A stretch of DNA of 64,000 bases from Rhodobacter capsulatus. Its GTDB lineage: Bacteria > Pseudomonadota > Alphaproteobacteria > Rhodobacterales > Rhodobacteraceae. Of this stretch, positions 1 to 64,000 are shown piece after piece. Location: contig NZ_QKZO01000004.1 of NCBI RefSeq assembly GCF_003254295.1, forward strand, positions 124,001 through 188,000, written 5' to 3'. The notes below the pieces were generated by a model. That model had not been told where the DNA came from. It saw only the letters and a list, made by a program, of their open reading frames with translations, and did no database searches. Position 1 is the first letter of the stretch; every line of letters starts with the position of its first letter. A program made the position numbers and the translations under genes.

Positions 1-479
1 AATTCATGCGGATAACGGTTGGCGAAATCGCGGTTCAGCCCGACCTTGTCCATCAGCTCATAGATCCGGGCCAGTTTCTGCGCCCGGTTCAGCGTCGTGT
101 GTTCATCGAGCGGCTCGCCGATGATCCCCGCCACCGTCATGCGCGGGTTCAAGGACGCCTGCGGGTCCTGAAACACCATCTGCATCTTCGGCCGCAGCGC
201 GCGCAATTCGCCCGGCGGCGCCGCCAGAACATCCTCGCCGTCGATCAGCACCGAGCCCGCGGTGGGTTCGTAAAGCCGCAGCACTGCCCGCCCGCAGGTG
301 GATTTGCCGCAACCCGATTCCCCCACCAGACCAAGGGTCTCGCCCTCAAAGATGGTGAAGGTCACGTCATCGACCGCCTTCACGTCGCCGACCTTGGCGC
401 GGAACAGCCCCGCCGTGATCGGGAAATACATCTTCAGCCCTTCGACCTCGACCAGAGGCCGCTTGCCGCCGTCAAACAT
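1..479 (-). CDS. dppF: Dipeptide/oligopeptide ABC transporter ATP-binding protein, DppF/OppF type (partial, C-terminus outside window)
   Basis: This cytoplasmic ATPase would energise peptide import. About 159 codons are present; the gene runs off the left edge just after a Pro-His-Glu stretch that normally leads into the ABC signature. Walker A is GESGCGKST at about residues 53-61, and the Q-loop region reads MVFQDPQASLNPRMT. The ATG at 479 overlaps the end of the upstream ATPase gene by 8 bases (ATGTTTGA), so the two are translationally coupled. The pairing of a DppD-type and a DppF-type ATPase is standard for the PepT family. The permease and binding-protein genes are not in the window, so the substrate (dipeptide, oligopeptide or opine) cannot be fixed. 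Confidence 0.9.
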   Translation of the reverse strand, partial: MFDGGKRPLVEVEGLKMYFPITAGLFRAKVGDVKAVDDVTFTIFEGETLGLVGESGCGKSTCGRAVLRLYEPTAGSVLIDGEDVLAAPPGELRALRPKMQMVFQDPQASLNPRMTVAGIIGEPLDEHTTLNRAQKLARIYELMDKVGLNRDFANRYPHE

Positions 480-1497
480 CGGCTTTCTCCGTCACTTCCC
501 GGCGCGGGGCATTCGTTTCGAAATCCCAAAAACAGGCCGCATCATGGCCCGGCCCCACCTCATACCGCGCCGGATTGGCGGCATCGCAGGCGGCAAAGCG
601 CAAGGAACAGCGGTCGCGGAACGGGCAGGCGGTGGGGGCGGCGCGCAGGATCGGCGGCTGGCCCTCGATCACGTTCAGTTTCTCGGCCCGCTCGCCGCGC
701 ACCGAGGGCACCGTTTGCAACAGCGCCCGCGTATAGGGGTGGCGGGGCTTGGCGAAGACTTCCTTGACCGTGCCATGTTCGACGATCTGGCCGCCATACA
801 TGACCATGATCCGGTCGGCGATGCCTGCGATCACGCCCAGATCATGGGTGATCCAGACAATCGCCATGCCCAGTTTCTGGCGAAGATCCTTCACCAGTTC
901 CAGGATTTGCGCCTGAATCGTCACGTCAAGCGCGGTCGTGGGTTCATCCGCGATCAAGACCTTCGGGTCACAGGCGAGCGCAATCGCGATCATCACCCGC
1001 TGCCGCATGCCCCCCGAAAACTGGTGCGGGAAATCCTTCAGCCGCCGCCCGGCATCGGGGATGCCCACAAGCTCCAGCAGTTCCTGCGCCCGGACCTGCG
1101 CCTGCGGCTTGGTCATCCCCATGTGCTTCATCAGCGGCTCGCGCAGCTGATAGCCCACGGTGAAGACCGGGTTGAGCGAGGTCATCGGGTCCTGAAAGAT
1201 GAAGCCGACGCCGGGGCCGCGCACCGCGCGCAGCTGCGCGGGGGTGCATTTGAGCAGGTCAAGCCCGTCAAACATCACCCGGCCCTCGCGCACCTCGGCG
1301 GGGGGGCTGGGCAGAAGCCCGATCAGCGACATCATGGTGACGGATTTGCCGGACCCCGACTCGCCGACCACGCCCAGCAATTCGCCGGGCTTCAGATCGA
1401 ACGAGACGGAATTGACCGCATGCACCTCGCCGCCACGGGTGCGAAAAATGGTCTTGAGGTTCGTCACCTCGAGCACGGGCTGCGCGCCGTTGCGCAT
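472..1497 (-). CDS. dppD: Dipeptide/oligopeptide ABC transporter ATP-binding protein, DppD/OppD type
   Basis: This is the first ATPase of the peptide importer, 341 residues. Walker A is GESGSGKS at residues 45-52, the signature is FSGGMRQRV, and Walker B is [12 protein letters not shown]. The C-terminus carries the cysteine-containing oligopeptide-transporter extension ([14 protein letters not shown]). I chose the ATG at 1497 because GGGGGA lies five bases upstream; an in-frame ATG 57 bases earlier would add a basic tail that the family lacks. It overlaps the following DppF-type gene. It is divergent from an amino-acid oxidase and an M20 hydrolase, which suggests the imported compound is an N-acyl amino acid or peptide degraded by those enzymes. 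That link is inference from position. Confidence 0.92.
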
Positions 1498-1698
1498 TGC
1501 GTCCCCCAGTCTTTGACTTGCGCCGTTTTCCGGCGTTGTTCTGCGTTTCTTCACGGATAGGTGAAGATATTTGACCGATTGTTAGAGATTTTCGCGCCCA
1601 GTGCAAGCGCTAACGCGGCGGCAGCCCTGCGCGCGCCGGGCTTGACCTTGCGGCCGCGCCGGTCAAGCCTGCACCATCCCGACCCGAAGGAGCTGCCG

Positions 1699-3039
1699 AT
1701 GCCGTTTGTGATTTCGCTCAAGGACCCGGTCCGTTTTTCCGCCGCCCTGCCTGAGGCCGCCGATGTGGTGGTGGTGGGCGCGGGCATCGCCGGGGTGATG
1801 GCGGCTCATTTTCTTGCGCTGGCCGGGCGTCGGGTCGTGGTTTTGGAAAAGGGCCGGGTCGCGGGCGAGCAATCTTCGCGAAACTGGGGTTGGATCCGGC
1901 AACAGGGCCGTGATCCCGCCGAATTGCCGATCATGCAGGAGGCGATGCGGCTGTGGGAGGGGCTCGCCGCCGAGCTCGGCCCCGAGCTGGGCTTTCGCCG
2001 CTCTGGCGTCGCCTATCTCTCCGACAAGCCCGCCACGGCCGAGGCTTTTGCCGCCTGGGTCGATTTGGCGCGGGCGCATGGGCTCGAAAGCCACCATCTG
2101 GGCCGGGCGCAGCTGGCGGCGGCGATTCCCCATGCCACCAATTGGGTGACCGGCCTCATCACGCCGTCTGATGCGCGGGCCGAGCCCTTCGTGGCGGTGC
2201 CGATGCTGGCCGAGCGCGCGCGGCGGGCGGGGGTGACGGTGATCGAGCATTGCGCGGTGCGCGCGCTTGATATTGCCGCGGGGCAGGTGGCGGGGGTGAT
2301 CACCGAAAACGGCCGCATCCGCTGCGAGCAGGTGCTGGTGGCGGCGGGGGCCTGGTCGTCGCTGTTCCTGCGCCGCCACGGGCTGAGCCTGCCGCAGCTG
2401 CTGGTCCGCTCGACCGTGGCGCAGACGGTGCCGCTGCCCGAGATCACGCAAGTCTCGGGCGTCGATGACGTCTTTGCCTGGCGGCGGCGGCTCGATGGCA
2501 GCTATACGGTGGCGCCCGGGACCTCGCATGATTTCTACATGGGGCCGGATGGGCTGCGGCATTTCCTCAAATACACGCCGCAGATGCGCCGCGACCTGTC
2601 GAAGACCGCGATCCATCTGCGCGCGCCCGAACCGGGCTGGCCCGATGGCTGGACGACGGCGCGGATGTGGGCCGAGGATCGCGAAAGCCCGTTCGAGCGC
2701 TGCCGCATTCTGGACCCCGCGCCGAACCGGGTCTTTCTGCACAATGTGCAGCGCGCCTTTGGCCGGGCTTTCCCGTCCCTGGGCGAACCGAAGCTGGTGC
2801 GCGACTGGGCCGGGATGATCGACGTGATGCCCGACACCGTGCCGGTGCTCGATGCCGCGCCGCTGCCCGGGCTTTACGTCGCCACCGGGCTTTCGGGGCA
2901 CGGCTTCGGCATCGGGCCGGGGGTCGGGCGGGTGATGGCCAGCCTGATGACCGGCGCGGCCCCCGGCCATGACCTGAGCCGCTTCCGCTGGCGGCGTTTT
3001 ACCGACGGATCAAAAATCGACCTCGGCCCCACCTTCTGA
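1699..3039 (+). CDS. FAD-dependent amino-acid/amine oxidoreductase, DAO family
   Basis: The 446-residue protein has a Rossmann FAD motif near the N-terminus (VVVVGAGIAG, ending at residue 32), an arginine-containing second flavin motif (SSRNWGWIRQQG), and a C-terminal GLSGHGFGIGPG that closes the FAD site. This layout fits the DAO superfamily (D-amino acid dehydrogenase, gamma-glutamylputrescine oxidase, sarcosine oxidase). The substrate cannot be read from the sequence. The start at 1699 follows AAGGAG by six bases; a longer frame upstream lacks such a site. The M20 hydrolase follows 61 bases downstream on the same strand, so the pair is probably an operon divergent from the peptide transporter. 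Confidence 0.85.
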   Translation: MPFVISLKDPVRFSAALPEAADVVVVGAGIAGVMAAHFLALAGRRVVVLEKGRVAGEQSSRNWGWIRQQGRDPAELPIMQEAMRLWEGLAAELGPELGFRRSGVAYLSDKPATAEAFAAWVDLARAHGLESHHLGRAQLAAAIPHATNWVTGLITPSDARAEPFVAVPMLAERARRAGVTVIEHCAVRALDIAAGQVAGVITENGRIRCEQVLVAAGAWSSLFLRRHGLSLPQLLVRSTVAQTVPLPEITQVSGVDDVFAWRRRLDGSYTVAPGTSHDFYMGPDGLRHFLKYTPQMRRDLSKTAIHLRAPEPGWPDGWTTARMWAEDRESPFERCRILDPAPNRVFLHNVQRAFGRAFPSLGEPKLVRDWAGMIDVMPDTVPVLDAAPLPGLYVATGLSGHGFGIGPGVGRVMASLMTGAAPGHDLSRFRWRRFTDGSKIDLGPTF

Positions 3040-3100
3040 CCTTGTCGCCGCGGTCAAAGCCTGCGACGCTTCGACGATCTTTGCCAAGAAAGACAGGACC

Positions 3101-4267
3101 ATGCCCGTCAAGAACCGCTTCGCCGAACTGCTGCCCGAGATCACCGCCTGGCGGCGCGACTTCCACGAAAACCCGGAACTGCTTTACGAGGTCCACCGCA
3201 CCGCCGCCAAGGTCGCGGGGCTTCTGCGCGAGTTCGGCTGCGACGAGGTGGTCGAGGGTATCGGCCAGACCGGCGTCGTCGGCGTGATCCGCGGCCGCAG
3301 CGATACGGCGGGCCGGGTGGTGGGGCTGCGCGCCGACATGGATGCGCTGCCGATCGTGGAACAGACCGGGGCGGCGCATGCCTCGAAAGTGCCGGGCAAG
3401 ATGCATGCCTGCGGCCATGACGGCCATACCGCGATGCTTCTGGGCGCGGCCAAATATCTGGCCGAGACGCGGAATTTCGACGGCACCGCGGTCGTCATCT
3501 TCCAACCGGCCGAGGAGGGCGGCGGCGGCGGCAAGGCGATGGTCGACGATGGCATGATGGAGCGCTGGGGGATTCAGGAAGTCTACGGCATGCACAACAT
3601 GCCGGGCTTCCCGGTCGGCAGCTTCGCCATCCGTCCGGGCCCGATGATGGCCGCGACCGATCAGTTCGATATCGTGGTGACCGGCAAGGGCGGCCATGCG
3701 GCAAAACCGCATGACTGCATCGACACGACCTTGGTGGCCGCGCATATCGTCGTCGCCATGCAGCAGATCGCGTCGCGCAATGTCGATCCGCTGAAACAGG
3801 TAGTGGTCTCGATCTGCACCTTCCGCACGGAAAGCGAGGCTTACAACGTCATCCCGCAGACGGTGGTGCTGCGCGGCACGGTGCGCTCGCTCGACCCCGG
3901 CGTTCGCGATCTGGCCGAGGCACGGGTGAAAGCGGTGGCCGAGGGGATCGCGGCGGCGCATGGCGCCACGGTCGGGATCAGTTACATCCGCGGCTATCCG
4001 GTGACGATGAACACGCCCGAGAACACCGACTATGCCGTCGCAGTGGCGCAGGCGGTCTCGGGCCAGGTCGACACCGCGGTGGCGCCGATGATGGGGGGCG
4101 AGGATTTTTCCTACATGCTGAACGCGCGGCCGGGCGCCTATATCTTCCTTGGCAATGGCGACAGCGCGATGGTGCACCACCCGGCCTATGATTTCGACGA
4201 CAACGCGATCCCCTTCGGGTCAAGCTGGTATGCCGGGATGGTCGAAAGCCGGATGCCCGCGGCCTGA
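3101..4267 (+). CDS. M20 family metallo-amidohydrolase (hippurate hydrolase / N-acyl-amino-acid amidohydrolase type)
   Basis: The 388-residue enzyme hydrolyses an N-acyl or peptide amide with a two-metal centre. Visible family motifs are HENPEL near residue 22, the DMDALPI strand, the metal-binding ACGHDGHTAMLL, the catalytic PAEEGGGGG, and MMGGEDFSYML near the C-terminus. The lid domain is present and there is no signal peptide, so it acts in the cytoplasm. Overall features match HipO/AmhX-type amidohydrolases rather than carboxypeptidase G2. It lies just after the DAO-family oxidase. A plausible route is import, deacylation, then oxidation of the released amino acid, but the order and substrate are inferred. 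Confidence 0.88.
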   Translation: MPVKNRFAELLPEITAWRRDFHENPELLYEVHRTAAKVAGLLREFGCDEVVEGIGQTGVVGVIRGRSDTAGRVVGLRADMDALPIVEQTGAAHASKVPGKMHACGHDGHTAMLLGAAKYLAETRNFDGTAVVIFQPAEEGGGGGKAMVDDGMMERWGIQEVYGMHNMPGFPVGSFAIRPGPMMAATDQFDIVVTGKGGHAAKPHDCIDTTLVAAHIVVAMQQIASRNVDPLKQVVVSICTFRTESEAYNVIPQTVVLRGTVRSLDPGVRDLAEARVKAVAEGIAAAHGATVGISYIRGYPVTMNTPENTDYAVAVAQAVSGQVDTAVAPMMGGEDFSYMLNARPGAYIFLGNGDSAMVHHPAYDFDDNAIPFGSSWYAGMVESRMPAA

Positions 4268-4445
4268 GCGGGGCGGGGGGCGCTGCCCCCCTCTTGGCCT
4301 CTCGGCCAATTCACCCCCCGGGATATTTGCACCAAGGTGAAACCAAGGCGGAAAGAAGGGCGCGCCCCGCGCGGAGCGCCCTTTTCCTTTCACCTTGGCA
4401 AAAATATCCCGGGGGGAGGCCGCGGGGGGCAGAGCCCCCCTTGCC
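4268..4445. repeat. Convergent intergenic region with an inverted pair of the dispersed ATATTTG element
   Basis: A forward copy (CACCCCCCGGGATATTTG then CACCAAGGTGAAA) occupies 4312-4342 and a reverse copy occupies 4388-4416. Each is flanked on its outer side by a GGGGGC...GCCCCC-type hairpin. The pair lies between the ends of the M20 hydrolase and the stress-protein gene, which face each other. The same arrangement occurs near 33031-33107 and 42106-42326. The element could act as a bidirectional terminator or mRNA-end stabiliser. Confidence 0.85.
4356..4386 (+). terminator. Hairpin terminator between the two element copies
   Basis: AAGGGCGC (4356-4363) pairs with GCGCCCTT (4376-4383) around a 12-base loop, and T residues follow. 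It would end transcription of the upstream M20 hydrolase gene. Confidence 0.6.
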
Positions 4446-4853
4446 TTAGCGCAGCACCATGACCGAACAGGGCGCATGGCGCACCACCCGCGCCGCGGTC
4501 GAGCCGATCAGGTAATCGCCCAGACCCGGCCGGTGCCCGGCGATCACCACGCAATCGGCGCCGATCTCGTCCACCAGATCGAGGATCTCGTTCGCCGCAT
4601 GGCCTTGCCGCAGCACGCCCGCGCCATTCTCGAACTCGGCCGCCAGCGCGTCGAGCTGGTTCTGCAGCGCCCGGCGCAACTCGGCGTCATAACCCTCGGG
4701 CATGTAGGAAATCGCATAGCCCGGCACATCGGCCATCACATGCACGATGGTCACCCGCGCCCCCGCCGCGGCCAGCGTCCGCGCCACATTCAGCGCCGTG
4801 TCGGGATTGTGTTCCTCGTCGAAGGCGACGGGCACGATGAGGTTGGAATACAT
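4446..4853 (-). CDS. Universal stress protein, UspA family
   Basis: This is a 135-residue single-domain Usp protein. It begins with the usual hydrophobic strand (NLIVPVAFD) and ends with the ATP-binding signature G-x2-G-x9-G-S-T, read as GHRPGLGDYLIGSTAARVV, then the closing strand SVMVLR. The motif suggests the ATP-binding (UspFG/MJ0577) subgroup. Such proteins are cytoplasmic and commonly induced by starvation or energy stress. The gene is monocistronic: it converges with the M20 hydrolase and is about 100 bases downstream of moaA on the same strand. No regulator site was identified. Confidence 0.9.
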   Translation of the reverse strand: MYSNLIVPVAFDEEHNPDTALNVARTLAAAGARVTIVHVMADVPGYAISYMPEGYDAELRRALQNQLDALAAEFENGAGVLRQGHAANEILDLVDEIGADCVVIAGHRPGLGDYLIGSTAARVVRHAPCSVMVLR

Positions 4854-4952
4854 GGCGGACTCCCTTCAAGGCGTCGTTTCGGATGTTTTCATTCTGCCCG
4901 GGAAACAGGCGGGCGCCTTGATGCAGGTCACGCTTTCTGCCCGTTTCCGGAC

Positions 4953-5954
4953 TTACCCCCCGGTCTGGTTCATGCCGCGCCCGACCCGGCCCGAGATCCC
5001 GGTGGCGCCATAGCCGAAATCATGGCCCCGCGGCTTGCGCCCGATCGCGGCGCGGATCGCGCGGGTCAGGGCCGTGTCGCTTTCCGAGCCGCGCAGCGGG
5101 GCGCGCAGATCGGTGCCGCCCTCCTGTCCGAGACAGGGGAAAAGCGTCCCCGTGGCGCTGATCCGCACCCGGTTGCAGGAAGCGCAAAAGCCGTGCGAGA
5201 GCGGCGTGATGAAGCCGATCCTTTGCCCGGTTTCGGTGGCGCGGACATAGCGGGCGGGGCCGCCCGTCGTCTCGGGCAGGTCGGTCAGGGTCAGATGATC
5301 GGACAGCCGCGCCCGCACCTCGGCCAGCGACAGGAAGGTGGCGGCGCGATCTTGCATCGGCATCTCGCCCACCGGCATCACCTCGATGAAGCTCAGGTCA
5401 TGGCCCTCGGCCCCGGCCCAGGCGGCGAGATCGCGCAGCTCGTCTTCGTTCACCCCGCGCAGGGCGACGGTGTTGATCTTCACCCGCAGCCCGGCCGATT
5501 TCGCGGCAGAGATGCCCGCCAGTACATCCGCCAGATCGCCACGCCTTGTGATCGCCTTGAACCGCTCCGCCCGCAGGCTGTCCAGCGAGACATTCACCCG
5601 CTTCACCCCGCAGGCGGCCAGATCGGCGGCATGGGCGGCCAGCGTCGAACCGTTCGTGGTCAGCGTCAGCTCGTGCAGCGCGCCGGTTTCAAGATGTCGC
5701 GACAGCGCGCGGAACAGGCTCATCACGTTGCGGCGCAACAGCGGCTCGCCGCCGGTGAGGCGCAGTTTTTGCACCCCCAGCCCGACGAAGACGGCGCAGA
5801 GCCGGTCCAGTTCCTCGAGCGAGAGCAGATCGGCGCGCGGCAGGAACCGGGTGCCCTCGTCCATGCAATAGCTGCAGCGAAAATCGCAACGATCGGTCAC
5901 CGAGACCCGGAGGTAGGTGATCGCCCGCGCGAAAGGGTCGGTCAGATGTTCCAT
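4953..5954 (-). CDS. moaA: GTP 3',8-cyclase MoaA (molybdenum cofactor biosynthesis)
   Basis: MoaA is a radical-SAM enzyme that starts molybdopterin synthesis from GTP. The 333-residue protein has the radical-SAM cluster C23-x3-C27-x2-C30 (CDFRCSYC), the SAM-binding [10 protein letters not shown], and the C-terminal second cluster C-x2-C-x13-C ([18 protein letters not shown]). It ends in Gly-Gly, the C-terminal dipeptide known to be needed in MoaA. Length is typical of the family. It is transcribed away from kynU, which ends about 70 bases upstream on the same strand. No other mo genes are in the window. Confidence 0.96.
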
Positions 5955-6025
5955 GTCTTGAAATTAGGCGATGCGCCGCAGCCCGGCAAGCACCGGCTGC
6001 GGCGGGTTGTCGCGGTTTGGCGACC

Positions 6026-7222
6026 TCAGGTCACTTTTGCCCGGGCGTGGAATTCGGGCCGGTCCCAGGCCCGCGTCGCCATCACCTCGGTCAGGATTTC
6101 CGCGGCGCGGTCGATCTCGGGCTCGCCGATGTAAAGCGGCGTCACGCCGAAGCGCAGGATGTCGGGGGCGCGGAAATCGCCGATCACGCCGCGCGCGATC
6201 AGCGCCTGCATGATCGCATAGCCCTCGGGATGGGCAAAGCTGACCTGGCTGCCGCGGGCCTGCGGGTCGCGCGGGGTGACCAGGGTCAGATCGGGGCAGG
6301 CGGTCTCGACCGCGGCGATGAAGCGGGAGGTCAGCGCAATCGAGCGGGCGCGGATTTCAGCCATCGAGACACCGTCCCAGACATCCAGCGCGGCCTCGAG
6401 CGCGGCGAGTTGCAGCACCGGCGGCGTGCCGACGCGCATCCGCGCCGTGCCCGGGGCGGGGCGGTAGCCGGGCTCGAAGGCAAAGGGCGCGTCATGGCCG
6501 AGCCAGCCCGACAGCACCGGCCGCAGCTGGCCCGCATGGCGGGGGGCAACATAGATGAAGGCGGGGCCGCCGGGGCCGGAGTTCAGGTATTTGTAGGTGC
6601 AGCCCGCCGCGAAATCGGCGCCCGCACCGGCCAGATCGACCGGCAGCGCGCCCGCGGAATGGGCCAGATCCCAGAACGCCAGAGCCCCGGCGGCATGGGC
6701 TTTGGCGGTCAGCGCTTTCATGTCGTGCTTGCGGCCGGTGCGGTAATCGACCTCGGTCAGCATCGTCACCGCCACGGTCTCGTCGATCGCGGCCGCGACC
6801 GCCTCGGGGGCGACCACGCGCAGCTCATAGCCCTGGCCGAGACACCCTGTCAGCCCCTGCGCCATGTAAAGATCGGTGGGGAAATTGCCGCTGTCAGACA
6901 GGATCACCCGGCGCTCGGGGCGCAGCTGCAAGGCGGCATCCAGCGCCTGAAACACCTTGATCGAGAGCGTGTCGCCCAGCGTCACCGACCCCGGCTCCGC
7001 CCCGATCAGCCGCCCGATCCGGTTGCCCAGACGCTCGGGCAGGTCCATCCAGCCCGCCTTGTTCCAGGCGGTGATCAGCATCGCGCCCCATTCGGCGCGG
7101 ATCGCGGCCTCGACCCGCGGGGCGACGGCGCGCGGCAGCGGCCCCAGCGAGTTGCCGTCCAGATAGATCACGCCCGCGGGCAGATCGAAAAGCGCCTTGG
7201 TGGCGGTGAAATCGGTGGTCAT
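6026..7222 (-). CDS. kynU: Kynureninase
   Basis: Kynureninase cleaves kynurenine to anthranilate and alanine using PLP. The 398-residue protein starts with IYLDGNSLGPLP, a family hallmark, contains the aspartate-histidine region WDLAHSAGALPVDL, and the PLP-lysine motif CTYKYLNSGPGG. The start at 7222 is preceded by AAGGAG at a good distance; the frame continues 33 codons further upstream but without a ribosome site. Tryptophan 2,3-dioxygenase and formamidase genes are not adjacent. It could serve tryptophan catabolism or anthranilate supply. Confidence 0.94.
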   Translation of the reverse strand: MTTDFTATKALFDLPAGVIYLDGNSLGPLPRAVAPRVEAAIRAEWGAMLITAWNKAGWMDLPERLGNRIGRLIGAEPGSVTLGDTLSIKVFQALDAALQLRPERRVILSDSGNFPTDLYMAQGLTGCLGQGYELRVVAPEAVAAAIDETVAVTMLTEVDYRTGRKHDMKALTAKAHAAGALAFWDLAHSAGALPVDLAGAGADFAAGCTYKYLNSGPGGPAFIYVAPRHAGQLRPVLSGWLGHDAPFAFEPGYRPAPGTARMRVGTPPVLQLAALEAALDVWDGVSMAEIRARSIALTSRFIAAVETACPDLTLVTPRDPQARGSQVSFAHPEGYAIMQALIARGVIGDFRAPDILRFGVTPLYIGEPEIDRAAEILTEVMATRAWDRPEFHARAKVT

Positions 7223-7319
7223 CAGGGTCTCCTTTCGGTCAGACTGGCGCGGGGGCGCGGCGGCCGCAAGGGGGTTGCGCGCCGCAGGAACCCGCGTCAC
7301 CCTGGGGCAGGGGAGTGCC

Positions 7320-7775
7320 ATGACCGTGAAAAATGCGCTGAGAGAGATCGACCTGCCGCCGCTTTGGCTGGCGCTGTTTGCCGCCGCCGTCTGGGCCGTG
7401 GGCTGGGCGCTGCCGCTGCCGATTCCCTTTTCCCATCCGATCGGTTACGCGCTGGTTCTGTGCGGATTTGTGCTGACGATGGTTGCGGCAGCGCAGATGG
7501 TGCTGGCGCGCACGCCTCTCATTCCGCGCCGCAAGCCGGGGCGGCTGGTGACGGGGGGTGTCTTCGCGCTGTCACGCAATCCGATCTATCTTGCCGATGC
7601 GCTGATCCTGGCCGGGCTGGTGCTGGTCTGGGATGCCGCGCTGGCCGCGCCGCTGGTGCCCGCCTTCATGGCGCTGATCACCCGGCGCTACATCCGCGGC
7701 GAAGAGGTCGCCATCGCCACGCTCTTTGGGCCTGAATACCAAGCCTATCGCGCCCGCACCCGCCGCTGGCTGTGA
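7320..7775 (+). CDS. Small integral-membrane isoprenylcysteine carboxyl methyltransferase (ICMT)/PEMT-like protein
   Basis: The 151-residue protein has three or four membrane segments (about residues 13-37, 40-62 and 85-115) and the C-terminal signature of the ICMT/phospholipid methyltransferase family: SRNPIYLA, then EEVAIATLFGPEYQAYRARTRRWL. Members bind SAM at the membrane face. Bacterial homologues are mostly uncharacterised, so the methyl acceptor is unknown. GGGGAG precedes the ATG at 7320 and supports this start over longer frames. It is divergent from kynU with a gap of about 97 bases. Confidence 0.8.
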   Translation: MTVKNALREIDLPPLWLALFAAAVWAVGWALPLPIPFSHPIGYALVLCGFVLTMVAAAQMVLARTPLIPRRKPGRLVTGGVFALSRNPIYLADALILAGLVLVWDAALAAPLVPAFMALITRRYIRGEEVAIATLFGPEYQAYRARTRRWL

Positions 7776-8066
7776 CCGATTTGCTGCATTGCAGAAAAAT
7801 CGTCGCAGCCGGGCATTTGCCCGCCCCCGGCAGCTTTGCCCGCAGGGGCAAGGGGGCCTCGCCAAACCCTTGAAACGGCGCAGGAAATGCGAGCGGTAAC
7901 ATGGTATGCCGCGGTATGCCGAAGATAAGCCCCGGGGCCGCGACAGATTTGCAAGTCTTACGTGTGATCAATCGCTTGTGAAACTTTCTTACGCGGTGTT
8001 AAGAGGTCTCGCCACGTTTTGTCCCCGGGCTGAAATCGTCCCGGGGCAGCATTGGGAGAGACAGAA
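7776..8066 (+). promoter_or_regulatory. Upstream region of pntAB
   Basis: These 291 bases carry no gene I can support. They hold a CTGC-ATT-GCAG dyad (7784-7794), a small CGGGCA-TT-TGCCCG hairpin near 7810 that may end the preceding gene, a direct repeat of GGTATGCCGC (7903-7921), and a partial GTGATCA motif near 7963. The transhydrogenase promoter should lie in the last 100 bases, but no clear -35/-10 pair could be fixed. Confidence 0.4.
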
Positions 8067-9641
8067 GTGAAAATCGGCGCTCCGAAGGAGATTTTCGAGG
8101 GAGAGGCGCGTGTCGCGCTGACCCCCGACTCTGCGGTCCAGCTGCAAAAGCTGGGGCACATTTGTTTCGTCGAGGCGGGGGCGGGTCATGCCGCCGGCTT
8201 CGAGGATTCGGCCTACGAAGCCGTCGGCGTGACCGTGGTGAAGGGCGCCGAGGCGCTTTTCGACGCGGTCGACGTGGTGGCCAAGGTGCGCCCGCCGGTT
8301 GACGCCGAAGTGGCCCGGCTGAAAGCGGGCAAGACGCTGATTTCCTTCTTTTATCCGGCGCAGAACAAGGATCTGCTCGAGGCCGCGAAGGCCACCGGGG
8401 CGAATGTGATCGCGATGGACATGGTGCCGCGGATCTCGCGCGCGCAGAAGATGGACGCGCTCAGCTCGATGGCGAACATCTCGGGCTATCGCGCGGTGAT
8501 CGAGGCGGGCAACAACTTCGGCCGCTTCTTCACCGGCCAGGTGACGGCGGCGGGCAAGGTGCCCCCGGCCAAGGTGCTGATCGTCGGCGCGGGCGTGGCC
8601 GGTCTGGCCGCGATTGGCGCTTCGACGGCGCTCGGCGCGATCACCTATGCCTTTGACGTGCGCCCCGAAGTGGCCGAGCAGATCGAATCGATGGGCGCCG
8701 AATTCGTCTATCTCGATTTCGAGGAACAGGCCCAGGATGGCGCCGCGACGGGCGGTTACGCCGCGCCCTCCTCGCCGGAATTCCGCGAAGCGCAGCTGAA
8801 GAAATTCCGCGAACTGGCGCCGCAGATGGATATCGTCATCACCACGGCGCTGATCCCGGGCCGCGATGCGCCGATCCTGTGGACGCGCGACATGGTCGAG
8901 GCGATGAAACGCGGTTCGGTCATCGTCGATCTGGCGGCCGAACGCGGCGGCAACTGCGAGCTGACGAAGAAGGACGAAAAGATCGTCACCCCGAACGGCG
9001 TGACGGTGATCGGCTACACCGATTTCCCCTCGCGCATGGCGCAGCAGTCGTCGCAACTGTATTCGACCAACATCCGTCACATGATGACCGACCTGACGCC
9101 CGGCAAGGATGGCGTCGTCGTGCACAACATGGAAGACGACGTGATCCGCGGCGCCACCGTGACCTTTGACGGCGCGATCACCTTCCCGCCGCCGCCGCCG
9201 AAAATCGCGGCGATCGCGGCGCAAAAGCCGAAGGAAAAGGCCAAGGTCCTGACGCCCGAGGAAATCCGCGCCGCCGAGAAGGCCGCCTTCCGCAAGGAAA
9301 CCCGCAACCAGATCCTGATGCTGGGCGTGGGCGGCGTGGCTTTGCTGGCGCTGGGCCTTGTGGCGCCCGCGTCCTTCATGGCGCATTTCATCGTCTTCGC
9401 GCTGTCGTGCTTCGTCGGCTTCCAGGTGATCTGGAACGTCAGCCATTCGCTGCACACGCCGCTGATGGCGGTGACGAACGCGATTTCCTCGATCATCATT
9501 CTGGGCGCGCTCTTGCAGATGGGGTCGGGCTCGTTCCTCGTCATCCTGCTCTCGGCCGTGTCGGTCTTCATGGCGGGCATCAACATCTTCGGCGGTTTCA
9601 TGGTCACCCGGCGCATGCTGGCGATGTTCCAGAAGTCGTAA
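8067..9641 (+). CDS. pntA: Proton-translocating NAD(P) transhydrogenase subunit alpha
   Basis: PntA carries the NAD(H)-binding domain I and part of the membrane domain II of the enzyme that drives NADPH formation from NADH with the proton gradient. The 524-residue protein begins [18 protein letters not shown], has the nucleotide-binding [14 protein letters not shown], a charged Ala/Lys linker, and about four membrane segments at the C-terminus. Here alpha is one chain, unlike Rhodospirillum rubrum where it is split. The GTG at 8067 is chosen because GGGAGA lies a few bases upstream and the protein then begins exactly at the conserved KIGAPKE; a TTG five codons earlier is less likely. pntB follows after 15 bases. 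Confidence 0.95.
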
Positions 9642-9656
9642 GCGGAGGAAAGAACA

Positions 9657-11093
9657 ATGGAATTCGGTTTCACCACGGCCGCTTACGTCGTTGCGGCAGT
9701 TCTGTTCATCCTTTCGCTGGGCGGCCTTTCGGGGCAGGAAAGCGCGAAACGCGCCGTCTGGTACGGCATCGTCGGCATGGCGCTCGCCGTGGCGGCGACC
9801 TTGGTCGGGCCGGGGCAGGGGCTTTGGGTCCTGTCGCTGCTGCTTCTGGGCGCGGGCGGCTTCTATGGCATGAAGGTCGCGAAAAAGGTCCAGATGACCG
9901 AGATGCCGCAGCTGGTCGCGGCGATGCACTCGCTTGTCGGTCTGGCGGCCGTGCTGGTCGGCTACAACGCCTATATTGAATCGGTGCGCGTGCCGGGCAT
10001 GGACGAGGCGGCGAAAGCCGCGCTTGAAGGCTTCGCGGCGCTTGTCGCGCACAAGACGCCGACCGAGCTTGCGATCCTGCGCGTCGAGCTGTTCCTTGGC
10101 GTCTTCATCGGCGCCGTGACCTTCACCGGTTCGATCATCGCTTTCGGCAAGCTTGCGGGCAAGGTCGACACCAAGGCGAAGAAACTGCCGGGCGGGCATC
10201 TGCTGAACGCGACGGCGGCGCTGACCTCGATCGCCATGCTCGTTCTGTTCATGCTGGGCTATGGCACCTGGCCGCTTCTGGTGATGACGCTTCTGGCGCT
10301 GTTCATCGGCTATCACCTGATCATGGGCATCGGCGGCGCCGACATGCCGGTGGTGGTGTCGATGCTCAACAGCTATTCGGGCTGGGCGGCGGCGGCGATC
10401 GGCTTCTCGCTTGGCAACGATCTTCTGATCGTCACCGGCGCGCTGGTGGGCTCTTCGGGCGCGATCCTGAGCTACATCATGTGCAAGGCGATGAACCGCT
10501 CGTTCGTCTCGGTGATCCTGGGCGGCTTCGGCAACACCTCGGGTCCGGCGATGGAAGTGGCGGGCGAGCAGGTGGCGATCGATGCGCAGGGCGTTGCCGA
10601 TGCGCTGAACGAGGCTGACAGCATCATCATCATCCCGGGCTATGGCATGGCGGTGGCGCAGGCGCAGATGGCGGTGTCGGAACTGACCTCGGTGCTGCGC
10701 GGCCGTGGCAAGACTGTGCGTTTCGCCATCCACCCGGTGGCGGGCCGTCTGCCCGGGCACATGAACGTGCTTCTGGCCGAGGCGAAGGTGCCCTATGACA
10801 TCGTTCTGGAGATGGACGAGATCAACGAGGACTTCGCGACGACCGACGTGGCGATCGTCATCGGCTCGAACGACATCGTGAACCCGGCGGCGCAGGAAGA
10901 TCCGAATTCGCCGATCGCCGGGATGCCGGTTCTGGAATGCTGGAAGGCGAAACAGGTGTTCGTGTCGAAACGCGGTCAGGGCACCGGCTATTCGGGGATC
11001 GAGAACCCGCTGTTCTACAAGGAAAACACCCGCATGTTCTATGGCGACGCGAAGAAGTCGCTGGAAGAACTGCTGCATCTGATCCGGCACTGA
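9657..11093 (+). CDS. pntB: Proton-translocating NAD(P) transhydrogenase subunit beta
   Basis: PntB provides most of the membrane channel (domain II) and the NADP(H)-binding domain III. The 478-residue protein has about nine hydrophobic segments in its first 270 residues, then the NADP site ([15 protein letters not shown]), the [12 protein letters not shown] loop, and [17 protein letters not shown] with the C-terminal YGDAKKS. GGAGGAAAG precedes the ATG. It forms an operon with pntA and is followed by a strong terminator. Its place beside the TCA block fits a role in NADPH supply for biosynthesis. Confidence 0.96.
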
Positions 11094-11117
11094 GCCGCCT
11101 TTGATCCCGTGACAGAG

Positions 11118-11141
11118 CCCCGCCGGAAACGGCGGGGTTTT
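11118..11141 (+). terminator. Rho-independent terminator of pntAB
   Basis: CCCCGCCG (11118-11125) pairs perfectly with CGGCGGGG (11130-11137) around a GAAA tetraloop, followed by TTTT. Confidence 0.85.
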
Positions 11142-11172
11142 CCTTTCGCCCCGGCGCAGCAGGGGCGACCCG

Positions 11173-11220
11173 CCGGGGGCTTCGCCCCCGGACCCCCAGG
11201 ATATTTGCCCCAAGGTGAAA
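11173..11220 (+). repeat. Single copy of the dispersed ATATTTG element
   Basis: A GGGGGC-TTC-GCCCCC hairpin (11175-11189) leads into CCCCCAGGATATTTG and CCCCAAGGTGAAA. It lies between the convergent ends of pntB and the TauE-type gene, downstream of the pntB terminator. No inverted partner was seen here. Confidence 0.8.
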
Positions 11221-11229
11221 GCGGGGGGC

Positions 11230-11970
11230 TCAGGGAAGAAGGTCCCAGAGCAGCTTGAGCGAGATCAGCAGCAGCGCCCAGGTGACGAGCTTGTAAAAGG
11301 TCTCGTGCGGCAGGAGCCGTACCAGTTTCACCCCGAGAAAGACCGAGACTGCGGCGACCGGGGCCAGTTTCAGCGCCGTGCCGAGGCTGGTGACATTGAT
11401 CTGCCCCAGCGCCGCATAGGGGATCAGCTTGATCGCATTCACCCAGGCGAAGAGCAGCGTCGAAGTTCCGGCAAAGACCGTGCGTGGCAGGTTGAGCGGG
11501 ATCGTGTAGGCCTGATAGGGCGGGCCGCCGGAATGGCTGACGAAGCTGGTGAAGCCGGTGATCGTGCCCCAGAAAAGCCCGGGCGCCAGCCGTGCCGTGC
11601 GCGCACCGCCAAGGCGCGGGCGCGCGAGCGCATTCAGCGCGAAAACGACGCCGATCAGACCGACCAGCGCCGTCACCGCCGCTTCGGGCACGACCGAGGC
11701 GGTGGCCCAGCCGAAGCCCACGCCCAAAGCCGTCGCTGGCACCAGGATCTTCAGCACCCGCGCGTCGAAATCGCGCCGATAGGCAATCAGCCCGAACAGG
11801 TCCGAGACGATATAGACCGGCAGCAAAAGCCCCGCCGCCGCCACCGGGTTCATCACCCCCGCCAGAAGCGGCACCGAGAGCGAGGAGATCATCGGCAGAC
11901 CCCCCTTGGCCATGCCGACGCTGACCGCGGCCAGCACCGCCATGACCCAGCCAAACGCATCCAGTTCCAT
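11230..11970 (-). CDS. TauE/SafE family sulfite/organosulfonate exporter-like membrane protein
   Basis: This 246-residue inner-membrane protein has about seven or eight hydrophobic helices in two similar halves, each beginning with a small-residue motif (AKGGLPMISSLSVPLLAG in the first half, SHSGGPPYQAYTIPLNL in the second). That pattern is typical of the TauE/SafE (DUF81) family, some of which export sulfite or sulfoacetate. The substrate here is unknown. The ATG at 11970 is preceded by CGGAGGGG; the open frame upstream of it lacks a ribosome site. It is transcribed away from mdh. Confidence 0.85.
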   Translation of the reverse strand: MELDAFGWVMAVLAAVSVGMAKGGLPMISSLSVPLLAGVMNPVAAAGLLLPVYIVSDLFGLIAYRRDFDARVLKILVPATALGVGFGWATASVVPEAAVTALVGLIGVVFALNALARPRLGGARTARLAPGLFWGTITGFTSFVSHSGGPPYQAYTIPLNLPRTVFAGTSTLLFAWVNAIKLIPYAALGQINVTSLGTALKLAPVAAVSVFLGVKLVRLLPHETFYKLVTWALLLISLKLLWDLLP

Positions 11971-12065
11971 CGCCCCTCCGAGAATCATCTGCGCGCGGCT
12001 TGGGCTGTTCCGCATCCCGGGGCCTGCCGCAAGGAAATGTTTAGCGCAAACAGCGGGCCGGGGAA

Positions 12066-12081
12066 GTATGCAGTCGCATAC
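12066..12081. promoter_or_regulatory. Perfect inverted repeat GTATGC-N4-GCATAC upstream of mdh
   Basis: The 16-base palindrome GTATGCAGTCGCATAC lies about 107 bases before the mdh start and about 96 bases before the divergent TauE-type gene. It has the size of a dimeric regulator's operator. The protein that binds it is not known. Confidence 0.5.
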
Positions 12082-12136
12082 ATCACGCAGGAACCGGCTT
12101 TGCTGCCCCGCAGCACCCTTGCCAGCCGGGGGGTAA

Positions 12137-13150
<1,014 letters not shown>

Positions 13151-13167
13151 TCGGCGCCAAAGGTATG

Positions 13168-13194
13168 AAAGGGCGGGGATTTCCCCGCCCTTTT
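13168..13194. terminator. Bidirectional terminator between mdh and the GT2-type gene
   Basis: GGGCGGGG (13171-13178) pairs with CCCCGCCC (13183-13190) around ATTT, with AAA before and TTTT after. It can serve both convergent genes. The stop codon of the minus-strand gene lies at the edge of the T run. Confidence 0.88.
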
Positions 13195-14243
13195 CATTTT
13201 GCGGCCAGCGCTTGCGGGTCAAAACCCGTGCGCGCCCGGATCAGATCGAACATCGCCCCTTCGCGCGCGATCAGCGCCCGGTCGAAGGCGGCGGCGCTCA
13301 GATCGGGGGGGCGGGGCAGCAGGCTGGCGGCGCGCGGGCCGATGCCCGGCGCCCAGCCGCGCAACAGCTTGCGGTCGCTCAGCGCCTGCGCCTGCTTTTC
13401 CGAGATCGTCTTCGCCGCGCGGTAAAGCGCAAGCAGGCAGTCTTCGGTTCCGGCATCCTCGCCCATGGCGCGGATCTGCGTCCAGCGCGCGCGGCTGTGC
13501 GCGGCCGGATTGTCGGGCCGGTCCGCCAGCCCGTAGCGCAGCATCTTCAGCGCGAAGTGCAGCCGCGTCAGCCCGTCGAAATGCAAAAGCCGCATCCCGC
13601 CGCCCTTGACCATGTCGGGGCTGCGCCGCGCCGCGGAATACTGCGTCAACCCGTGATGCACGCCGATGAACAGCCCCCGCCCCGCGCGCACGAAAGCCTT
13701 GCCCATCGTGTGGCCGCAGACCCCGTTTTGCAGCAGCTGCCGGGTCAGCGCGTCATAGACCTGCCCGCCCTCGGCGGCGAACCTCTCCCAGGGCAGGCGA
13801 AAGGCGCCGCCGAAGATATCGGCCAGCGGCTGGCCGCGGATCTCCACCCGTTCGGCCACCGGCACCTGCACCCAGGCGGCCTTGTGCGGCACCCGGTCGA
13901 GCAGGGTGCCGATCGCATCGCCCGAGGGCTGCAGATATTCGTCGCAATCGCAATGCAGGATCCAGTCCAGCCGGGTCTCGGCCAGGATCCGGCTGGCATG
14001 ATATTTCTGCCGCGCATTCATGGTCTCGGGGCGGCGGCCGAAATCGCGATAGCGCCAGCCATCCGCGCCGTCCGCGTGCAGCACCGCGCCCGGCACCCCC
14101 GCCAGAAGGTCCCGCGCCGCGGGGTTGGGCCGGTCCAGACAGACATGCACCTCGGCCGCGCCCAGCCCCAGATGATGGCCGACAAAGGCCGCGACGAGAG
14201 GCGCAGGCTCGTCCACCATCGCCACCACGCCCCAGCTTGCCAT
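13194..14243 (-). CDS. Glycosyltransferase family 2-type protein
   Basis: The 349-residue protein begins with a short Rossmann-like strand (WGVVAMVDEPAPLVAAFVGHHLGLGA) and contains LDWILHCDCDEYLQP, whose DCDEY is the DxD-type metal and nucleotide-sugar motif of the Glyco_tranf_2_4 subgroup. No membrane helix or signal peptide was seen, so it is likely cytoplasmic and acts on a surface-polysaccharide or lipid acceptor. AGGGGT precedes the ATG. It lies on the opposite strand between mdh and sucC and is divergent from sucC, so the sucC control region may also serve this gene. The acceptor is unknown. Confidence 0.78.
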   Translation of the reverse strand: MASWGVVAMVDEPAPLVAAFVGHHLGLGAAEVHVCLDRPNPAARDLLAGVPGAVLHADGADGWRYRDFGRRPETMNARQKYHASRILAETRLDWILHCDCDEYLQPSGDAIGTLLDRVPHKAAWVQVPVAERVEIRGQPLADIFGGAFRLPWERFAAEGGQVYDALTRQLLQNGVCGHTMGKAFVRAGRGLFIGVHHGLTQYSAARRSPDMVKGGGMRLLHFDGLTRLHFALKMLRYGLADRPDNPAAHSRARWTQIRAMGEDAGTEDCLLALYRAAKTISEKQAQALSDRKLLRGWAPGIGPRAASLLPRPPDLSAAAFDRALIAREGAMFDLIRARTGFDPQALAAK

Positions 14244-14323
14244 GCCGACCCCTGATTTGAAATTTCCTTGCGCAAAGCAAAGCCGATTCCGTTATCGCAA
14301 TCAAGTTCGCTGCTCTGCGGCAA

Positions 14324-14358
14324 TTTGTGATCACGCATTTGCGGGCCGTGATCACAAA
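14324..14358. promoter_or_regulatory. Two GTGATCAC operators spaced 21 bp apart before sucC
   Basis: Site 1 (14324-14337) reads TTTGTGATCACGCA and site 2 (14345-14358) reads GCCGTGATCACAAA. Their centres are 21 bases apart, about two helical turns, on the same DNA face. The full palindrome TTTGTGATCACAAA occurs before sdhC at 26629. This suggests one regulator controls both operons. CceR/AkgR, known in R. sphaeroides to control TCA genes, is a candidate only by function. Confidence 0.65.
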
Positions 14359-14462
14359 GCTGATTTTTCTGCCCCGGCGCCGGGGAAAGGCGCAGTTTTG
14401 GGTTTGTGGCCGGGGCGGAATATGCCACACCACCCCAAACACATCAGCATGGGATCAATGCC

Positions 14463-15656
14463 ATGAATATCCACGAATACCAGGCCAAGCAGTTGCTCAA
14501 GAGCTACGGCTGCCCGGTCTCGAACGGCCGCATCGTGCTCAAGGCGGACGAGGTCAAGGCAGCCGCCAGCGAGCTTGACGGCCCGCTTTGGGTGGTCAAG
14601 GCGCAGATCCATGCCGGGGGCCGCGGCAAGGGTCATTTCAAGGAAGCCGAAGCCGGTGAAAAGGGTGGCGTGCGTCTGGCCCGCTCGGTGGCCGAGGCCG
14701 AAACGCTGGCCCGGCAGATGCTGGGCCGCACCCTTGTCACCCACCAGACCGGCCCGGCCGGGAAACAGGTGAACCGCATCTATATCGAGGAAGGTTCGGA
14801 CATCGCGCGCGAGCTGTATCTGGCGCTGCTGATCGACCGCAAATCCTCGCGCGTGAGCTTTGTCTGCTCGACCGAGGGCGGGATGGACATCGAGGAAGTC
14901 GCCGCCCACACGCCCGAAAAGATCCTCTCCTTCTCGGTCGATCCGGCCACGGGGCTGAGCGATTTCCACGGCCGCCGCATCGCCTTTGCGCTGGGGCTGG
15001 AAGGCAATCAGGTCAAGCAATGCGTGTCGCTGATCAAGAAGCTCTACAAGGCCTTCCTCGAGAAGGACATGGAGATGCTGGAGATCAACCCGCTGATCGT
15101 CACCACCGAGGGCCAGCTCAAGGTGCTCGACGCGAAGCTCGGCTTTGACAACAACGCGCTTTACCGTCAGCCCGAGGTGATGGATCTGCGCGACGTGACC
15201 GAGGAAGACCCGAAGGAACTGGAAGCCTCGCGGTTCGACCTGAACTACATCGCGCTTGATGGCGAAATCGGCTGCATGGTGAACGGCGCGGGTCTGGCGA
15301 TGGCGACGATGGACATCATCAAGCTGTACGGCGCCGAACCGGCGAACTTCCTCGATGTCGGCGGCGGCGCGTCGAAGGAAAAAGTGACCGAGGCCTTCAA
15401 GATCATCACTTCGGACCCGAAGGTGAAGGGCATTCTGGTCAACATCTTCGGCGGCATCATGCGCTGCGACATCATCGCGGAAGGCGTTTTGGCCGCGGTG
15501 AAGGAAGTCGGCCTCAAGGTGCCGCTGGTGGTGCGCCTTGAAGGCACGAACGTCGAACTTGGCAAGGACATCATCGCCAAGTCGGGGCTCAATGTGATTG
15601 CCGCGGACGATCTCGCCGACGGCGCGAAGAAGATCGTGGCAGCGGTGAAAGGCTAA
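14463..15656 (+). CDS. sucC: Succinyl-CoA synthetase (ADP-forming) subunit beta
   Basis: SucC forms the substrate-level phosphorylation step of the TCA cycle with SucD. The 397-residue protein has the ATP-grasp start [12 protein letters not shown], the nucleotide-binding [16 protein letters not shown], and the C-terminal CoA-ligase domain with [17 protein letters not shown] and [15 protein letters not shown], all standard for the family. The ATG at 14463 is set by homology; the ribosome site (GGGATC) is weak. It is divergent from the GT2-type gene, and two GTGATCAC sites lie 105-139 bases upstream. sucD follows after four bases. Confidence 0.97.
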
Positions 15657-15660
15657 GAAG

Positions 15661-16545
15661 ATGGCAGTCCTCGTCAACGAACACACCAAGGTCATCTGCC
15701 AGGGCTTCACCGGCTCGCAGGGCACTTTCCACTCGGAACAGGCTATCGCCTACGGCACGAAAATGGTCGGCGGCGTGACCCCGGGCAAGGGCGGCAGCGA
15801 GCACCTTGGCCTGCCGGTCTTCAACTCGGTCCACGAGGCGAAACACGTCACCGGCGCCCATGCGACGGCGATCTACGTGCCGCCGCCCTTTGCCGCCGAC
15901 AGCATCCTTGAAGCGATCGACGCCGAGATGGAGCTGATCGTCTGCATCACCGAGGGCATCCCGGTGCTGGACATGATGCGGGTGAAACGCGCGCTCATTG
16001 ACAGCAAATCGCGCCTGATCGGGCCGAACTGCCCCGGCGTGATGACGCCCGACGCCTGCAAGATCGGCATCATGCCGGGCTCGATCTTCAAGCGCGGCTC
16101 GGTCGGTGTCGTGTCGCGCTCGGGCACGCTGACCTATGAGGCGGTGAAACAGACGACCGATGTCGGTCTGGGCCAATCCTCGGCCGTGGGCATCGGCGGC
16201 GATCCGATCAAGGGCACCGAGCATATCGACGTGCTGGAAATGTTCCTCGCCGACCCGGAAACCACCTCGATCATCATGATCGGCGAAATCGGCGGCTCGG
16301 CCGAGGAAGAAGCCGCCGAATTCCTGATGGCGGAAAAGAAAAAGGGCCGCTGGAAGCCGACCGCGGGCTTCATCGCCGGTCGCACCGCCCCCCCCGGGCG
16401 CCGCATGGGCCATGCCGGTGCCATCGTCTCGGGCGGCAAGGGCGATGCGGAAAGCAAGATCGAAGCGATGAAACGCGCGGGCATCGTGGTGGCGGACAGC
16501 CCCGCACATCTGGGCGAAGCCGTGCTGAAAGCGATCAAGGGCTGA
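15661..16545 (+). CDS. sucD: Succinyl-CoA synthetase subunit alpha
   Basis: SucD binds CoA and carries the phospho-histidine of succinyl-CoA synthetase. The 294-residue protein has the CoA-binding Rossmann start ([14 protein letters not shown]), the PNCPGVMTP loop, and the active-site histidine in [12 protein letters not shown] near the C-terminus. It is co-transcribed with sucC. Two small lipoprotein genes separate it from sucA, so the suc genes may form two or more transcription units. Confidence 0.97.
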
Positions 16546-16663
16546 GGCCCTTCGGGGCCGCGGCAGAGGAGGCCGCGGTCCCATCTTTGTTCCGGGCGGG
16601 GTTGTCGGGCCCCCAAGGCGTGACGAGTGCAACGAGCGGCCGCAAGCCAGACGGGAGGGTCGA

Positions 16664-16978
16664 ATGAAGCTTTCACTGACGACGGGGGGGGACGCCCTCG
16701 CGCTGGCCCTTGCAGGCTGTACCGATCCGACGCCGGGCGATCCGCAGGCGTCGGGCCCGATCACCACCACTCCGATCGTGACGACGCAAAAGGTCCCCGC
16801 AGGCAGGACGCCGACCGGCGCGACCGGCTATGCGCTGGCCAATTCCGCGCGCACGAACGGCACCATCATCACGGGCACCGCCGCCCCCTGCGGGCCCGAA
16901 AGCGCAGGCGGCCGCTACGAGATCGCCTGTTCCGAAGCCGCCGGATTGCCCGGCACCGCAAGCCCTTACCGTCGCTGA
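16664..16978 (+). CDS. Small lipoprotein, function unknown
   Basis: The 104-residue product starts MKLSLTTGGDALALALAGC. Its lipobox LAGC predicts a lipid-anchored protein with cysteine 19. The signal peptide is odd: a GGD stretch, encoded in part by a run of eight G (16684-16691), interrupts the hydrophobic core. GGGAGGG precedes the ATG. The mature part is Thr/Gly/Pro-rich and includes two cysteines (residues 76 and 88). I recognise no domain. It lies between sucD and a second lipoprotein gene, on the same strand. Confidence 0.6.
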   Translation: MKLSLTTGGDALALALAGCTDPTPGDPQASGPITTTPIVTTQKVPAGRTPTGATGYALANSARTNGTIITGTAAPCGPESAGGRYEIACSEAAGLPGTASPYRR

Positions 16979-16995
16979 CCTGCCCGAGGCAAAGC

Positions 16996-17367
16996 ATGTC
17001 CCGTACCGCATCGGCCCTTCTGGCCGCCCTTCTGACACTGTTGCTCTCCGCCTGCATGGAGACCGCTCCCACGCTTCCCGTCGCCGCCGCCGCCCCGGCG
17101 CTGGCGCCGCCGATCCCGGTCGACAACCGCGCCAAGGCCGATTTCGCGCGGATGACCGGCATCAACAGCGATGCCGTCGCCGCGATCTCGGGCGATGCGA
17201 CGCGCTCCTACATCTATTTCGATCTGTTCGCCGCCAACAAGGAGGCAGTGGCCGCCGCGCCGGAGCGGCTGTGCCGCCACTATGGCAAAAGCCTGAAAAC
17301 CTCGCATGTCACCGATCCCGGCGACCGCGTTCCCGGCATGAAGGCGCTGGTGGTGGCGTGCAAATAG
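16996..17367 (+). CDS. Small lipoprotein, function unknown
   Basis: The 123-residue protein has a clear lipoprotein signal (MSRTASALLAALLTLLLSAC, lipobox LSAC) and an Ala/Pro linker, then a compact domain with DFARMTGINSDAVAAISG and a C-terminal half holding two cysteines. I recognise no characterised family. GAGGCAAAG precedes the ATG. It follows the first lipoprotein gene after 17 bases and lies 239 bases before sucA. Its role beside TCA enzymes is unknown; it may be a periplasmic or outer-membrane anchored conserved protein of this lineage. Confidence 0.65.
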   Translation: MSRTASALLAALLTLLLSACMETAPTLPVAAAAPALAPPIPVDNRAKADFARMTGINSDAVAAISGDATRSYIYFDLFAANKEAVAAAPERLCRHYGKSLKTSHVTDPGDRVPGMKALVVACK

Positions 17368-17606
17368 GCACGCAAGGCCTTGAGATGAAAGGAAAGTCGA
17401 TGCGTCCCCTCACGCTCGGTCCGATCCTCCCCCGGCCGCCTGCCGCGGCCCGTGCCCCGGCTTCGGCGCCCCGGCTGCGGTCTGCCCCGGTGTCGACGGC
17501 GCGTCCCCTCCGCGCCTGATCCGCTCCGGCGCGTCGCTGGCGCGCCGGGCCCCCGTTCCCTCCGGCCCTCCGGCCGTCCCGCAGCCGATCTCGCAAGGAT
17601 CATCCC

Positions 17607-20576
17607 ATGAACGACCACACACCGAACGACCAGTTCCACGCTTCGTCCTTCCTGCAAGGGGCGAACGCAGATTATGTCGAACAGCTTTACGCCCGCTATG
17701 CCGCCGATCCGACCTCGGTCGATCCGAACTGGGCCTCTTTCTTCGAAAGCCTTGGCGATACGGAACTGGACGCCAAGCGCTCGGCGCATGGTCCGAGCTG
17801 GGCGCGCGCCGATTGGCCGCCGACGCCCTCGGACGATCTGACCGCGGCGATGACCGGCGAATGGCCGATGCCCGTCGCGCCCAGGGAAAACAAGGCCGCG
17901 GCCGAGAAGATCGCCGCCGCCGTCAAGGCCGCGGGGGTGCAGGTCTCGGACGAGGCGATCAAGCGCGCCGTCCTTGATTCCATCCGTGCGCTGATGATCA
18001 TCCGCGCCTACCGGATCCGGGGGCACCTGATCGCCGATCTGGATCCGCTTGGTATGCGCTCGGGCGAGTCGCATCCCGAGCTTGACCCGCGTTCCTACGG
18101 CTTCACCGATGCCGACATGGACCGGATGATCTTCATCGACAACGTGCTGGGGCTGCAAGTGGCCTCGATGCGGCAGATCCTCGACGTGCTCAAGCGCACC
18201 TATTGCGGCACCTTCGCGCTGCAATACATGCATATCTCGAACCCCGAGGAAGCCGCCTGGCTGAAGGAACGGATCGAGGGTTACGGCAAGGAAATCCAGT
18301 TCACCCGCGAAGGCCGCCGCGCCATCCTGAACAAGCTGGTCGAGGCCGAGGGCTTCGAGAAATTCCTGCACGTGAAATACACCGGCACCAAGCGTTTCGG
18401 CCTGGACGGGGCCGAGGCGCTGATCCCGGCGATGGAACAGATCATCAAGCGCGGCGGCGCCCTTGGCCTGAAGGAAGTGGTCTTCGGCATGCCGCACCGC
18501 GGCCGGCTGAACATTCTGGCGACGGTGATGGCGAAACCCTATCGGGCGATCTTCCACGAATTTCAGGGCGGCTCCTACAAGCCCGAAGATGTGGACGGCT
18601 CGGGCGACGTGAAATATCACCTTGGCGCCTCCTCGGACCGCTCGTTTGACGGCCACACCGTGCACCTGTCGCTGACCGCGAACCCGAGCCACCTTGAAGC
18701 GGTGAACCCGGTCGTTCTGGGCAAGGTCCGCGCCAAGCAGGATCAGGCCCATGACGAGGACCGCACCCAGGTCCTGTCGGTGCTGCTGCACGGCGACGCG
18801 GCCTTTGCGGGGCAGGGGATCGTCGCCGAATGTCTGCAACTTTCCGGCATCAAGGGGCATCGCACCGGCGGCTGCATCCATATCGTCGTGAACAACCAGA
18901 TCGGCTTCACCACGGCGCCGCATTTCTCGCGCACCTCGCCCTATCCGACCGACATCGCGCTGATGGTGGAAGCGCCGATCTTTCACGTCAACGGCGACGA
19001 CCCCGAGGCCGTCGTGCATGCCGCGAAAGTGGCGACGGAATTCCGGCAGAAATTCCACAAGGACGTGGTCATCGACATCTTCTGCTATCGCCGCTTCGGT
19101 CACAACGAAGGCGACGAGCCGATGTTCACCAACCCGGCGATGTACAAGAACATCAAGGGCCACAAGACCACGCTGCAGCTTTACACCGAACGTCTGGTCG
19201 CCGACGGGCTGATCCCCGAGGGCGAGATCGAGGACATGAAAGCGGCGTTTCAGGCGAAGCTGAACGAGGAATACGAGGCGGGCAAGCAGTTCCGCCCGAA
19301 CAAGGCCGACTGGCTCGATGGCCGCTGGAAGCACCTTGACCGGCAAAGCAGTGATTACGACGCGGGGGTGACCCCGATTTCGCCCGAGCTGATGGCCGAG
19401 GTGGGGAAGGCGCTGACCTCCTACCCCGAGGATTTCGACATCCACAAGACCGTCGCCCGCCAGCTCGAGGCGAAAAAGGCGATGTTCGAAAAGGGCCAGG
19501 GGTTTGACTGGGCCACGGCCGAGGCGATGGCTTTCGGCTCGCTTCTGGCCGAGGGCTTCCCGGTGCGTCTGGCCGGTCAGGACTGCACCCGCGGCACCTT
19601 CAGCCAGCGTCATTCCGGGCTGATCGACCAGGCGACCGAGGAACGCTATTATCCGCTCAACCACATCAAGCCCGGTCAGGCGAAATACGAGGTCATCGAT
19701 TCGATGCTCTCGGAATATGCCGTGCTCGGGTTCGAATACGGCTATTCGCTGGCGGAACCGAACGCGCTGACCCTGTGGGAGGCGCAATTCGGCGATTTCG
19801 CCAATGGCGCGCAGATCATGTTCGACCAGTTCATCAACTCGGGCGAACGGAAATGGCTGCGGATGTCGGGGCTGGTCTGCCTCTTGCCGCATGGTTTCGA
19901 GGGGCAGGGGCCGGAACATTCCTCGGCCCGTCTGGAACGCTTCCTGCAACTTTCGGCCGAAGACAACTGGATCGTCGCGAACTGCTCGACGCCGGCGAAC
20001 TACTTCCACATCCTGCGCCGGCAGATCCACCGCAACTTCCGCAAGCCCTTGATCCTGATGACGCCGAAATCGCTGCTGCGCCATCCGCTGTGCACCTCGA
20101 CGGCCGAGGAATTCACCACCGGCTCGTTCTTCCGCCGCGTGATGTGGGACGATGCCGATGCGCAGCACCACGGCAATTCGGAGATGACGACGAAACCCGA
20201 TGCCGAGATCAGCCGTGTCGTGATGTGCACCGGCAAGGTCTATTACGATCTGCTGGCCGAACGCGACAAGCGCGGGCTCGAGGATGTCTACATCCTGCGC
20301 ATCGAGCAGCTTTACCCCTTCCCGGCGCATTCGCTGGTGACGGAACTGGGCCGCTTCAAGGAGGCGCAGATCATCTGGTGTCAGGAAGAGCCGAAGAACC
20401 AGGGCGCCTGGAGCTTCATCGAGCCGAACCTGGAATGGGTGCTTGCGAAGATCGGGGCCAAGCATGGCCGGGCGCGCTATGCGGGCCGTGCCGCCTCGGC
20501 CTCGCCCGCTACGGGTCTGGCGTCCCGCCACAAGGCCGAGCAGGACGCGCTCGTCCAAGACGCGCTGGAGGGCTGA
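17607..20576 (+). CDS. sucA: 2-oxoglutarate dehydrogenase E1 component
   Basis: E1o decarboxylates 2-oxoglutarate with thiamine diphosphate and passes the succinyl group to the lipoyl domain of SucB. The 989-residue protein has the E1o N-terminal arm ([22 protein letters not shown]), the HRGRLN loop ([11 protein letters not shown]), the ThDP-binding [18 protein letters not shown] with the NNQIGFTT segment, and the C-terminal transketolase domain with [22 protein letters not shown] lies upstream of the ATG. sucB starts one base after its stop codon, so translation is coupled. Confidence 0.97.
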
Positions 20577-20577
20577 G

Positions 20578-22128
20578 ATGACCGAGATCCGCGTTCCCGG
20601 GCTTGGGGAAAGCGTCTCGGAAGCCACTGTCGCCACCTGGTTCGTGAAACCGGGCGAGATGGTCGTGGCCGATGCGATGCTCTGCGAGCTTGAAACAGAC
20701 AAGGTGACGGTCGAAGTCCGCGCCCCCTCGGCGGGGGTGCTGAGCGAGGTCGTCGTCAAGGAAGGCGAGACGGTGGCGGTGAACGCCCTGCTGGCCGTGC
20801 TTTTGTCCGCGGGCGCGATGCCGCCCGCGCAACCCAAATCCGAAGGCCCGGCTGCCCCTCAAAAAGCCGCGCCGACTGTTCAAGAGGTCAAGATGACGGA
20901 TGTCATGGTCCCCGCGCTGGGCGAAAGCGTTGCCGAAGCCACGGTCTCCACCTGGTTCAAGAAGCCGGGCGATGCCGTCGCGCAGGACGAGATCCTGTGC
21001 GAGCTGGAAACCGACAAGGTCTCGGTCGAGGTTCCGGCGCCGGTCGCGGGCGTGCTGAGCGAGATCCTCGCGCCCGAGGGCGTTTCGGTCGCCGCGGGCG
21101 GGCGTCTGGCGATCCTGACGGCGGGCGCGGCAGCCACTGCCGCCCCGGCCGCGGCCGCCTCCGCGCCCGCCCCGGCGGCGGCGCCCGCGAAGGATGTCGA
21201 ACATGCCCCGGCGGCGAAAAAGGCGATGGCCGAAGCGGGGCTCAGCCCCGATCAGGTCACCGGCACCGGCCGCGATGGCCGGATCATGAAGGAAGACGTG
21301 GCCGCCGCCGCGGCTGCCCCGGCCGCCGCCCCGGCCCCTGCCGCGCCCGCCCCGGTCGCGACGGCGCAAGTCTCGATCGCGCCGCCGCCCGCCACCGTGC
21401 CGCGCGCCCCGGTCCCGGCCGAAGATGCGGCGCGCGAGGAACGGGTGAAGATGACCCGCCTGCGCGCCACGATCGCGCGCCGCCTGAAGGACGCGCAGAA
21501 CACCGCTGCGATGCTGACCACCTACAACGAGGTGGACATGTCGGGCGTGATGGATCTGCGCAATGTCTACAAGGACCAGTTCGAGAAGAAACACGGGGTC
21601 AAGCTGGGCTTCATGGGCTTCTTCGTGAAGGCCTGCTGCCACGCGCTCAAGGAAATCCCCGAGGTGAACGCCGAGATCGACGGCGGCGACATCATCTACA
21701 AGAACTACGTCCACATGGGCGTGGCCGTTGGCACGCCCTCGGGCCTTGTGGTGCCGGTGCTGCGTGACGCGGATCAAAAGGGCTTCGCCCATATCGAGCG
21801 CGAGATCGCCGAACTGGGCAAACGCGGCCGCGACGGCAAGCTGACGATGCAGGAAATGCAGGGCGGCAGCTTCACCATCTCGAACGGCGGGGTTTACGGC
21901 TCGCTGATGTCCTCGCCGATCCTGAACCCGCCGCAATCGGGCATTCTGGGCATGCACAAGATCCAGGACCGCCCTGTGGTGGTGAACGGCCAGATCGTGA
22001 TCCGCCCGATGATGTATCTGGCGCTCTCCTACGATCACCGCATCGTCGACGGCAAGGGCGCGGTGACCTTCCTTGTCCGGGTGAAAGAGGCGCTGGAAGA
22101 TCCGCGCCGCCTGCTGATGGATCTCTGA
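20578..22128 (+). CDS. sucB: Dihydrolipoyllysine succinyltransferase (E2o) with two lipoyl domains
   Basis: SucB is the core of the 2-oxoglutarate dehydrogenase complex. The 516-residue protein has two N-terminal lipoyl domains, each with the lipoyl-lysine motif ELETDKV (about residues 38-44 and 141-147), an Ala/Pro linker, the E1/E3-binding domain ([20 protein letters not shown]), a second Ala/Pro linker, and the catalytic domain with [12 protein letters not shown]. Many E2o chains, such as E. coli SucB, have one lipoyl domain, so two is notable. It overlaps no neighbour but starts immediately after sucA. An intergenic repeat separates it from lpd. Confidence 0.96.
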
Positions 22129-22255
22129 TCCCGCCCGATGCCGCAGGGGGCGGAAACCCGCCCCCTTCACGCAAACCGCCCCCCTTTCATCTTGCTGAAA
22201 ATACCTCGGGGGGCCCGGGGGGCAGCGCCCCCCGCCATTCGTCAGGGGAATGACC
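22129..22255 (-). repeat. Diverged ATATTTG-family element between sucB and lpd
   Basis: A reverse-orientation copy (TTTCATCTTGCTGAAAATA then CCTCGGGGGGCC) spans 22185-22215, followed by a GGGGGGC...GCCCCCC hairpin. The conserved GATATTT part reads AAAATAC here and the copy is diverged. It lies inside a probable operon and so may attenuate or process the sucAB-lpd message. Confidence 0.65.
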
Positions 22256-23644
22256 ATGGCAGAATTCGACGTCATCATCATCGGCGGCGGCCCGGGCGGC
22301 TATGTCTGCGCCATCCGCTGCGCGCAACTGGGGCTGAAGACCGCCTGCGTCGAGGGGCGCGGGGCCTTGGGCGGCACCTGCCTCAACGTGGGCTGCATCC
22401 CGTCCAAGGCGCTGCTGCATGCCACGCATGAGCTGCACGAGGTGCATGAGAACTTCGAGAAAATGGGCCTGATGGGCGCCAAGGTGAAGGTCGACTGGGC
22501 GAAGATGCAGTCCTACAAGAAGGACGTCATCGACGGCAACACCAAGGGCATCGAGTTCCTGTTCAAGAAGAACAAGGTCACTTACCTGCAGGGCTGGGGC
22601 TCGATCCCGGCGCCGGGTCAGGTGAAGGTCGGCGAGGACATCCACACGGCGAAGAACATCGTCATTGCCACCGGCTCGGAAGCGGCGGGCCTGCCCGGCA
22701 TCGAGATCGACGAGGCGACCGTCGTCACCTCGACCGGGGCGCTGTCGCTGGCCAAGGTGCCGAAATCGATGGTGGTGATCGGCGCCGGGGTGATCGGGCT
22801 GGAGCTTGGCTCGGTCTATGCGCGTCTGGGCGCCGAGGTGACGGTGGTCGAATATCTCGATGCGATCACGCCCGGCATGGATGCCGAGGTGGCCAAGGGG
22901 CTGCAGCGCATCCTGACCCGTCAGGGGCTGAAATTCGTTCTGGGCGCCGCGGTGCAGGGCGTCGACAAGGCGAAGGGCAAGAACACCGTGCGCTACAGCC
23001 TGCGCAAGGACGAGAGCGCCCATGCGATCGAAGCCGAGGTGGTGCTGGTGGCGACCGGCCGCAAGCCCTTCACCAAGGGGCTGGGCCTTGAGGCGCTGGG
23101 CGTCGAGATGCTGCCGCGCGGGCAGGTGAAGACCGACAGCCATTGGGCGACGAATGTGCCCGGCATCTATGCGATCGGCGATGCGATCATCGGCCCGATG
23201 CTGGCCCACAAGGCCGAGGACGAGGGGATGGCGGTGGCCGAGGTGATCGCGGACAAGCATGGCCATGTGAATTACGACGTGATCCCCGGGGTGATCTACA
23301 CCACGCCCGAGGTGGCCTGCGTCGGCAAGACCGAGGATGCGCTGAAACAGGAAGGCCGGGCCTACAAGGTCGGCAAGTTCTCCTTCATGGGCAACGGCCG
23401 GGCGAAAGCCGTGTTCCAGGCCGAGGGCTTCGTGAAAATTCTGGCCGATGCGGCGACGGACCGGATTCTGGGCGCCCATATCATCGGCCCCTCGGCGGGC
23501 GACATGATCCATGAAATCTGCGTCGCGATGGAATTCGGCGCCTCGGCGCAGGATATGGCGCTGACCTGCCACGCCCATCCGACCTATTCGGAAGCCGTGC
23601 GCGAGGCGGCGCTGGCCTGTGGCGACGGTGCGATCCACGCCTGA
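22256..23644 (+). CDS. lpd: Dihydrolipoyl dehydrogenase (E3)
   Basis: Lpd reoxidises the dihydrolipoyl groups of SucB and reduces NAD. The 462-residue protein has the FAD motif ([17 protein letters not shown]), the redox disulfide [13 protein letters not shown], the NAD motif ([20 protein letters not shown]), and the C-terminal interface catalytic dyad [10 protein letters not shown] chose the ATG at 22256 over that at 22250 because AGGGGA directly abuts the first and is six bases from the second. A weak hairpin (23653-23674) follows the stop codon. Confidence 0.96.
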
Positions 23645-23652
23645 GACGGACC

Positions 23653-23674
23653 GGCCCCGGCTTCGGTCGGGGCC
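23653..23674 (+). terminator. Possible terminator after lpd
   Basis: GGCCCCG (23653-23659) pairs with CGGGGCC (23668-23674) around GCTTCGGT. There is no real T run, so termination may be partial. Confidence 0.35.
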
Positions 23675-23779
23675 GCTTTCGGACCGCCGGGGCCAATTCT
23701 CTGCGCTGCGGCAAATCTGGGCTTGCTGATTCTGTCCGGCTTGTGCTTCATCGCGCAAGATTGTTGCGAGGAGAGAATC

Positions 23780-24646
23780 ATGACCGCTGCCCGCCCCACC
23801 CGTTCGGTGCTCTACATCCCCGGTTCCAAGGAACGGGCGCTGGAAAAGGCGACGGGTCTTGCCTGCGACGCGATCATCTTCGATCTGGAAGACGCGGTGG
23901 CGGTCGATGAAAAGGTCAATGCCCGCGCCATTCTGATCAAGGCGCTGCGCGAGGCCGATTTCGGCGCGCGGATGCGGATCGTGCGGATCAACGGGCTCGA
24001 CAGCGACTGGGGCCGCGACGATGCGTTCGCCATGGCCGCGGCGCTGAAGGACGGCGTGAAGATCGACGCCGTGCTGATCCCCAAGGTCTCGACCAAATCC
24101 GATCTGGATGCCGTTGCGAATCTCATTCCGACCGTGCCGCTTTGGGCGATGATGGAAACCGCGCTGGGCATGCTGAACGCCGCCGACATCGCGGCGCATC
24201 CGCGGCTTGAAGGCATGGTGATGGGCACCAACGATCTGGCGAAGGAGCTGCAAAGCCGCTTCCGCGCCGATCGGCTGCCGCTGCAGACCGGGCTGGGCTT
24301 GTGCCTGCTGGCCGCCAAGTCTTTTGGCAAGATCATCGTCGACGGCGTCTACAACGCCTTCAAGGATGACGCGGGCCTGCGCGCCGAATGCGATCAGGGC
24401 CGCGACATGGGCTTTGACGGCAAGACGCTGATCCACCCGGCGCAGCTTGACATCGCCAACGCCGCCTTTGCGCCCTCCGAGGCCGAGATCGACCTCGCCC
24501 GGCGCCAGATCGCCGCCTTTGACGCGGCGCAGGCCGCGGGGCAGGGGGTTGCGGTTGTGGATGGAAAGATCGTCGAAAACCTGCATATCGTGACGGCGCG
24601 GCAAGTCCTTGCGAAAGCGGAGGCGATTGCCGCACTCGCAAGTTGA
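23780..24646 (+). CDS. mcl2: (3S)-Malyl-CoA thioesterase (Mcl2), CitE-like family
   Basis: The 288-residue protein belongs to the HpcH/HpaI aldolase/CitE fold: RSVLYIPGSKERALEKA at the start, IIFDLEDAVAVDEK with the metal-binding aspartate, METALGMLNA and GTNDLAKEL. In R. sphaeroides a paralogue of malyl-CoA lyase in the same neighbourhood, upstream of mesaconyl-CoA hydratase, hydrolyses malyl-CoA to malate in the ethylmalonyl-CoA pathway. I assign that role by locus and length. A true malyl-CoA lyase (Mcl1) is the main alternative. GAGGAGAG precedes the ATG. Confidence 0.75.
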   Translation: MTAARPTRSVLYIPGSKERALEKATGLACDAIIFDLEDAVAVDEKVNARAILIKALREADFGARMRIVRINGLDSDWGRDDAFAMAAALKDGVKIDAVLIPKVSTKSDLDAVANLIPTVPLWAMMETALGMLNAADIAAHPRLEGMVMGTNDLAKELQSRFRADRLPLQTGLGLCLLAAKSFGKIIVDGVYNAFKDDAGLRAECDQGRDMGFDGKTLIHPAQLDIANAAFAPSEAEIDLARRQIAAFDAAQAAGQGVAVVDGKIVENLHIVTARQVLAKAEAIAALAS

Positions 24647-24656
24647 GAGGCAAGCC

Positions 24657-25223
24657 ATGTCCCTGATGATCCTCGGCATCCTGCTTTGGGTGCTGCCCCA
24701 TTCCTTCAAGCGCCTGGCGCCGCATCGGCATCTGATGCTGATGCCGCAGATCAAGGCGATCGTCGCGGCGCTGATCCTGACCGGCACCGCGTTGATGGTG
24801 ATCGGTTACCGCTCGGTCGAGGTGACGCCCGACGACAACCTTTACACGCCGCTGCCGGGGATCGGCCATCTGAACAACCTGCTGATGCTGATCGCCATCT
24901 ATCTGTTCGGCGTCGGCGGCTCGCGCTCGATCCTGATCGACAAGATGCGCCATCCGATGCTGACGGGGATGCTTTTGTGGTCGGTCTCGCATCTGTTGGT
25001 GAACGGCGATTATGTCTCGGTGATCCTGTTTGGCGCGCTGGGCGTCTGGGCCGTGGCCGAGATGGTCGTGATCAACCGCGCCGGTCCGTGGAAGCGGCCG
25101 AAACCCGGCTCGCTCAAGGGCGATCTGAAGAACCTGATCGGCACGCTGGCGATCTATGGGATCATCGTCTGGCTGCATGGGCTGATCCTCGGTCACAGCC
25201 TGTTTCTGGGGACCTATCCGTGA
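24657..25223 (+). CDS. NnrU family membrane protein
   Basis: The 188-residue protein has about five or six membrane helices and fits the NnrU family: MILGILLWVLPHSFKRL at the start, PGIGHLNNLLMLIAIYLFG, and a histidine-rich helix pattern (SHLLVNGD, WLHGLILGHSL). NnrU was named for a protein near nitric-oxide reductase genes, but its biochemical role is unresolved. GAGAGG precedes the ATG at 24657, ten bases after mcl2. It overlaps the next gene by four bases (GTGA). Its place between two ethylmalonyl-CoA pathway genes suggests co-expression rather than a denitrification role here. Confidence 0.8.
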   Translation: MSLMILGILLWVLPHSFKRLAPHRHLMLMPQIKAIVAALILTGTALMVIGYRSVEVTPDDNLYTPLPGIGHLNNLLMLIAIYLFGVGGSRSILIDKMRHPMLTGMLLWSVSHLLVNGDYVSVILFGALGVWAVAEMVVINRAGPWKRPKPGSLKGDLKNLIGTLAIYGIIVWLHGLILGHSLFLGTYP

Positions 25224-25423
25224 AACTGTATCGGCTCCTGACCGAGGATGACACTTCGGCCTTCTGTCACAAGGTTTCGATGGCGCTGGCGAAGGGCTGG
25301 GAGCTGCACGGCAGCCCCGCCTATGGCTTCGACGCGGCGCGCGGCGTGATGCGCTGTGCGCAGGCGGTGGTGAAGGATGTGCCGGGGGACTACCACCCCG
25401 ATCTGAAACTGGGAGAGCAGTAA
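25220..25423 (+). CDS. DUF1737 family small protein
   Basis: The 67-residue protein begins with GTG overlapping the NnrU stop codon. It reads KLYRLLTEDDTSAFCHKVSMALAKGWELHGSP, the pattern of DUF1737: a short sheet-helix unit with the KGWEL-GSP motif. Members have no proven function. The gene ends one base before the mch ATG, so NnrU, this gene and mch are translated from one message. Confidence 0.8.
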   Translation: MKLYRLLTEDDTSAFCHKVSMALAKGWELHGSPAYGFDAARGVMRCAQAVVKDVPGDYHPDLKLGEQ

Positions 25424-25424
25424 G

Positions 25425-26462
25425 ATGGCGACGAAGACGAATCCGGGCCGTTTCTTCGAGGATTACGCGGTGGGGCAGGTGATCGGCCATGCCGTTCCCC
25501 GCACCGTGGCCGAGGGGGAGCGGGCGCTCTACCACGCGCTTTATCCCGCCCGGCATGCGCTGTATTCCAGCGATGTCTTCGCCGCCAATTGCGGGCTGGA
25601 TGGCTCGCCGCTCGATGATCTGCTGGCCTTCCACACCGTCTTTGGCAAGACCGTTCCCGATGTCTCGCTGAATGCCGTCGCCAACCTCGGCTATGCCGAG
25701 GGGCGCTGGGTGCTTCCGGTCTATCCGGGCGATACCTTGCGCGCGGTCTCGGAAGTGATCGGGATCAAGGAGAACTCGAACGGCAAGTCGGGCAACGTTT
25801 ATGTCCGCACCCGGGGCCTCAACCAGAATGACGAGGTGGTGCTGGATTATGTCCGCTGGGTGATGGTGCGCAAGCGCGACGCCGCCAGCCCCGCGCCCGC
25901 GCCGGTGCTGCCCGAGCTGCGCAAGGTCGTTCCGGTCGAAGATCTGGTGATCCCCGAGGGGCTGAGCTTCGAGGATTACGATTTCACCCTGGCGGGCGAG
26001 CCGCATCGGCTTTCGGACTATGAGATCGGCGAAAAGATCGACCATGTGGACGGCGTGACGATCGAGGAGGCCGAGCACATGCTGGCCACGCGGCTGTGGC
26101 AGAACACCGCCAAGGTGCATTTCGACGCCACCTTCCGCGAGGATGGCAAGCGGCTGATCTATGGCGGTCATGTCATTTCGATGGCCCGCGCGCTGTCGTT
26201 CAACGGGCTCGCCAATGCGCAGATGATCGTGGCGCTGAACGGCGGCGCCCATGCCAACCCCTGTTTTGCGGGTGATACCGTCAAGGCCTGGTCCGAGGTG
26301 CTGGACAAGGCCGAGACCGAGGCCCCGGGCGTTGGCGCGATCCGGCTGCGGCTGGTTGCGGTCAAGCAGGGCGCGGCGCCCTTCGCGCTGAAGGGCGCGG
26401 ACGGGAAATACGCGCCCGAGGTGCTTCTGGATCTCGATTACTGGGCGCTGATGCCTTTGTGA
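25425..26462 (+). CDS. mch: Mesaconyl-CoA hydratase (2-methylfumaryl-CoA hydratase)
   Basis: Mch adds water to mesaconyl-CoA to give beta-methylmalyl-CoA in the ethylmalonyl-CoA pathway, the route that replaces the glyoxylate bypass in Rhodobacter. The 345-residue protein is a double MaoC-like (hot-dog) enzyme: first half GRFFEDYAVGQVIGHAVPRTV with the YSSDVFA region, second half LSDYEIGEKIDHVDGVTIEEAEHM. Length and layout match the R. sphaeroides and Chloroflexus enzymes as known. A DUF1737 gene, an NnrU-type gene and mcl2 precede it, and a strong terminator follows. Confidence 0.9.
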   Translation: MATKTNPGRFFEDYAVGQVIGHAVPRTVAEGERALYHALYPARHALYSSDVFAANCGLDGSPLDDLLAFHTVFGKTVPDVSLNAVANLGYAEGRWVLPVYPGDTLRAVSEVIGIKENSNGKSGNVYVRTRGLNQNDEVVLDYVRWVMVRKRDAASPAPAPVLPELRKVVPVEDLVIPEGLSFEDYDFTLAGEPHRLSDYEIGEKIDHVDGVTIEEAEHMLATRLWQNTAKVHFDATFREDGKRLIYGGHVISMARALSFNGLANAQMIVALNGGAHANPCFAGDTVKAWSEVLDKAETEAPGVGAIRLRLVAVKQGAAPFALKGADGKYAPEVLLDLDYWALMPL

Positions 26463-26500
26463 TCGCAAATCCGCCCGCGCGCGGGTGAGTCGGACAGACG

Positions 26501-26538
26501 GGGCGGAAACCGGGGCACGGTTTCCGCCCTTTCCTTTT
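26501..26538 (+). terminator. Rho-independent terminator after mch
   Basis: GGGCGGAAACC (26501-26511) pairs perfectly with GGTTTCCGCCC (26519-26529) around GGGGCAC, followed by TTTCCTTTT. Confidence 0.88.
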
Positions 26539-26628
26539 GCACTCTCCCGCAGATGGCTCAAGGCTGCCTTGTGCGGCACGAAAAGCGGCATCCGAATGTT
26601 ACCGGACGACATTTGCCCGGCGTCGGTT

Positions 26629-26642
26629 TTTGTGATCACAAA
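26629..26642. promoter_or_regulatory. Operator palindrome TTTGTGATCACAAA before sdhC
   Basis: This is a perfect 14-base palindrome 161 bases before the sdhC start. The two sites before sucC share its GTGATCAC core, which points to joint control of succinyl-CoA synthetase and succinate dehydrogenase. Confidence 0.65.
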
Positions 26643-26802
26643 GCGAAATTTCCGCCGCTTTTTTGCAACTGCGAAGGCGAAATTTGATCTGAATGCGTGA
26701 CTTGCCCGCCGTGACCGCCTATTCAGGTCTCACAATTCCGGCCAACCCGTCTGCCTCCACTCTCTGGCCCGCGCAGACGGCCCAGCGAGTGAGGGACCCC
26801 AA

Positions 26803-27201
26803 ATGGCTGAACCGAAACGGGTCGAACGACCCCTTTCCCCCTTCATGATCGGCCCGTATTACCGTCCGCAGATGACGTCGATGAGCTCGATCCTGACCCG
26901 GATCACCGGCAACGCGCTGATTGCGGGCTTCCTGCTTGGCGCCTGGTGGCTGATCGCCGCCGTCTCCAGCCCCGGCTATTTCGGCGTGGTGAACTGGATC
27001 GTCACCTCCTGGCTGGGCTGGCTGATCTTCGCGGGCATGGCCTGGGCGATGTGGTATCACTACCTGACCGGGCTGCGGCATCTCTTGTGGGACACCGGCC
27101 GCGGGCTGGATGTCGAAACCGCCGAGAAACTCGGCTGGGGGGCGATCATCGGCTCGGTCGTGCTGACGCTTTTGACGCTCATCATTCTGGCGATTTTCTG
27201 A
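26803..27201 (+). CDS. sdhC: Succinate dehydrogenase cytochrome b556 subunit
   Basis: SdhC anchors succinate dehydrogenase and binds heme b. The 132-residue protein has three membrane helices and the family motifs: RPLSPFMIGPYYRPQMTSMSSILTRITG near the N-terminus with the quinone-site serine/arginine, and HYLTGLRHLLWD with the heme-ligand histidine. GAGGGA precedes the ATG. It starts the sdhC-D-A operon, ten bases before sdhD. The order C-D-A is followed by two unrelated genes before sdhB. Confidence 0.95.
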   Translation: MAEPKRVERPLSPFMIGPYYRPQMTSMSSILTRITGNALIAGFLLGAWWLIAAVSSPGYFGVVNWIVTSWLGWLIFAGMAWAMWYHYLTGLRHLLWDTGRGLDVETAEKLGWGAIIGSVVLTLLTLIILAIF

Positions 27202-27211
27202 GGAGGCCACC

Positions 27212-27613
27212 ATGCGCTATCTGACCGATCGCAAACGCGCCGTCGGCAAGGGGGCCTCGGGGTCCGGCACCGAACATTTCTGGTGGATGACGATGTCCTC
27301 GGTGGCGCTGGCCTTTCTGGTGCCCGCCTTCATCTTCGTCTTCGGTCATGCCATCGGCATGAGCCAGGCCGAGCTTCAGGCCTATTTCGCCCGGCCCTTC
27401 CCGGCGATCCTGACCGCGCTGGTCACCATCGTCGGCATGCGCCATTTCGCCAAGGGCGCGCAGGTGATGCTGGAAGACTACACCCAGGGCAGCCTGCGCA
27501 AGGGGCTGGTGATCTTCGTCTATTCGCTGTCGTGGCTGATCTCGGCCCTGGTGCTTTATGCGCTGGCGAAGATGATGTTCCTCGCCGCCGCGGCGCAACA
27601 GATCACGAACTGA
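27212..27613 (+). CDS. sdhD: Succinate dehydrogenase membrane anchor subunit
   Basis: The 133-residue protein has three hydrophobic helices and starts with the alphaproteobacterial SdhD motif [26 protein letters not shown]. The [13 protein letters not shown] segment supplies the second-helix histidine and the aspartate-tyrosine pair of the quinone/heme site. AGGAGG precedes the ATG. It sits 16 bases before sdhA. Confidence 0.94.
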
Positions 27614-27629
27614 CAGGGGCAACCGGACA

Positions 27630-29435
27630 ATGGCTTCCTATACTTACGAAACCCACAACTATGACGTGGTGGTGGTCGGTGCCGGTGGCGCGGGCCTGCG
27701 CGCGACGCTCGGCATGGCCGAACAGGGGCTGCGCACCGCCTGCGTGACCAAGGTCTTCCCGACCCGCTCGCACACCGTTGCGGCGCAGGGCGGCATCGCG
27801 GCGTCCCTTGGCAACATGGGCCCGGACAGCTGGCAATGGCACATGTTCGACACCGTCAAGGGCTCGGACTGGCTCGGCGACACCGATGCGATGGAATATC
27901 TGGCGCGCTCGGCGCCTGCCGCGGTCTATGAGCTGGAACATTACGGCGTGCCGTTTTCCCGCACCGAGGCGGGCAAGATCTACCAGCGCCCCTTCGGCGG
28001 TCACACCACCGAATTCGGCGACGGCCCGCCGGTGCAGCGCACCTGCGCCGCCGCCGACCGCACCGGCCACGCCATCCTGCACACGCTTTACGGCCAGAGC
28101 CTCAAGAACAACGCGGAATTCTTCATCGAATATTTCGCGCTCGACCTGATCATGTCCGAGGATGGCGTCTGTCAGGGCGTCGTGTGCTGGAAGCTTGACG
28201 ACGGCACCTTCCACGTCTTCAACGCCAAGATGGTCGTGCTGGCGACGGGCGGCTATGGCCGCGCCTATTTCTCGGCGACCTCGGCCCATACCTGCACCGG
28301 CGACGGCGGCGGCATGGTGGCGCGGGCGGGTCTGGCGCTGCAGGACATGGAATTCGTGCAGTTCCACCCGACCGGCATCTATGGTTCGGGCTGCCTGATC
28401 ACCGAAGGCGCGCGCGGCGAGGGCGGGTATCTGACGAACAGCCAGGGCGAGCGCTTCATGGAACGCTATGCGCCGCATTACAAGGATCTGGCGCCGCGCG
28501 ACTATGTTTCGCGCTGCATGACGCTGGAAATCCGCGAAGGCCGCGGTGTGGGCGAGCATAAAGACCACATCCACCTGAACCTGTCGCACCTGCCGAAAGA
28601 GGCGCTGGCCGAACGTCTGCCGGGCATCTCGGAATCGGCGAAGATCTTTGCCGGCGTCGATGTCACCAAAGAGCCGATCCCGGTTCTGCCGACGGTTCAC
28701 TACAACATGGGCGGCATCCCCACGAACTACTGGGGCGAGGCGCTGAACCCGACGGCCGACAATCCGAACGCGATCGTGCCCGGTCTGATGGCCGTGGGCG
28801 AGGCCGGTTGCGCCTCTGTGCACGGGGCGAACCGCCTTGGCTCGAACTCGCTCATCGACCTTGTCGTCTTCGGCCGGGCCGCGGCGATCCGGGCGGGGGA
28901 AATCGTCGATCCGAAGGCGCGTCCGGCGGCCTATAACCAGGCCTCGGTCGACAAGTGCTTTGCACGCTTCGACGGGCTGCGCCATGCCAAGGGCCACACC
29001 CCCACGGCGGACCTGCGGCTGGAAATGCAGCGCACCATGCAGGCCGATGCGGCCGTCTTCCGCACCGACAAGACGCTGGCCGAAGGCAAGGCGAAGATGA
29101 CCGAGATCGCGGCCAAGGTCGCCGATCTGAAGGTCACCGACCGCTCGCTGATCTGGAACAGCGACCTGATGGAAACGCTGGAACTGACCAACCTGATGCC
29201 GAACGCGCTGGCCACCATCGTCGGCGCCGAAGCGCGCAAGGAAAGCCGCGGCGCCCATGCCTCGGAAGACCATGCGACGCGCGACGACGCCAACTGGCGC
29301 AAGCACTCGATCATGCGGGTCGAGGACAACAAGGTTGACCTGAGCTATCGCCCGGTGATCACCGCACCGCTGACCACCGAGGCGGAAGGTGGCATCAGCC
29401 TGGCGAAGATCGCGCCGAAAGCGCGGACCTTCTGA
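27630..29435 (+). CDS. sdhA: Succinate dehydrogenase flavoprotein subunit
   Basis: SdhA oxidises succinate to fumarate with covalently bound FAD at the cytoplasmic face. The 601-residue protein has [16 protein letters not shown], the FAD-histidine motif [17 protein letters not shown], the substrate-loop [19 protein letters not shown], and the C-terminal flavoprotein domain beginning around RLEMQRTMQ. Length is normal. The next gene on the strand is a small lipoprotein that begins one base after the sdhA stop codon. Confidence 0.97.
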
Positions 29436-29436
29436 G

Positions 29437-29739
29437 ATGGCGCGGGTCTGGGCATATGGGATCGCGGCGGCGGGGCTTGCCCTGGCCGGTTGCGGCCCCA
29501 TGGCCCTGCCCGAAGCCGAGAAGCTTTGCGCCGAAACCGTCGCCCCGAAAGCGCCCCTCTCCGGCGAAGGCCGGATGGGCGTCACCTCGGGCGGCACTTT
29601 CGAAAGCGGCGTGAAGCTGACCTTCACCATGGGCAGCGGCGGCGGCGATCCCGGCGCGGCCTATGACCGCTGCGTCCGCGCCCGCGCGGGGCAAGCGCCC
29701 AACCGCCCCTATTACACCGTGCCGCAGGGGAGGGGATGA
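29437..29739 (+). CDS. Small lipoprotein in the sdh operon, function unknown
   Basis: The 100-residue protein has a lipoprotein signal ending in LALAGC and a mature domain with two more cysteines (CAETVAP and DRCVRAR), perhaps a disulfide. The central GRMGVTSGGTFESGVKLTFTMG resembles a beta-hairpin. I recognise no named family. It starts one base after sdhA and overlaps the following glycosyltransferase by four bases (ATGA), so it is part of the sdh message. Confidence 0.7.
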   Translation: MARVWAYGIAAAGLALAGCGPMALPEAEKLCAETVAPKAPLSGEGRMGVTSGGTFESGVKLTFTMGSGGGDPGAAYDRCVRARAGQAPNRPYYTVPQGRG

Positions 29740-30908
29740 TGGAGCTTCTGTGCTTCCGCGATGTCCCCGTGATGCCGGTCACCCGCATGCGCGAACATGT
29801 GCCGCTGGGCGGTCCGGTCTGGCCCGAGTTCGAGCGTCAGACCGCGGCCCGGTTTTGCTATTCCGGCCGTCCCGCCGACACCGCGCCGCCCTTGCGCAAG
29901 CCGGTGCGGCAGTTCCGCCGCCCGGCGCTTTGGGGCGGCTATCTCAGCCATGAATTCGGCCATCTGATCGCCGAACACATCACCCGGCTTCTGCCCGCGG
30001 TCAGCCAGCGCGATACGGATGTGGTGCTGTTCACCCTGCCCACCGGCACCGCCCCCGAGGCGCTGGCGCCCTGGGTGCATCAGGTGTTCGACTGGCTGAC
30101 GATGCCCGCGCGTCGCGCCCGCTTCGTCACCGAACCCAGCCTTGCGCCGGAATTGCGGGTCTGCGCCCAGGGCGAGATGCTGGGCGGCACCGCCCCCGAT
30201 TCGGCCTATCTCGATCTGCTCGACGCGCTGCCCGGCCGCCACGGGATCGACCTGCAACCGCGCCTGCCGCTGATCTATGTCAGCCGGGCCGGGCTGGTGG
30301 CGACCGGCCGCGGCGGCCATCTGGGCGAGACCTATCTGGCCGGGCTTCTGGCCGAGCTGGGCGTGACGGTGATCGACCCCGGAACCCTGCCGATCCGCGC
30401 GCAGATGCAGGCCTATGCCCGGGCCGAGGCGCTGGTCTTTGCCGAGGGCTCGGCGCTGCATGGCCGCCAGCTGCTCGGCCGCCTCGATCAGGATATCCAC
30501 ATCCTGCGCCGCCGCACCGGGCCGGATGCCTGGACGGCGGTGCTGACCCCGCGCTGCCGCAGCCTGCGCGCGCATGATGTCGTGGCCGGTCATCTGACCG
30601 TCTCGGGCCGGTTCCGGGGCCCCGCGCATGCCGCCCCGCGCGAATTGCGCCATCTTTACGCGACCTTCTATGATCTGCCCGCGCTTTTCGCCGCCTTCGC
30701 CGATCTGGGCGTGCCGCTGGCCCGGCACTGGAACCACGACGCCTGGCGCGCGGCCGTGCTGGACGATGCCCTGCGCTGGCTTTTGGCCCAGGCCGCCCCG
30801 GTGACCCAGGCGCTGCCCAATCTCATCCGCCTCATCGAGCAGATTTCCACCCCCGATGAGCTTCTCGACTTGGCCGAGCCGCCCCCGGCCCGGTCCGCTT
30901 CGCACTGA
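29736..30908 (+). CDS. GT61/DUF563-like glycosyltransferase inside the sdh operon
   Basis: The 390-residue protein resembles the DUF563/GT61 family: [16 protein letters not shown] near residue 70, then [57 protein letters not shown], the pattern of a nucleotide-sugar-binding C-terminal domain. No signal peptide or membrane helix is evident. It probably modifies a surface polysaccharide, but substrate and acceptor are unknown. It overlaps the preceding lipoprotein gene (ATGA; a second ATG lies at 29739) and ends 11 bases before sdhB. Its position splits sdhA from sdhB. Confidence 0.7.
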
Positions 30909-30919
30909 AAGGACGCCCA

Positions 30920-31699
30920 ATGGTTCAGTTCACGCTTCCGAAAAACTCCAAGATCCGCGTCGGCAAGACCTGGCCGCGGCCCGAGGGCGCCAAGACCGTG
31001 CGCAAGTTCAAGATCTACCGCTGGGATCCGGACACCGGGGAAAATCCCCGGGTGGACACCTATTTCCTCGACATGGACCGTTGCGGGCCGATGGTTCTGG
31101 ATGCGCTTCTGAAGATCAAGAACGAGATCGACCCGACGCTGACCTTCCGCCGGTCGTGCCGCGAGGGGATCTGCGGCTCGTGTGCGATGAACATCGACGG
31201 CATCAACACGCTCGCTTGCATCTACGGGCTCGACGAGATCAAGGGCGATGTCCGCATCTACCCGCTGCCGCATATGCCGGTGGTCAAGGATCTGGTGCCC
31301 GACCTGACGCATTTCTATGCGCAGCATGCCTCGATCATGCCCTTCCTGCAGACGACGACGAACAAGCCCGAGAAAGAGTGGCTGCAATCGATCGAGGACC
31401 GCAAGAAGCTCGACGGTCTTTATGAATGCGTGATGTGCGCGTCGTGTTCGACCTCCTGCCCGAGCTACTGGTGGAACTCGGACCGCTACCTTGGCCCGGC
31501 GGCGCTCTTGCATGCTTACCGCTGGATCATCGACAGCCGCGACGAAGCCACGGCCGAGCGTCTCGATGAGCTGGAAGACCCGTTCAAGCTCTACCGCTGC
31601 CACACGATCATGAACTGCGCCAAGACCTGCCCGAAGGGGCTGAACCCGGCCAAGGCGATCGCCGAGATCAAGCGGCTGATGGTCAGCCGGCACGTCTGA
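30920..31699 (+). CDS. sdhB: Succinate dehydrogenase iron-sulfur subunit
   Basis: SdhB carries electrons from FAD to the membrane quinone site through three Fe-S clusters. The 259-residue protein has the [2Fe-2S] ligands ([21 protein letters not shown]), the [4Fe-4S] motif [12 protein letters not shown], and the [3Fe-4S] segment [22 protein letters not shown] lies before the ATG. It is the last gene of the sdh transcription unit, which ends at a strong terminator. Confidence 0.97.
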
Positions 31700-31717
31700 T
31701 CCGGCTCTGTTTCTACG

Positions 31718-31746
31718 AAAGGCCCCGGCACTGCCGGGGCCTTTTT
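31718..31746 (+). terminator. Rho-independent terminator of the sdh operon
   Basis: GGCCCCGGC (31721-31729) pairs with GCCGGGGCC (31733-31741) around ACT, with AAA before and TTTTT after. Confidence 0.9.
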
Positions 31747-31854
31747 GCTGCGTTGCGGAAAATGCATATCGCAGTTGCAGCATTTAAGCTGTCGGGCGCT
31801 TCGCGCATGGGATAGTTTGTCGCAGGGGAGACCACGCACCCACAGGAGCAAGCC

Positions 31855-32019
31855 ATGTCGAAGATCGTCACCTTCCGGAAAAAATCCGAGCAGGAAAAAG
31901 CCGCCGAAGCGCTGAGGATTCTGACCGATGCTTACGCCTATTACACCCCCGCCCGGGGCAAGGCGGATCTGGTCGAAGAGACCGAGATCGAGCAGATGTT
32001 CGAATATTACGCGGCCTGA
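31855..32019 (+). CDS. Small 54-residue protein, function unknown
   Basis: The product reads MSKIVTFRKKSEQEKAAEALRIL and ends EQMFEYYAA. It is basic at the start, acidic at the end, probably helical, with no signal or membrane segment. CAGGAG lies eight bases before the ATG, and a terminator-like hairpin follows, so it looks like a real single-gene unit. Two TGC-rich dyads lie upstream: CTGC-GTT-GCGG at 31748-31758 and a GCAG-TT-GCAG cluster near 31771. No family was recognised. Confidence 0.65.
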   Translation: MSKIVTFRKKSEQEKAAEALRILTDAYAYYTPARGKADLVEETEIEQMFEYYAA

Positions 32020-32039
32020 GCCGGATCTGTCGCGAAAGC

Positions 32040-32065
32040 GCCCCTGCCGGTCGGCGGGGGCTTTT
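32040..32065 (+). terminator. Rho-independent terminator after the 54-residue gene
   Basis: GCCCCTGCCG (32040-32049) pairs with CGGCGGGGGC (32052-32061), with one T-G wobble, and TTTTCTTTT follows. Confidence 0.75.
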
Positions 32066-32112
32066 CTTTTTCGCCGGGGCCGGGTGAGACTGGGGCAAAG
32101 GAGACCGCCCCC

Positions 32113-32985
32113 GTGAAACCGTCCAGACCCGAGCACCAAGCCCCCGCCGATGCCGCCGCCCGCCGCGCGATCAAGCCGGTGATCTGCTACCCGGTCGAAA
32201 CCTTGCCGCGCCCTGATCTGGCCGCGCTGCGCGCCGCCCGCGAGGGCTGGACGAAGATCGACGAACTGATCGTTCCGGCGCGTGAGGCGCGGTTCTTTGA
32301 AGTCCCCGCGGGGGGCTTTTTCCGCATCGTCTCGATCGAGGGGCCGCAGGTCGGGGATCTGAACCTCTGGTCGGCTCAGGATCTGAACGAGCGCTTCTAT
32401 TCCGGCAAGACCCGCGCGCTGCACGGCACGCATCTGTCGACCGGCGATCAGCTCTGGTCCTCGATCCCTTACTTGCGACCGATGGCGACGATCACCGACG
32501 ACACGCTCGACTGGTATGGCATCGACGAACACGGCGGCTCGGTGCATGACGTGATCGGCACCCGCTGCGATCCCTATACGCATCATCTGCTCTCGGGCGG
32601 GGAGAATTACCACCACTGCTGCCATTCGAACCTGACCCGCGCGCTGGCCGAGGAAACCGGGCTGATGAAACATACTTGCGAATTCCACGTCCATGACGTG
32701 CTCAATGTCTTCATGTGCACCGGCTTCACCCGCGACACCGGCCAGTATTTCATGAAGGCCAGCCCGGTGCGGCCGGGCGATTATCTGGAATTCTTCGCCG
32801 AGATCGATCTGGGCTGCGCGCTCTCGGCCTGTCCGGGCGGCGATTGTTCCTCGGAACATTCCTCGGACGCTGCCGCCTGTCATCCGCTCAAGGTCGAGAT
32901 CTATCGGCCGCAGGACAGGCCCGAGGGCTGGGTCTCGCCCGCGCGGAACGGCTACGACCGGACCCACGGCTGCGATCTGGACTGA
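32113..32985 (+). CDS. DUF1989 (urea carboxylase-associated) family protein
   Basis: The 290-residue protein matches DUF1989, which often accompanies urea carboxylase or aminomethyl-transfer systems. Motifs are VPAREARFFEVPAGGFFRI near residue 60, GDLNLWSAQD, and conserved His/Cys clusters (YHHCCHSNL, CEFHVHDVLNVFMCTGF, CPGGDCSSEHSSDAAACH) that may bind a metal. The start is GTG with AAGGAG upstream. No urea-carboxylase genes are adjacent, so its substrate is open. It stands alone between a terminator and a convergent ArsR-type gene. Confidence 0.82.
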   Translation: MKPSRPEHQAPADAAARRAIKPVICYPVETLPRPDLAALRAAREGWTKIDELIVPAREARFFEVPAGGFFRIVSIEGPQVGDLNLWSAQDLNERFYSGKTRALHGTHLSTGDQLWSSIPYLRPMATITDDTLDWYGIDEHGGSVHDVIGTRCDPYTHHLLSGGENYHHCCHSNLTRALAEETGLMKHTCEFHVHDVLNVFMCTGFTRDTGQYFMKASPVRPGDYLEFFAEIDLGCALSACPGGDCSSEHSSDAAACHPLKVEIYRPQDRPEGWVSPARNGYDRTHGCDLD

Positions 32986-33137
32986 GCCGGGCAGGGGGGC
33001 GCTGCCCCCCTCTTGGCCTCTCGGCCAATTCACCCCCCGGGATATTTGCCCCAAGGTGAAAGGCAAAGCCGGATCTGATTTCACCTTGGGGCAAATATCC
33101 CGGGGGGCGTCCCGCAGGGACGGGGGCAGCGCCCCCC
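32986..33137. repeat. Convergent intergenic region with an inverted pair of the dispersed ATATTTG element
   Basis: Forward copy 33031-33061 (CACCCCCCGGGATATTTG, CCCCAAGGTGAAA) faces reverse copy 33079-33107 across a 17-base spacer. The copies are reverse complements of one another over nearly their whole length, so the RNA could form a long hairpin. GGGGGGC...GCCCCCC hairpins flank both ends. Confidence 0.88.
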
Positions 33138-33485
33138 TTACTCCGCTTGCGGCGCCTGCAGCTCGGTTTCCAGAAAGCGCTCGAACGCGTCCAGATCCAG
33201 CGGCTCGAAGGCGCCGAAGCTCTGGATCCAGATGATCGCCCCCTCCATCGCCGCGGGTTCGAGCTTGCACCATTTCACCCGGCCGCGCTTTTCCTGACTG
33301 ATCAGCCCCGCCTCGGCGAGGATCGCCAGATGTTTCGAAATCGCCGCAAGCGACATCTGAAACGGCGCGGCCACGTCGGTCACCGCCATGTCGTCTTCCA
33401 GCAGCATGGTCAGGATCGCCCGCCGCGTCGGGTCGGCCAGCGCGGCGAAGACGGCATCAAGACGGGGGGAGGCGGAAAGGTCCAT
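33138..33485 (-). CDS. ArsR-family transcriptional regulator
   Basis: The 115-residue protein is a winged-helix repressor-type regulator: FAALADPTRRAILTMLLEDDMAVTDVA at the start and MSLAAISKHLAILAEAGLISQEKRGR as the recognition helix and wing. It lacks the metal-binding cysteines of classical ArsR, so it may belong to the group paired with SRPBCC proteins, but no such partner is adjacent. The start at 33485 fits the family N-terminus; the ribosome site is weak. A 16-base palindrome lies 31 bases upstream and is likely its own operator. Confidence 0.85.
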   Translation of the reverse strand: MDLSASPRLDAVFAALADPTRRAILTMLLEDDMAVTDVAAPFQMSLAAISKHLAILAEAGLISQEKRGRVKWCKLEPAAMEGAIIWIQSFGAFEPLDLDAFERFLETELQAPQAE

Positions 33486-33516
33486 GCGGCCACATTGCGC
33501 ATCCTGCGGCAAAACG

Positions 33517-33532
33517 TCAACCGATCGGTTGA
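33517..33532. promoter_or_regulatory. Palindrome TCAACCGATCGGTTGA, probable ArsR-type operator
   Basis: This perfect 16-base palindrome lies 31 bases before the ArsR-type gene and about 165 bases before atpI on the other strand. TCAACC-N4-GGTTGA repeats are common for this regulator subgroup. Autoregulation is likely; effect on atpI is possible but unproven. Confidence 0.65.
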
Positions 33533-33697
33533 ATATGACTTTGGTCCGGCGCGTGCAAAACCGCGCCTTGATGCCCGCGGCTGGTTGCGCAAACGATAAC
33601 GAAAACAAGAGCTTGTTGGCGCGGAAAGACTCTGTCAACGGCGTTGACTCATCGGGCTTGCACCGTTACACACGGCCTCAACCTGCGGGGAGCATCC

Positions 33698-34042
33698 ATG
33701 TCGGAGGAAGTTGGCGGAGAACCTGATCCCGAGCGCTTGGCGGCGCTTGAGAAACGGTTGTCGCAACTGAAGAAGACCGAGGAGGCGCCCAAACGCGCAG
33801 CGGATGGCGATCTACGCATGGCCGACATGGCCTGGCGGATGGTCATCGAACTGGTTTCGGGGCTGGGGATCGGCTTCGGCATCGGATTGGGGCTGGATGC
33901 CATCTTCGGCACGCAGCCTTTCCTGATGCTGATCTTCGTCTTCCTCGGTCTCGCGGCGGGGGTGAAGGTGATGCTTCGCTCGGCCGCGGACTTGACAAAG
34001 GCACAGGCAGCTGCGGCCGCAGCTGGCAAAGAGGGGAAATAG
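33698..34042 (+). CDS. atpI: ATP synthase protein I
   Basis: AtpI is a small membrane protein that helps assemble or supply Mg2+ to Fo. The 114-residue protein has a charged N-terminal coiled region ([19 protein letters not shown]) and two membrane helices ([23 protein letters not shown] and [20 protein letters not shown]), the standard layout. GGGGAG precedes the ATG at 33698. It is the first gene of the Fo operon, with atpB two bases downstream. Confidence 0.9.
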
Positions 34043-34044
34043 TC

Positions 34045-34821
34045 GTGGCAGAAGAAGCTGGCACCGGCCTTGTGTTCCACCCGATGGAACCGTTCAAGAT
34101 TCACTCGATGTTCGACGGCGAGCCGATCCGTTGGTTCGAGTTCTTCGTGCCGACGAACGCGACCCTGTGGATGGCGATCGGCGTCGTGATGATCGCGCTG
34201 CTGATGGTCGTGGGCACGCTGCGCCGCGCCCTCGTGCCGGGCCGCATCCAGTCGCTGGCCGAGCTTGCCTATGGTTTCGTCCACAAGATGGTCGAAGATG
34301 TCGCGGGCAAGGACGGGCTGGTCTACTTCCCCTACATCTTCACGATGTTCCTGTTCATCCTGTTCTCGAACTTCCTTGGCCTGATCCCGATGGCCTTCAC
34401 CCCGACCTCGCATATCGCGGTGACCGGCGTGATGGCGTTGGGCGTGTTCATCGGCGTGACCGCGCTGGGCTTCATGAAGCACGGCAGCCACTTCCTGAAC
34501 CTGTTCTGGGTCTCGGCCGCGCCGCTGCCGCTGCGCCCGATCCTGGCCGTGATCGAGGTGATCTCCTACTTCGTGCGTCCGGTCAGCCACTCCATCCGGC
34601 TTGCGGGCAACATGATGGCCGGCCATGCCGTGATCGAGGTCTTTGCCGCCTTCGCACCGGTGATCCTGATCTCCTTCGTCGGTGTTGTGGTGACGCCGCT
34701 CGCGTTGCTGGCGATCGTCGGGATGTATGCGCTCGAAATCCTCGTGGCCTTCGTTCAGGCCTATGTCTTCACCATCCTGACCTGCGTCTATCTGAAAGAC
34801 GCGCTGCATCCGGGCCACTGA
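34045..34821 (+). CDS. atpB: ATP synthase Fo subunit a
   Basis: Subunit a forms the proton half-channels next to the c-ring. The 258-residue protein starts at GTG after GAGGGG and has about five or six membrane helices. The conserved arginine lies in [14 protein letters not shown], and [19 protein letters not shown] ends the protein, as is typical for alphaproteobacteria. It is followed by a 72-base gap and then atpE. Confidence 0.96.
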
Positions 34822-34893
34822 GGCCCGGACCCGCAGCCCGGGTCGATCTGAAAACCTCAATTCAGCCAATTCCAACCTCAAGGAGTGTCCATC

Positions 34894-35130
34894 ATGGAAG
34901 GCGATATCGTTCAAATGGGTGCCTACATCGGTGCTGGTCTCGCGTGCACCGGCATGGGCGGCGCCGCCGTCGGTGTGGGCCACGTTGTCGGCAACTTCAT
35001 CTCGGGTGCGCTGCGCAACCCGTCGGCGGCCGCTTCGCAAACCGCCACCATGTTCATCGGTATCGCGTTCGCCGAAGCGCTGGGGATCTTCTCGTTCCTC
35101 GTCGCGCTTCTGCTGATGTTCGCCGTCTGA
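34894..35130 (+). CDS. atpE: ATP synthase Fo subunit c
   Basis: The 78-residue hairpin protein forms the rotor ring. It has two glycine-rich helices, the RNP loop at residues 41-43, and the proton-binding carboxylate Glu61 in [12 protein letters not shown]. The start at 34894 (MEGDIVQMG) is preceded by AAGGAG; a codon nine bases upstream could also begin the frame but adds three residues not usual for the family. It likely receives strong translation as the multi-copy subunit. Confidence 0.96.
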
Positions 35131-35203
35131 TCCCTGCTGAGAAACCTTGCGGTCGGGTGGGTGTTCGCACCCACCCGGTAACTGAAGGGTCCAGGGGGAC
35201 GAC

Positions 35204-35764
35204 ATGGCAAACGAAACACACGCGGTCGAGGCCGCTGCTGCTGTCGCCGGACACGCTGCCGAGGCTGCGGAAAAGGGCGGGATGCCGCAGCTCGACTTCT
35301 CGACCTTCCCGAACCAGATCTTCTGGCTGCTGTTGGCTCTGGGCGCCATCTACTGGCTGCTCAAGAACATCGCCATTCCGCGCATTGCGGGGATTCTGGC
35401 CGATCGTGCGGGCACCATTACCGGTGATCTCGAAGCGGCGGAACAATACAAGCTGAAGGCCAAGGACGCGGAAGCGGCCTATGCCAAAGCTTTGGCCGAC
35501 GCCCGGGCGCAGGCGCAAAAGATCATCGCCGAAGCACGTGCGGCGATCCAGAAGGACCTCGATGCCGCCACGGCGAAAGCCGATGCGGATATCGCGGCAC
35601 GGGTCGCGCAGTCCGAGGTGAAGATCGCCGAGATCCGCGCGGGTGCGCTGGAGGCGGTGCAGATCGTCGCCACCGAGACCGCCACGGCCATCGTCACGGC
35701 GCTGGGCGGCAAAGCCGACATGGGCGCGGTGAACGCGGCCGTGGGTCAGCGGGTGAAGGGGTAA
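35204..35764 (+). CDS. atpX: ATP synthase Fo subunit b'
   Basis: Subunit b' is one of two peripheral-stalk chains in photosynthetic bacteria. The 186-residue protein has an Ala-rich N-terminal extension, one membrane helix ([27 protein letters not shown]), and a long Ala/Lys/Asp coiled coil. The [15 protein letters not shown] motif identifies it as the b' form rather than b. It is separated from atpE by 73 bases and followed four bases later by atpF. Confidence 0.93.
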
Positions 35765-35768
35765 GGCG

Positions 35769-36326
35769 ATGAAGAAACTGACGTTCCTGCTCGTTGCTCT
35801 GGCGGCGAACCCGGCTTTCGCTTCCGAAGGCCCGTTCGTCTCGCTGCGCAACGCGCATTTCGTGATCCTCGTCGCCTTCCTCATCTTCATCGGCGTGCTG
35901 ATCAAGTTCAAGGTTCCCTCGATGTTGCTGGGCATGCTCGACAAGCGTGCCGAGGGCATCAAGGCGGATCTGGACGAGGCCAAGGCGCTGCGTGACGAAG
36001 CGCAGAAGATCCTGGCGAGCTACGAGCGCAAGGCGCGCGAAGTCCAGGGTCAGGCCGACCAGATCGTCGTCGCCGCCAAGCGCGACGCGCAACTGGCGGC
36101 CGATCAGGCCAAGGCCGACCTGAAGGAGGCCATCGCGCGCCGCCTGAAGGGGGCCGAAGACCGGATCGCCTCGGCGGAAGCCGCTGCGCTGAAGGACGTC
36201 AAGGACCGGGCCGTGCAGGTGGCGGTTGCCGCCGCGGCAGAAGTTCTGGCGAACCAGATGTCGGCGGCCGACAAGTCGGGCATGATCGACGCCTCGATCG
36301 CTCAAGTGGAAACCCGGCTGAACTGA
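35769..36326 (+). CDS. atpF: ATP synthase Fo subunit b
   Basis: Subunit b is the second peripheral-stalk chain. The 185-residue protein begins with a signal-like hydrophobic run ([18 protein letters not shown]), then the membrane helix [27 protein letters not shown] and an Ala-rich coiled coil. The first hydrophobic run may be cleaved. It is the last gene of the Fo operon, ended by a strong terminator. No F1 gene is here, as expected where Fo and F1 form separate operons. Confidence 0.93.
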
Positions 36327-36347
36327 GCCGCGCCACAGCAAAGACAG

Positions 36348-36373
36348 AAAACCCGGCTTCGGCCGGGTTTTTT
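36348..36373 (+). terminator. Rho-independent terminator of the Fo operon
   Basis: AAAACCCGGC (36348-36357) pairs with GCCGGGTTTT (36362-36371) around a TTCG tetraloop, and more T follows. Confidence 0.92.
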
Positions 36374-36453
36374 CATGTCTCGGCGGGGGCAGGGCGGGGC
36401 GCAACGCAAAACGCGCGCCCGGGGGCGCGCGTTCGGAAAGCTTTGCCGGCGGA

Positions 36454-37722
36454 TCAGACGGCGCGGATCGCGGTCACGTTCGATTTCGGCTCGCCCGCAT
36501 TGGCGTCGATGAAATCGAGCACCAGCGGCCGGATGTTGTTGCGCCAGGACGAGCCCGCGAAGATGCCGTAATGGCCCGCGCCCGGTTCCAGATGCTGCGC
36601 CTTCTTTTCCTCGGGCAGACCGGTGCACAGCCGCAGCGCCGCCACGCATTGTCCGGGCGCCGAGATGTCGTCATTCGCGCCCTCGACCGTCTTCACCGCG
36701 ACGCGGGTGATCTTGCCGATATCGACGCGCTTGCCCTCGACCTCGAAGCGGTTCTGTGCGATCTCAAGGCCCTTGAAGATCCGCTCGACCGTCGAGAGGT
36801 AGAATTCCGCGGTCATGTCCATCACCGCCAGATATTCATCATAGAAGATGTTGTGATGGTCGTGTTCCGAGCCTTCGCCCTTCGATTCCATCAGGATCTT
36901 GTCGGAAAACGCCTTGGTGTGCTTGTCCATGTTCATCGAGATGAACGAGGCGAGCTGCATCAGCCCCGGATAGACCAGCCGCCCGGCGCCCTTGTATTTG
37001 AAGCCGACGCGCTGGATCACCATGTGTTCCAGCTGCCCCATGGTGACGCGACGGCCGAAATCGGTCACCTCGGTTGCGGCGGCATCGGGGTCGATCGGCC
37101 CGCCGATCAGCGTCAGCGTGCGCGGCTGCGCCTCGGGTTCTTCCTCGGCCAGATAGGCGGTCGCGGCCAGCGTCAGCGGCGCGGGCTGGCAGACCGCGAT
37201 CACGTTGATGTCGGGGCCCAGTCGGCGCATGAATTCGACGAGGTAAAGCGTGTAATCCTCGATGTCGAACTTGCCCGCGCTGACCGGAATGTCCCGCGCA
37301 TTGTGCCAATCCGTCACGTAAACGTCGGCATCGGGCAGCAGACTGGCCACGGTCGAGCGCAGAAGCGTCGCGTAATGGCCCGACATCGGTGCAACCAGAA
37401 GGATACGCCGCGGCATCGGCGCCCGGCCCTGGACCTTGAAATGAATGAGCGCGCCGAAGGGCTTGTCGATCAGCGTCTCGATCTCGATCAGGTGGTCCTT
37501 GCCATCGGCGGCGGGGATCGAGCGGATGCCCCAGTCGGGCTTGATCACCATGCGCGCGAAGCTGCGCTCGGTGACCCGGCCCCAGGCCGACATCAGCTTG
37601 AACATCGGATGGGGCGTCAGCCCCCAGACCGGATAGGAGGCCATGGCACGGGCCGACGCGCCCATCCATTCATTGGTGTTCCTGATGGTTTCCATCAGGT
37701 CGTAGCTCATCATGCCCTTCAT
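36454..37722 (-). CDS. phaZ: Intracellular polyhydroxybutyrate depolymerase
   Basis: PhaZ degrades stored PHB granules. The 422-residue protein resembles the Ralstonia PhaZa1 type, with cysteine in place of the serine of the lipase box (VIAVCQPAPL), the YVTDWHNARDIP segment, and an EPGAGHYGIFAGSSWR histidine region near the C-terminus. I chose the ATG at 37722 because GGGGAG lies five bases upstream; a GTG two codons earlier abuts that site. It is divergent from phaC, with about 91 bases between, so both may share control. Confidence 0.93.
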   Translation of the reverse strand: MKGMMSYDLMETIRNTNEWMGASARAMASYPVWGLTPHPMFKLMSAWGRVTERSFARMVIKPDWGIRSIPAADGKDHLIEIETLIDKPFGALIHFKVQGRAPMPRRILLVAPMSGHYATLLRSTVASLLPDADVYVTDWHNARDIPVSAGKFDIEDYTLYLVEFMRRLGPDINVIAVCQPAPLTLAATAYLAEEEPEAQPRTLTLIGGPIDPDAAATEVTDFGRRVTMGQLEHMVIQRVGFKYKGAGRLVYPGLMQLASFISMNMDKHTKAFSDKILMESKGEGSEHDHHNIFYDEYLAVMDMTAEFYLSTVERIFKGLEIAQNRFEVEGKRVDIGKITRVAVKTVEGANDDISAPGQCVAALRLCTGLPEEKKAQHLEPGAGHYGIFAGSSWRNNIRPLVLDFIDANAGEPKSNVTAIRAV

Positions 37723-37813
37723 CGGCACTCCCCAAGAAACCGCACAATCGTCGCTTGTTCCCGTGCAAGCGGACGTTATGTTTCATCATAAAGGATAGGG
37801 AGGAAATTTCGTT

Positions 37814-39607
37814 ATGACAACGCCTGAAAAGGTCGAATCTGCTGCATCGCAGCAAATGCGGGACAATCTGGCGCGGATTGAAACACTTACACAACGCATG
37901 ATTGAAGCCTTTGCGCAAAAGCGCGCGCCCAATCCGGCCCTGGAGGGGCCGGGGCTCGATCTTTACGTCGCCTCCTCGACGGCGCTTTTGCGCGAGATGA
38001 CGGCGAATCCGGCGAAGATCTTCGAAGCGCAGGTCAGCTATTGGTCGCAGGCGATGACGCATTACATCGACGCCACCCATGCCTTTGCCCAGGGCACCTT
38101 CAAGCCGCCCGCCGATCCGGGGCCCAAGGATCGCCGCTTTTCCAACCCGCTGTGGGACAGCCATCCCTATTTCAATTTCATCAAGCAGCAATATCTGATC
38201 GCCTCGACCTCGATCGAGGAGGCGCTCTCGAAGATCGAGGGGCTGGACCCGGTCGACCGGCGGCGGCTGGAAATGTTTTCCAAACAGATCATCGACATGA
38301 TGGCGCCGACGAATTTTCTGGCGACGAACCCGGATGCGCTGGAAAAGGCGGTGGCGACCGAGGGCGAAAGCCTGGTGCGGGGGCTGGAAAACCTGGTCCG
38401 CGACATCGAGGCGAACCACGGCGATCTGGTGGTGACGCTGGCCGACAAGAAGGCCTTCAGCGTCGGGCACAACATCGGCACCGCCAGGGGGCAGGTGGTC
38501 TGGCGCAACCGGCTGATGGAGATCATCCAATACGAGCCCACCACCCCCGAGGTGCACAAGACCCCGCTGATCATCTTTCCGCCCTGGATCAACAAGTTCT
38601 ACATCCTGGATCTGAAACCGCAAAACAGCCTGATCCGCTGGATCGTCGATCAGGGCTTCACGCTGTTTGTGATCAGCTGGAAGAACCCGGACCGGTCCTA
38701 TGCCGATGTGGGGATGGAGGATTACATCCGCGACGGCTATCTGGCGGCGATCGAGGAGGTGAAGGCGATCACCGGCGAGAAACAGGTGAACGCGGTCGGC
38801 TATTGCATCGCGGGCACGACGCTGAGCCTGGTCCTGTCGCTGCTGGAGAAGCGCAAGGACCGCTCGATCAAGTCGGCGACCTTCTTCACCACGCTGACCG
38901 ACTTTTCCGATCAGGGCGAATTCACCCCCTTCCTGCAGGATGATTTCGTCGACGGGATCGAGCGGCAGGTGCGGCTCGATGGCGTGCTCTCGAGCTATTA
39001 CATGACGCGGACCTTTTCCTATCTGCGGGCGAATGACCTGATCTATCAGCCCGCGATCCGCAGCTACATGATGGGCGAATCGCCGCCCGCCTTCGATCTG
39101 CTGTTCTGGAACGGCGACAGCACCAACCTGCCGGGCAAGATGGCGGTGGAATATCTGCGCGGGCTCTGTCAGGCCGATGCCTTCACCAAGGACGGGTTCG
39201 AGCTGATGGGGGAACGGCTGCATGTCTCGGGGGTCAAGGTGCCGCTCTGCGCCATCGCCTGCGAGACCGACCATATCGCGCCCTGGATCGTCAGCTTCAA
39301 CGGCGTGGCGCAGATGGGCTCGCAGGACAAGACCTTCATCCTGTCGGAATCGGGTCATATCGCCGGGATCGTCAACCCGCCGACGAAGGACAAATACGGT
39401 CATTATACCTCGGCGGCGCCGATCGCGGACCCTCAGGCCTGGAAGGCGCAAGCGACCTATACCCGGGGCAGCTGGTGGCCGCGCTGGGGGGAATGGCTGG
39501 CCGGGCATTCGGGCAAGAAGGTTCCCGCGCGCGCGCCGGGCGATGCGACGCATCCGCCGCTGGCGCCTGCCCCCGGAACCTATGTCGTGGAGGTTGTGCC
39601 GCTTTAG
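37814..39607 (+). CDS. phaC: Class I poly(3-hydroxyalkanoate) synthase
   Basis: PhaC polymerises 3-hydroxybutyryl-CoA into PHB. The 597-residue enzyme has the PhaC N-terminal domain, the nucleophile motif GYCIAGTT (Cys near residue 332), the aspartate region CAIACETDHIAPW, and the histidine in SESGHIAGIVNPP. GGGAGG precedes the ATG. A perfect TGCTGC-ATC-GCAGCA dyad lies inside codons 9-14. No phaAB genes are nearby. Confidence 0.96.
   Translation: MTTPEKVESAASQQMRDNLARIETLTQRMIEAFAQKRAPNPALEGPGLDLYVASSTALLREMTANPAKIFEAQVSYWSQAMTHYIDATHAFAQGTFKPPADPGPKDRRFSNPLWDSHPYFNFIKQQYLIASTSIEEALSKIEGLDPVDRRRLEMFSKQIIDMMAPTNFLATNPDALEKAVATEGESLVRGLENLVRDIEANHGDLVVTLADKKAFSVGHNIGTARGQVVWRNRLMEIIQYEPTTPEVHKTPLIIFPPWINKFYILDLKPQNSLIRWIVDQGFTLFVISWKNPDRSYADVGMEDYIRDGYLAAIEEVKAITGEKQVNAVGYCIAGTTLSLVLSLLEKRKDRSIKSATFFTTLTDFSDQGEFTPFLQDDFVDGIERQVRLDGVLSSYYMTRTFSYLRANDLIYQPAIRSYMMGESPPAFDLLFWNGDSTNLPGKMAVEYLRGLCQADAFTKDGFELMGERLHVSGVKVPLCAIACETDHIAPWIVSFNGVAQMGSQDKTFILSESGHIAGIVNPPTKDKYGHYTSAAPIADPQAWKAQATYTRGSWWPRWGEWLAGHSGKKVPARAPGDATHPPLAPAPGTYVVEVVPL
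37840..37854. promoter_or_regulatory. PhaR-type dyad TGCTGC-ATC-GCAGCA within the 5' end of phaC
   Basis: This perfect 6-3-6 inverted repeat starts 26 bases after the phaC start codon. PhaR of R. sphaeroides and Paracoccus recognises CTGC-N3-GCAG sequences, so bound PhaR could block early elongation. The coding location is unusual for an operator. Confidence 0.55.
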
Positions 39608-39625
39608 GCTCGCACGGCGCGGAGA

Positions 39626-39646
39626 GGGGGCTTTGGCCCCCTTTCC
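39626..39646 (+). terminator. Possible terminator after phaC
   Basis: GGGGGC (39626-39631) pairs with GCCCCC (39636-39641) around TTTG, followed by TTTCC. The T run is short. Confidence 0.5.
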
Positions 39647-39693
39647 TAAGGTGATTCTCCATGACGCAGATCAACCTGGGCGCGAATATTGCG

Positions 39694-39737
39694 CTGCGGC
39701 GCAGAAAATTTCCCTTGCAATGCTGCACTGCAGCATT
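39694..39737. promoter_or_regulatory. Two PhaR-type dyads before phaP
   Basis: CTGC-GGC-GCAG lies at 39694-39704, and the perfect palindrome AATGCTGC-ACT-GCAGCATT lies at 39719-39737, 64 bases before the phaP start. Both match the CTGC-N3-GCAG sequence known for PhaR, whose gene is downstream. PhaR would repress phasin synthesis until granules titrate it. Confidence 0.75.
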
Positions 39738-39800
39738 TATATCTGAGTCAAGCGAACGGGCCCCGCCGCCTCGATGGGCCCTCTGACCGGAGCGACTGAA

Positions 39801-40247
39801 ATGGCCAAGACCCAGGACTTCACCAAGATGATGCAGGACATGATGGCCTCGATGCCGATGGACATGTCGAAGATGCAGGACGCGTTCAAGGCGCAGACCG
39901 TGCTGACCGAAAAGATGGCCAGGGTCGCCATCGACGCCGCCGAGAAATCGACCGACATCTCGGCGAAATGGGCCAAGGACTCGCTGGCCAAGGTCGGCGC
40001 TCTGACCGCCTCGAAAGCCGAACCGGCCGATTACGCCAAGGTGATGAGCGATTTCGCCTCGGCCTCGGTCGAGATGGCCACGGAAAACCTGGCCGCCTTT
40101 GCCGAAGTGGCGAAGAAGGTGCAGATGGACACGGTCGAGCTGATGCTGGCCGCGGGCAAGGAAATGACCGAGGAAACCACCGCGGCCGTGAAAAAGGCGA
40201 CCGACGAAGTCACCGCCGCCGCGAAAAAGACCGTCGCGGCGAAGTGA
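39801..40247 (+). CDS. phaP: Phasin, PHB granule-associated protein
   Basis: Phasin coats PHB granules. The 148-residue protein is rich in Met, Ala, Lys and Glu and mostly amphipathic helix: MAKTQDFTKMMQDMMASMPMDMSKMQDAF, then EKSTDISAKWAKDSLAKVGAL and a C-terminal AAVKKATDEVTAAAKKTVAAK tail typical of phasins. CGGAG precedes the ATG at 39801. PhaR-type sites lie upstream, and a terminator separates it from phaR. Confidence 0.9.
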   Translation: MAKTQDFTKMMQDMMASMPMDMSKMQDAFKAQTVLTEKMARVAIDAAEKSTDISAKWAKDSLAKVGALTASKAEPADYAKVMSDFASASVEMATENLAAFAEVAKKVQMDTVELMLAAGKEMTEETTAAVKKATDEVTAAAKKTVAAK

Positions 40248-40289
40248 ACCGGATCGGCCCGGTTTCCTCCTCCCTGCCGGGTTGACCAT

Positions 40290-40318
40290 GGGCGCACTTC
40301 GGTGCGCCCTTTTCTTTT
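40290..40318 (+). terminator. Rho-independent terminator after phaP
   Basis: GGGCGCAC (40290-40297) pairs with GTGCGCCC (40302-40309) around TTCG, followed by TTTTCTTTT. Confidence 0.9.
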
Positions 40319-40328
40319 GTTGCTTTTG

Positions 40329-40361
40329 CCGCGGCGCAGCCTAAACATTGCTGCGGCGCCA
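40329..40361. promoter_or_regulatory. Imperfect PhaR-type dyads before phaR
   Basis: CCGC-GGC-GCAG (40329-40339) and CTGC-GGC-GCCA (40351-40361) each match one half of CTGC-N3-GCAG well and the other imperfectly. Their centres are 22 bases apart, about two turns, so weak autoregulation by PhaR is plausible. Confidence 0.4.
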
Positions 40362-40385
40362 ATAAGACCCACGGGAGGAGACACC

Positions 40386-40928
40386 ATGGCCGAAGAGGCG
40401 AAGCCCTTGCTGATCAAGCGCTATGCGAGCCGGCGGCTTTATAACACCGAGACGAGCGATTATGTCACGCTCGAGGATATCGCCTCCTTCATCCGGCAGG
40501 GGCGCGAGGTGCAGATCGTCGATCTGAAATCGGGCGACGACCTGACGCGGCAATATCTGCTGCAGATCATCGCGGAACATGAAAGCCGGGGCGAGAACGT
40601 GCTGCCGGTGGATGTGCTGACCGATCTGGTGCGCAGCTACGCGACGCAGGCGCAATCCGTGGTGCCGCAATTCCTGGCCGCGAGCTTCGAGATGCTGCGC
40701 GAGGGTCAGTCGAAGATGATGGAGAATTTGACCGCCTTCCCGCCGGTGCCCGGCTTCGAGGCGCTGCAACGCCAGCAGGAAGCGTTCCTGAAGACGATGT
40801 TGGCGGGTTGGGGCGCGACGGTCGGCACCACGCCCGAGGCGGGCGGCGAGGGCGCGGGCGGGCGCGACGAACTCGACGCGATCAAGAAGCAACTGGCCGA
40901 GTTGCAGTCGAAACTGTCGAAACTGTGA
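40386..40928 (+). CDS. phaR: Polyhydroxyalkanoate synthesis repressor PhaR
   Basis: PhaR binds DNA and PHB and represses phasin genes. The 180-residue protein has the N-terminal PHB/PHA accumulation regulator domain (LLIKRYASRRLYNTETSDYVTLEDIASFI, then VQIVDLKSGDDLTRQYLLQII) and the following conserved ENVLPVDVLTDLVRSYA. The C-terminus holds a coiled segment (DELDAIKKQLAELQSKLSKL) for oligomerisation or granule binding. GGGAGGAG precedes the ATG. It follows phaP on the same strand after a strong terminator. Confidence 0.94.
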   Translation: MAEEAKPLLIKRYASRRLYNTETSDYVTLEDIASFIRQGREVQIVDLKSGDDLTRQYLLQIIAEHESRGENVLPVDVLTDLVRSYATQAQSVVPQFLAASFEMLREGQSKMMENLTAFPPVPGFEALQRQQEAFLKTMLAGWGATVGTTPEAGGEGAGGRDELDAIKKQLAELQSKLSKL

Positions 40929-41093
40929 GCAGGCCGGGGGGCGCTGCCCCCCGGAACCCCCCGCTCGGGGGCAGGCCCCCGAGACCCCCGGCCAGGATCC
41001 GGGCCGTATTTCTGAAAACCGGGGCTCTGCCATGCGCCCGGGCTTGCCAAGGCAAGGTCCGGGCCCCCATTCTGGCCTCGACAGGGAGCGGTG

Positions 41094-42038
41094 ATGACGG
41101 GCAAGGCAAAAGGGCGGGGCGAGAAGATCAGCCTCTGGGCGGTCGAGATGCTGGTGGCGACGGCCGAAGAAGGGGCGATCACCGCGGCGGCGCGGCGGCT
41201 GGGGGTCTCGGCCTCGGCGGTCAGTCAGCAGATCGTGGCGCTGGAAACTGCGCTGGGGGCGGAGCTGGTCGACCGCACGGCGCGGCCCTTCGGGCTGACG
41301 GCGGCGGGGCGGGCCTTTCTGCCCCATGCCGAGGCGATGCTGGACGAGCTGGCGCGGGGCCGGGCCGGGGTGGGGCTGGCCGATCCGGCGGGCTTGCGCA
41401 GTTTCCGTCTGGGCATGATCGAGGATTTCGAAGCCGAGGTGACGCCGCTTCTGCTGGCGGGGATGGGGGCGGAGCTGACCGCCTGCCGGTTCCTGCTCGA
41501 GACCGGGCCGAGCCATCGGCTGGCGGCGCAGCTCGAGGCGCGGGCGCTTGACATGGTGGTGGCGGCCGAGATCGAGGGCGCGCAGGAGGGGCTGGAACGG
41601 CATCCGCTTCTCTCCGAACCCCTGATCGCGGTCTGGCCCGAGAGGATGGTGGGGACCGATCTGCCGCTTTTGCATTATTCGCGCCGCACGCTGATGGGGC
41701 AGCTGATCGCCGCCTATCTCGGGCGGATCGGCGAGAGCCCCGGCCATCGCTTCGAGATCGACAGCACCCCGGCGATTCTGGCGATGGTGGCGGCGGGGCA
41801 GGGATGGTCGATCCTGACGCCTTCGGGCGTGCTGCATGGCAAGCGGGCAGGGGTGGCGCTGGCGCCGCTGCGAGGGCCGGGGCTGAGCCGCCGCATCGTG
41901 CTGAGCGCGCGGGCGCGCACGATGGGGGAGCTGCCCGGCGCGGTGGCGCAGCGGTTGCGCGGCCTTCTGGCGGAGCGGATCGTCGCGCCTGCGCTGCTCG
42001 AAGCGCCCTGGCTTGAGGCATCGTTGCGCGTCGAATGA
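41094..42038 (+). CDS. LysR-family transcriptional regulator
   Basis: The 314-residue protein has a LysR helix-turn-helix near its start (LWAVEMLVATAEEGAITAAARRLGVSASAVSQQIVALETALGAEL) and a periplasmic-binding-protein-like effector domain. The ATG at 41094 has GGGAG five bases upstream; a GTG three bases before is less favoured. The gene has no obvious partner: upstream lie GC-rich hairpins and phaR, downstream a convergent pyrG. Its target and inducer are unknown. Confidence 0.85.
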   Translation: MTGKAKGRGEKISLWAVEMLVATAEEGAITAAARRLGVSASAVSQQIVALETALGAELVDRTARPFGLTAAGRAFLPHAEAMLDELARGRAGVGLADPAGLRSFRLGMIEDFEAEVTPLLLAGMGAELTACRFLLETGPSHRLAAQLEARALDMVVAAEIEGAQEGLERHPLLSEPLIAVWPERMVGTDLPLLHYSRRTLMGQLIAAYLGRIGESPGHRFEIDSTPAILAMVAAGQGWSILTPSGVLHGKRAGVALAPLRGPGLSRRIVLSARARTMGELPGAVAQRLRGLLAERIVAPALLEAPWLEASLRVE

Positions 42039-42392
42039 TTGCGCCCGCTCTCGCGGACGCCGCGGATGGGGGGCTTTCCGCCCCCCTCTGCTCCTGCGGA
42101 GCATTCACCCCCCGAGGATATTTGCGCCAAGGTGAAAGGGGAGGGCGGGTATCGCGTCGAGCCAGATACGAAAACGCCCGGCTCGGGCCTCGGGCAGGAG
42201 GGGGAACCGGGCGTTTCACCTTGGATGGTCATCGGCGTCCCCGCCTGTACCGTGACCCCATCCTTCGCCAAACTGGTTAAGAAAAGGTTTCACCTTTCAC
42301 CTTGGCGCAAATATCCCGGGGGGTGAGCGGCGCAGCCGCGAGGGGGGCAGAGCCCCCCTTTTGGGGCGCCCGCGACAGCGGGCGCAACAGTT
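42039..42392. repeat. Convergent intergenic region with an inverted pair of the dispersed ATATTTG element
   Basis: A forward copy (CACCCCCCGAGGATATTTG, CGCCAAGGTGAAA) spans 42106-42137 and a reverse copy spans 42295-42326. Between them AAACGCCCGG (42172-42181) pairs with CCGGGCGTTT (42217-42226) over a 35-base loop, a likely terminator. GGGGGGC/GCCCCCC-type runs flank both ends. No gene is seen in this stretch. Confidence 0.85.
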
Positions 42393-44036
42393 TCAGACCA
42401 GACGGCTTTGCGCCAGCGCGGCCTTGACGAAGCCCGCAAAGAGCGGATGCGGCGCGAAGGGTTTCGACTTCAGCTCCGGGTGGAACTGCACGCCGATGAA
42501 CCACGGATGGTCCTTGTGCTCGACGATCTCGGGCAGACGGCCGTCCGGGCTCATCCCCGAGAACACCAGACCGCAGTTTTCCAGCGCTTCGCGATAGGTG
42601 ATGTCAACCTCGTAACGGTGGCGGTGGCGTTCCTCGATCTCGGTCTTGCCGTAAACCTCGGCCACGCGCGAGCCCGCCGTCAGATGCGCCGAATAGGCGC
42701 CCAGCCGCATCGTGCCGCCTTTGTCGTCGGTCAGTTTCCGCTCCACCCGGTGGTTGCCCTGCACCCATTCCTTGAGGTGATAGACCACGGGCGTAAAACG
42801 CTTTTCGCCCGCCTCATGATCGAATTCCTCGGAGCCCGCATTCGTCAGCCCCGCCATGTTCCGCGCGGCCTCGATCACCGCCATCTGCATGCCCAGACAG
42901 ATCCCCAGATAGGGCACGCCCTTTTCGCGGGCGAATTGCGCCGCGCGGATCTTGCCCTCGGTGCCGCGCTCGCCAAAGCCGCCGGGCACCAGAATGGCGT
43001 GGAAGGGCTCCAGATGCGGCGCCGGGTCTTCGCGTTCAAAGATTTCCGCGTCGATCCATTCCGCTTTCACCCGCACCCGGTTTGCCATGCCGCCATGCGT
43101 CAGCGCCTCGGCGATCGACTTGTAGGCGTCTTCCAGCTGCACATATTTGCCGACGATGGCGACGCGGACCTCGCCCTCGGCATGGGTCAGCCGGTCCATC
43201 ACGTCTTCCCAGCGGCTCATGTCCGGCCGCGGCGCGGGCGAGATGCCGAAGGCGTTCAACACCGCCTGATCCAGCCCGGCGCGGTGATAGGCCAGAGGCG
43301 CCTCGTAGATCGAGCGCAGGTCATAGGCCGGGATCACGCTGTCGGGCCGCACGTTGCAAAACAGCGCGATCTTCGCGCGTTCCTTGTCCGGGATCGGATG
43401 TTCCGAGCGGCAGACCAGCACGTCGGGCTGCAGCCCGATCGAGCGCAGTTCCTTGACCGAGTGCTGCGTCGGTTTCGTCTTCAGCTCGCCGGAGGCCGCC
43501 AGATAGGGCAGCAGCGTCAGATGCATGAAGATGCATTGCCCGCGCGGCCGTTCCTGGGCGAATTGCCGGATCGCCTCGAAGAAGGGCAGGCCCTCGATAT
43601 CGCCGACCGTGCCGCCGATCTCGCAGAGCATGAAATCGACCTCGTCATCGCCGACGCCAATGAAGTCCTTGATTTCATTGGTGACATGCGGGATCACCTG
43701 GATCGTCTTGCCCAGGTAGGCGCCGCGGCGCTCTTTCTCCAGCACGTTCGAATAGATCCGCCCCGAGGAGACCGAATCCGTCTTGCGGGCGCTGACGCCG
43801 GTGAAGCGTTCATAATGGCCCAGATCGAGGTCGGTTTCCGCGCCGTCGTCGGTGACGAAGACCTCGCCGTGTTCGAACGGCGACATCGTGCCCGGATCGA
43901 CGTTCAGGTAAGGGTCGAGTTTGCGCAGTCGCACCGAGAAGCCGCGGGCCTGCAGAAGGGCACCCAGAGCGGCCGAAGCCAGCCCCTTGCCCAGCGAGGA
44001 AACCACGCCCCCGGTGATGAAGACATAACGCGCCAT
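42393..44036 (-). CDS. pyrG: CTP synthase
   Basis: CTP synthase aminates UTP using glutamine. The 547-residue protein has the synthase domain start [24 protein letters not shown], the [38 protein letters not shown] segment, and the C-terminal class-I glutamine amidotransferase with the PGGFGERG and GICLGMQ (nucleophile Cys) motifs and the distal histidine in GVQFHPEL. The ATG at 44036 matches the conserved N-terminus. It runs opposite the LysR-type gene and is downstream of secG. Confidence 0.97.
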
Positions 44037-44187
44037 GAGACCCCCGTGACAAGCAAAAGAAAAGGCTTGTTCCGGTCGGGATCGACCGGAACCACGGGAT
44101 TTGACTGATACACGATTCGCAGCCTGCCCGCAACCAGACCGCAAGACTTGGAGTAAACTAAGAGCCGAACGCCCAGTTATAGTGGGC

Positions 44188-44622
44188 TCAGTTCGAGGCA
44201 GGCGCCTCCGGCGCCGGCGTTTCGGTCGCCGCGGGCGTTTCGGCCGGGGCCTCGGTCGCCGCGGGCGGCAGAACCGGCGGCACGACCGGCTCGTCGGTCG
44301 TGGGCGGCGGGGCCGAAATCAGCGGCGAGCTGCCGGTGCTTTCCGGCGCCTCTGCCGGGGTGATGTCGATGACCGAGGTCCCCTTGTCCGCCCGGGCCGA
44401 CAGCACCGTCAGGGTGATCGAGGTGGCCAGAAAGGCGATGGCAAAGACCCAGGTCAGCTTGGTCAGCGCATTGGCCGCCTGCCGCCCGGTCATCACGCCG
44501 CCGCCGCCACCGCCGCCCATGCCAAGGCCGCCACCTTCCGAGCGCTGCAACAGCACCACCCCGATCAGGAGGAGCGCCAGCACGAGGTGGACGACGAGGA
44601 TGACGTTCTGGACGTTTTCCAT
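44188..44622 (-). CDS. secG: Preprotein translocase subunit SecG
   Basis: SecG assists SecYE in protein export. The 144-residue protein has two membrane helices ([20 protein letters not shown] and [23 protein letters not shown]) linked by the conserved [12 protein letters not shown] loop, then a long Pro/Ala/Glu-rich C-terminal tail. The tail is longer than in E. coli (110 residues) and looks disordered. It is upstream of pyrG on the same strand and divergent from purA. Confidence 0.92.
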
Positions 44623-44798
44623 GGGGGGGACGCGCCTTTTTTCATTCGACGCGCCTATCTAGGCGCTTGGGCCACGGCGCGCAACCCGGTTTTCTGCCGC
44701 TGCCGGGCCGGGGCGGGTCCTTGCGGCGAAAAATCGGTTTCCCCCGGGCGCTCACCCCGCTATATGTCGCGCGGTTTTCAGACCTGCGGAGAATGCGA

Positions 44799-46091
44799 AT
44801 GGCCAACGTGGTGGTTGTCGGCGCCCAATGGGGCGACGAAGGCAAGGGCAAGATCGTCGACTGGCTCTCGGAACGGGCCGACGTGATCGCCCGCTTTCAG
44901 GGCGGCCACAATGCGGGCCACACGCTCGTCATCGGCGGCAAGGTCTACAAGCTGAATGCGCTGCCCTCGGGCGTCGTGCGCGGCGGCAAGCTCTCGGTGA
45001 TCGGCAATGGTGTCGTGCTGGACCCCTGGCATCTGGTCAAGGAAGTGGCGGCGATCCGCGAACAGGGCGTCGAGATCAATCCCGACAACCTGATGATCGC
45101 GGAAAACACCCCCCTCATCATGCCGTTCCACGGCGAGCTGGACCGGGCGCGCGAGGCCCATGCCGCGGTGGCCAAGATCGGCACCACCGGCCGCGGCATC
45201 GGCCCCTGCTATGAAGACAAGGTCGGCCGTCGGGTCATCCGTGTCGCCGATCTGGCCGATGATGAAACGCTGCAGCTGCGCGTCGATCGCGCGCTTGTCC
45301 ACCACAACGCGCTGCGCGCCGGGCTGGGCCTTGGCCCGATCGACCGCGAGGCGGTGCTGACCGATCTGCGCGCCATCGCGCCCGAGATCCTGCAATATGC
45401 CAAGCCGGTCTGGAAAGTCCTGAACGAGCTGCGCAAGGCGGGCAAGCGCATCCTCTTCGAAGGCGCGCAGGGCTCGCTGCTCGATATCGATTTCGGCACC
45501 TATCCCTTTGTCACCTCCTCGAACGTGATCGCGGGGCAGGCGGCGACCGGCGTGGGCCTCGGGCCGAATGCGGTCGATTATTCGCTCGGCATCGTCAAGG
45601 CCTATACCACCCGCGTCGGCGAAGGCCCGTTCCCGACCGAGCTGAAGGACGACGACGGCGAGCGTCTGGGCACGCGCGGCCATGAATTCGGCACCGTCAC
45701 CGGGCGCAAGCGCCGCTGCGGCTGGTTCGATGCGGTGCTGGTGCGCCAGACCTGCGCGATTTCCGGCATGAAGGGCATCGCGCTGACCAAGCTTGACGTG
45801 CTCGACGGTTTCGAGAAACTGAAGATCTGCGTCGCTTACGATGTCGAGGGCGTGCGCTACGACTATCTGCCGACGCAAGCCGCGCTGCAGGCGAAGGCGA
45901 AACCGATCTACGAGGAGCTGGACGGCTGGTCGGAAAGCACGCAGGGCGCGCGGTCGTGGAACGATCTGCCCGGCGCCGCGGTGAAATATGTCCGCCGCAT
46001 CGAAGAGCTGATCCAATGCCCGGTGGCGATGCTCTCGACCTCGCCCGAGCGGGATGACACCATCCTTGTGACCGACCCCTTCGAGGATTGA
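44799..46091 (+). CDS. purA: Adenylosuccinate synthetase
   Basis: PurA makes adenylosuccinate from IMP and aspartate with GTP. The 430-residue protein has the GTP-binding start [22 protein letters not shown], the catalytic histidine region [26 protein letters not shown], and the C-terminal [13 protein letters not shown] chose the ATG at 44799 because GGAG lies about seven bases upstream; the ATG two codons earlier is too close. It is followed by a small DUF2842 gene. Confidence 0.97.
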
Positions 46092-46095
46092 GCCG

Positions 46096-46341
46096 GTGCC
46101 GATCCCCTACAAGACCCGCCGCCGCCTGGCGCTGTTCGTTCTGGTCGTCGGCCTTCCGGCCTATATCGTCGTGGCGGTTTCCGCCGTGGCCTGGGCCGAG
46201 GCGCGCTGGGGCGTTTTGCCGTGGTGGGGATCGGTGCTGGTCTATGTCGGGCTGGGATTTCTCTGGATCGCGCCGATGAAGCCCGTCTTCATCGGCGTCG
46301 GCAAACCCGACCCGGACGCGCAACCGCCTGAACAGAAATGA
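46096..46341 (+). CDS. DUF2842 family small membrane protein
   Basis: The 81-residue protein begins with GTG four bases after purA. It has two membrane helices (LALFVLVVGLPAYIVVAVSAVAWA and WGSVLVYVGLGFLWIAPMKPVFIGVG) and the IAPMKPVF motif of DUF2842, found in alphaproteobacteria and of unknown function. It is probably co-transcribed with purA and ends at a bidirectional terminator. Confidence 0.8.
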   Translation: MPIPYKTRRRLALFVLVVGLPAYIVVAVSAVAWAEARWGVLPWWGSVLVYVGLGFLWIAPMKPVFIGVGKPDPDAQPPEQK

Positions 46342-46367
46342 AAACGGAGGGGCTTGCCCCTCCGTTT
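46342..46367. terminator. Bidirectional terminator between the DUF2842 gene and the acidic-protein gene
   Basis: AAACGGAGGGGC (46342-46353) pairs with GCCCCTCCGTTT (46356-46367) almost without a loop. It serves both convergent genes. Confidence 0.88.
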
Positions 46368-46389
46368 CCGCATCGCGTCCTCCGATGGC

Positions 46390-48696
46390 TCAGGCGCGGG
46401 CCTGATAGAACCGGCTCGCCTCGGTGATCGCATATTGGCCACGCTTCACCTTGGCGATCTTGCCCTGACGCAACAAGGTTCCGAACATCCGCAGCCGGTC
46501 TTCGCGGCTGAAGCTGGCGTCGCCCACGGCCGAGACCTTGCTCATGATCTGCGGCGGCGAGAAATGCGGCCGCCCCTCGACCTGCGCGGTATAGGCGGCG
46601 GCGGCTTCCAGCAGCTCGGCCAGACCCTGCGGCGCCCGGCTTTGCGCGAATTCGGCAAAGCTCGAGGCTTCCTCAGGGCTCAGCGGCAGCTCGATCTCGT
46701 CATCGGCAGCCTCGGGCGCGGTTTCCTGCACCAGGGTCGCGGCCACGATCCGGCGCGGACGGACCGCCTGCGCCTTGGCGACGGCCTCGGCGGGGGCGCG
46801 GTCGACGCGCTGCTCGGAGACCAGCACCAGCGGCGCCGGGCGGGCTTCCGGGCGGGCGGCGGTCTGATGATGGCTTTCGCCGACCCCGGGCAGCACCGGA
46901 CGGCGCGGCCGCACCGCCTGCGTCAGATCCTGCCGATAGGGCGCGGTCTCGTCCTTTTCGACAGCCTCGTTTCCGGCCCGGCGTTCGGCCACGGTGGCGG
47001 CCACGGCGGCCTTGAGATGCGCGATCGCCGAGATCCGGCGCCGGTTCTCGTTGCCTGCCATCTGCGCATCGGCCTTTTCCAGCAGCCGCGGCAGGTCGCC
47101 CTCGGGCAGCGGCGGGGCTTTCGCGGCCGGGCGCGCGGGCAGGATCAGCGGCTCGGTCGGGTGGGTGCGGCGGTCGGTGACGCCGGGCGGCAGCGCGTCG
47201 GGCGGCACCTGGACAACGGTCAAGGCGGCGGGCGCAGGCTCCGGCGGGTCTTCGGCGAAAAGCGCGTCAAGATCGATCGCGGGCGTCCTGACCGCAGGCG
47301 CTTCGGGCGCGGCAGCCGCCGCGGGGGCGTCTTCCTCCGGTTCGGGCTCCGGTTCGGGATCCAGCTCGACCACCAGCGCCTCGAGGTCGACCTCGGGTTC
47401 CGGCGCGGCTTCGGTTGCGGCAGGTTCGGTTTCAGCCGGGGCAGGGTCGGCTTCGGCGCTTTCGGTGCTCCAGCCCTCGATGCCCCAATCGACATCGCCC
47501 AGATCTTCCGTCAACGCGGCCAGATCCGCCATCAGCTCGGCTTCCGCCTCGGCGCTCAGCGCCGCCGGTTCCGGCGCGGCCGGGCTTTCGGGGGCAGCGG
47601 CTTCGGCCATCGTCGCACTGACCGAGGCCAGCATCCGGTCGATGTCTTCGGCAGCTTCGGGGGGGACTTCGGCTTCGGGCGCGGGCACCGCCGCGGCGGC
47701 GGCCAGCGGCTCGGCGCGGCGCAGCTTGATCACCCGGGCCCGGATCACCGGGCGCGGCGCCTCGGGCGATGCGGCGGCTTCCGCAGCCGCCACCTCGGGC
47801 GCGGTCGTCTCGGGGGAAGCCATCTCGGGGGAAGCCGTCACGGGGGCGGCGGGCGCTGGCACGGCTTCGGCCTCCGGCGTGGTCCCCGGTTCGGCCGCAT
47901 CCTCGACCGCATCCTCGGCGGTGCCTTGCGCCTCGGCCTGCAGCTGCCGGGCGGCGCGGCGTTCGGCGCGGCGGCGCATGCGTTCGATCTTTTCGGGATC
48001 CATGCTGCCGCCCGGGGTCTCGTCTTCGTCCTCGTCCTCGCTCTCGGCGGCCGGGTCGGCGCGCGGGGGCTGCGTCGCCTCGGCGGAGGGCTCCTCGGCG
48101 CTCAACTCCTCCGCCCGCAGCGGGCCGGAGATATCCAGCGCAAAGCCGAAGTCTTCCGGCGCGGCGATCGGCTCGGCCGCAGTTTCGGGCGCAGGATCGG
48201 GCGTGACGGCGGGGGCGGCTTGCGGGGGGGCGGGAAGATCCGGCTCGGGGTCGGCCGGTCCCTGCGCCGCGCGCGCCTGTGCCACCGCCGAGCGGATGCG
48301 CTGCAGCTTCGCCGCCACCGATTCGCTGATCGGATCGCCGACACCCTCGGGCGCGGCGGCGGCGGGCCCCACCGGCGTCACCGCAACCTGCACCACGGCG
48401 GGCATCGCCACCACGGCAGGCGCCGGTTCCGGCGTCGCCGCAGCGCCGGGCCGCAAGACCACGCTGTTCTTTTCGATCTTCGCATCGACCCGCCGCGCCA
48501 TTTCGCGCTCGGCGATGCGATGCAGCATCTCGGCATCGGGCTGCGGCGGCTCGGCGCCAAAATACCGGTCTTCCGCGGCCAGATCGCGGAAATATTCCGC
48601 AATCGCCTTCATCGTCGTGAAGGGCTCGTCGAACCCCTCCAGCGTGCACGAGAAGGTGCCGTAGGAGACGGTTAAGATCTTGCTCGCTCCAACCAT
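46390..48696 (-). CDS. Long acidic Ala/Pro/Glu-rich protein with conserved ends, function unknown
   Basis: The 768-residue product has an N-terminal folded-looking part (ILTVSYGTFSCTLEGFDEPFTTMKAIAEYFRDLAAEDRYFG) and a C-terminal one (SFSREDRLRMFGTLLRQGKIAKVKRGQYAITEASRF) that resembles a winged-helix or DNA-binding module. The 600 residues between are low-complexity, rich in Ala, Pro, Glu and Asp, with scattered basic patches such as ERMRRRAERRAARQL. No signal peptide is present. I recognise no family. The ATG at 48696 has GGAGAGG upstream. The upstream region towards thiN may hold a divergent promoter. Confidence 0.75.
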   Translation of the reverse strand: MVGASKILTVSYGTFSCTLEGFDEPFTTMKAIAEYFRDLAAEDRYFGAEPPQPDAEMLHRIAEREMARRVDAKIEKNSVVLRPGAAATPEPAPAVVAMPAVVQVAVTPVGPAAAAPEGVGDPISESVAAKLQRIRSAVAQARAAQGPADPEPDLPAPPQAAPAVTPDPAPETAAEPIAAPEDFGFALDISGPLRAEELSAEEPSAEATQPPRADPAAESEDEDEDETPGGSMDPEKIERMRRRAERRAARQLQAEAQGTAEDAVEDAAEPGTTPEAEAVPAPAAPVTASPEMASPETTAPEVAAAEAAASPEAPRPVIRARVIKLRRAEPLAAAAAVPAPEAEVPPEAAEDIDRMLASVSATMAEAAAPESPAAPEPAALSAEAEAELMADLAALTEDLGDVDWGIEGWSTESAEADPAPAETEPAATEAAPEPEVDLEALVVELDPEPEPEPEEDAPAAAAAPEAPAVRTPAIDLDALFAEDPPEPAPAALTVVQVPPDALPPGVTDRRTHPTEPLILPARPAAKAPPLPEGDLPRLLEKADAQMAGNENRRRISAIAHLKAAVAATVAERRAGNEAVEKDETAPYRQDLTQAVRPRRPVLPGVGESHHQTAARPEARPAPLVLVSEQRVDRAPAEAVAKAQAVRPRRIVAATLVQETAPEAADDEIELPLSPEEASSFAEFAQSRAPQGLAELLEAAAAYTAQVEGRPHFSPPQIMSKVSAVGDASFSREDRLRMFGTLLRQGKIAKVKRGQYAITEASRFYQARA

Positions 48697-48836
48697 GGGC
48701 GTTTCGCCTCTCCTGAACCTCATTGCGTTCACCATGCTTGGGAACTGGTGCTTTCCGGTGAACGAAAAAAGGCAAATGCAGGGAATTTTAGCGATATCGG
48801 TTGCATGTCTTTGCCTTAATCCTCATCAATCATGCC

Positions 48837-49508
48837 ATGAATGCGGAAATTGTCCATTGTGAAGGCGGGGTCACGCTGCTGGGCGGGGGAATCGCCGCTC
48901 CGGCCGATGTTGCCATTTCGTTGACGATCGCGCCGGTGCTGGTGGCGGCCGATGGCGGCGCCGACCGGGCGCTGGCGCTGGGTCTGACGCCCGCGGCGGT
49001 GATCGGCGACATGGACAGTCTCTCGGCTGCGGGCCGGGCGGCGCTGGAGGACCGGCTGCATCCGGTGGCCGAGCAGGACAGCACCGATTTCGGCAAATGC
49101 CTGCACCATGTCGCGGCGCGGTTCTATCTGTGCCTTGGCTTCACCGGGCTGCGGCTCGATCACACGCTGGCGGCGCTGACCGAACTGACGGCGCGACCGG
49201 ACCAGACCGTGATCCTGATCGCCGAGGACGAGGTGATCTTTCGCGCCCCGCCCCGGCTGGTACTGGATCTGCCTCCGGGCACGCGGGTGTCGCTGCATCC
49301 GATGGGGCCGGTGTCCGGGCGCTCGACCGGGCTGCGCTGGCCGATCGACGGGCTCGCTTTCGCCCCCGAAAGCCGCACCGGCACCTCGAACGAGGCGCTG
49401 GGGCCGGTGACGCTCGAGATCGACGGCCCGATGCTGGTGCTGCTGCCGAAGGATCAGCTTACGCCCGTGCTGCACGCGCTTTTGCCGCCAGACGCTCGCG
49501 GTGGATGA
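48837..49508 (+). CDS. thiN: Thiamine pyrophosphokinase
   Basis: The 223-residue enzyme transfers pyrophosphate from ATP to thiamine. Family motifs are VAADGGADRALALGLTPAAVIGDMDSLS near residue 40 and EQDSTDFGKCL near residue 85, which bind ATP and Mg2+, followed by GFTGLRLDHTLAAL. No clear ribosome site precedes the start; the ATG at 48837 is the first that keeps the conserved domain intact. Its 3' end overlaps the convergent DMT transporter by 50 bases. Confidence 0.88.
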   Translation: MNAEIVHCEGGVTLLGGGIAAPADVAISLTIAPVLVAADGGADRALALGLTPAAVIGDMDSLSAAGRAALEDRLHPVAEQDSTDFGKCLHHVAARFYLCLGFTGLRLDHTLAALTELTARPDQTVILIAEDEVIFRAPPRLVLDLPPGTRVSLHPMGPVSGRSTGLRWPIDGLAFAPESRTGTSNEALGPVTLEIDGPMLVLLPKDQLTPVLHALLPPDARGG

Positions 49509-50370
49509 TGTAAAGCCCCGAGGCGGTGATGATGCCGATGCCGACCCAGGTCAGCGCATTCGGGAAATCGCCGAAAACCAGATAGCCGAACAGCGTCGCC
49601 GTCAGCATCTCGAAGTAATGAAGCGGCGCCAGCGTCGAGGAGGGGGCGTATTTCAGCGCATAGCTCATCGACATGTGGCTGACGGTCGAGGCCAGCCCGA
49701 CGCAGAAACACCAAAGCCAGAAGATCCCCTCGGGCAGCTCGAAGCGCATCTGGCCGAGGTCGAATTGCCCGCCCAGCGTCAGGATCGGGATCAGGATCAC
49801 GATCGCGGCCCAGGCGGTGTGCAGGTTCATCGGCACCGGATGCATGTGCCGCGACAGCGCCCGGGTCAGCAGGATGTAAAGCGCGAAACCGACCGCGGTG
49901 CCCAGGGGGTAAAGCGCCACCGCGCCGAAGACGGCGAAAGACGGCTGGATCACGAAGAGCGCGCCGATGAAGCCCACGACCGAGGCGCCGATCCGGCGCG
50001 GCCCGACCTCCTCGCCCATGACGAAGCGGCCGATGAACAGGATCACGAAGGGCTCGACAAAGGCGATGGCCAGCGCATCGGCGATCGGCATGTGCTGCAC
50101 GGCGGCGACAAAGGAATAGGTCGAGAGCACCGAGACCGCGGCGCGGGCAAAGGTCAGCGCCAGCGCCCGCCGGCTCATGCCCCAGGGATGGCCCAGAAGC
50201 GCCACGATCGGCACCATCAACAGCAGTTGCGCGACATAGCGGCCCAGCGTGACGGTGCCGACGGGGACCGCCTGCGCCGCCAGTTTCGAGGCGACGTCGA
50301 TCAGCGGCGCGATGATGCAAAAGCCAAGCATCAAAAGGATGCCGGGCAGGATACGGTCTTGATGGCTCAT
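49459..50370 (-). CDS. DMT superfamily (EamA) transporter
   Basis: The 303-residue inner-membrane protein has about ten helices in two EamA repeats, the second including FWLWCFCVGLASTVSHMSMSYALKYAPSSTLAPLHYFEML and a GY-VFGDFPN turn near the C-terminus. These are metabolite exporters or importers of unknown specificity. The gene converges with thiN and overlaps its 3' end by 50 bases. It is divergent from an alpha/beta hydrolase. Confidence 0.85.
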   Translation of the reverse strand: MSHQDRILPGILLMLGFCIIAPLIDVASKLAAQAVPVGTVTLGRYVAQLLLMVPIVALLGHPWGMSRRALALTFARAAVSVLSTYSFVAAVQHMPIADALAIAFVEPFVILFIGRFVMGEEVGPRRIGASVVGFIGALFVIQPSFAVFGAVALYPLGTAVGFALYILLTRALSRHMHPVPMNLHTAWAAIVILIPILTLGGQFDLGQMRFELPEGIFWLWCFCVGLASTVSHMSMSYALKYAPSSTLAPLHYFEMLTATLFGYLVFGDFPNALTWVGIGIITASGLYIIHRERLAAKARAARA

Positions 50371-50522
50371 GCTTTCGCCTAGCCTGCGGGGCAGGGGGCG
50401 TCCATCCTGAAAACGACGGGCGGCGGGCGATTTGCCGCGACCCGCATTGCCGGGTTGAGGGCGGGCGCGCTTGCGGATTAGGCTTGCCGAAACCTTCAGG
50501 CCCGACCTTACAGGAGACCGCC

Positions 50523-51263
50523 ATGACTGATTTCTTCGACAGCCCCGAGGGCCGCCGCATCGCCTATGACCGCCGTCCGGGCAAGGGGCCGGGGGTGATG
50601 TTCCTGCACGGGCTGCATTCCGACATGACCGGCACCAAGGCGACGGCGCTCGACGCCTGGGCGGCGGACACCGGCCGCGGTTTCCTGCGCTTTGATTGTT
50701 CGGGGCACGGGCAATCCTCGGGCGTTTATGCCGAAACCTCGATCGCGGAATGGTATCAGGACGCGCGCTCGGTGCTTTTGAACCTGGCCGAGGGGCCGCA
50801 GGTGCTGGTGGGCTCCTCGATGGGGGGCTGGCTGGCGCTGTTGCTGGCGCGGGACTGCCCGGAAAAGGTCGCGGGTCTGGTGACGATCGCGGCGGCGGCC
50901 GATTTCACCGAGGACGGCTATTGGGCCAGTTTCTCGCCCGAGCAGCAGGCCTTGCTGATGGACCAGGGCTATCTTGACCTGCATCACGGCGGCCCGGTGC
51001 CCTATCGCATCAGCCGCAAGTTTATCGTCGATGGCCGCGACCATTTCGTGCTGCGCAAGCCCCTGGCGCTGCCCTTCCCGACGCGGCTTTTGCAGGGCTC
51101 GGAGGACCGCGCCGTGCCGCCGGACTGGGCGGTGAAGCTTTTCCACCATGCCACGGGGCCCGATATCCGGCTGACGCTGGTGAAGGGCGCGGATCACAAT
51201 TTCTCCGCCCCCGACAATCTGGCGCTGATCAAGGCGGCAATCGACGAGATCGCGCCGCTCTGA
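50523..51263 (+). CDS. Alpha/beta hydrolase
   Basis: The 246-residue enzyme has an intact serine-hydrolase set: oxyanion region FLHGLHSDMTG, nucleophile motif GSSMGG (residues 99-104), aspartate in GSEDRAVPP and histidine in KGADHNFS. It resembles carboxylesterase/acyl-protein thioesterase-like (ABHD10-type) proteins, but the substrate is unknown. AGGAGA precedes the ATG. A second alpha/beta-hydrolase gene follows after 124 bases. Confidence 0.85.
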   Translation: MTDFFDSPEGRRIAYDRRPGKGPGVMFLHGLHSDMTGTKATALDAWAADTGRGFLRFDCSGHGQSSGVYAETSIAEWYQDARSVLLNLAEGPQVLVGSSMGGWLALLLARDCPEKVAGLVTIAAAADFTEDGYWASFSPEQQALLMDQGYLDLHHGGPVPYRISRKFIVDGRDHFVLRKPLALPFPTRLLQGSEDRAVPPDWAVKLFHHATGPDIRLTLVKGADHNFSAPDNLALIKAAIDEIAPL

Positions 51264-51387
51264 GCCCGGAGTGCGGATCCGGGCACAGATCCGGGGCGCT
51301 AACCTTTGCGCGAGGGGGGTTTTCCCTCGCCCCCCCTTCGCGCTACCTAGGGCAAAAAGCGCGAAACCGCGCGTTGCTGGGGTGAGC

Positions 51388-52089
51388 ATGTCTGCCGATC
51401 CGTTGATCTTCCTGCCGGGCTTCATGTGTGATGCGCGGCTCTACTGGCATCAGATCATTGCCTTTTCCGCCGATCGCGCGGTGATCGCCGTGCCGCTTTC
51501 CGGCGCGACGGTCGAGGAGATGGCCGAGCATGTCCTTGCGGTCGCGCCGCCGCGGTTCAGTCTGGTCGGGCATTGGCTGGGCGGGCTTGTCGCGATGGAG
51601 GTGGCGCGCCGGGTGCCCGAACGGGTCTCGGGACTGGGGCTGATCGACGTCTCGCCGCTGGCCGAGACCCCGGCGCAGGCGGCCAGCCGCGAGCCGCGGA
51701 TCATCCGCGCCCGCACCGGACGGCTGGACGAGGTGATGCTGGAAGAAATTCCCGCCGCCGCGCTGGCCCCGGGCGAGGGCCGGGCCGAGGTGCAGGCGAT
51801 GCTTCTGGAGATGGCCGGAACGCTTGGCCCCGAGCTGTTCACCAGCCAGTCCCGCGCCCTGATGCGCCGCCCCGATCAGCAGCGCGCGCTGCGCAATCTG
51901 CGGGTGCGGACCTTGCTGATCTGCGGCGAACACGACACGATCTGCCCGCCGCGGCGGCATGAATTCCTGGCGGAACTCATGCCGCAGGCGACGTTCCGGC
52001 TGATCCCCGGCGCCGGTCATCTGGCGCCGCTCGAACAGCCGCTTTTCGTCTCCGAGGCGCTGCGCGACTGGCTCGACGCGCCGCGCTGA
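51388..52089 (+). CDS. Alpha/beta hydrolase-fold protein lacking the nucleophile serine
   Basis: The 233-residue protein follows the alpha/beta hydrolase pattern: FLPGFMCDARLYW, then GHWLGG where the nucleophile elbow GxSxG should be (Trp at residue 63, codon TGG at 51574-51576), aspartate in CGEHDTICPP and histidine in GAGHLAPLEQP. The acid and base are present; only the nucleophile is missing. A single base change from TCG would explain it. It may be a non-catalytic or altered member, a recent mutation, or a sequencing error. Confidence 0.78.
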   Translation: MSADPLIFLPGFMCDARLYWHQIIAFSADRAVIAVPLSGATVEEMAEHVLAVAPPRFSLVGHWLGGLVAMEVARRVPERVSGLGLIDVSPLAETPAQAASREPRIIRARTGRLDEVMLEEIPAAALAPGEGRAEVQAMLLEMAGTLGPELFTSQSRALMRRPDQQRALRNLRVRTLLICGEHDTICPPRRHEFLAELMPQATFRLIPGAGHLAPLEQPLFVSEALRDWLDAPR

Positions 52090-52101
52090 GGGCCCCTCGG
52101 C

Positions 52102-54444
52102 TCAGGCGCTGCGGCGCGACACGAACAGCGCCGGTCGGGGCTCCTCGGCCTCAGGCGCGCGCGGCGCCCAGCTCTCCTCGCGCTGCAACTGGAAGGTCGC
52201 CACGGCCTCGGCCAGCGCCGTCGCCTCGCCCTGCAACGAGCGCACCGCGGCATTGGTCTCCTCGAAGACGGCGGCGTTTTGCTGCGTCGTGCGGTCCAGT
52301 TCCGTCGTCGCATTCGAGATCTCGGTGATCCCGGTCGCGGTTTCCTGCGAGGCGGTGACGATCTCGGCGATCTTTTGCGCCACATCCTCGACCCCGGCAA
52401 CGATCTCGCGCAGCGCCTGACCGGAATCATGCACCAGCCCGACGCCCTGGTTGACGTTGTTCGACGCGGTCTCGATCAGCCGGGCGATCTCGCGGGCGGC
52501 TTCGGAGGAGCGCTGCGCCAGCGCCCGCACCTCGGAGGCGACGACGGCAAAGCCGCGCCCGGCATCGCCCGCCCGTGCCGCCTCGACCCCCGCATTCAGC
52601 GCCAGAAGGTTGGTCTGGAAGGCGATGTCGTCGATCACCTGCAGGATGCGCCCGATCGCCTCGGACGAGGCCTTGATCTCGTCCATCGCCGAAACGGCCC
52701 GCGACACCACCTGATGCCCGGCCCCGGCCCGGTTCGAGATCTCGGTCACCGCGCTGCGGGCGACCTGCGCCGAACTGGCGGCCGAACGGACGGTGGCCGA
52801 CATCTGTTCCAGCGCCGAAGCGGTCTGTTCCAGCATCGCGGCATTGCGTTCCGACCGCCGCGCCAGGTCGTCGGCGGCCCCGGCGATCTCGCGCGCCGAA
52901 GTATCGACGGCGGTGGCGGACACCGAAATGTCGCCCAGCGTGCCGGTCAGGCTTTCGGTGGTGCGGTTCATCGTCTCCGCGATCTCGGCGAAGATGCCGT
53001 GGAAGCGGGAGGGCATGCGATGGGTCAGGTCGCGCTCGGCCAGCCGTTCCAGCGCGACGCGCACGGCGCTGAGCCCGTCATCCGCCGCCTCGCCGATCCG
53101 GTTCATCCCGGCGCAGAGATCGACGAAGATGCCGGTCTTGTCATCGGTGCGCAGCCGGCGCGAGAAATCGCCCTCGGCGCAGGCGGCCACCACGGCGGCG
53201 ATTTCCGCGGCGGCGGCATGTTCGCGCGCCTGGGCGGCGGCGGCGGCGGCACGTTCTTCCTCGGCCTGGCGGGCCCGTTCCGCCATCTCGGCGCGTTCCT
53301 GTGCGGCGGCCGCGATCCGGGCCTGGGCTTCCCGCTCGGTGGCGGCGATGCTTTCCGCCTCGAGCCGCTGTCGTTCGAGGATCGTGGTCCGGAAGCTTTC
53401 AAGCGCCGCCCCGATCGAGCGCACTTCGCTGACCCGGGTCTCGGGCACGGTGATCTCGGTCCGCCCCTCGGCCAGTTCCTGCACCGCCGTCGTCACCGCG
53501 CGCAGCGGCGTCACCGTGGCGCGGAACAGCCGCACCGCCGAGACCCCGAGCACCAGCATCCCGATCCCGCCCGCCAGCAACATCAGGATATAGCCGCGCA
53601 TCTTCGCCGCATCGGTCGCCGCCGTCATCCGCAGGACATCGGCTTCAAGGTCCTGGCGCAGGGCGGAAAGGGCCAGCGGCATGGCGTCATAGCTCTCGTC
53701 GCAGGCGCGCAGGATGCCGTCGATCTGCAGCGCGAGATCGGCATATTGATGGAAGGCGTCCTGATACTCGGTCAGCTTCGCCAGGGTCCGTTCGCGGTGC
53801 TGCGCCGAAACGAACATCGTTTCGGGATAGGATTTGAAGGTCTCGATCTCCTTGTCGAGCTTTTCGACATATTTCGGATCAAGACGCATGATGAAGTCTT
53901 TTTCGGACCGGCGCATCTTCAGCAAGGTCAGCTCGACCTTCGGCAGGGCGAGCGCGCCCACCATCTTCTCGGCGGCATGCACCGAAGCGCGCAGCTGCCC
54001 TTCCAGCCCGGAATCGGCATCAAGCCCGAGCACCACCCGGGTATCGGCAAAGAGGGCGAAATTCTCCTCGTAGCTGTCGAGCAGATCCTGCAGCGCACCG
54101 GCCCTGCTGGCGCTGTCGGCAAGGCCGAGGGCGGCTTCGTCGGCCACCAGCTCCTTGAGCTGCGTCGAGGCGTCCAGGATTTGCCGCGCGTGATCGCCGA
54201 TTCGCGTTTCCTTGCGGTCGATGCGGAACTTCGCTTCGATGTCGCGGGCCGAGGCCAGGGTGCGCTCCAGCTTGGCCAGTTCGCCGTTCAGATGCGCAAT
54301 GTCCAGGCTTTGCTGTTCGGCCCTGCGGTCGACGAGCGCTGAATAGAAGACGGTGGCCAAGACCGCCGTCGTGCAGACGACGATGACGAGGCCCATGCGG
54401 ACCAGGTAGGAGAGAAAGCTGCGGGATGTACTTGCGCGTGCCAT
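52102..54444 (-). CDS. Methyl-accepting chemotaxis protein
   Basis: The 780-residue receptor has an N-terminal membrane helix (about residues 10-37), a periplasmic helical sensor of about 250 residues, a second helix ([17 protein letters not shown]), a HAMP region, and the cytoplasmic signalling hairpin with the highly conserved tip [21 protein letters not shown] and [14 protein letters not shown]. It ends in an acidic stretch without the CheR-docking pentapeptide. Signal type is unknown. It lies about 50 bases downstream of a second receptor gene on the same strand but with its own ribosome site (CGGAGC). Confidence 0.9.
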
Positions 54445-54615
54445 GCGGTTGCTCCGAAAGATCGCTCCCGCAAAATCACGCAAAGGAATTAAGGGCAGGT
54501 GAAGCTGCGCGGAGATTGGTAAACTTGTATCTTTGTCAGATCCGGGGATCGGGCGATGCGGCAACCGCCCCCCGGCCCTGTGGCCGGGGGGCGGTTCCGC
54601 GCAACCGGGCGGCGG

Positions 54616-56553
54616 TCAGCCCGCCATCCGCTGGTCCCAGGCCGCGCCGCCTGCGCGGCCGGCGATGCGGAACACGGCGCTGAACTCCTTGAGCGTGCGC
54701 GCCTCGTGCAAAAGACCCTGGGTCGCGGCGGAATTTTCCTCGAACATCGCGGCATTGTGCTGCGTCACCTGATCGAGCTGGTTCACCGCCGCTGTCACCT
54801 CGGAGATGCCGGAGGACTGTTCGGCCGCGGCGCTGGCGATCCCGTCCAGAAGCCCGTCCAGCTCGGTCACCAGCGTCTCGATCTCGCCCAGCGCGGTGTC
54901 CGAGCGCGCCGCCAGATCCACCCCCGCGGCAACCTGTCGCGACGAGGTGTCGATCAAGGCGGCGATCTCGCGCGCGGCTTCCGACGAGCGTTGCGCCAGC
55001 GCCCGCACCTCGGAGGCGACGACGGCAAAGCCACGGCCCGTTTCGCCTGCCCGCGCCGCCTCGACCCCGGCGTTCAGCGCCAGAAGATTGGTCTGAAACG
55101 CGATGTCGTCGATCACATGGGTGATGCGCGAGATCTTGTCCGAACTTTGCGCGATGTCGTCCATCGCCCGTTGCGTCTGTCGCACCACCTCGCGGCCGGT
55201 GGCGGTGGTGGCCCGGGTGCGGTTCACCGCCTGCGCCGCAGAGCGCGCCCCCTCGACCGATTGCGCGACCGAGGCCGCCATCTCGTTCATCGCCGCCGCC
55301 GTCTCTTCGAGCGAGGCGGCCTGCGTTTCGGTACGCCGACCCAGCTCCATCGAGGCCGAGCCAAGCTGGCCCGCTTCGGTCTCGACCACGTCGGTCGTCT
55401 GCACGATCGAGGCGATCAGCCCCGCGACCTTGTCGATGGCGCCGTTGAAATCATGGCGCAACCCTTCGTAGGCGGGCGGGAAGGTCTCGGTGATCCGGGC
55501 GGTCAGATCGCCCGCCGAGAGCGCCTGCAGGCCCTGCGCCAGCGCCGAGACGATATTCATCTGCTCGCGCATCTGCGCTTCGCGTTCGGCCTCGGTGCGC
55601 TGGCGTTCCGCCTCGCGCTCGCTCTGGCGGGCGGCTTCGGCGCGTTGCAATTCCGCCTCGGCCTCCTGTTCGCGGCGCCGCAGCGCCTCTTCGCGGTCGC
55701 GGGCCTGGGCCTCGGCCTTGGCGATCTCGGCCTCCTGGGCGCGGCGTTGCCGCTCCAGCTCCGCCTTTTCCGCAAGCGAGGCCCGGAACACTTCCAGCGC
55801 CCGCGCCATCTCGCCCACTTCGCCGCGCGCGGTGGTGCAGGGGACCGGGCTCTCGGTATCGCCGCCGGTCATCTGCCGCATCCGGTCATTCACCGCGCCG
55901 AAGGGGCCGGTGACCGTGCGCGCCAGCGCCGTCGCCGCCCCGCCCAACGCCACCAGCGCCACCGCCATCGCGATCAGCGAGGTATTGCGCAGATGCGCCA
56001 GCGCCGCGGTGATGTCGGTGACATAAGAGCCGGTGCCGACGATCCAGCCCCAGGGCGCGAAATCGCGCACGAAGCCGATCTTTTCCTCGGGCGTGTCGCT
56101 GTCGGGCTTCTTGAAATGGTAATGCACCTCGCCGCTGCCCGCGGTCTCGGCGACCTTGATCATCTCCACGAAGATCTTCTTGCCGTAGGGATCGGTGAAG
56201 CCGATCTGCGACTTGCCGATCCACTCGGGCATCGTCGGATGGACCAGCATCACCGCTTCGTGGTCGAGCACGTAGAAATAGCCGGAATTGTCGAACCGCA
56301 GCGCAGTCAGGCGCCGGGCGCCCTCGGCGCGGGCCTGGTCGGGGGAAAGCGTGCCCGCCTGCACCTGTGCTTCCAGATCGATCAGGACACCGATGGCGGT
56401 GTCGGTGACGTCGCTGAGATGCTGTTCGCGCATCTCATAAGCGTTCGAGACCGCAAAACGCAAAAGCGTCTCGGACAGGATGATCAGCGAAAGGGCGGCA
56501 AGGGCCACGATCGCGTAGATGCGGGCGGAGATACCGAAGAATTTGTTTTTCAT
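54616..56553 (-). CDS. Methyl-accepting chemotaxis protein with a single Cache domain
   Basis: The 645-residue receptor has one N-terminal membrane helix, a periplasmic single-Cache domain (SGYFYVLDHEAVMLVHPTMPEWIGKS through GWIVGTGSYVTDI), a second helix, a HAMP segment, and a signalling tip [21 protein letters not shown] nearly identical to that of the next gene. Cache receptors often bind small organic acids or amino acids. The ATG at 56553 follows AAGGCC. It is the last annotated gene before a 1.05-kb stretch without genes. Confidence 0.9.
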   Translation of the reverse strand: MKNKFFGISARIYAIVALAALSLIILSETLLRFAVSNAYEMREQHLSDVTDTAIGVLIDLEAQVQAGTLSPDQARAEGARRLTALRFDNSGYFYVLDHEAVMLVHPTMPEWIGKSQIGFTDPYGKKIFVEMIKVAETAGSGEVHYHFKKPDSDTPEEKIGFVRDFAPWGWIVGTGSYVTDITAALAHLRNTSLIAMAVALVALGGAATALARTVTGPFGAVNDRMRQMTGGDTESPVPCTTARGEVGEMARALEVFRASLAEKAELERQRRAQEAEIAKAEAQARDREEALRRREQEAEAELQRAEAARQSEREAERQRTEAEREAQMREQMNIVSALAQGLQALSAGDLTARITETFPPAYEGLRHDFNGAIDKVAGLIASIVQTTDVVETEAGQLGSASMELGRRTETQAASLEETAAAMNEMAASVAQSVEGARSAAQAVNRTRATTATGREVVRQTQRAMDDIAQSSDKISRITHVIDDIAFQTNLLALNAGVEAARAGETGRGFAVVASEVRALAQRSSEAAREIAALIDTSSRQVAAGVDLAARSDTALGEIETLVTELDGLLDGIASAAAEQSSGISEVTAAVNQLDQVTQHNAAMFEENSAATQGLLHEARTLKEFSAVFRIAGRAGGAAWDQRMAG

Positions 56554-57605
56554 GGGGCCTTGAGGTCTGGGAAGGTGAAAGCCTGGCCAGGTACGGTACG
56601 CGACAAGACAGGAAACGGGCCGAGTGGAGCCCCCAATCTGGCAGCCATCCGTCAATTTTCTCTTACAGTTCTGGATTTGTTTTAGCTTGAGCGATACCCG
56701 CTGCGGCTGTGGGCGCTCGCCCCCGAGCCCCGCCTTCGAGCCCCGCCCCCGAGCGCCGATTCCGAAGCCCTGCAGCAGGCGGCAAAGGCCCGAAAGCGGG
56801 CCGAGAATCCCGCTGAAATTCGGGATGGTAAGCAGGTTTCCATTTTTTCGATCGACTGGCATGTCTCTGATCGCGATGTCTTTTGCGGGCTGTCATGGCG
56901 ACGACGCAAAACGTTGGCAGGCTCGGAACCGGTCGCGGTTTCATCTGTGAAAATCGCCTTTTGCGGGGTCCGTCATGGCAATTTTCGCGTTGGCATAAAG
57001 GGCCGATGCGGCCATGATTTGGCGGCATTTTCGATCCGGCCTGGTATGGCCTGCCTGTGCGGGGCGTTCGTCCGGCGGTATGGGGCGTGGATATTGTCCG
57101 ATATGGCCTGTCGATGTCGGATTTTGGCGCAGGACTGCGGCGAGCTGGCCACTTTGTCTTTGGATGTGAGGATTTCGCTGCAAATCAGGGTCAGCTTTTA
57201 TTCCCCAATTCGGCGCGCGGCCGGGGCGGGCGGTTGCCGTCCCGGAAAGCCTCTGGAAAGCATGTTGAAAAGCTTTCGGGCGCAGCGGGCAATTCGTTTG
57301 ACCCGCCTGCCGGGTTGGCGCAATTTTGGCCCATCCCAAGGGAAGGGTGGAGGATGGAGGGGTTCGGGCCGCAGAGGGCCGCAGATCCGGGAAGATGACG
57401 ACGGGGTCAGGGTCGGACACATGGCCCCCGAACATCGCGTCGAGACCGGGAGAGATCCCGCCCGACCACGGAACCGCGGCGATCGTGCCTGACCTCTCCA
57501 TGACCCTCGGCCGGACCTCGGCGCCCCGGTTCCGCGTCCCGTGTCCTGCCGATTCTGTTTCTTCGACCCGCGGGGCCCCGCCCGCTGCTGCCGCCGAGTT
57601 CCCCG
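56554..57605. other. 1.05-kb region without a supported gene
   Basis: No open frame in these bases has a ribosome site plus a recognisable domain. It includes a short direct repeat of CCCGAGCCCCGCC type near 56727-56757 and stretches with lower GC content (56640-56700, 56930-57010). The region must contain the promoter of the Cache receptor (minus) and the control region of the HoxH-like gene (plus), but no clear site was placed. Confidence 0.55.
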
Positions 57606-59108
57606 ATGCTTGCCTTCGAGACTGCCCCCCCCGTCCGCCTGCCGCCGATCCCGGTCACATCGGCACTCCGCCCGGCCTGCCCCGGCCCGGAGCGCGAGGG
57701 CCAGGGCAGGGTGACGATCCGCCTTGATGCGCGCGGACGGATGCGGCAGGTGCAGCTGCAGCTTCTGGACCATTGCGGCGTCGAGACCTTCCTTGAGGGC
57801 CGCGCGATCGCCGAGATCCCCGAGGCGGTGCAGCGGCTGTGCGGCCTGTGTCCGGTCAGCCATCATCTGGCCGCGGTCAAGGCGATGGACCGGATCGCGG
57901 GCTATGACCGGCTGACCCCCACGGCGGAAAAGCTGCGGCGGCTGATGCAATACGGCCAGATCGTGCAAAGCCATGCGGTGCAGCTTTATCATCTGGCCGA
58001 GCCGGACCTGCTTCTGGGCTTCGACAGCGAGCGCGCCCGGCGCGGTCTGGTCGATGTCGCGCGCGCCTTTCCGCAGCTGGCGACCGAGGGGGTGCTGATG
58101 CGCCGCTTCGGGCAGGAGGTGGTGCGGGCGATCACCGGCGGGCGGTTGCGCGGCGCCGGGGCTGTGCCCGGGGGGATGCGGCGCCGTCTGGCGCGCGAGG
58201 CCCGCGATCAGCTGCGCGCCGATGTCGATCAGGTGATCGACTGGGCGGTGGGGGCGTTGCGGGTGCTGGAACGGCTGCATGGCACCAATCCGGCGTTTTA
58301 CGACGATTTTGGCGCGGTCGACGGCAACCTGCTGGCGCTGGTCGGGCCCTCTGGCGCGGTGGATTTCTACGATGGCCTTCTGCGGGCCCGCGATGCCCGG
58401 GGGGCGACGCTCTTCGACGCCATCCCCGCCGCGGCCTATCGCGGGGTTCTGGCCGAACCCTCCGGCCCGGGCGGTCCGCATCTGCGCGCGCTGGGCCCCG
58501 AGATGGGCTGGTATCGCGTCGGACCGCTGGCGCGTTTGCAGGTCTGCGACCTTCTGACCTCCGAGAAGGCCGAGACCGAACGGCAGCGGCTTCTCGCCCC
58601 CGCGGACGGGAAGCCGTTGCAGGGGGCGGTGTTCCATCACGGCGCCCGGCTGGTCGAACTGCTGCATGCGGCCGAGCTGATCCGCGACCTTCTGGACGAT
58701 CCCGAGCTGCTGGGCGCCGATCTGATGGCCGAGCGCGGCGCCCCGCAGCGCGCGGCCGTCGGCGTGATCGAGGCGCCGCGCGGCACGCTGTTGCAAAGCT
58801 ACGAGGTCGACGAGGCCGGACGGGTCCGGCGCTGCACGCTGCTTTTGTCCACCCGCAACAACAGCCGGGCGATGAATGCGGCGCTGCAGGGGGTGGCGGC
58901 GCGCTATTGCGACGGCAGCCGGGTCACCGAAGGTCTGCTGGCCCATATCGAGGTGGCGATCCGCGCCTTTGACCCCTGCCTGTCCTGTGCCGCCCATGCG
59001 CTGGGGCAGATGCCGCTGTCGGTCGAGCTGATCGATGCCGCGGGGGCGGTCGTTTCGGGGCTGCGCCGGGGCGCGGACGGGGGGGTGTCATGCTGCGTTC
59101 GATCCTAG
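57606..59108 (+). CDS. [NiFe]-hydrogenase large subunit, HoxH-like (group 3 type), without an adjacent small subunit
   Basis: The 500-residue protein has both nickel-ligand motifs: CGLCPVSHH at residues 79-87 and DPCLSCAAH at 456-464, so all four cysteines (79, 82, 458, 461) are present. The motifs REGQG near residue 30, RRFGQEVVRAITGGR and GPLARLQVCD match HoxH of NAD-reducing hydrogenases. After His464 a 36-residue tail remains, as in subunits that need C-terminal cleavage. A maturation protease gene overlaps its end by 19 bases. No hoxF, hoxU or hoxY is within 1 kb upstream. The start codon is uncertain because its ribosome site is weak. Confidence 0.85.
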   Translation: MLAFETAPPVRLPPIPVTSALRPACPGPEREGQGRVTIRLDARGRMRQVQLQLLDHCGVETFLEGRAIAEIPEAVQRLCGLCPVSHHLAAVKAMDRIAGYDRLTPTAEKLRRLMQYGQIVQSHAVQLYHLAEPDLLLGFDSERARRGLVDVARAFPQLATEGVLMRRFGQEVVRAITGGRLRGAGAVPGGMRRRLAREARDQLRADVDQVIDWAVGALRVLERLHGTNPAFYDDFGAVDGNLLALVGPSGAVDFYDGLLRARDARGATLFDAIPAAAYRGVLAEPSGPGGPHLRALGPEMGWYRVGPLARLQVCDLLTSEKAETERQRLLAPADGKPLQGAVFHHGARLVELLHAAELIRDLLDDPELLGADLMAERGAPQRAAVGVIEAPRGTLLQSYEVDEAGRVRRCTLLLSTRNNSRAMNAALQGVAARYCDGSRVTEGLLAHIEVAIRAFDPCLSCAAHALGQMPLSVELIDAAGAVVSGLRRGADGGVSCCVRS

Positions 59109-59635
59109 GACCGCGTCTGGTCGTCTTTGCCTGGGGCAATGAAAGCCGCGGCGATGACGCGCTGGGGCCGCGGCTGGCCGCGCGCATCGCCCGGGCGGGC
59201 TGGAGCCACATCACTCTGATCGAGGATGCGCAGCTGCAGGTTGAACATGCGCTGGATCTGGTCGGTCAGGATCTGGCGCTGTTCATCGATGCGGGCATGG
59301 GCACACCCGCGCCCTTCGCTTTTGTGCAGGCGATGCCGCGCCGGTTTCTGGGGCCCTCGACCAGCCTTGGCATCGGCCCCGAGGGGGTTCTGGAAGCCTA
59401 TCGCCAGGTCATGCATGACGAGCCGCCGCCCGCCTTCGTGCTGTGCCTGCGCGGCGAAAGCTTCGCGCTGGAGGAAGGTCTCAGCGCCACGGCCCGGGCG
59501 CATCTGGCGCAGGCCTGGGGTTTTCTGATCCCGCTGCTCTCCTGGCCCGGGATCGACCGCTGGCAGGCGGCGCTGACCGGCCCGGCCGAGGATCTGTTCC
59601 CCGCCAGCGACGATCGCCGCTCGGCCGCCGAGTGA
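59090..59635 (+). CDS. Hydrogenase maturation protease (HoxW/HyaD-like)
   Basis: The 181-residue protein begins VVFAWGNESRGDDALGPRLAARI, with the GN..RGDD nickel-binding start of the HyaD/HoxW family, followed by the second acidic residue (FIDAG) and a histidine-rich later segment. Such proteases remove the C-terminal tail of a large subunit after nickel insertion, and each usually serves one subunit. Overlap with the HoxH-like gene by 19 bases implies that gene is its target. HupV further down lacks a tail and needs none. Confidence 0.85.
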   Translation: MLRSILGPRLVVFAWGNESRGDDALGPRLAARIARAGWSHITLIEDAQLQVEHALDLVGQDLALFIDAGMGTPAPFAFVQAMPRRFLGPSTSLGIGPEGVLEAYRQVMHDEPPPAFVLCLRGESFALEEGLSATARAHLAQAWGFLIPLLSWPGIDRWQAALTGPAEDLFPASDDRRSAAE

Positions 59636-59663
59636 GCCCGCAGGAGCAGGGCGGGCTCTCCCC

Positions 59664-59691
59664 TTGCGCGGGGCGTCAAGCCCGATATGCT
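59664..59691 (+). promoter_or_regulatory. Possible promoter before hupT
   Basis: TTGCGC (59664-59669) and TATGCT (59686-59691) are separated by 16 bases and lie just before the hupT start at 59720. The spacing is a little short and the gene may instead be transcribed from upstream. Confidence 0.3.
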
Positions 59692-59719
59692 GACGCAGCC
59701 CCCCCACCGGAGCCGCGCC

Positions 59720-61090
59720 ATGTCCCGACTGCCTGTCAAGGACAGTCCGCCCCGTTTCGATCCGGCCGCTCTGGCCGGTCTGCTGCCCGGTCACGCGGCG
59801 GGCGATGCGGTCTGGGTCGATGTGCTGTCGGCCGTTGATCGCACCTATGCGGAACTTGTCGATTATCAGGAACGGCTGGAGCGGCAGAACCACGAGCTGG
59901 AAGACCTGCGCTCCTATCTCGGTTCGATCTTCGCCTCGGTCTCGGATGCGCTGATCGTCGTCTCGCGCGCGGGGGAGGTGCTGGGCACTTCGGCCTCGGT
60001 CGAGGCACTGACCGGGCAGGGGACGGGGGTCTGGCAGGGGCGGCCGCTCTCGGCGCTGTTCGATCCGGCCTCGGGGCCGCGGCTCGAACGCGTGCTGGCC
60101 GAGGCGGCGAACCGCCGTGCCCCGGTCACCGTCGAGGCAGCGCTGATCGGCCCGGACGGCCCGGCGCCGCTGGAACTCTCGGTCAGCCCGCGGCTGGACG
60201 AGCGGGATCGCATCATCGGCTATGTGCTGACCGGCCGTCCGCTGGGGGAATTGCGCCAGGCCTATTCCGAGCTCGAACGCTCGCATGCGGCGCTGATCGC
60301 GGCACAGGCGCAGCTGGTGCGCAATGAAAAGCTGGCCTCGCTTGGCCGTCTGCTGGCGGGGGTCGCGCATGAGCTGAACAACCCGATTTCCTTCGTTTAC
60401 GCCAATGCCCATGCGATGGAACGCTATGCCGCGAAATTCGAGACCTATTTCGCCGCGGTGCAGGCGGGGGCCACGCGCGCGGAGCTGGTGGCGCTGCGCG
60501 AGCGGCTGAAACTGGAACGCGAGGTCGGCAATCTGCGCACCGCGATTGATGGCGCCCGCGACGGGGCCGAGCGGGTCCGCGCCATCGTCGAGGATCTGCG
60601 TCGGCTCTCCTCGGAGGGCACCGGTGCGCAGGTGGTCTTCGATCTGGTCGCCACTGCCGGGGTGGCGGCGGATTGGGTCCGGCGCGGCTCGAAAACCGCG
60701 GTGGCGGTCGAGTTCACCGGCCTTGCCGCGCTCGAGGTGATCGGGCGGCCGGGTCATATTCAGCAGGTGGTGATGAATCTGGTGCAAAACGCCCTTGATG
60801 CGATGGGCGATTTTCAGGACGGCCGCATCCGCATCGAGGCGCGGATCGCGGCCGGGCGGGGCGAGCTGGTCGTCTCCGACACCGGGCCGGGCGTGGCCGA
60901 GGATGTGGCGCCGACGATTTTCGACCCGTTCTTCACCACCAAGGATGTCGGCAAGGGCACCGGGCTGGGCCTGTCGATCAGCGCCAAGATCGTCGAGGAA
61001 CACGGCGGGCGGCTGCGGCTTTTGCCCGAAAGCCCGCTCGGCGGCGCCTGTTTCGGCTTCGATCTGGCCTTGGCGGGGGCACCGGCATGA
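59720..61090 (+). CDS. hupT: H2-responsive histidine kinase HupT
   Basis: HupT phosphorylates HupR; in the R. capsulatus hup system, H2 detected by HupUV lowers this activity and so allows hydrogenase synthesis. The 456-residue protein has a PAS-like N-terminal part (SYLGSIFASVSDALIVVSRAGEVLGTSASVEALTGQG), the phospho-acceptor His217 in AGVAHELNNPISF, and an ATPase domain with NLVQNALDA, DTGPGVAED and GTGLGLSIS. There is no membrane segment, so it is cytoplasmic. It overlaps hupU by four bases (ATGA). HupR is not in the window. Confidence 0.96.
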   Translation: MSRLPVKDSPPRFDPAALAGLLPGHAAGDAVWVDVLSAVDRTYAELVDYQERLERQNHELEDLRSYLGSIFASVSDALIVVSRAGEVLGTSASVEALTGQGTGVWQGRPLSALFDPASGPRLERVLAEAANRRAPVTVEAALIGPDGPAPLELSVSPRLDERDRIIGYVLTGRPLGELRQAYSELERSHAALIAAQAQLVRNEKLASLGRLLAGVAHELNNPISFVYANAHAMERYAAKFETYFAAVQAGATRAELVALRERLKLEREVGNLRTAIDGARDGAERVRAIVEDLRRLSSEGTGAQVVFDLVATAGVAADWVRRGSKTAVAVEFTGLAALEVIGRPGHIQQVVMNLVQNALDAMGDFQDGRIRIEARIAAGRGELVVSDTGPGVAEDVAPTIFDPFFTTKDVGKGTGLGLSISAKIVEEHGGRLRLLPESPLGGACFGFDLALAGAPA

Positions 61091-62085
61091 AGGTTCTGTG
61101 GTTGCAGGCCTCGGGCTGCGGCGGCTGCACGATGTCGGCGCTTTGTGCCGAGGCCCCCGATCTGATCGACACTTTGGCCACGGCGGGGGTGGAGTTCCTG
61201 TGGCATCCGGCGCTCAGCCTCGCCACCGGCGGCGAGGTGAGGCAGCTTTTGCAGGCGATCGAGGCCGGAGAGATCGCGCTGGATTGTCTGGCCATCGAGG
61301 GCGCGATCGCCCGCGGGCCGATGGGCACGGGGCGGTTTCAGATGCTCTCGGGCACCGGGCGCGCGATGCTCGACTGGGTGCGGGCGCTGGCGCCGCTGGC
61401 GGGACATGTGGTGGCGGTGGGGTCTTGTGCCGCTTATGGCGGCGTGACCTCGGCCGGGGGGAACCCCTCGGATGCGGTCGGGCTGGTCTATGAGGGCGCG
61501 CATCCGGGCGGCGTGCTGGCGCCCGGGTTCCGCGGCCGCTCTGGCCTGCCCGTCGTCAATATCGCGGGCTGTCCGACCCATCCGGGCTGGGTCACCGAGA
61601 CGCTGATGCTGCTTGCGCAGCGCAAACTGTCCGAGGCCGATCTGGATGCGCTGGGGCGTCCGCTGTTCTATGCGCAACATCTGGTGCATCACGGCTGCCC
61701 GCGCAACGAATTCTATGAATACAAGGCCTCGGCGCTGCAGCTGTCCGATCTGGGCTGCATGATGGAACATCTGGGCTGCGTCGGCACGCAGGCCGTGGGC
61801 GATTGCAACATCCGCCCCTGGAACGGCGAGGGGTCCTGCACGCGGGGCGGCTATCCCTGCATCGCCTGCACCGCGCCCGAGTTCGAGGAACCCCGCCACC
61901 CTTTCACCGAAACCCCGAAGGTCGCGGGCATTCCGGTGGGGCTTCCGGCCGACATGCCGAAGGCCTGGTTCATGGCGCTGGCCTCGCTGTCGAAAGCCGC
62001 CACGCCCGCGCGGATCGCGCAAAACGCCACCGCCCCGCGCCTTGCCGTGCCGCCGACGATCCGCAAACCCGGGGGGCGGCGATGA
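61087..62085 (+). CDS. hupU: Regulatory [NiFe]-hydrogenase small subunit HupU
   Basis: HupU is the Fe-S subunit of the cytoplasmic H2 sensor. The 332-residue protein begins VLWLQASGCGGCTMSA with no Tat signal, as expected for the sensor form. Cluster ligands are in SGCGGC, VGSCAAYGG, IAGCPTHPGW, HHGCPRNEF and the C-terminal C-rich run (EHLGCVGTQAVGDCNIRPW through GSCTRGGYPCIACTAPEF). It overlaps both neighbours by 3-4 bases, so HupT, HupU and HupV are made together. Confidence 0.97.
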   Translation: MKVLWLQASGCGGCTMSALCAEAPDLIDTLATAGVEFLWHPALSLATGGEVRQLLQAIEAGEIALDCLAIEGAIARGPMGTGRFQMLSGTGRAMLDWVRALAPLAGHVVAVGSCAAYGGVTSAGGNPSDAVGLVYEGAHPGGVLAPGFRGRSGLPVVNIAGCPTHPGWVTETLMLLAQRKLSEADLDALGRPLFYAQHLVHHGCPRNEFYEYKASALQLSDLGCMMEHLGCVGTQAVGDCNIRPWNGEGSCTRGGYPCIACTAPEFEEPRHPFTETPKVAGIPVGLPADMPKAWFMALASLSKAATPARIAQNATAPRLAVPPTIRKPGGRR

Positions 62086-63512
62086 GCGACAGGCCGCGGC
62101 TGGTCGTCGGCCCGTTCAACCGGGTCGAGGGCGATCTGGAAGTGCATCTCGATCTGGCCGGGGGGCGGGTGGCCGCGGCCCGGGTCAACAGCCCGCTGTA
62201 CCGCGGCTTCGAGCGCATGCTGGAGGGGCGCGACCCCAGCGACGCGCTGACGCTGACGCCGCGGATCTGCGGCATCTGCTCGATCTCGCAATCGGCTGCC
62301 GCCGCGCGGGCGCTGGGCGCGGCGATGGGGCTTTCGCCGACCGACCAGGGCGCGCGGCTGGCCGCGCTCATTCATGCGGTCGAGAATGTCTCGGACCATC
62401 TGGTGCATTTCAACCTGTTCTTCATGCCCGATTTCACCCGGCCCTGTTACGCCGCCCGGCCGTGGTATCCGCGCGCCGTCGCGCGCTTTGCCGCGATCGA
62501 GGGGCAGGCGGCCCGGGCGGCGATTGCGGCGCGTTCGGGGCTGATGCACATTCTGGGGCTGGTGGCGGGGAAATGGCCGCATACATTGGCGCTGCAACCG
62601 GGCGGTGTCACCCGCACGCCCGGCCCGCGCGAGGTGCTGCGCATTCAGACCGAGCTGCGGATGTTCCGCAAGCATCTGGAAACGCAGGTTTTCGGCGGGC
62701 GGCTTGAAGATTTCGCCGCGCTTGCCACGGTCGCCGATCTGATGCGCTGGGATCGCGGCGATGCCGGGCTTTTTGTGGAGATCGCCGCCGATCTGGACCT
62801 CGACCGGCTTGGCCGCGGCGCCGGGCGCTATCTGAGTTTCGGCGCCTATCCGCTGGCCGAGGGGCATGGCTTCGCCCCCGGTCTTTGGCAGGCGGGCGCG
62901 GTCACGGCGCCCGACATGGCGACGATTGCCGAAGACCTCAGCCATGCCTGGATGCTGGGCGGCACGGCGCATCCCTTTGACGGCGTCACCCGCCCCGACG
63001 AGACGATGCGCGCGGGCGCCTACAGCTGGTGCAAGGCGCCGCGGCTGGAGGGCGCGCCGGTCGAGGTGGGGGCGCTGGCGCGGCAGCTGATCGACGGTCA
63101 TCCGCTGGCGGTTCAGTTGGCGGGCGGCGGCGTGCTGGCGCGGGTCGCCGGGCGGCTGCTGGAGCTGGCGCGGACGCAGTTTCTGATGGAGGGCTGGGCG
63201 GCGGCGCTCGATCCCGGCGCGGTCTTCATGGTGCAGGGCCGAATGCCCGAGGCGGGCGCGGGCGCCGGGCTCGTCGAGGCGGCGCGGGGAAGTCTGGGCC
63301 ATTGGCTGCGCATCGAGGGCGGCAAGATCGCGTCTTACCAGATCATCGCGCCGACGACCTGGAACTTTTCCCCCCGCGATGCGCGGGGCGTGCCCGGGCC
63401 TTTGGAGGCGGCGCTGGTCGGCGCCCCGGTCGCGCCCGGCGAGGACAGTCCGGTTTCGGTGCAGCATGTCGTGCGCAGTTTCGATCCCTGCATGGTCTGC
63501 ACCGTGCATTGA
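62082..63512 (+). CDS. hupV: Regulatory [NiFe]-hydrogenase large subunit HupV
   Basis: HupV holds the nickel-iron site of the H2 sensor. The 476-residue protein has the proximal motif RICGICSISQSAAAAR, where Ser-Gln replaces the usual Ser-His of energy hydrogenases, and ends exactly at DPCMVCTVH with no C-terminal tail. Both traits are known for regulatory hydrogenases, which mature without proteolysis. It overlaps hupU by four bases. A diverged ATATTTG-type element and the hypF start follow. Confidence 0.97.
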   Translation: MSDRPRLVVGPFNRVEGDLEVHLDLAGGRVAAARVNSPLYRGFERMLEGRDPSDALTLTPRICGICSISQSAAAARALGAAMGLSPTDQGARLAALIHAVENVSDHLVHFNLFFMPDFTRPCYAARPWYPRAVARFAAIEGQAARAAIAARSGLMHILGLVAGKWPHTLALQPGGVTRTPGPREVLRIQTELRMFRKHLETQVFGGRLEDFAALATVADLMRWDRGDAGLFVEIAADLDLDRLGRGAGRYLSFGAYPLAEGHGFAPGLWQAGAVTAPDMATIAEDLSHAWMLGGTAHPFDGVTRPDETMRAGAYSWCKAPRLEGAPVEVGALARQLIDGHPLAVQLAGGGVLARVAGRLLELARTQFLMEGWAAALDPGAVFMVQGRMPEAGAGAGLVEAARGSLGHWLRIEGGKIASYQIIAPTTWNFSPRDARGVPGPLEAALVGAPVAPGEDSPVSVQHVVRSFDPCMVCTVH

Positions 63513-63521
63513 GCGCGGTGG

Positions 63522-63567
63522 GGGCTCTGCCCCCACACCCCCGAGGTATTTGAGGCAAGATGAAATG
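63522..63567 (+). repeat. Diverged ATATTTG-family element between hupV and hypF
   Basis: GGGGGCTCTGCCCCC-type hairpin (63529-63534 region) leads into ACACCCCCGAGGTATTTG and GGCAAGATGAAATG. The element is degenerate compared with the other copies. The hypF ATG (63565-63567) lies in its last bases. Confidence 0.6.
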
Positions 63568-64000
63568 CAGGCTTGGCAGATCAGGGTGCGCGGACAGGTG
63601 CAAGGCGTGGGGTTTCGGCCCTTCGTCTGGCAATTGGCGCAGGCGCGCGGGCTGCGCGGGGTGGTGCTGAACGATGCCGAGGGGGTGCTGATCCGGGTCG
63701 CGGGAGATCTGGGCGATTTCGCCGCGGCCTTGCGGGATCAGGCGCCGCCCTTGGCGCGGGTCGATGCGGTCGAGGTTGTCGCGGCGGTCTTTGACGATCT
63801 GCCCGAGGGGTTTCGGATCGGCGCCTCGGGGGGCGCGGGGGCCGAGACGCGGGTGACGCCCGATGCCGCGACCTGTCCGGCCTGTCTGGCGGAGATCCGG
63901 GGGGAGGGGCGGCGGCGCGGCTATGCCTTCACCAACTGCACCCATTGCGGGCCGCGGTTTTCCATTCTGCAAAGCCTGCCCTATGACCGCGCCCGCACGA
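63565..64000 (+). CDS. hypF: Carbamoyltransferase HypF, N-terminal part (runs off the right edge)
   Basis: HypF makes the cyanide ligands of the [NiFe] site from carbamoyl phosphate. About 145 codons are present. They include the acylphosphatase domain (GQVQGVGFRPFVWQLAQARGL) with its arginine loop and the first zinc-binding pair CPACLAEI followed by NCTHCGPRF, which define HypF. The ATG at 63565 (MQAWQIRV) is the first in frame and lies within the tail of a repeat copy. It completes the accessory set needed by the hydrogenases of this locus. Confidence 0.93.
   Translation, partial: MQAWQIRVRGQVQGVGFRPFVWQLAQARGLRGVVLNDAEGVLIRVAGDLGDFAAALRDQAPPLARVDAVEVVAAVFDDLPEGFRIGASGGAGAETRVTPDAATCPACLAEIRGEGRRRGYAFTNCTHCGPRFSILQSLPYDRART

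Follow-up and report, generated by a model that had tools for sequence, protein, structure and literature searches.

An orphan HoxH-type [NiFe] large subunit with a HoxW-type protease beside hupTUV in Rhodobacter capsulatus

Described systems and the hoxHW locus

To our knowledge, [NiFe] large subunits without any small subunit have so far been either laboratory products or the divergent HoxV/HupK scaffolds. The NuoD subunit of complex I is a hydrogenase large-subunit fold that outlived H2 catalysis; it lost the nickel cysteines and keeps its small subunit NuoB, unlike the orphan protein described here. When C. necator HoxC and HoxG are isolated on their own, they retain a redox-active site and show a little H2 activation (PMC9886862), and HoxV carries Fe(CN)2CO without nickel and without enzyme activity (PMC12134894).

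The window analysed here is a stretch of 64,000 nucleotides of R. capsulatus DNA. Its reading frame at 57606..59108 (+ strand) encodes a protein of 500 residues that matches the large-subunit family PF00374 (76.3 bits, cut-off 25.8), has the large subunit of an NAD-reducing hydrogenase as its best solved relative (5xf9_D, E 7.5e-122) and falls into one clade of the HoxH tree with the paired HoxH of R. aestuarii (support 100/100). Judged by these comparisons, it is a descendant of group 3d HoxH. The four nickel-ligand cysteines reported in an earlier note on this DNA are present as C79, C82, C458 and C461, alongside R392 of the APRG motif (390-393) and the cleavage histidine H464; the cysteines and the APRG arginine are invariant in six Rhodobacter HoxH and in the SB1003-like copy. 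The 36-residue C-terminal tail that the note described comprises residues 465-500 after H464 (58998..59105, + strand). A HoxW-type maturation protease of 181 residues (59090..59635, + strand) overlaps hoxH by 19 bases. It is followed after 51 bases by hupT, encoding the histidine kinase of the H2-sensing pathway (59687..61090, + strand), then by hupU, encoding the regulatory hydrogenase small subunit (61087..62085, + strand), and hupV (62082..63512, + strand); the hoxH stop lies 2 kb before the hupU start. Among named loci, that of R. capsulatus SP108 is closest, at about 92-93% protein identity.

Together with the genome search given below, the Pfam and structure matches bear out the core of the earlier note: a [NiFe] large subunit with its own protease, without a cognate small subunit, and with hupTUV downstream (59687-63512). 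Two of its descriptions held in part. Among the HoxH-type motifs, the cysteines, APRG and DPCLSC..H are kept, but the motif L0 reads EREGQG and not RVEGHG; the HoxW/HyaD-like protease is a near match to TIGR00072 but is missing one metal ligand.

Each described system resembles the orphan in part. With group 3d HoxH, represented by C. necator and the 5xf9 enzyme, it shares direct descent, the four cysteines, APRG, DPCLSC..H, the tail and an adjacent HoxW; unlike HoxFUYH, it stands without HoxF, HoxU and HoxY, with L0 degraded, WSYMKF cut and the protease minus a metal ligand. The HoxV/HupK scaffolds, which are also large-subunit-like, without a small subunit of their own and encoded within a hydrogenase gene cluster, are its nearest working analogue, but the orphan is not a member. 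Its kinship to C. necator HoxV is marginal in the one comparison made (24.6 bits, E 0.006, 95 residues), and by eye that protein has one cysteine per motif and no comparable tail, whereas the orphan has four cysteines, a tail and a protease. Like isolated HoxC and HoxG, it is a large subunit without a small subunit, but the separation is evolutionary here and laboratory-made there, and the cofactor that those proteins carry (PMC9886862) is one that the orphan may hold. The HupUV/HoxBC regulatory hydrogenase, encoded by neighbouring genes, likewise uses a NiFe site outside energy metabolism; HupV, however, has the small subunit HupU and no tail. No description of an orphan hoxHW was found in the literature on R. 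capsulatus hydrogenase genes that was searched, which takes in only a minority of subscription articles and not the first reports on hupTUV; the result is no proof of novelty.

Partner search and origin of the pair

The assembly that contains the window comprises 24 contigs with a completeness estimate of 100%. Three PF00374 large subunits are encoded in this genome (the orphan HoxH, HupV and HupL), and a whole-genome search with PF01058 at E<=1 returned just HupU, HupS and a third protein, of NuoB length, whose gene shares a stretch of contig 2 with NuoF- and NuoG-like genes. The HoxY of R. aestuarii, used as a query against the window genome, matched only a 25-residue stretch of NuoB. HoxF- and HoxU-like genes (E<=0.001) occur in this genome only in the complex-I-like stretch and in one contig 1 cluster that, named by its context, looks like an NAD-formate dehydrogenase. 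The earlier note had seen no HoxF, HoxU or HoxY nearby; by these searches, none that is cognate exists anywhere in the genome. Its suggestion of a distant small-subunit partner is left unsupported, and a distant HoxY was rejected, the PF01058 and HoxY searches giving only NuoB, HupU and HupS. For its further suggestion, that HoxH replaces a subunit in HupUV, the neighbourhood of the genes is the sole support. A separate HupK-like gene, named by its match to HoxV, is also encoded in the window genome.

Seven of 18 Rhodobacter genomes, the window genome counted, carry this hoxH. R. aestuarii (L059) has it in fourth place within an intact hoxF-hoxU-hoxY-hoxH-hoxW operon that precedes hupT. Where hoxFUY would stand, Rhodobacter sp. 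TJ_12 (L058) has a short stretch containing collinear pieces of hoxF, hoxU and hoxY (81-83% DNA identity), with intact hoxH and hoxW behind it, and in R. maris (L060) a piece of hoxY is left (47% identity over 51 residues, E 2.7e-5; 79% DNA identity over 75 bases). Traces of hoxF, hoxU or hoxY were found neither in the window, SP108 and R. viridis nor within 1.5 kb upstream of hoxH in the SB1003-like genome (L040). Seven other Rhodobacter with hupT gave no hoxF, hoxU, hoxY or hoxW match at E<0.01 upstream of it, two of these loci showing just 1.5 kb and 0.5 kb. Outside Rhodobacter, all 12 close loci of the family have HoxY beside HoxH, as do 25 of another 26; the one exception sits at the end of a contig.

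The intact operon in one relative and the scars in two show that hoxFUY was deleted. Because Rhodobacter holds this series of operon, scar and clean loss, and because HoxY adjoins HoxH outside the genus, comparative gene order shows the orphan hoxHW to be the remainder of a complete hoxFUYHW operon once upstream of hupTUV. The earlier note overlooked this remnant and the still complete operon of R. aestuarii, as it did the degraded L0 and the lost metal ligand of the protease. In every visible loss hoxH and hoxW were spared, which is a statement about survivors, since losses of the whole operon leave nothing visible.

In a tree of HupT, HupU and HupV, TJ_12 pairs with R. aestuarii (100), R. 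maris joins that pair (98), and the R. capsulatus/R. viridis group stands separate. By this tree there were three losses, because R. aestuarii is still complete within the grouping. HoxH trees, unlike the hup tree, stack the orphans above R. aestuarii; AU tests on HoxH did not reject TJ_12 with R. aestuarii (p 0.106) but rejected TJ_12, R. aestuarii and R. maris together (p 0.006), with long branches in play. The conflict could arise from long branches and shared relaxation. Since the trees disagree and the AU test splits, the safe statement is that hoxFUY was lost at least twice, and three times by the hup tree. A single origin of the orphan state was rejected on these trees and tests. TJ_12 encodes one extra small-subunit-family protein, absent from the matches to R. 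aestuarii HoxY; its gene neighbours that of a large subunit of its own, in a cluster judged by eye to be a membrane (group-4-like) hydrogenase.

With an intact operon, scars and clean loss side by side, the genus offers a natural experiment that may separate features serving the small subunit from those binding the cofactor. The losses have left a large subunit without a partner, seemingly kept by selection, in the tractable model phototroph R. capsulatus.

Sequence change, selection and expression

Changes in the orphans were counted over 160 columns, each with an invariance of 97% or more across 38 paired HoxH outside the genus. These references were C. necator, 12 close loci (L010-L021) and the series L062-L087 less L080, which sits at a contig end (25 of 26); the distant L088 and L089 and two matches without loci were also left out. 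Departures number 42 in the window, 45 in the SB1003-like copy, 43 in SP108 and 33 each in R. viridis and R. maris, the five older orphans, compared with 10 in TJ_12 and 5 in the paired R. aestuarii. When each reference was left out in turn, 36 of 38 departed at 0-6 columns, L087 at 15 of 167 and C. necator at 31 of 170; these two depart strongly though paired, and distance therefore also matters. R. aestuarii is a closer control than the distant references, and from the common node its branch measures 0.035, that of TJ_12 0.15 and those of the five older orphans 0.56-0.83.

The changes are unevenly spread. Within the five older orphans, 0-2 of 36 cofactor-motif columns are changed versus 31-43 of 124 others (Fisher p 0.0001-0.0097), in motif windows that were set after the alignment was viewed. 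The N-terminal part that includes L0 is the most changed, at 9-14 of 25 conserved columns in these five and 1 of 25 in TJ_12; the remaining columns are changed at 22-29 of 99. The R, E, G and H of L0 (RVEGHG) are kept in 38 of 38 paired references outside the genus. Beside the EREGQG of the window, the SB1003-like copy has ETAGQG at L0, with Ala in place of the glutamate, and R. maris has LGDQG, with Gly in its place; the window, SP108 and R. viridis retain the glutamate. The equivalent loop of C. necator HoxG has its proton-gate Glu27 in the middle of the subunit interface (PMC9886862), and exchange of the L0 glutamate for Gln in T. roseopersicina HynL showed it not to be essential (PMC3325256). 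When the small-subunit-contact loops of C. necator HoxG were mapped on HoxH (22% identity), only L0 could be placed safely, and it was therefore used alone. The WSYMKF stretch near residue 290 is reduced to GG, with YMKF deleted, in the R. capsulatus/R. viridis group. AlphaFold models of the window and paired R. aestuarii HoxH, built from six rows, reached a mean pLDDT of 45.6 and 54.8, too poor for use.

The C-terminal tail has also been spared and ranks with the best conserved parts of the protein in this group: between the window and R. viridis 1 of its 36 residues differs, versus 95 of 436 aligned residues in 29-464 (Fisher p 0.004). Its DNA is not frozen, because dS there is 0.35 in the same comparison. 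Identity of the tail to R. maris (62%) and R. aestuarii (71%) indicates no special conservation.

The protease has changed at its metal site. The window HoxW frame (59090-59635) scores 45.7 bits against TIGR00072, just below the cut-off of 47.45, and a Pfam search of it gave no family at E<=0.001. Maturation proteases of this family are thought to bind nickel through two acidic residues and one histidine (PMC12134894), which in HybD are Glu16, Asp62 and His93 (PMC2670836). In the window HoxW the acidic D23 and D67 are kept and the third ligand is Leu93, so the pattern of two acids and one histidine is lost. The ligand position is likewise Leu in SP108 and the SB1003-like copy. An alignment of 28 proteases has the histidine in 25, namely 4 of the 7 Rhodobacter HoxW, all 19 HoxW from outside (one each from 19 of 38 outside loci) and both HoxW and HoxM of C. 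necator. Because this metal ligand is lost in the R. capsulatus group, its HoxW may hold on to the tail without cutting it. A tail mutant of HoxH retained its tail and had nickel in its site (PMC12134894); an uncleaved state that holds nickel can therefore exist.

Selection was gauged from pairwise NG86 estimates of dN/dS, made with a custom script and bootstrap bounds; comparisons within the R. capsulatus group and with R. viridis post-date the loss of hoxFUY if that loss was single in their ancestor. For hoxH, dN/dS is 0.31-0.37 among the window, SB1003-like and SP108 copies (bounds 0.20-0.56, upper bounds 0.47-0.56), 0.32 between the window and R. viridis (0.25-0.41), 0.24-0.31 without residues 1-70, and 0.11 for the TJ_12/R. 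aestuarii pair. For hoxW it is 0.08-0.12 in the three R. capsulatus-group genomes (bounds 0.01-0.28, upper bounds 0.21-0.28) and 0.19 between the window and R. viridis. The neighbouring hupT, hupU and hupV range over 0.06-0.17, with hupU at 0.06-0.13 in the R. capsulatus group, and across the R. capsulatus/R. viridis group dN of hoxH is 1.4-3.6 times that of hupT, hupU or hupV. By these estimates hoxH is under purifying selection weaker than that on its neighbours, and hoxW is about as constrained as they are. All six orphan hoxH frames are open. In a substitution-only simulation, 0.49 changes per site left 29 of 2000 neutral copies open, and 0.12 left 281 of 2000; given the latter figure, open frames by themselves carry little weight for the closest three.

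Published data place the pair under redox control. A RegA ChIP-seq peak of R. capsulatus at 833738-834931 is assigned to hoxH, which the RegA table lists at 2.96 in one medium and N/A in the other; hoxW has a value for the second medium alone, 2.05, given with a minus sign that, judging from the table's other rows, stands for repression (PMC5359404). Genome G395 is called SB1003-like here because its hoxH coordinates, 834400-835908, match this peak. In R. capsulatus, hoxH is under FnrL/RedB control, with the response of hupU and hupT running in the reverse direction (PMC9603517). The gene is not silent in R. capsulatus by the published RegA ChIP-seq and RNA-seq (PMC5359404), whereas the earlier note had named a silent, decaying gene as a ground for refutation. 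A search of the window for the RegA motif of that study, with <=3 mismatches allowed, gave 16 matches against 12.05 expected and is uninformative.

Proposed role and rival explanations

We propose, with confidence evenly divided between this and its denial, that the orphan HoxH is a repurposed [NiFe]-site protein without a small subunit, left from hoxFUYHW, with a role in nickel or cofactor handling or sensing beside Hup. After deletion of hoxF, hoxU and hoxY from the operon, hoxH and hoxW stayed, still with signs of purifying selection and, in R. capsulatus, under redox control. The four-cysteine site would still take up nickel or the whole NiFe(CN)2CO cofactor, and the conserved tail together with HoxW, which in the R. 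capsulatus group may bind the tail and make no cut, would hold it there. The protein could then handle or sense nickel or cofactor alongside Hup, much like a scaffold derived from a large subunit. The earlier note had offered three interpretations; its picture of a HoxH and a protease that lack a cognate partner stood, its distant partner was unsupported and its HupUV substitution was supported by neighbourhood alone, and of the three a nickel-site protein without ordinary hydrogenase function fits best.

The complete operon of R. aestuarii with the scars in TJ_12 and R. maris, the purifying selection on hoxH and hoxW, the spared cofactor motifs and tail, and the published RegA peak and regulated transcripts favour this repurposed role, and the redox-active site that HoxC and HoxG retain without a small subunit counts for it too (PMC9886862). 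Several observations weigh against it. The elevated dN of hoxH relative to the hup genes also fits slow decay, maturation may be broken by loss of the HoxW metal ligand, and departure from invariant columns is also seen in the paired HoxH of C. necator and L087. Loss of the L0 glutamate need not kill the enzyme, as the HynL exchange indicates (PMC3325256), and the window genome already has a HupK-like scaffold. If the repurposed role holds, the function of 'Fe(CN)2CO-storage' proteins becomes testable from a second, independent origin.

More speculative, and in our judgement unlikely, is a stricter form in which HoxH and HoxW never part: a protease that has ceased to cut would keep hold of a large subunit, either uncleaved or Ni-trapped, and this non-enzymatic complex would store or sense nickel or the NiFe cofactor for Hup. 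If true, selection would have turned a hydrogenase maturation intermediate into an end product, from remnants arising repeatedly in one genus.

The chief rival to repurposing, a tentative but substantial possibility, is that hoxH and hoxW are decaying slowly after the loss of hoxFUY, either functionless or kept only by their place before hupTUV. The higher dN/dS of hoxH in the R. capsulatus group than in the TJ_12/R. aestuarii pair, the many more invariant columns changed in the five older orphans (33-45 of 160) than in TJ_12 or R. aestuarii, the degraded L0, the YMKF deletion and the lost HoxW histidine are all what such decay would produce. It accords poorly with six of six open frames and dN/dS well below 1, with the selective sparing of cofactor motifs and tail, with regulated expression (PMC5359404, PMC9603517) and with a hoxW that is about as constrained as hupT where the histidine is lost, albeit within wide bounds (0.01-0.28). 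The neutral simulation also speaks against decay at 0.49 changes per site, but much less so at 0.12.

We consider it improbable that HoxH has re-paired with a non-cognate small subunit (HupU or HupS, less likely NuoB) and so makes up another hydrogenase or sensor. The window genome retains no hydrogenase small subunits besides HupU and HupS, and hupU begins close downstream; yet the N-terminal part with the interface motif L0 is the most changed region in five of six orphans, hupU is strongly constrained, and hupU and hupT respond to FnrL and RedB oppositely to hoxH (PMC9603517). Still more doubtful, indeed very improbable, is a minimal, naturally small-subunit-free hydrogenase that reacts with H2 alone and passes electrons to a soluble acceptor. 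The kept cofactor motifs and the slight H2 activation by isolated HoxC and HoxG (PMC9886862) would allow it, but the L0 glutamate is replaced in the SB1003-like copy and R. maris, if kept in the window, SP108 and R. viridis, and no electron-transfer partner gene is adjacent.

An ordinary NAD-reducing hydrogenase with its other subunits elsewhere, the enzyme named in the annotation of hoxH in PMC5359404 and PMC9603517, is refuted as far as the assembly is complete, the genome being without HoxY and its HoxF- and HoxU-like genes lying only in the complex-I-like and formate-dehydrogenase-like clusters. With no cognate small subunit to take electrons onward and a decayed L0 interface motif, it follows from anatomy that the orphan HoxH should not work as such an enzyme. 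Because hoxFUY is missing, an NAD-reducing hydrogenase is very unlikely, and the published label for R. capsulatus hoxH looks wrong.

Genes upstream of hoxH

Directly 5' of the hox genes, R. aestuarii (2215-6263 of its locus L059), Rhodobacter sp. TJ_12 (4591-8661 of L058) and R. maris (4872-8869 of L060) carry a NikMQO-type transport cluster together with a nikR-like gene, both named by eye. Neither occupies the position directly before hoxH in the window, R. capsulatus strain SP108 or R. viridis; these three instead have two chemoreceptor genes there, likewise named by eye. Those of the window lie 5' of hoxH on the minus strand, at 52102-54564 and 54616-56862, and encode methyl-accepting-chemotaxis-type proteins that are approximately 39% alike in their C-terminal parts; both have matches in SP108, the SB1003-like genome and R. 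viridis.

Additional hydrogenase pairs

The Rhodobacter genomes G046, G400, G405 and G409 carry an extra pair of hydrogenase large and small subunits at a second location, and lack a window-type hoxH. TJ_12 encodes a membrane (group-4-like) hydrogenase cluster at 2058-4607 of a separate locus, L110, with its own small (150 aa) and large (362 aa) subunits. No counterpart of this small subunit appears among the window genome's matches to the small-subunit family PF01058.

A second complex-I-like cluster in R. aestuarii

By eye, a second complex-I-like cluster of R. aestuarii (434-3747 of locus L111) encodes a 229-residue small-subunit-family protein together with a NuoD-like protein devoid of the nickel cysteines. 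A similar match is present in genome G404 (G404:C89).
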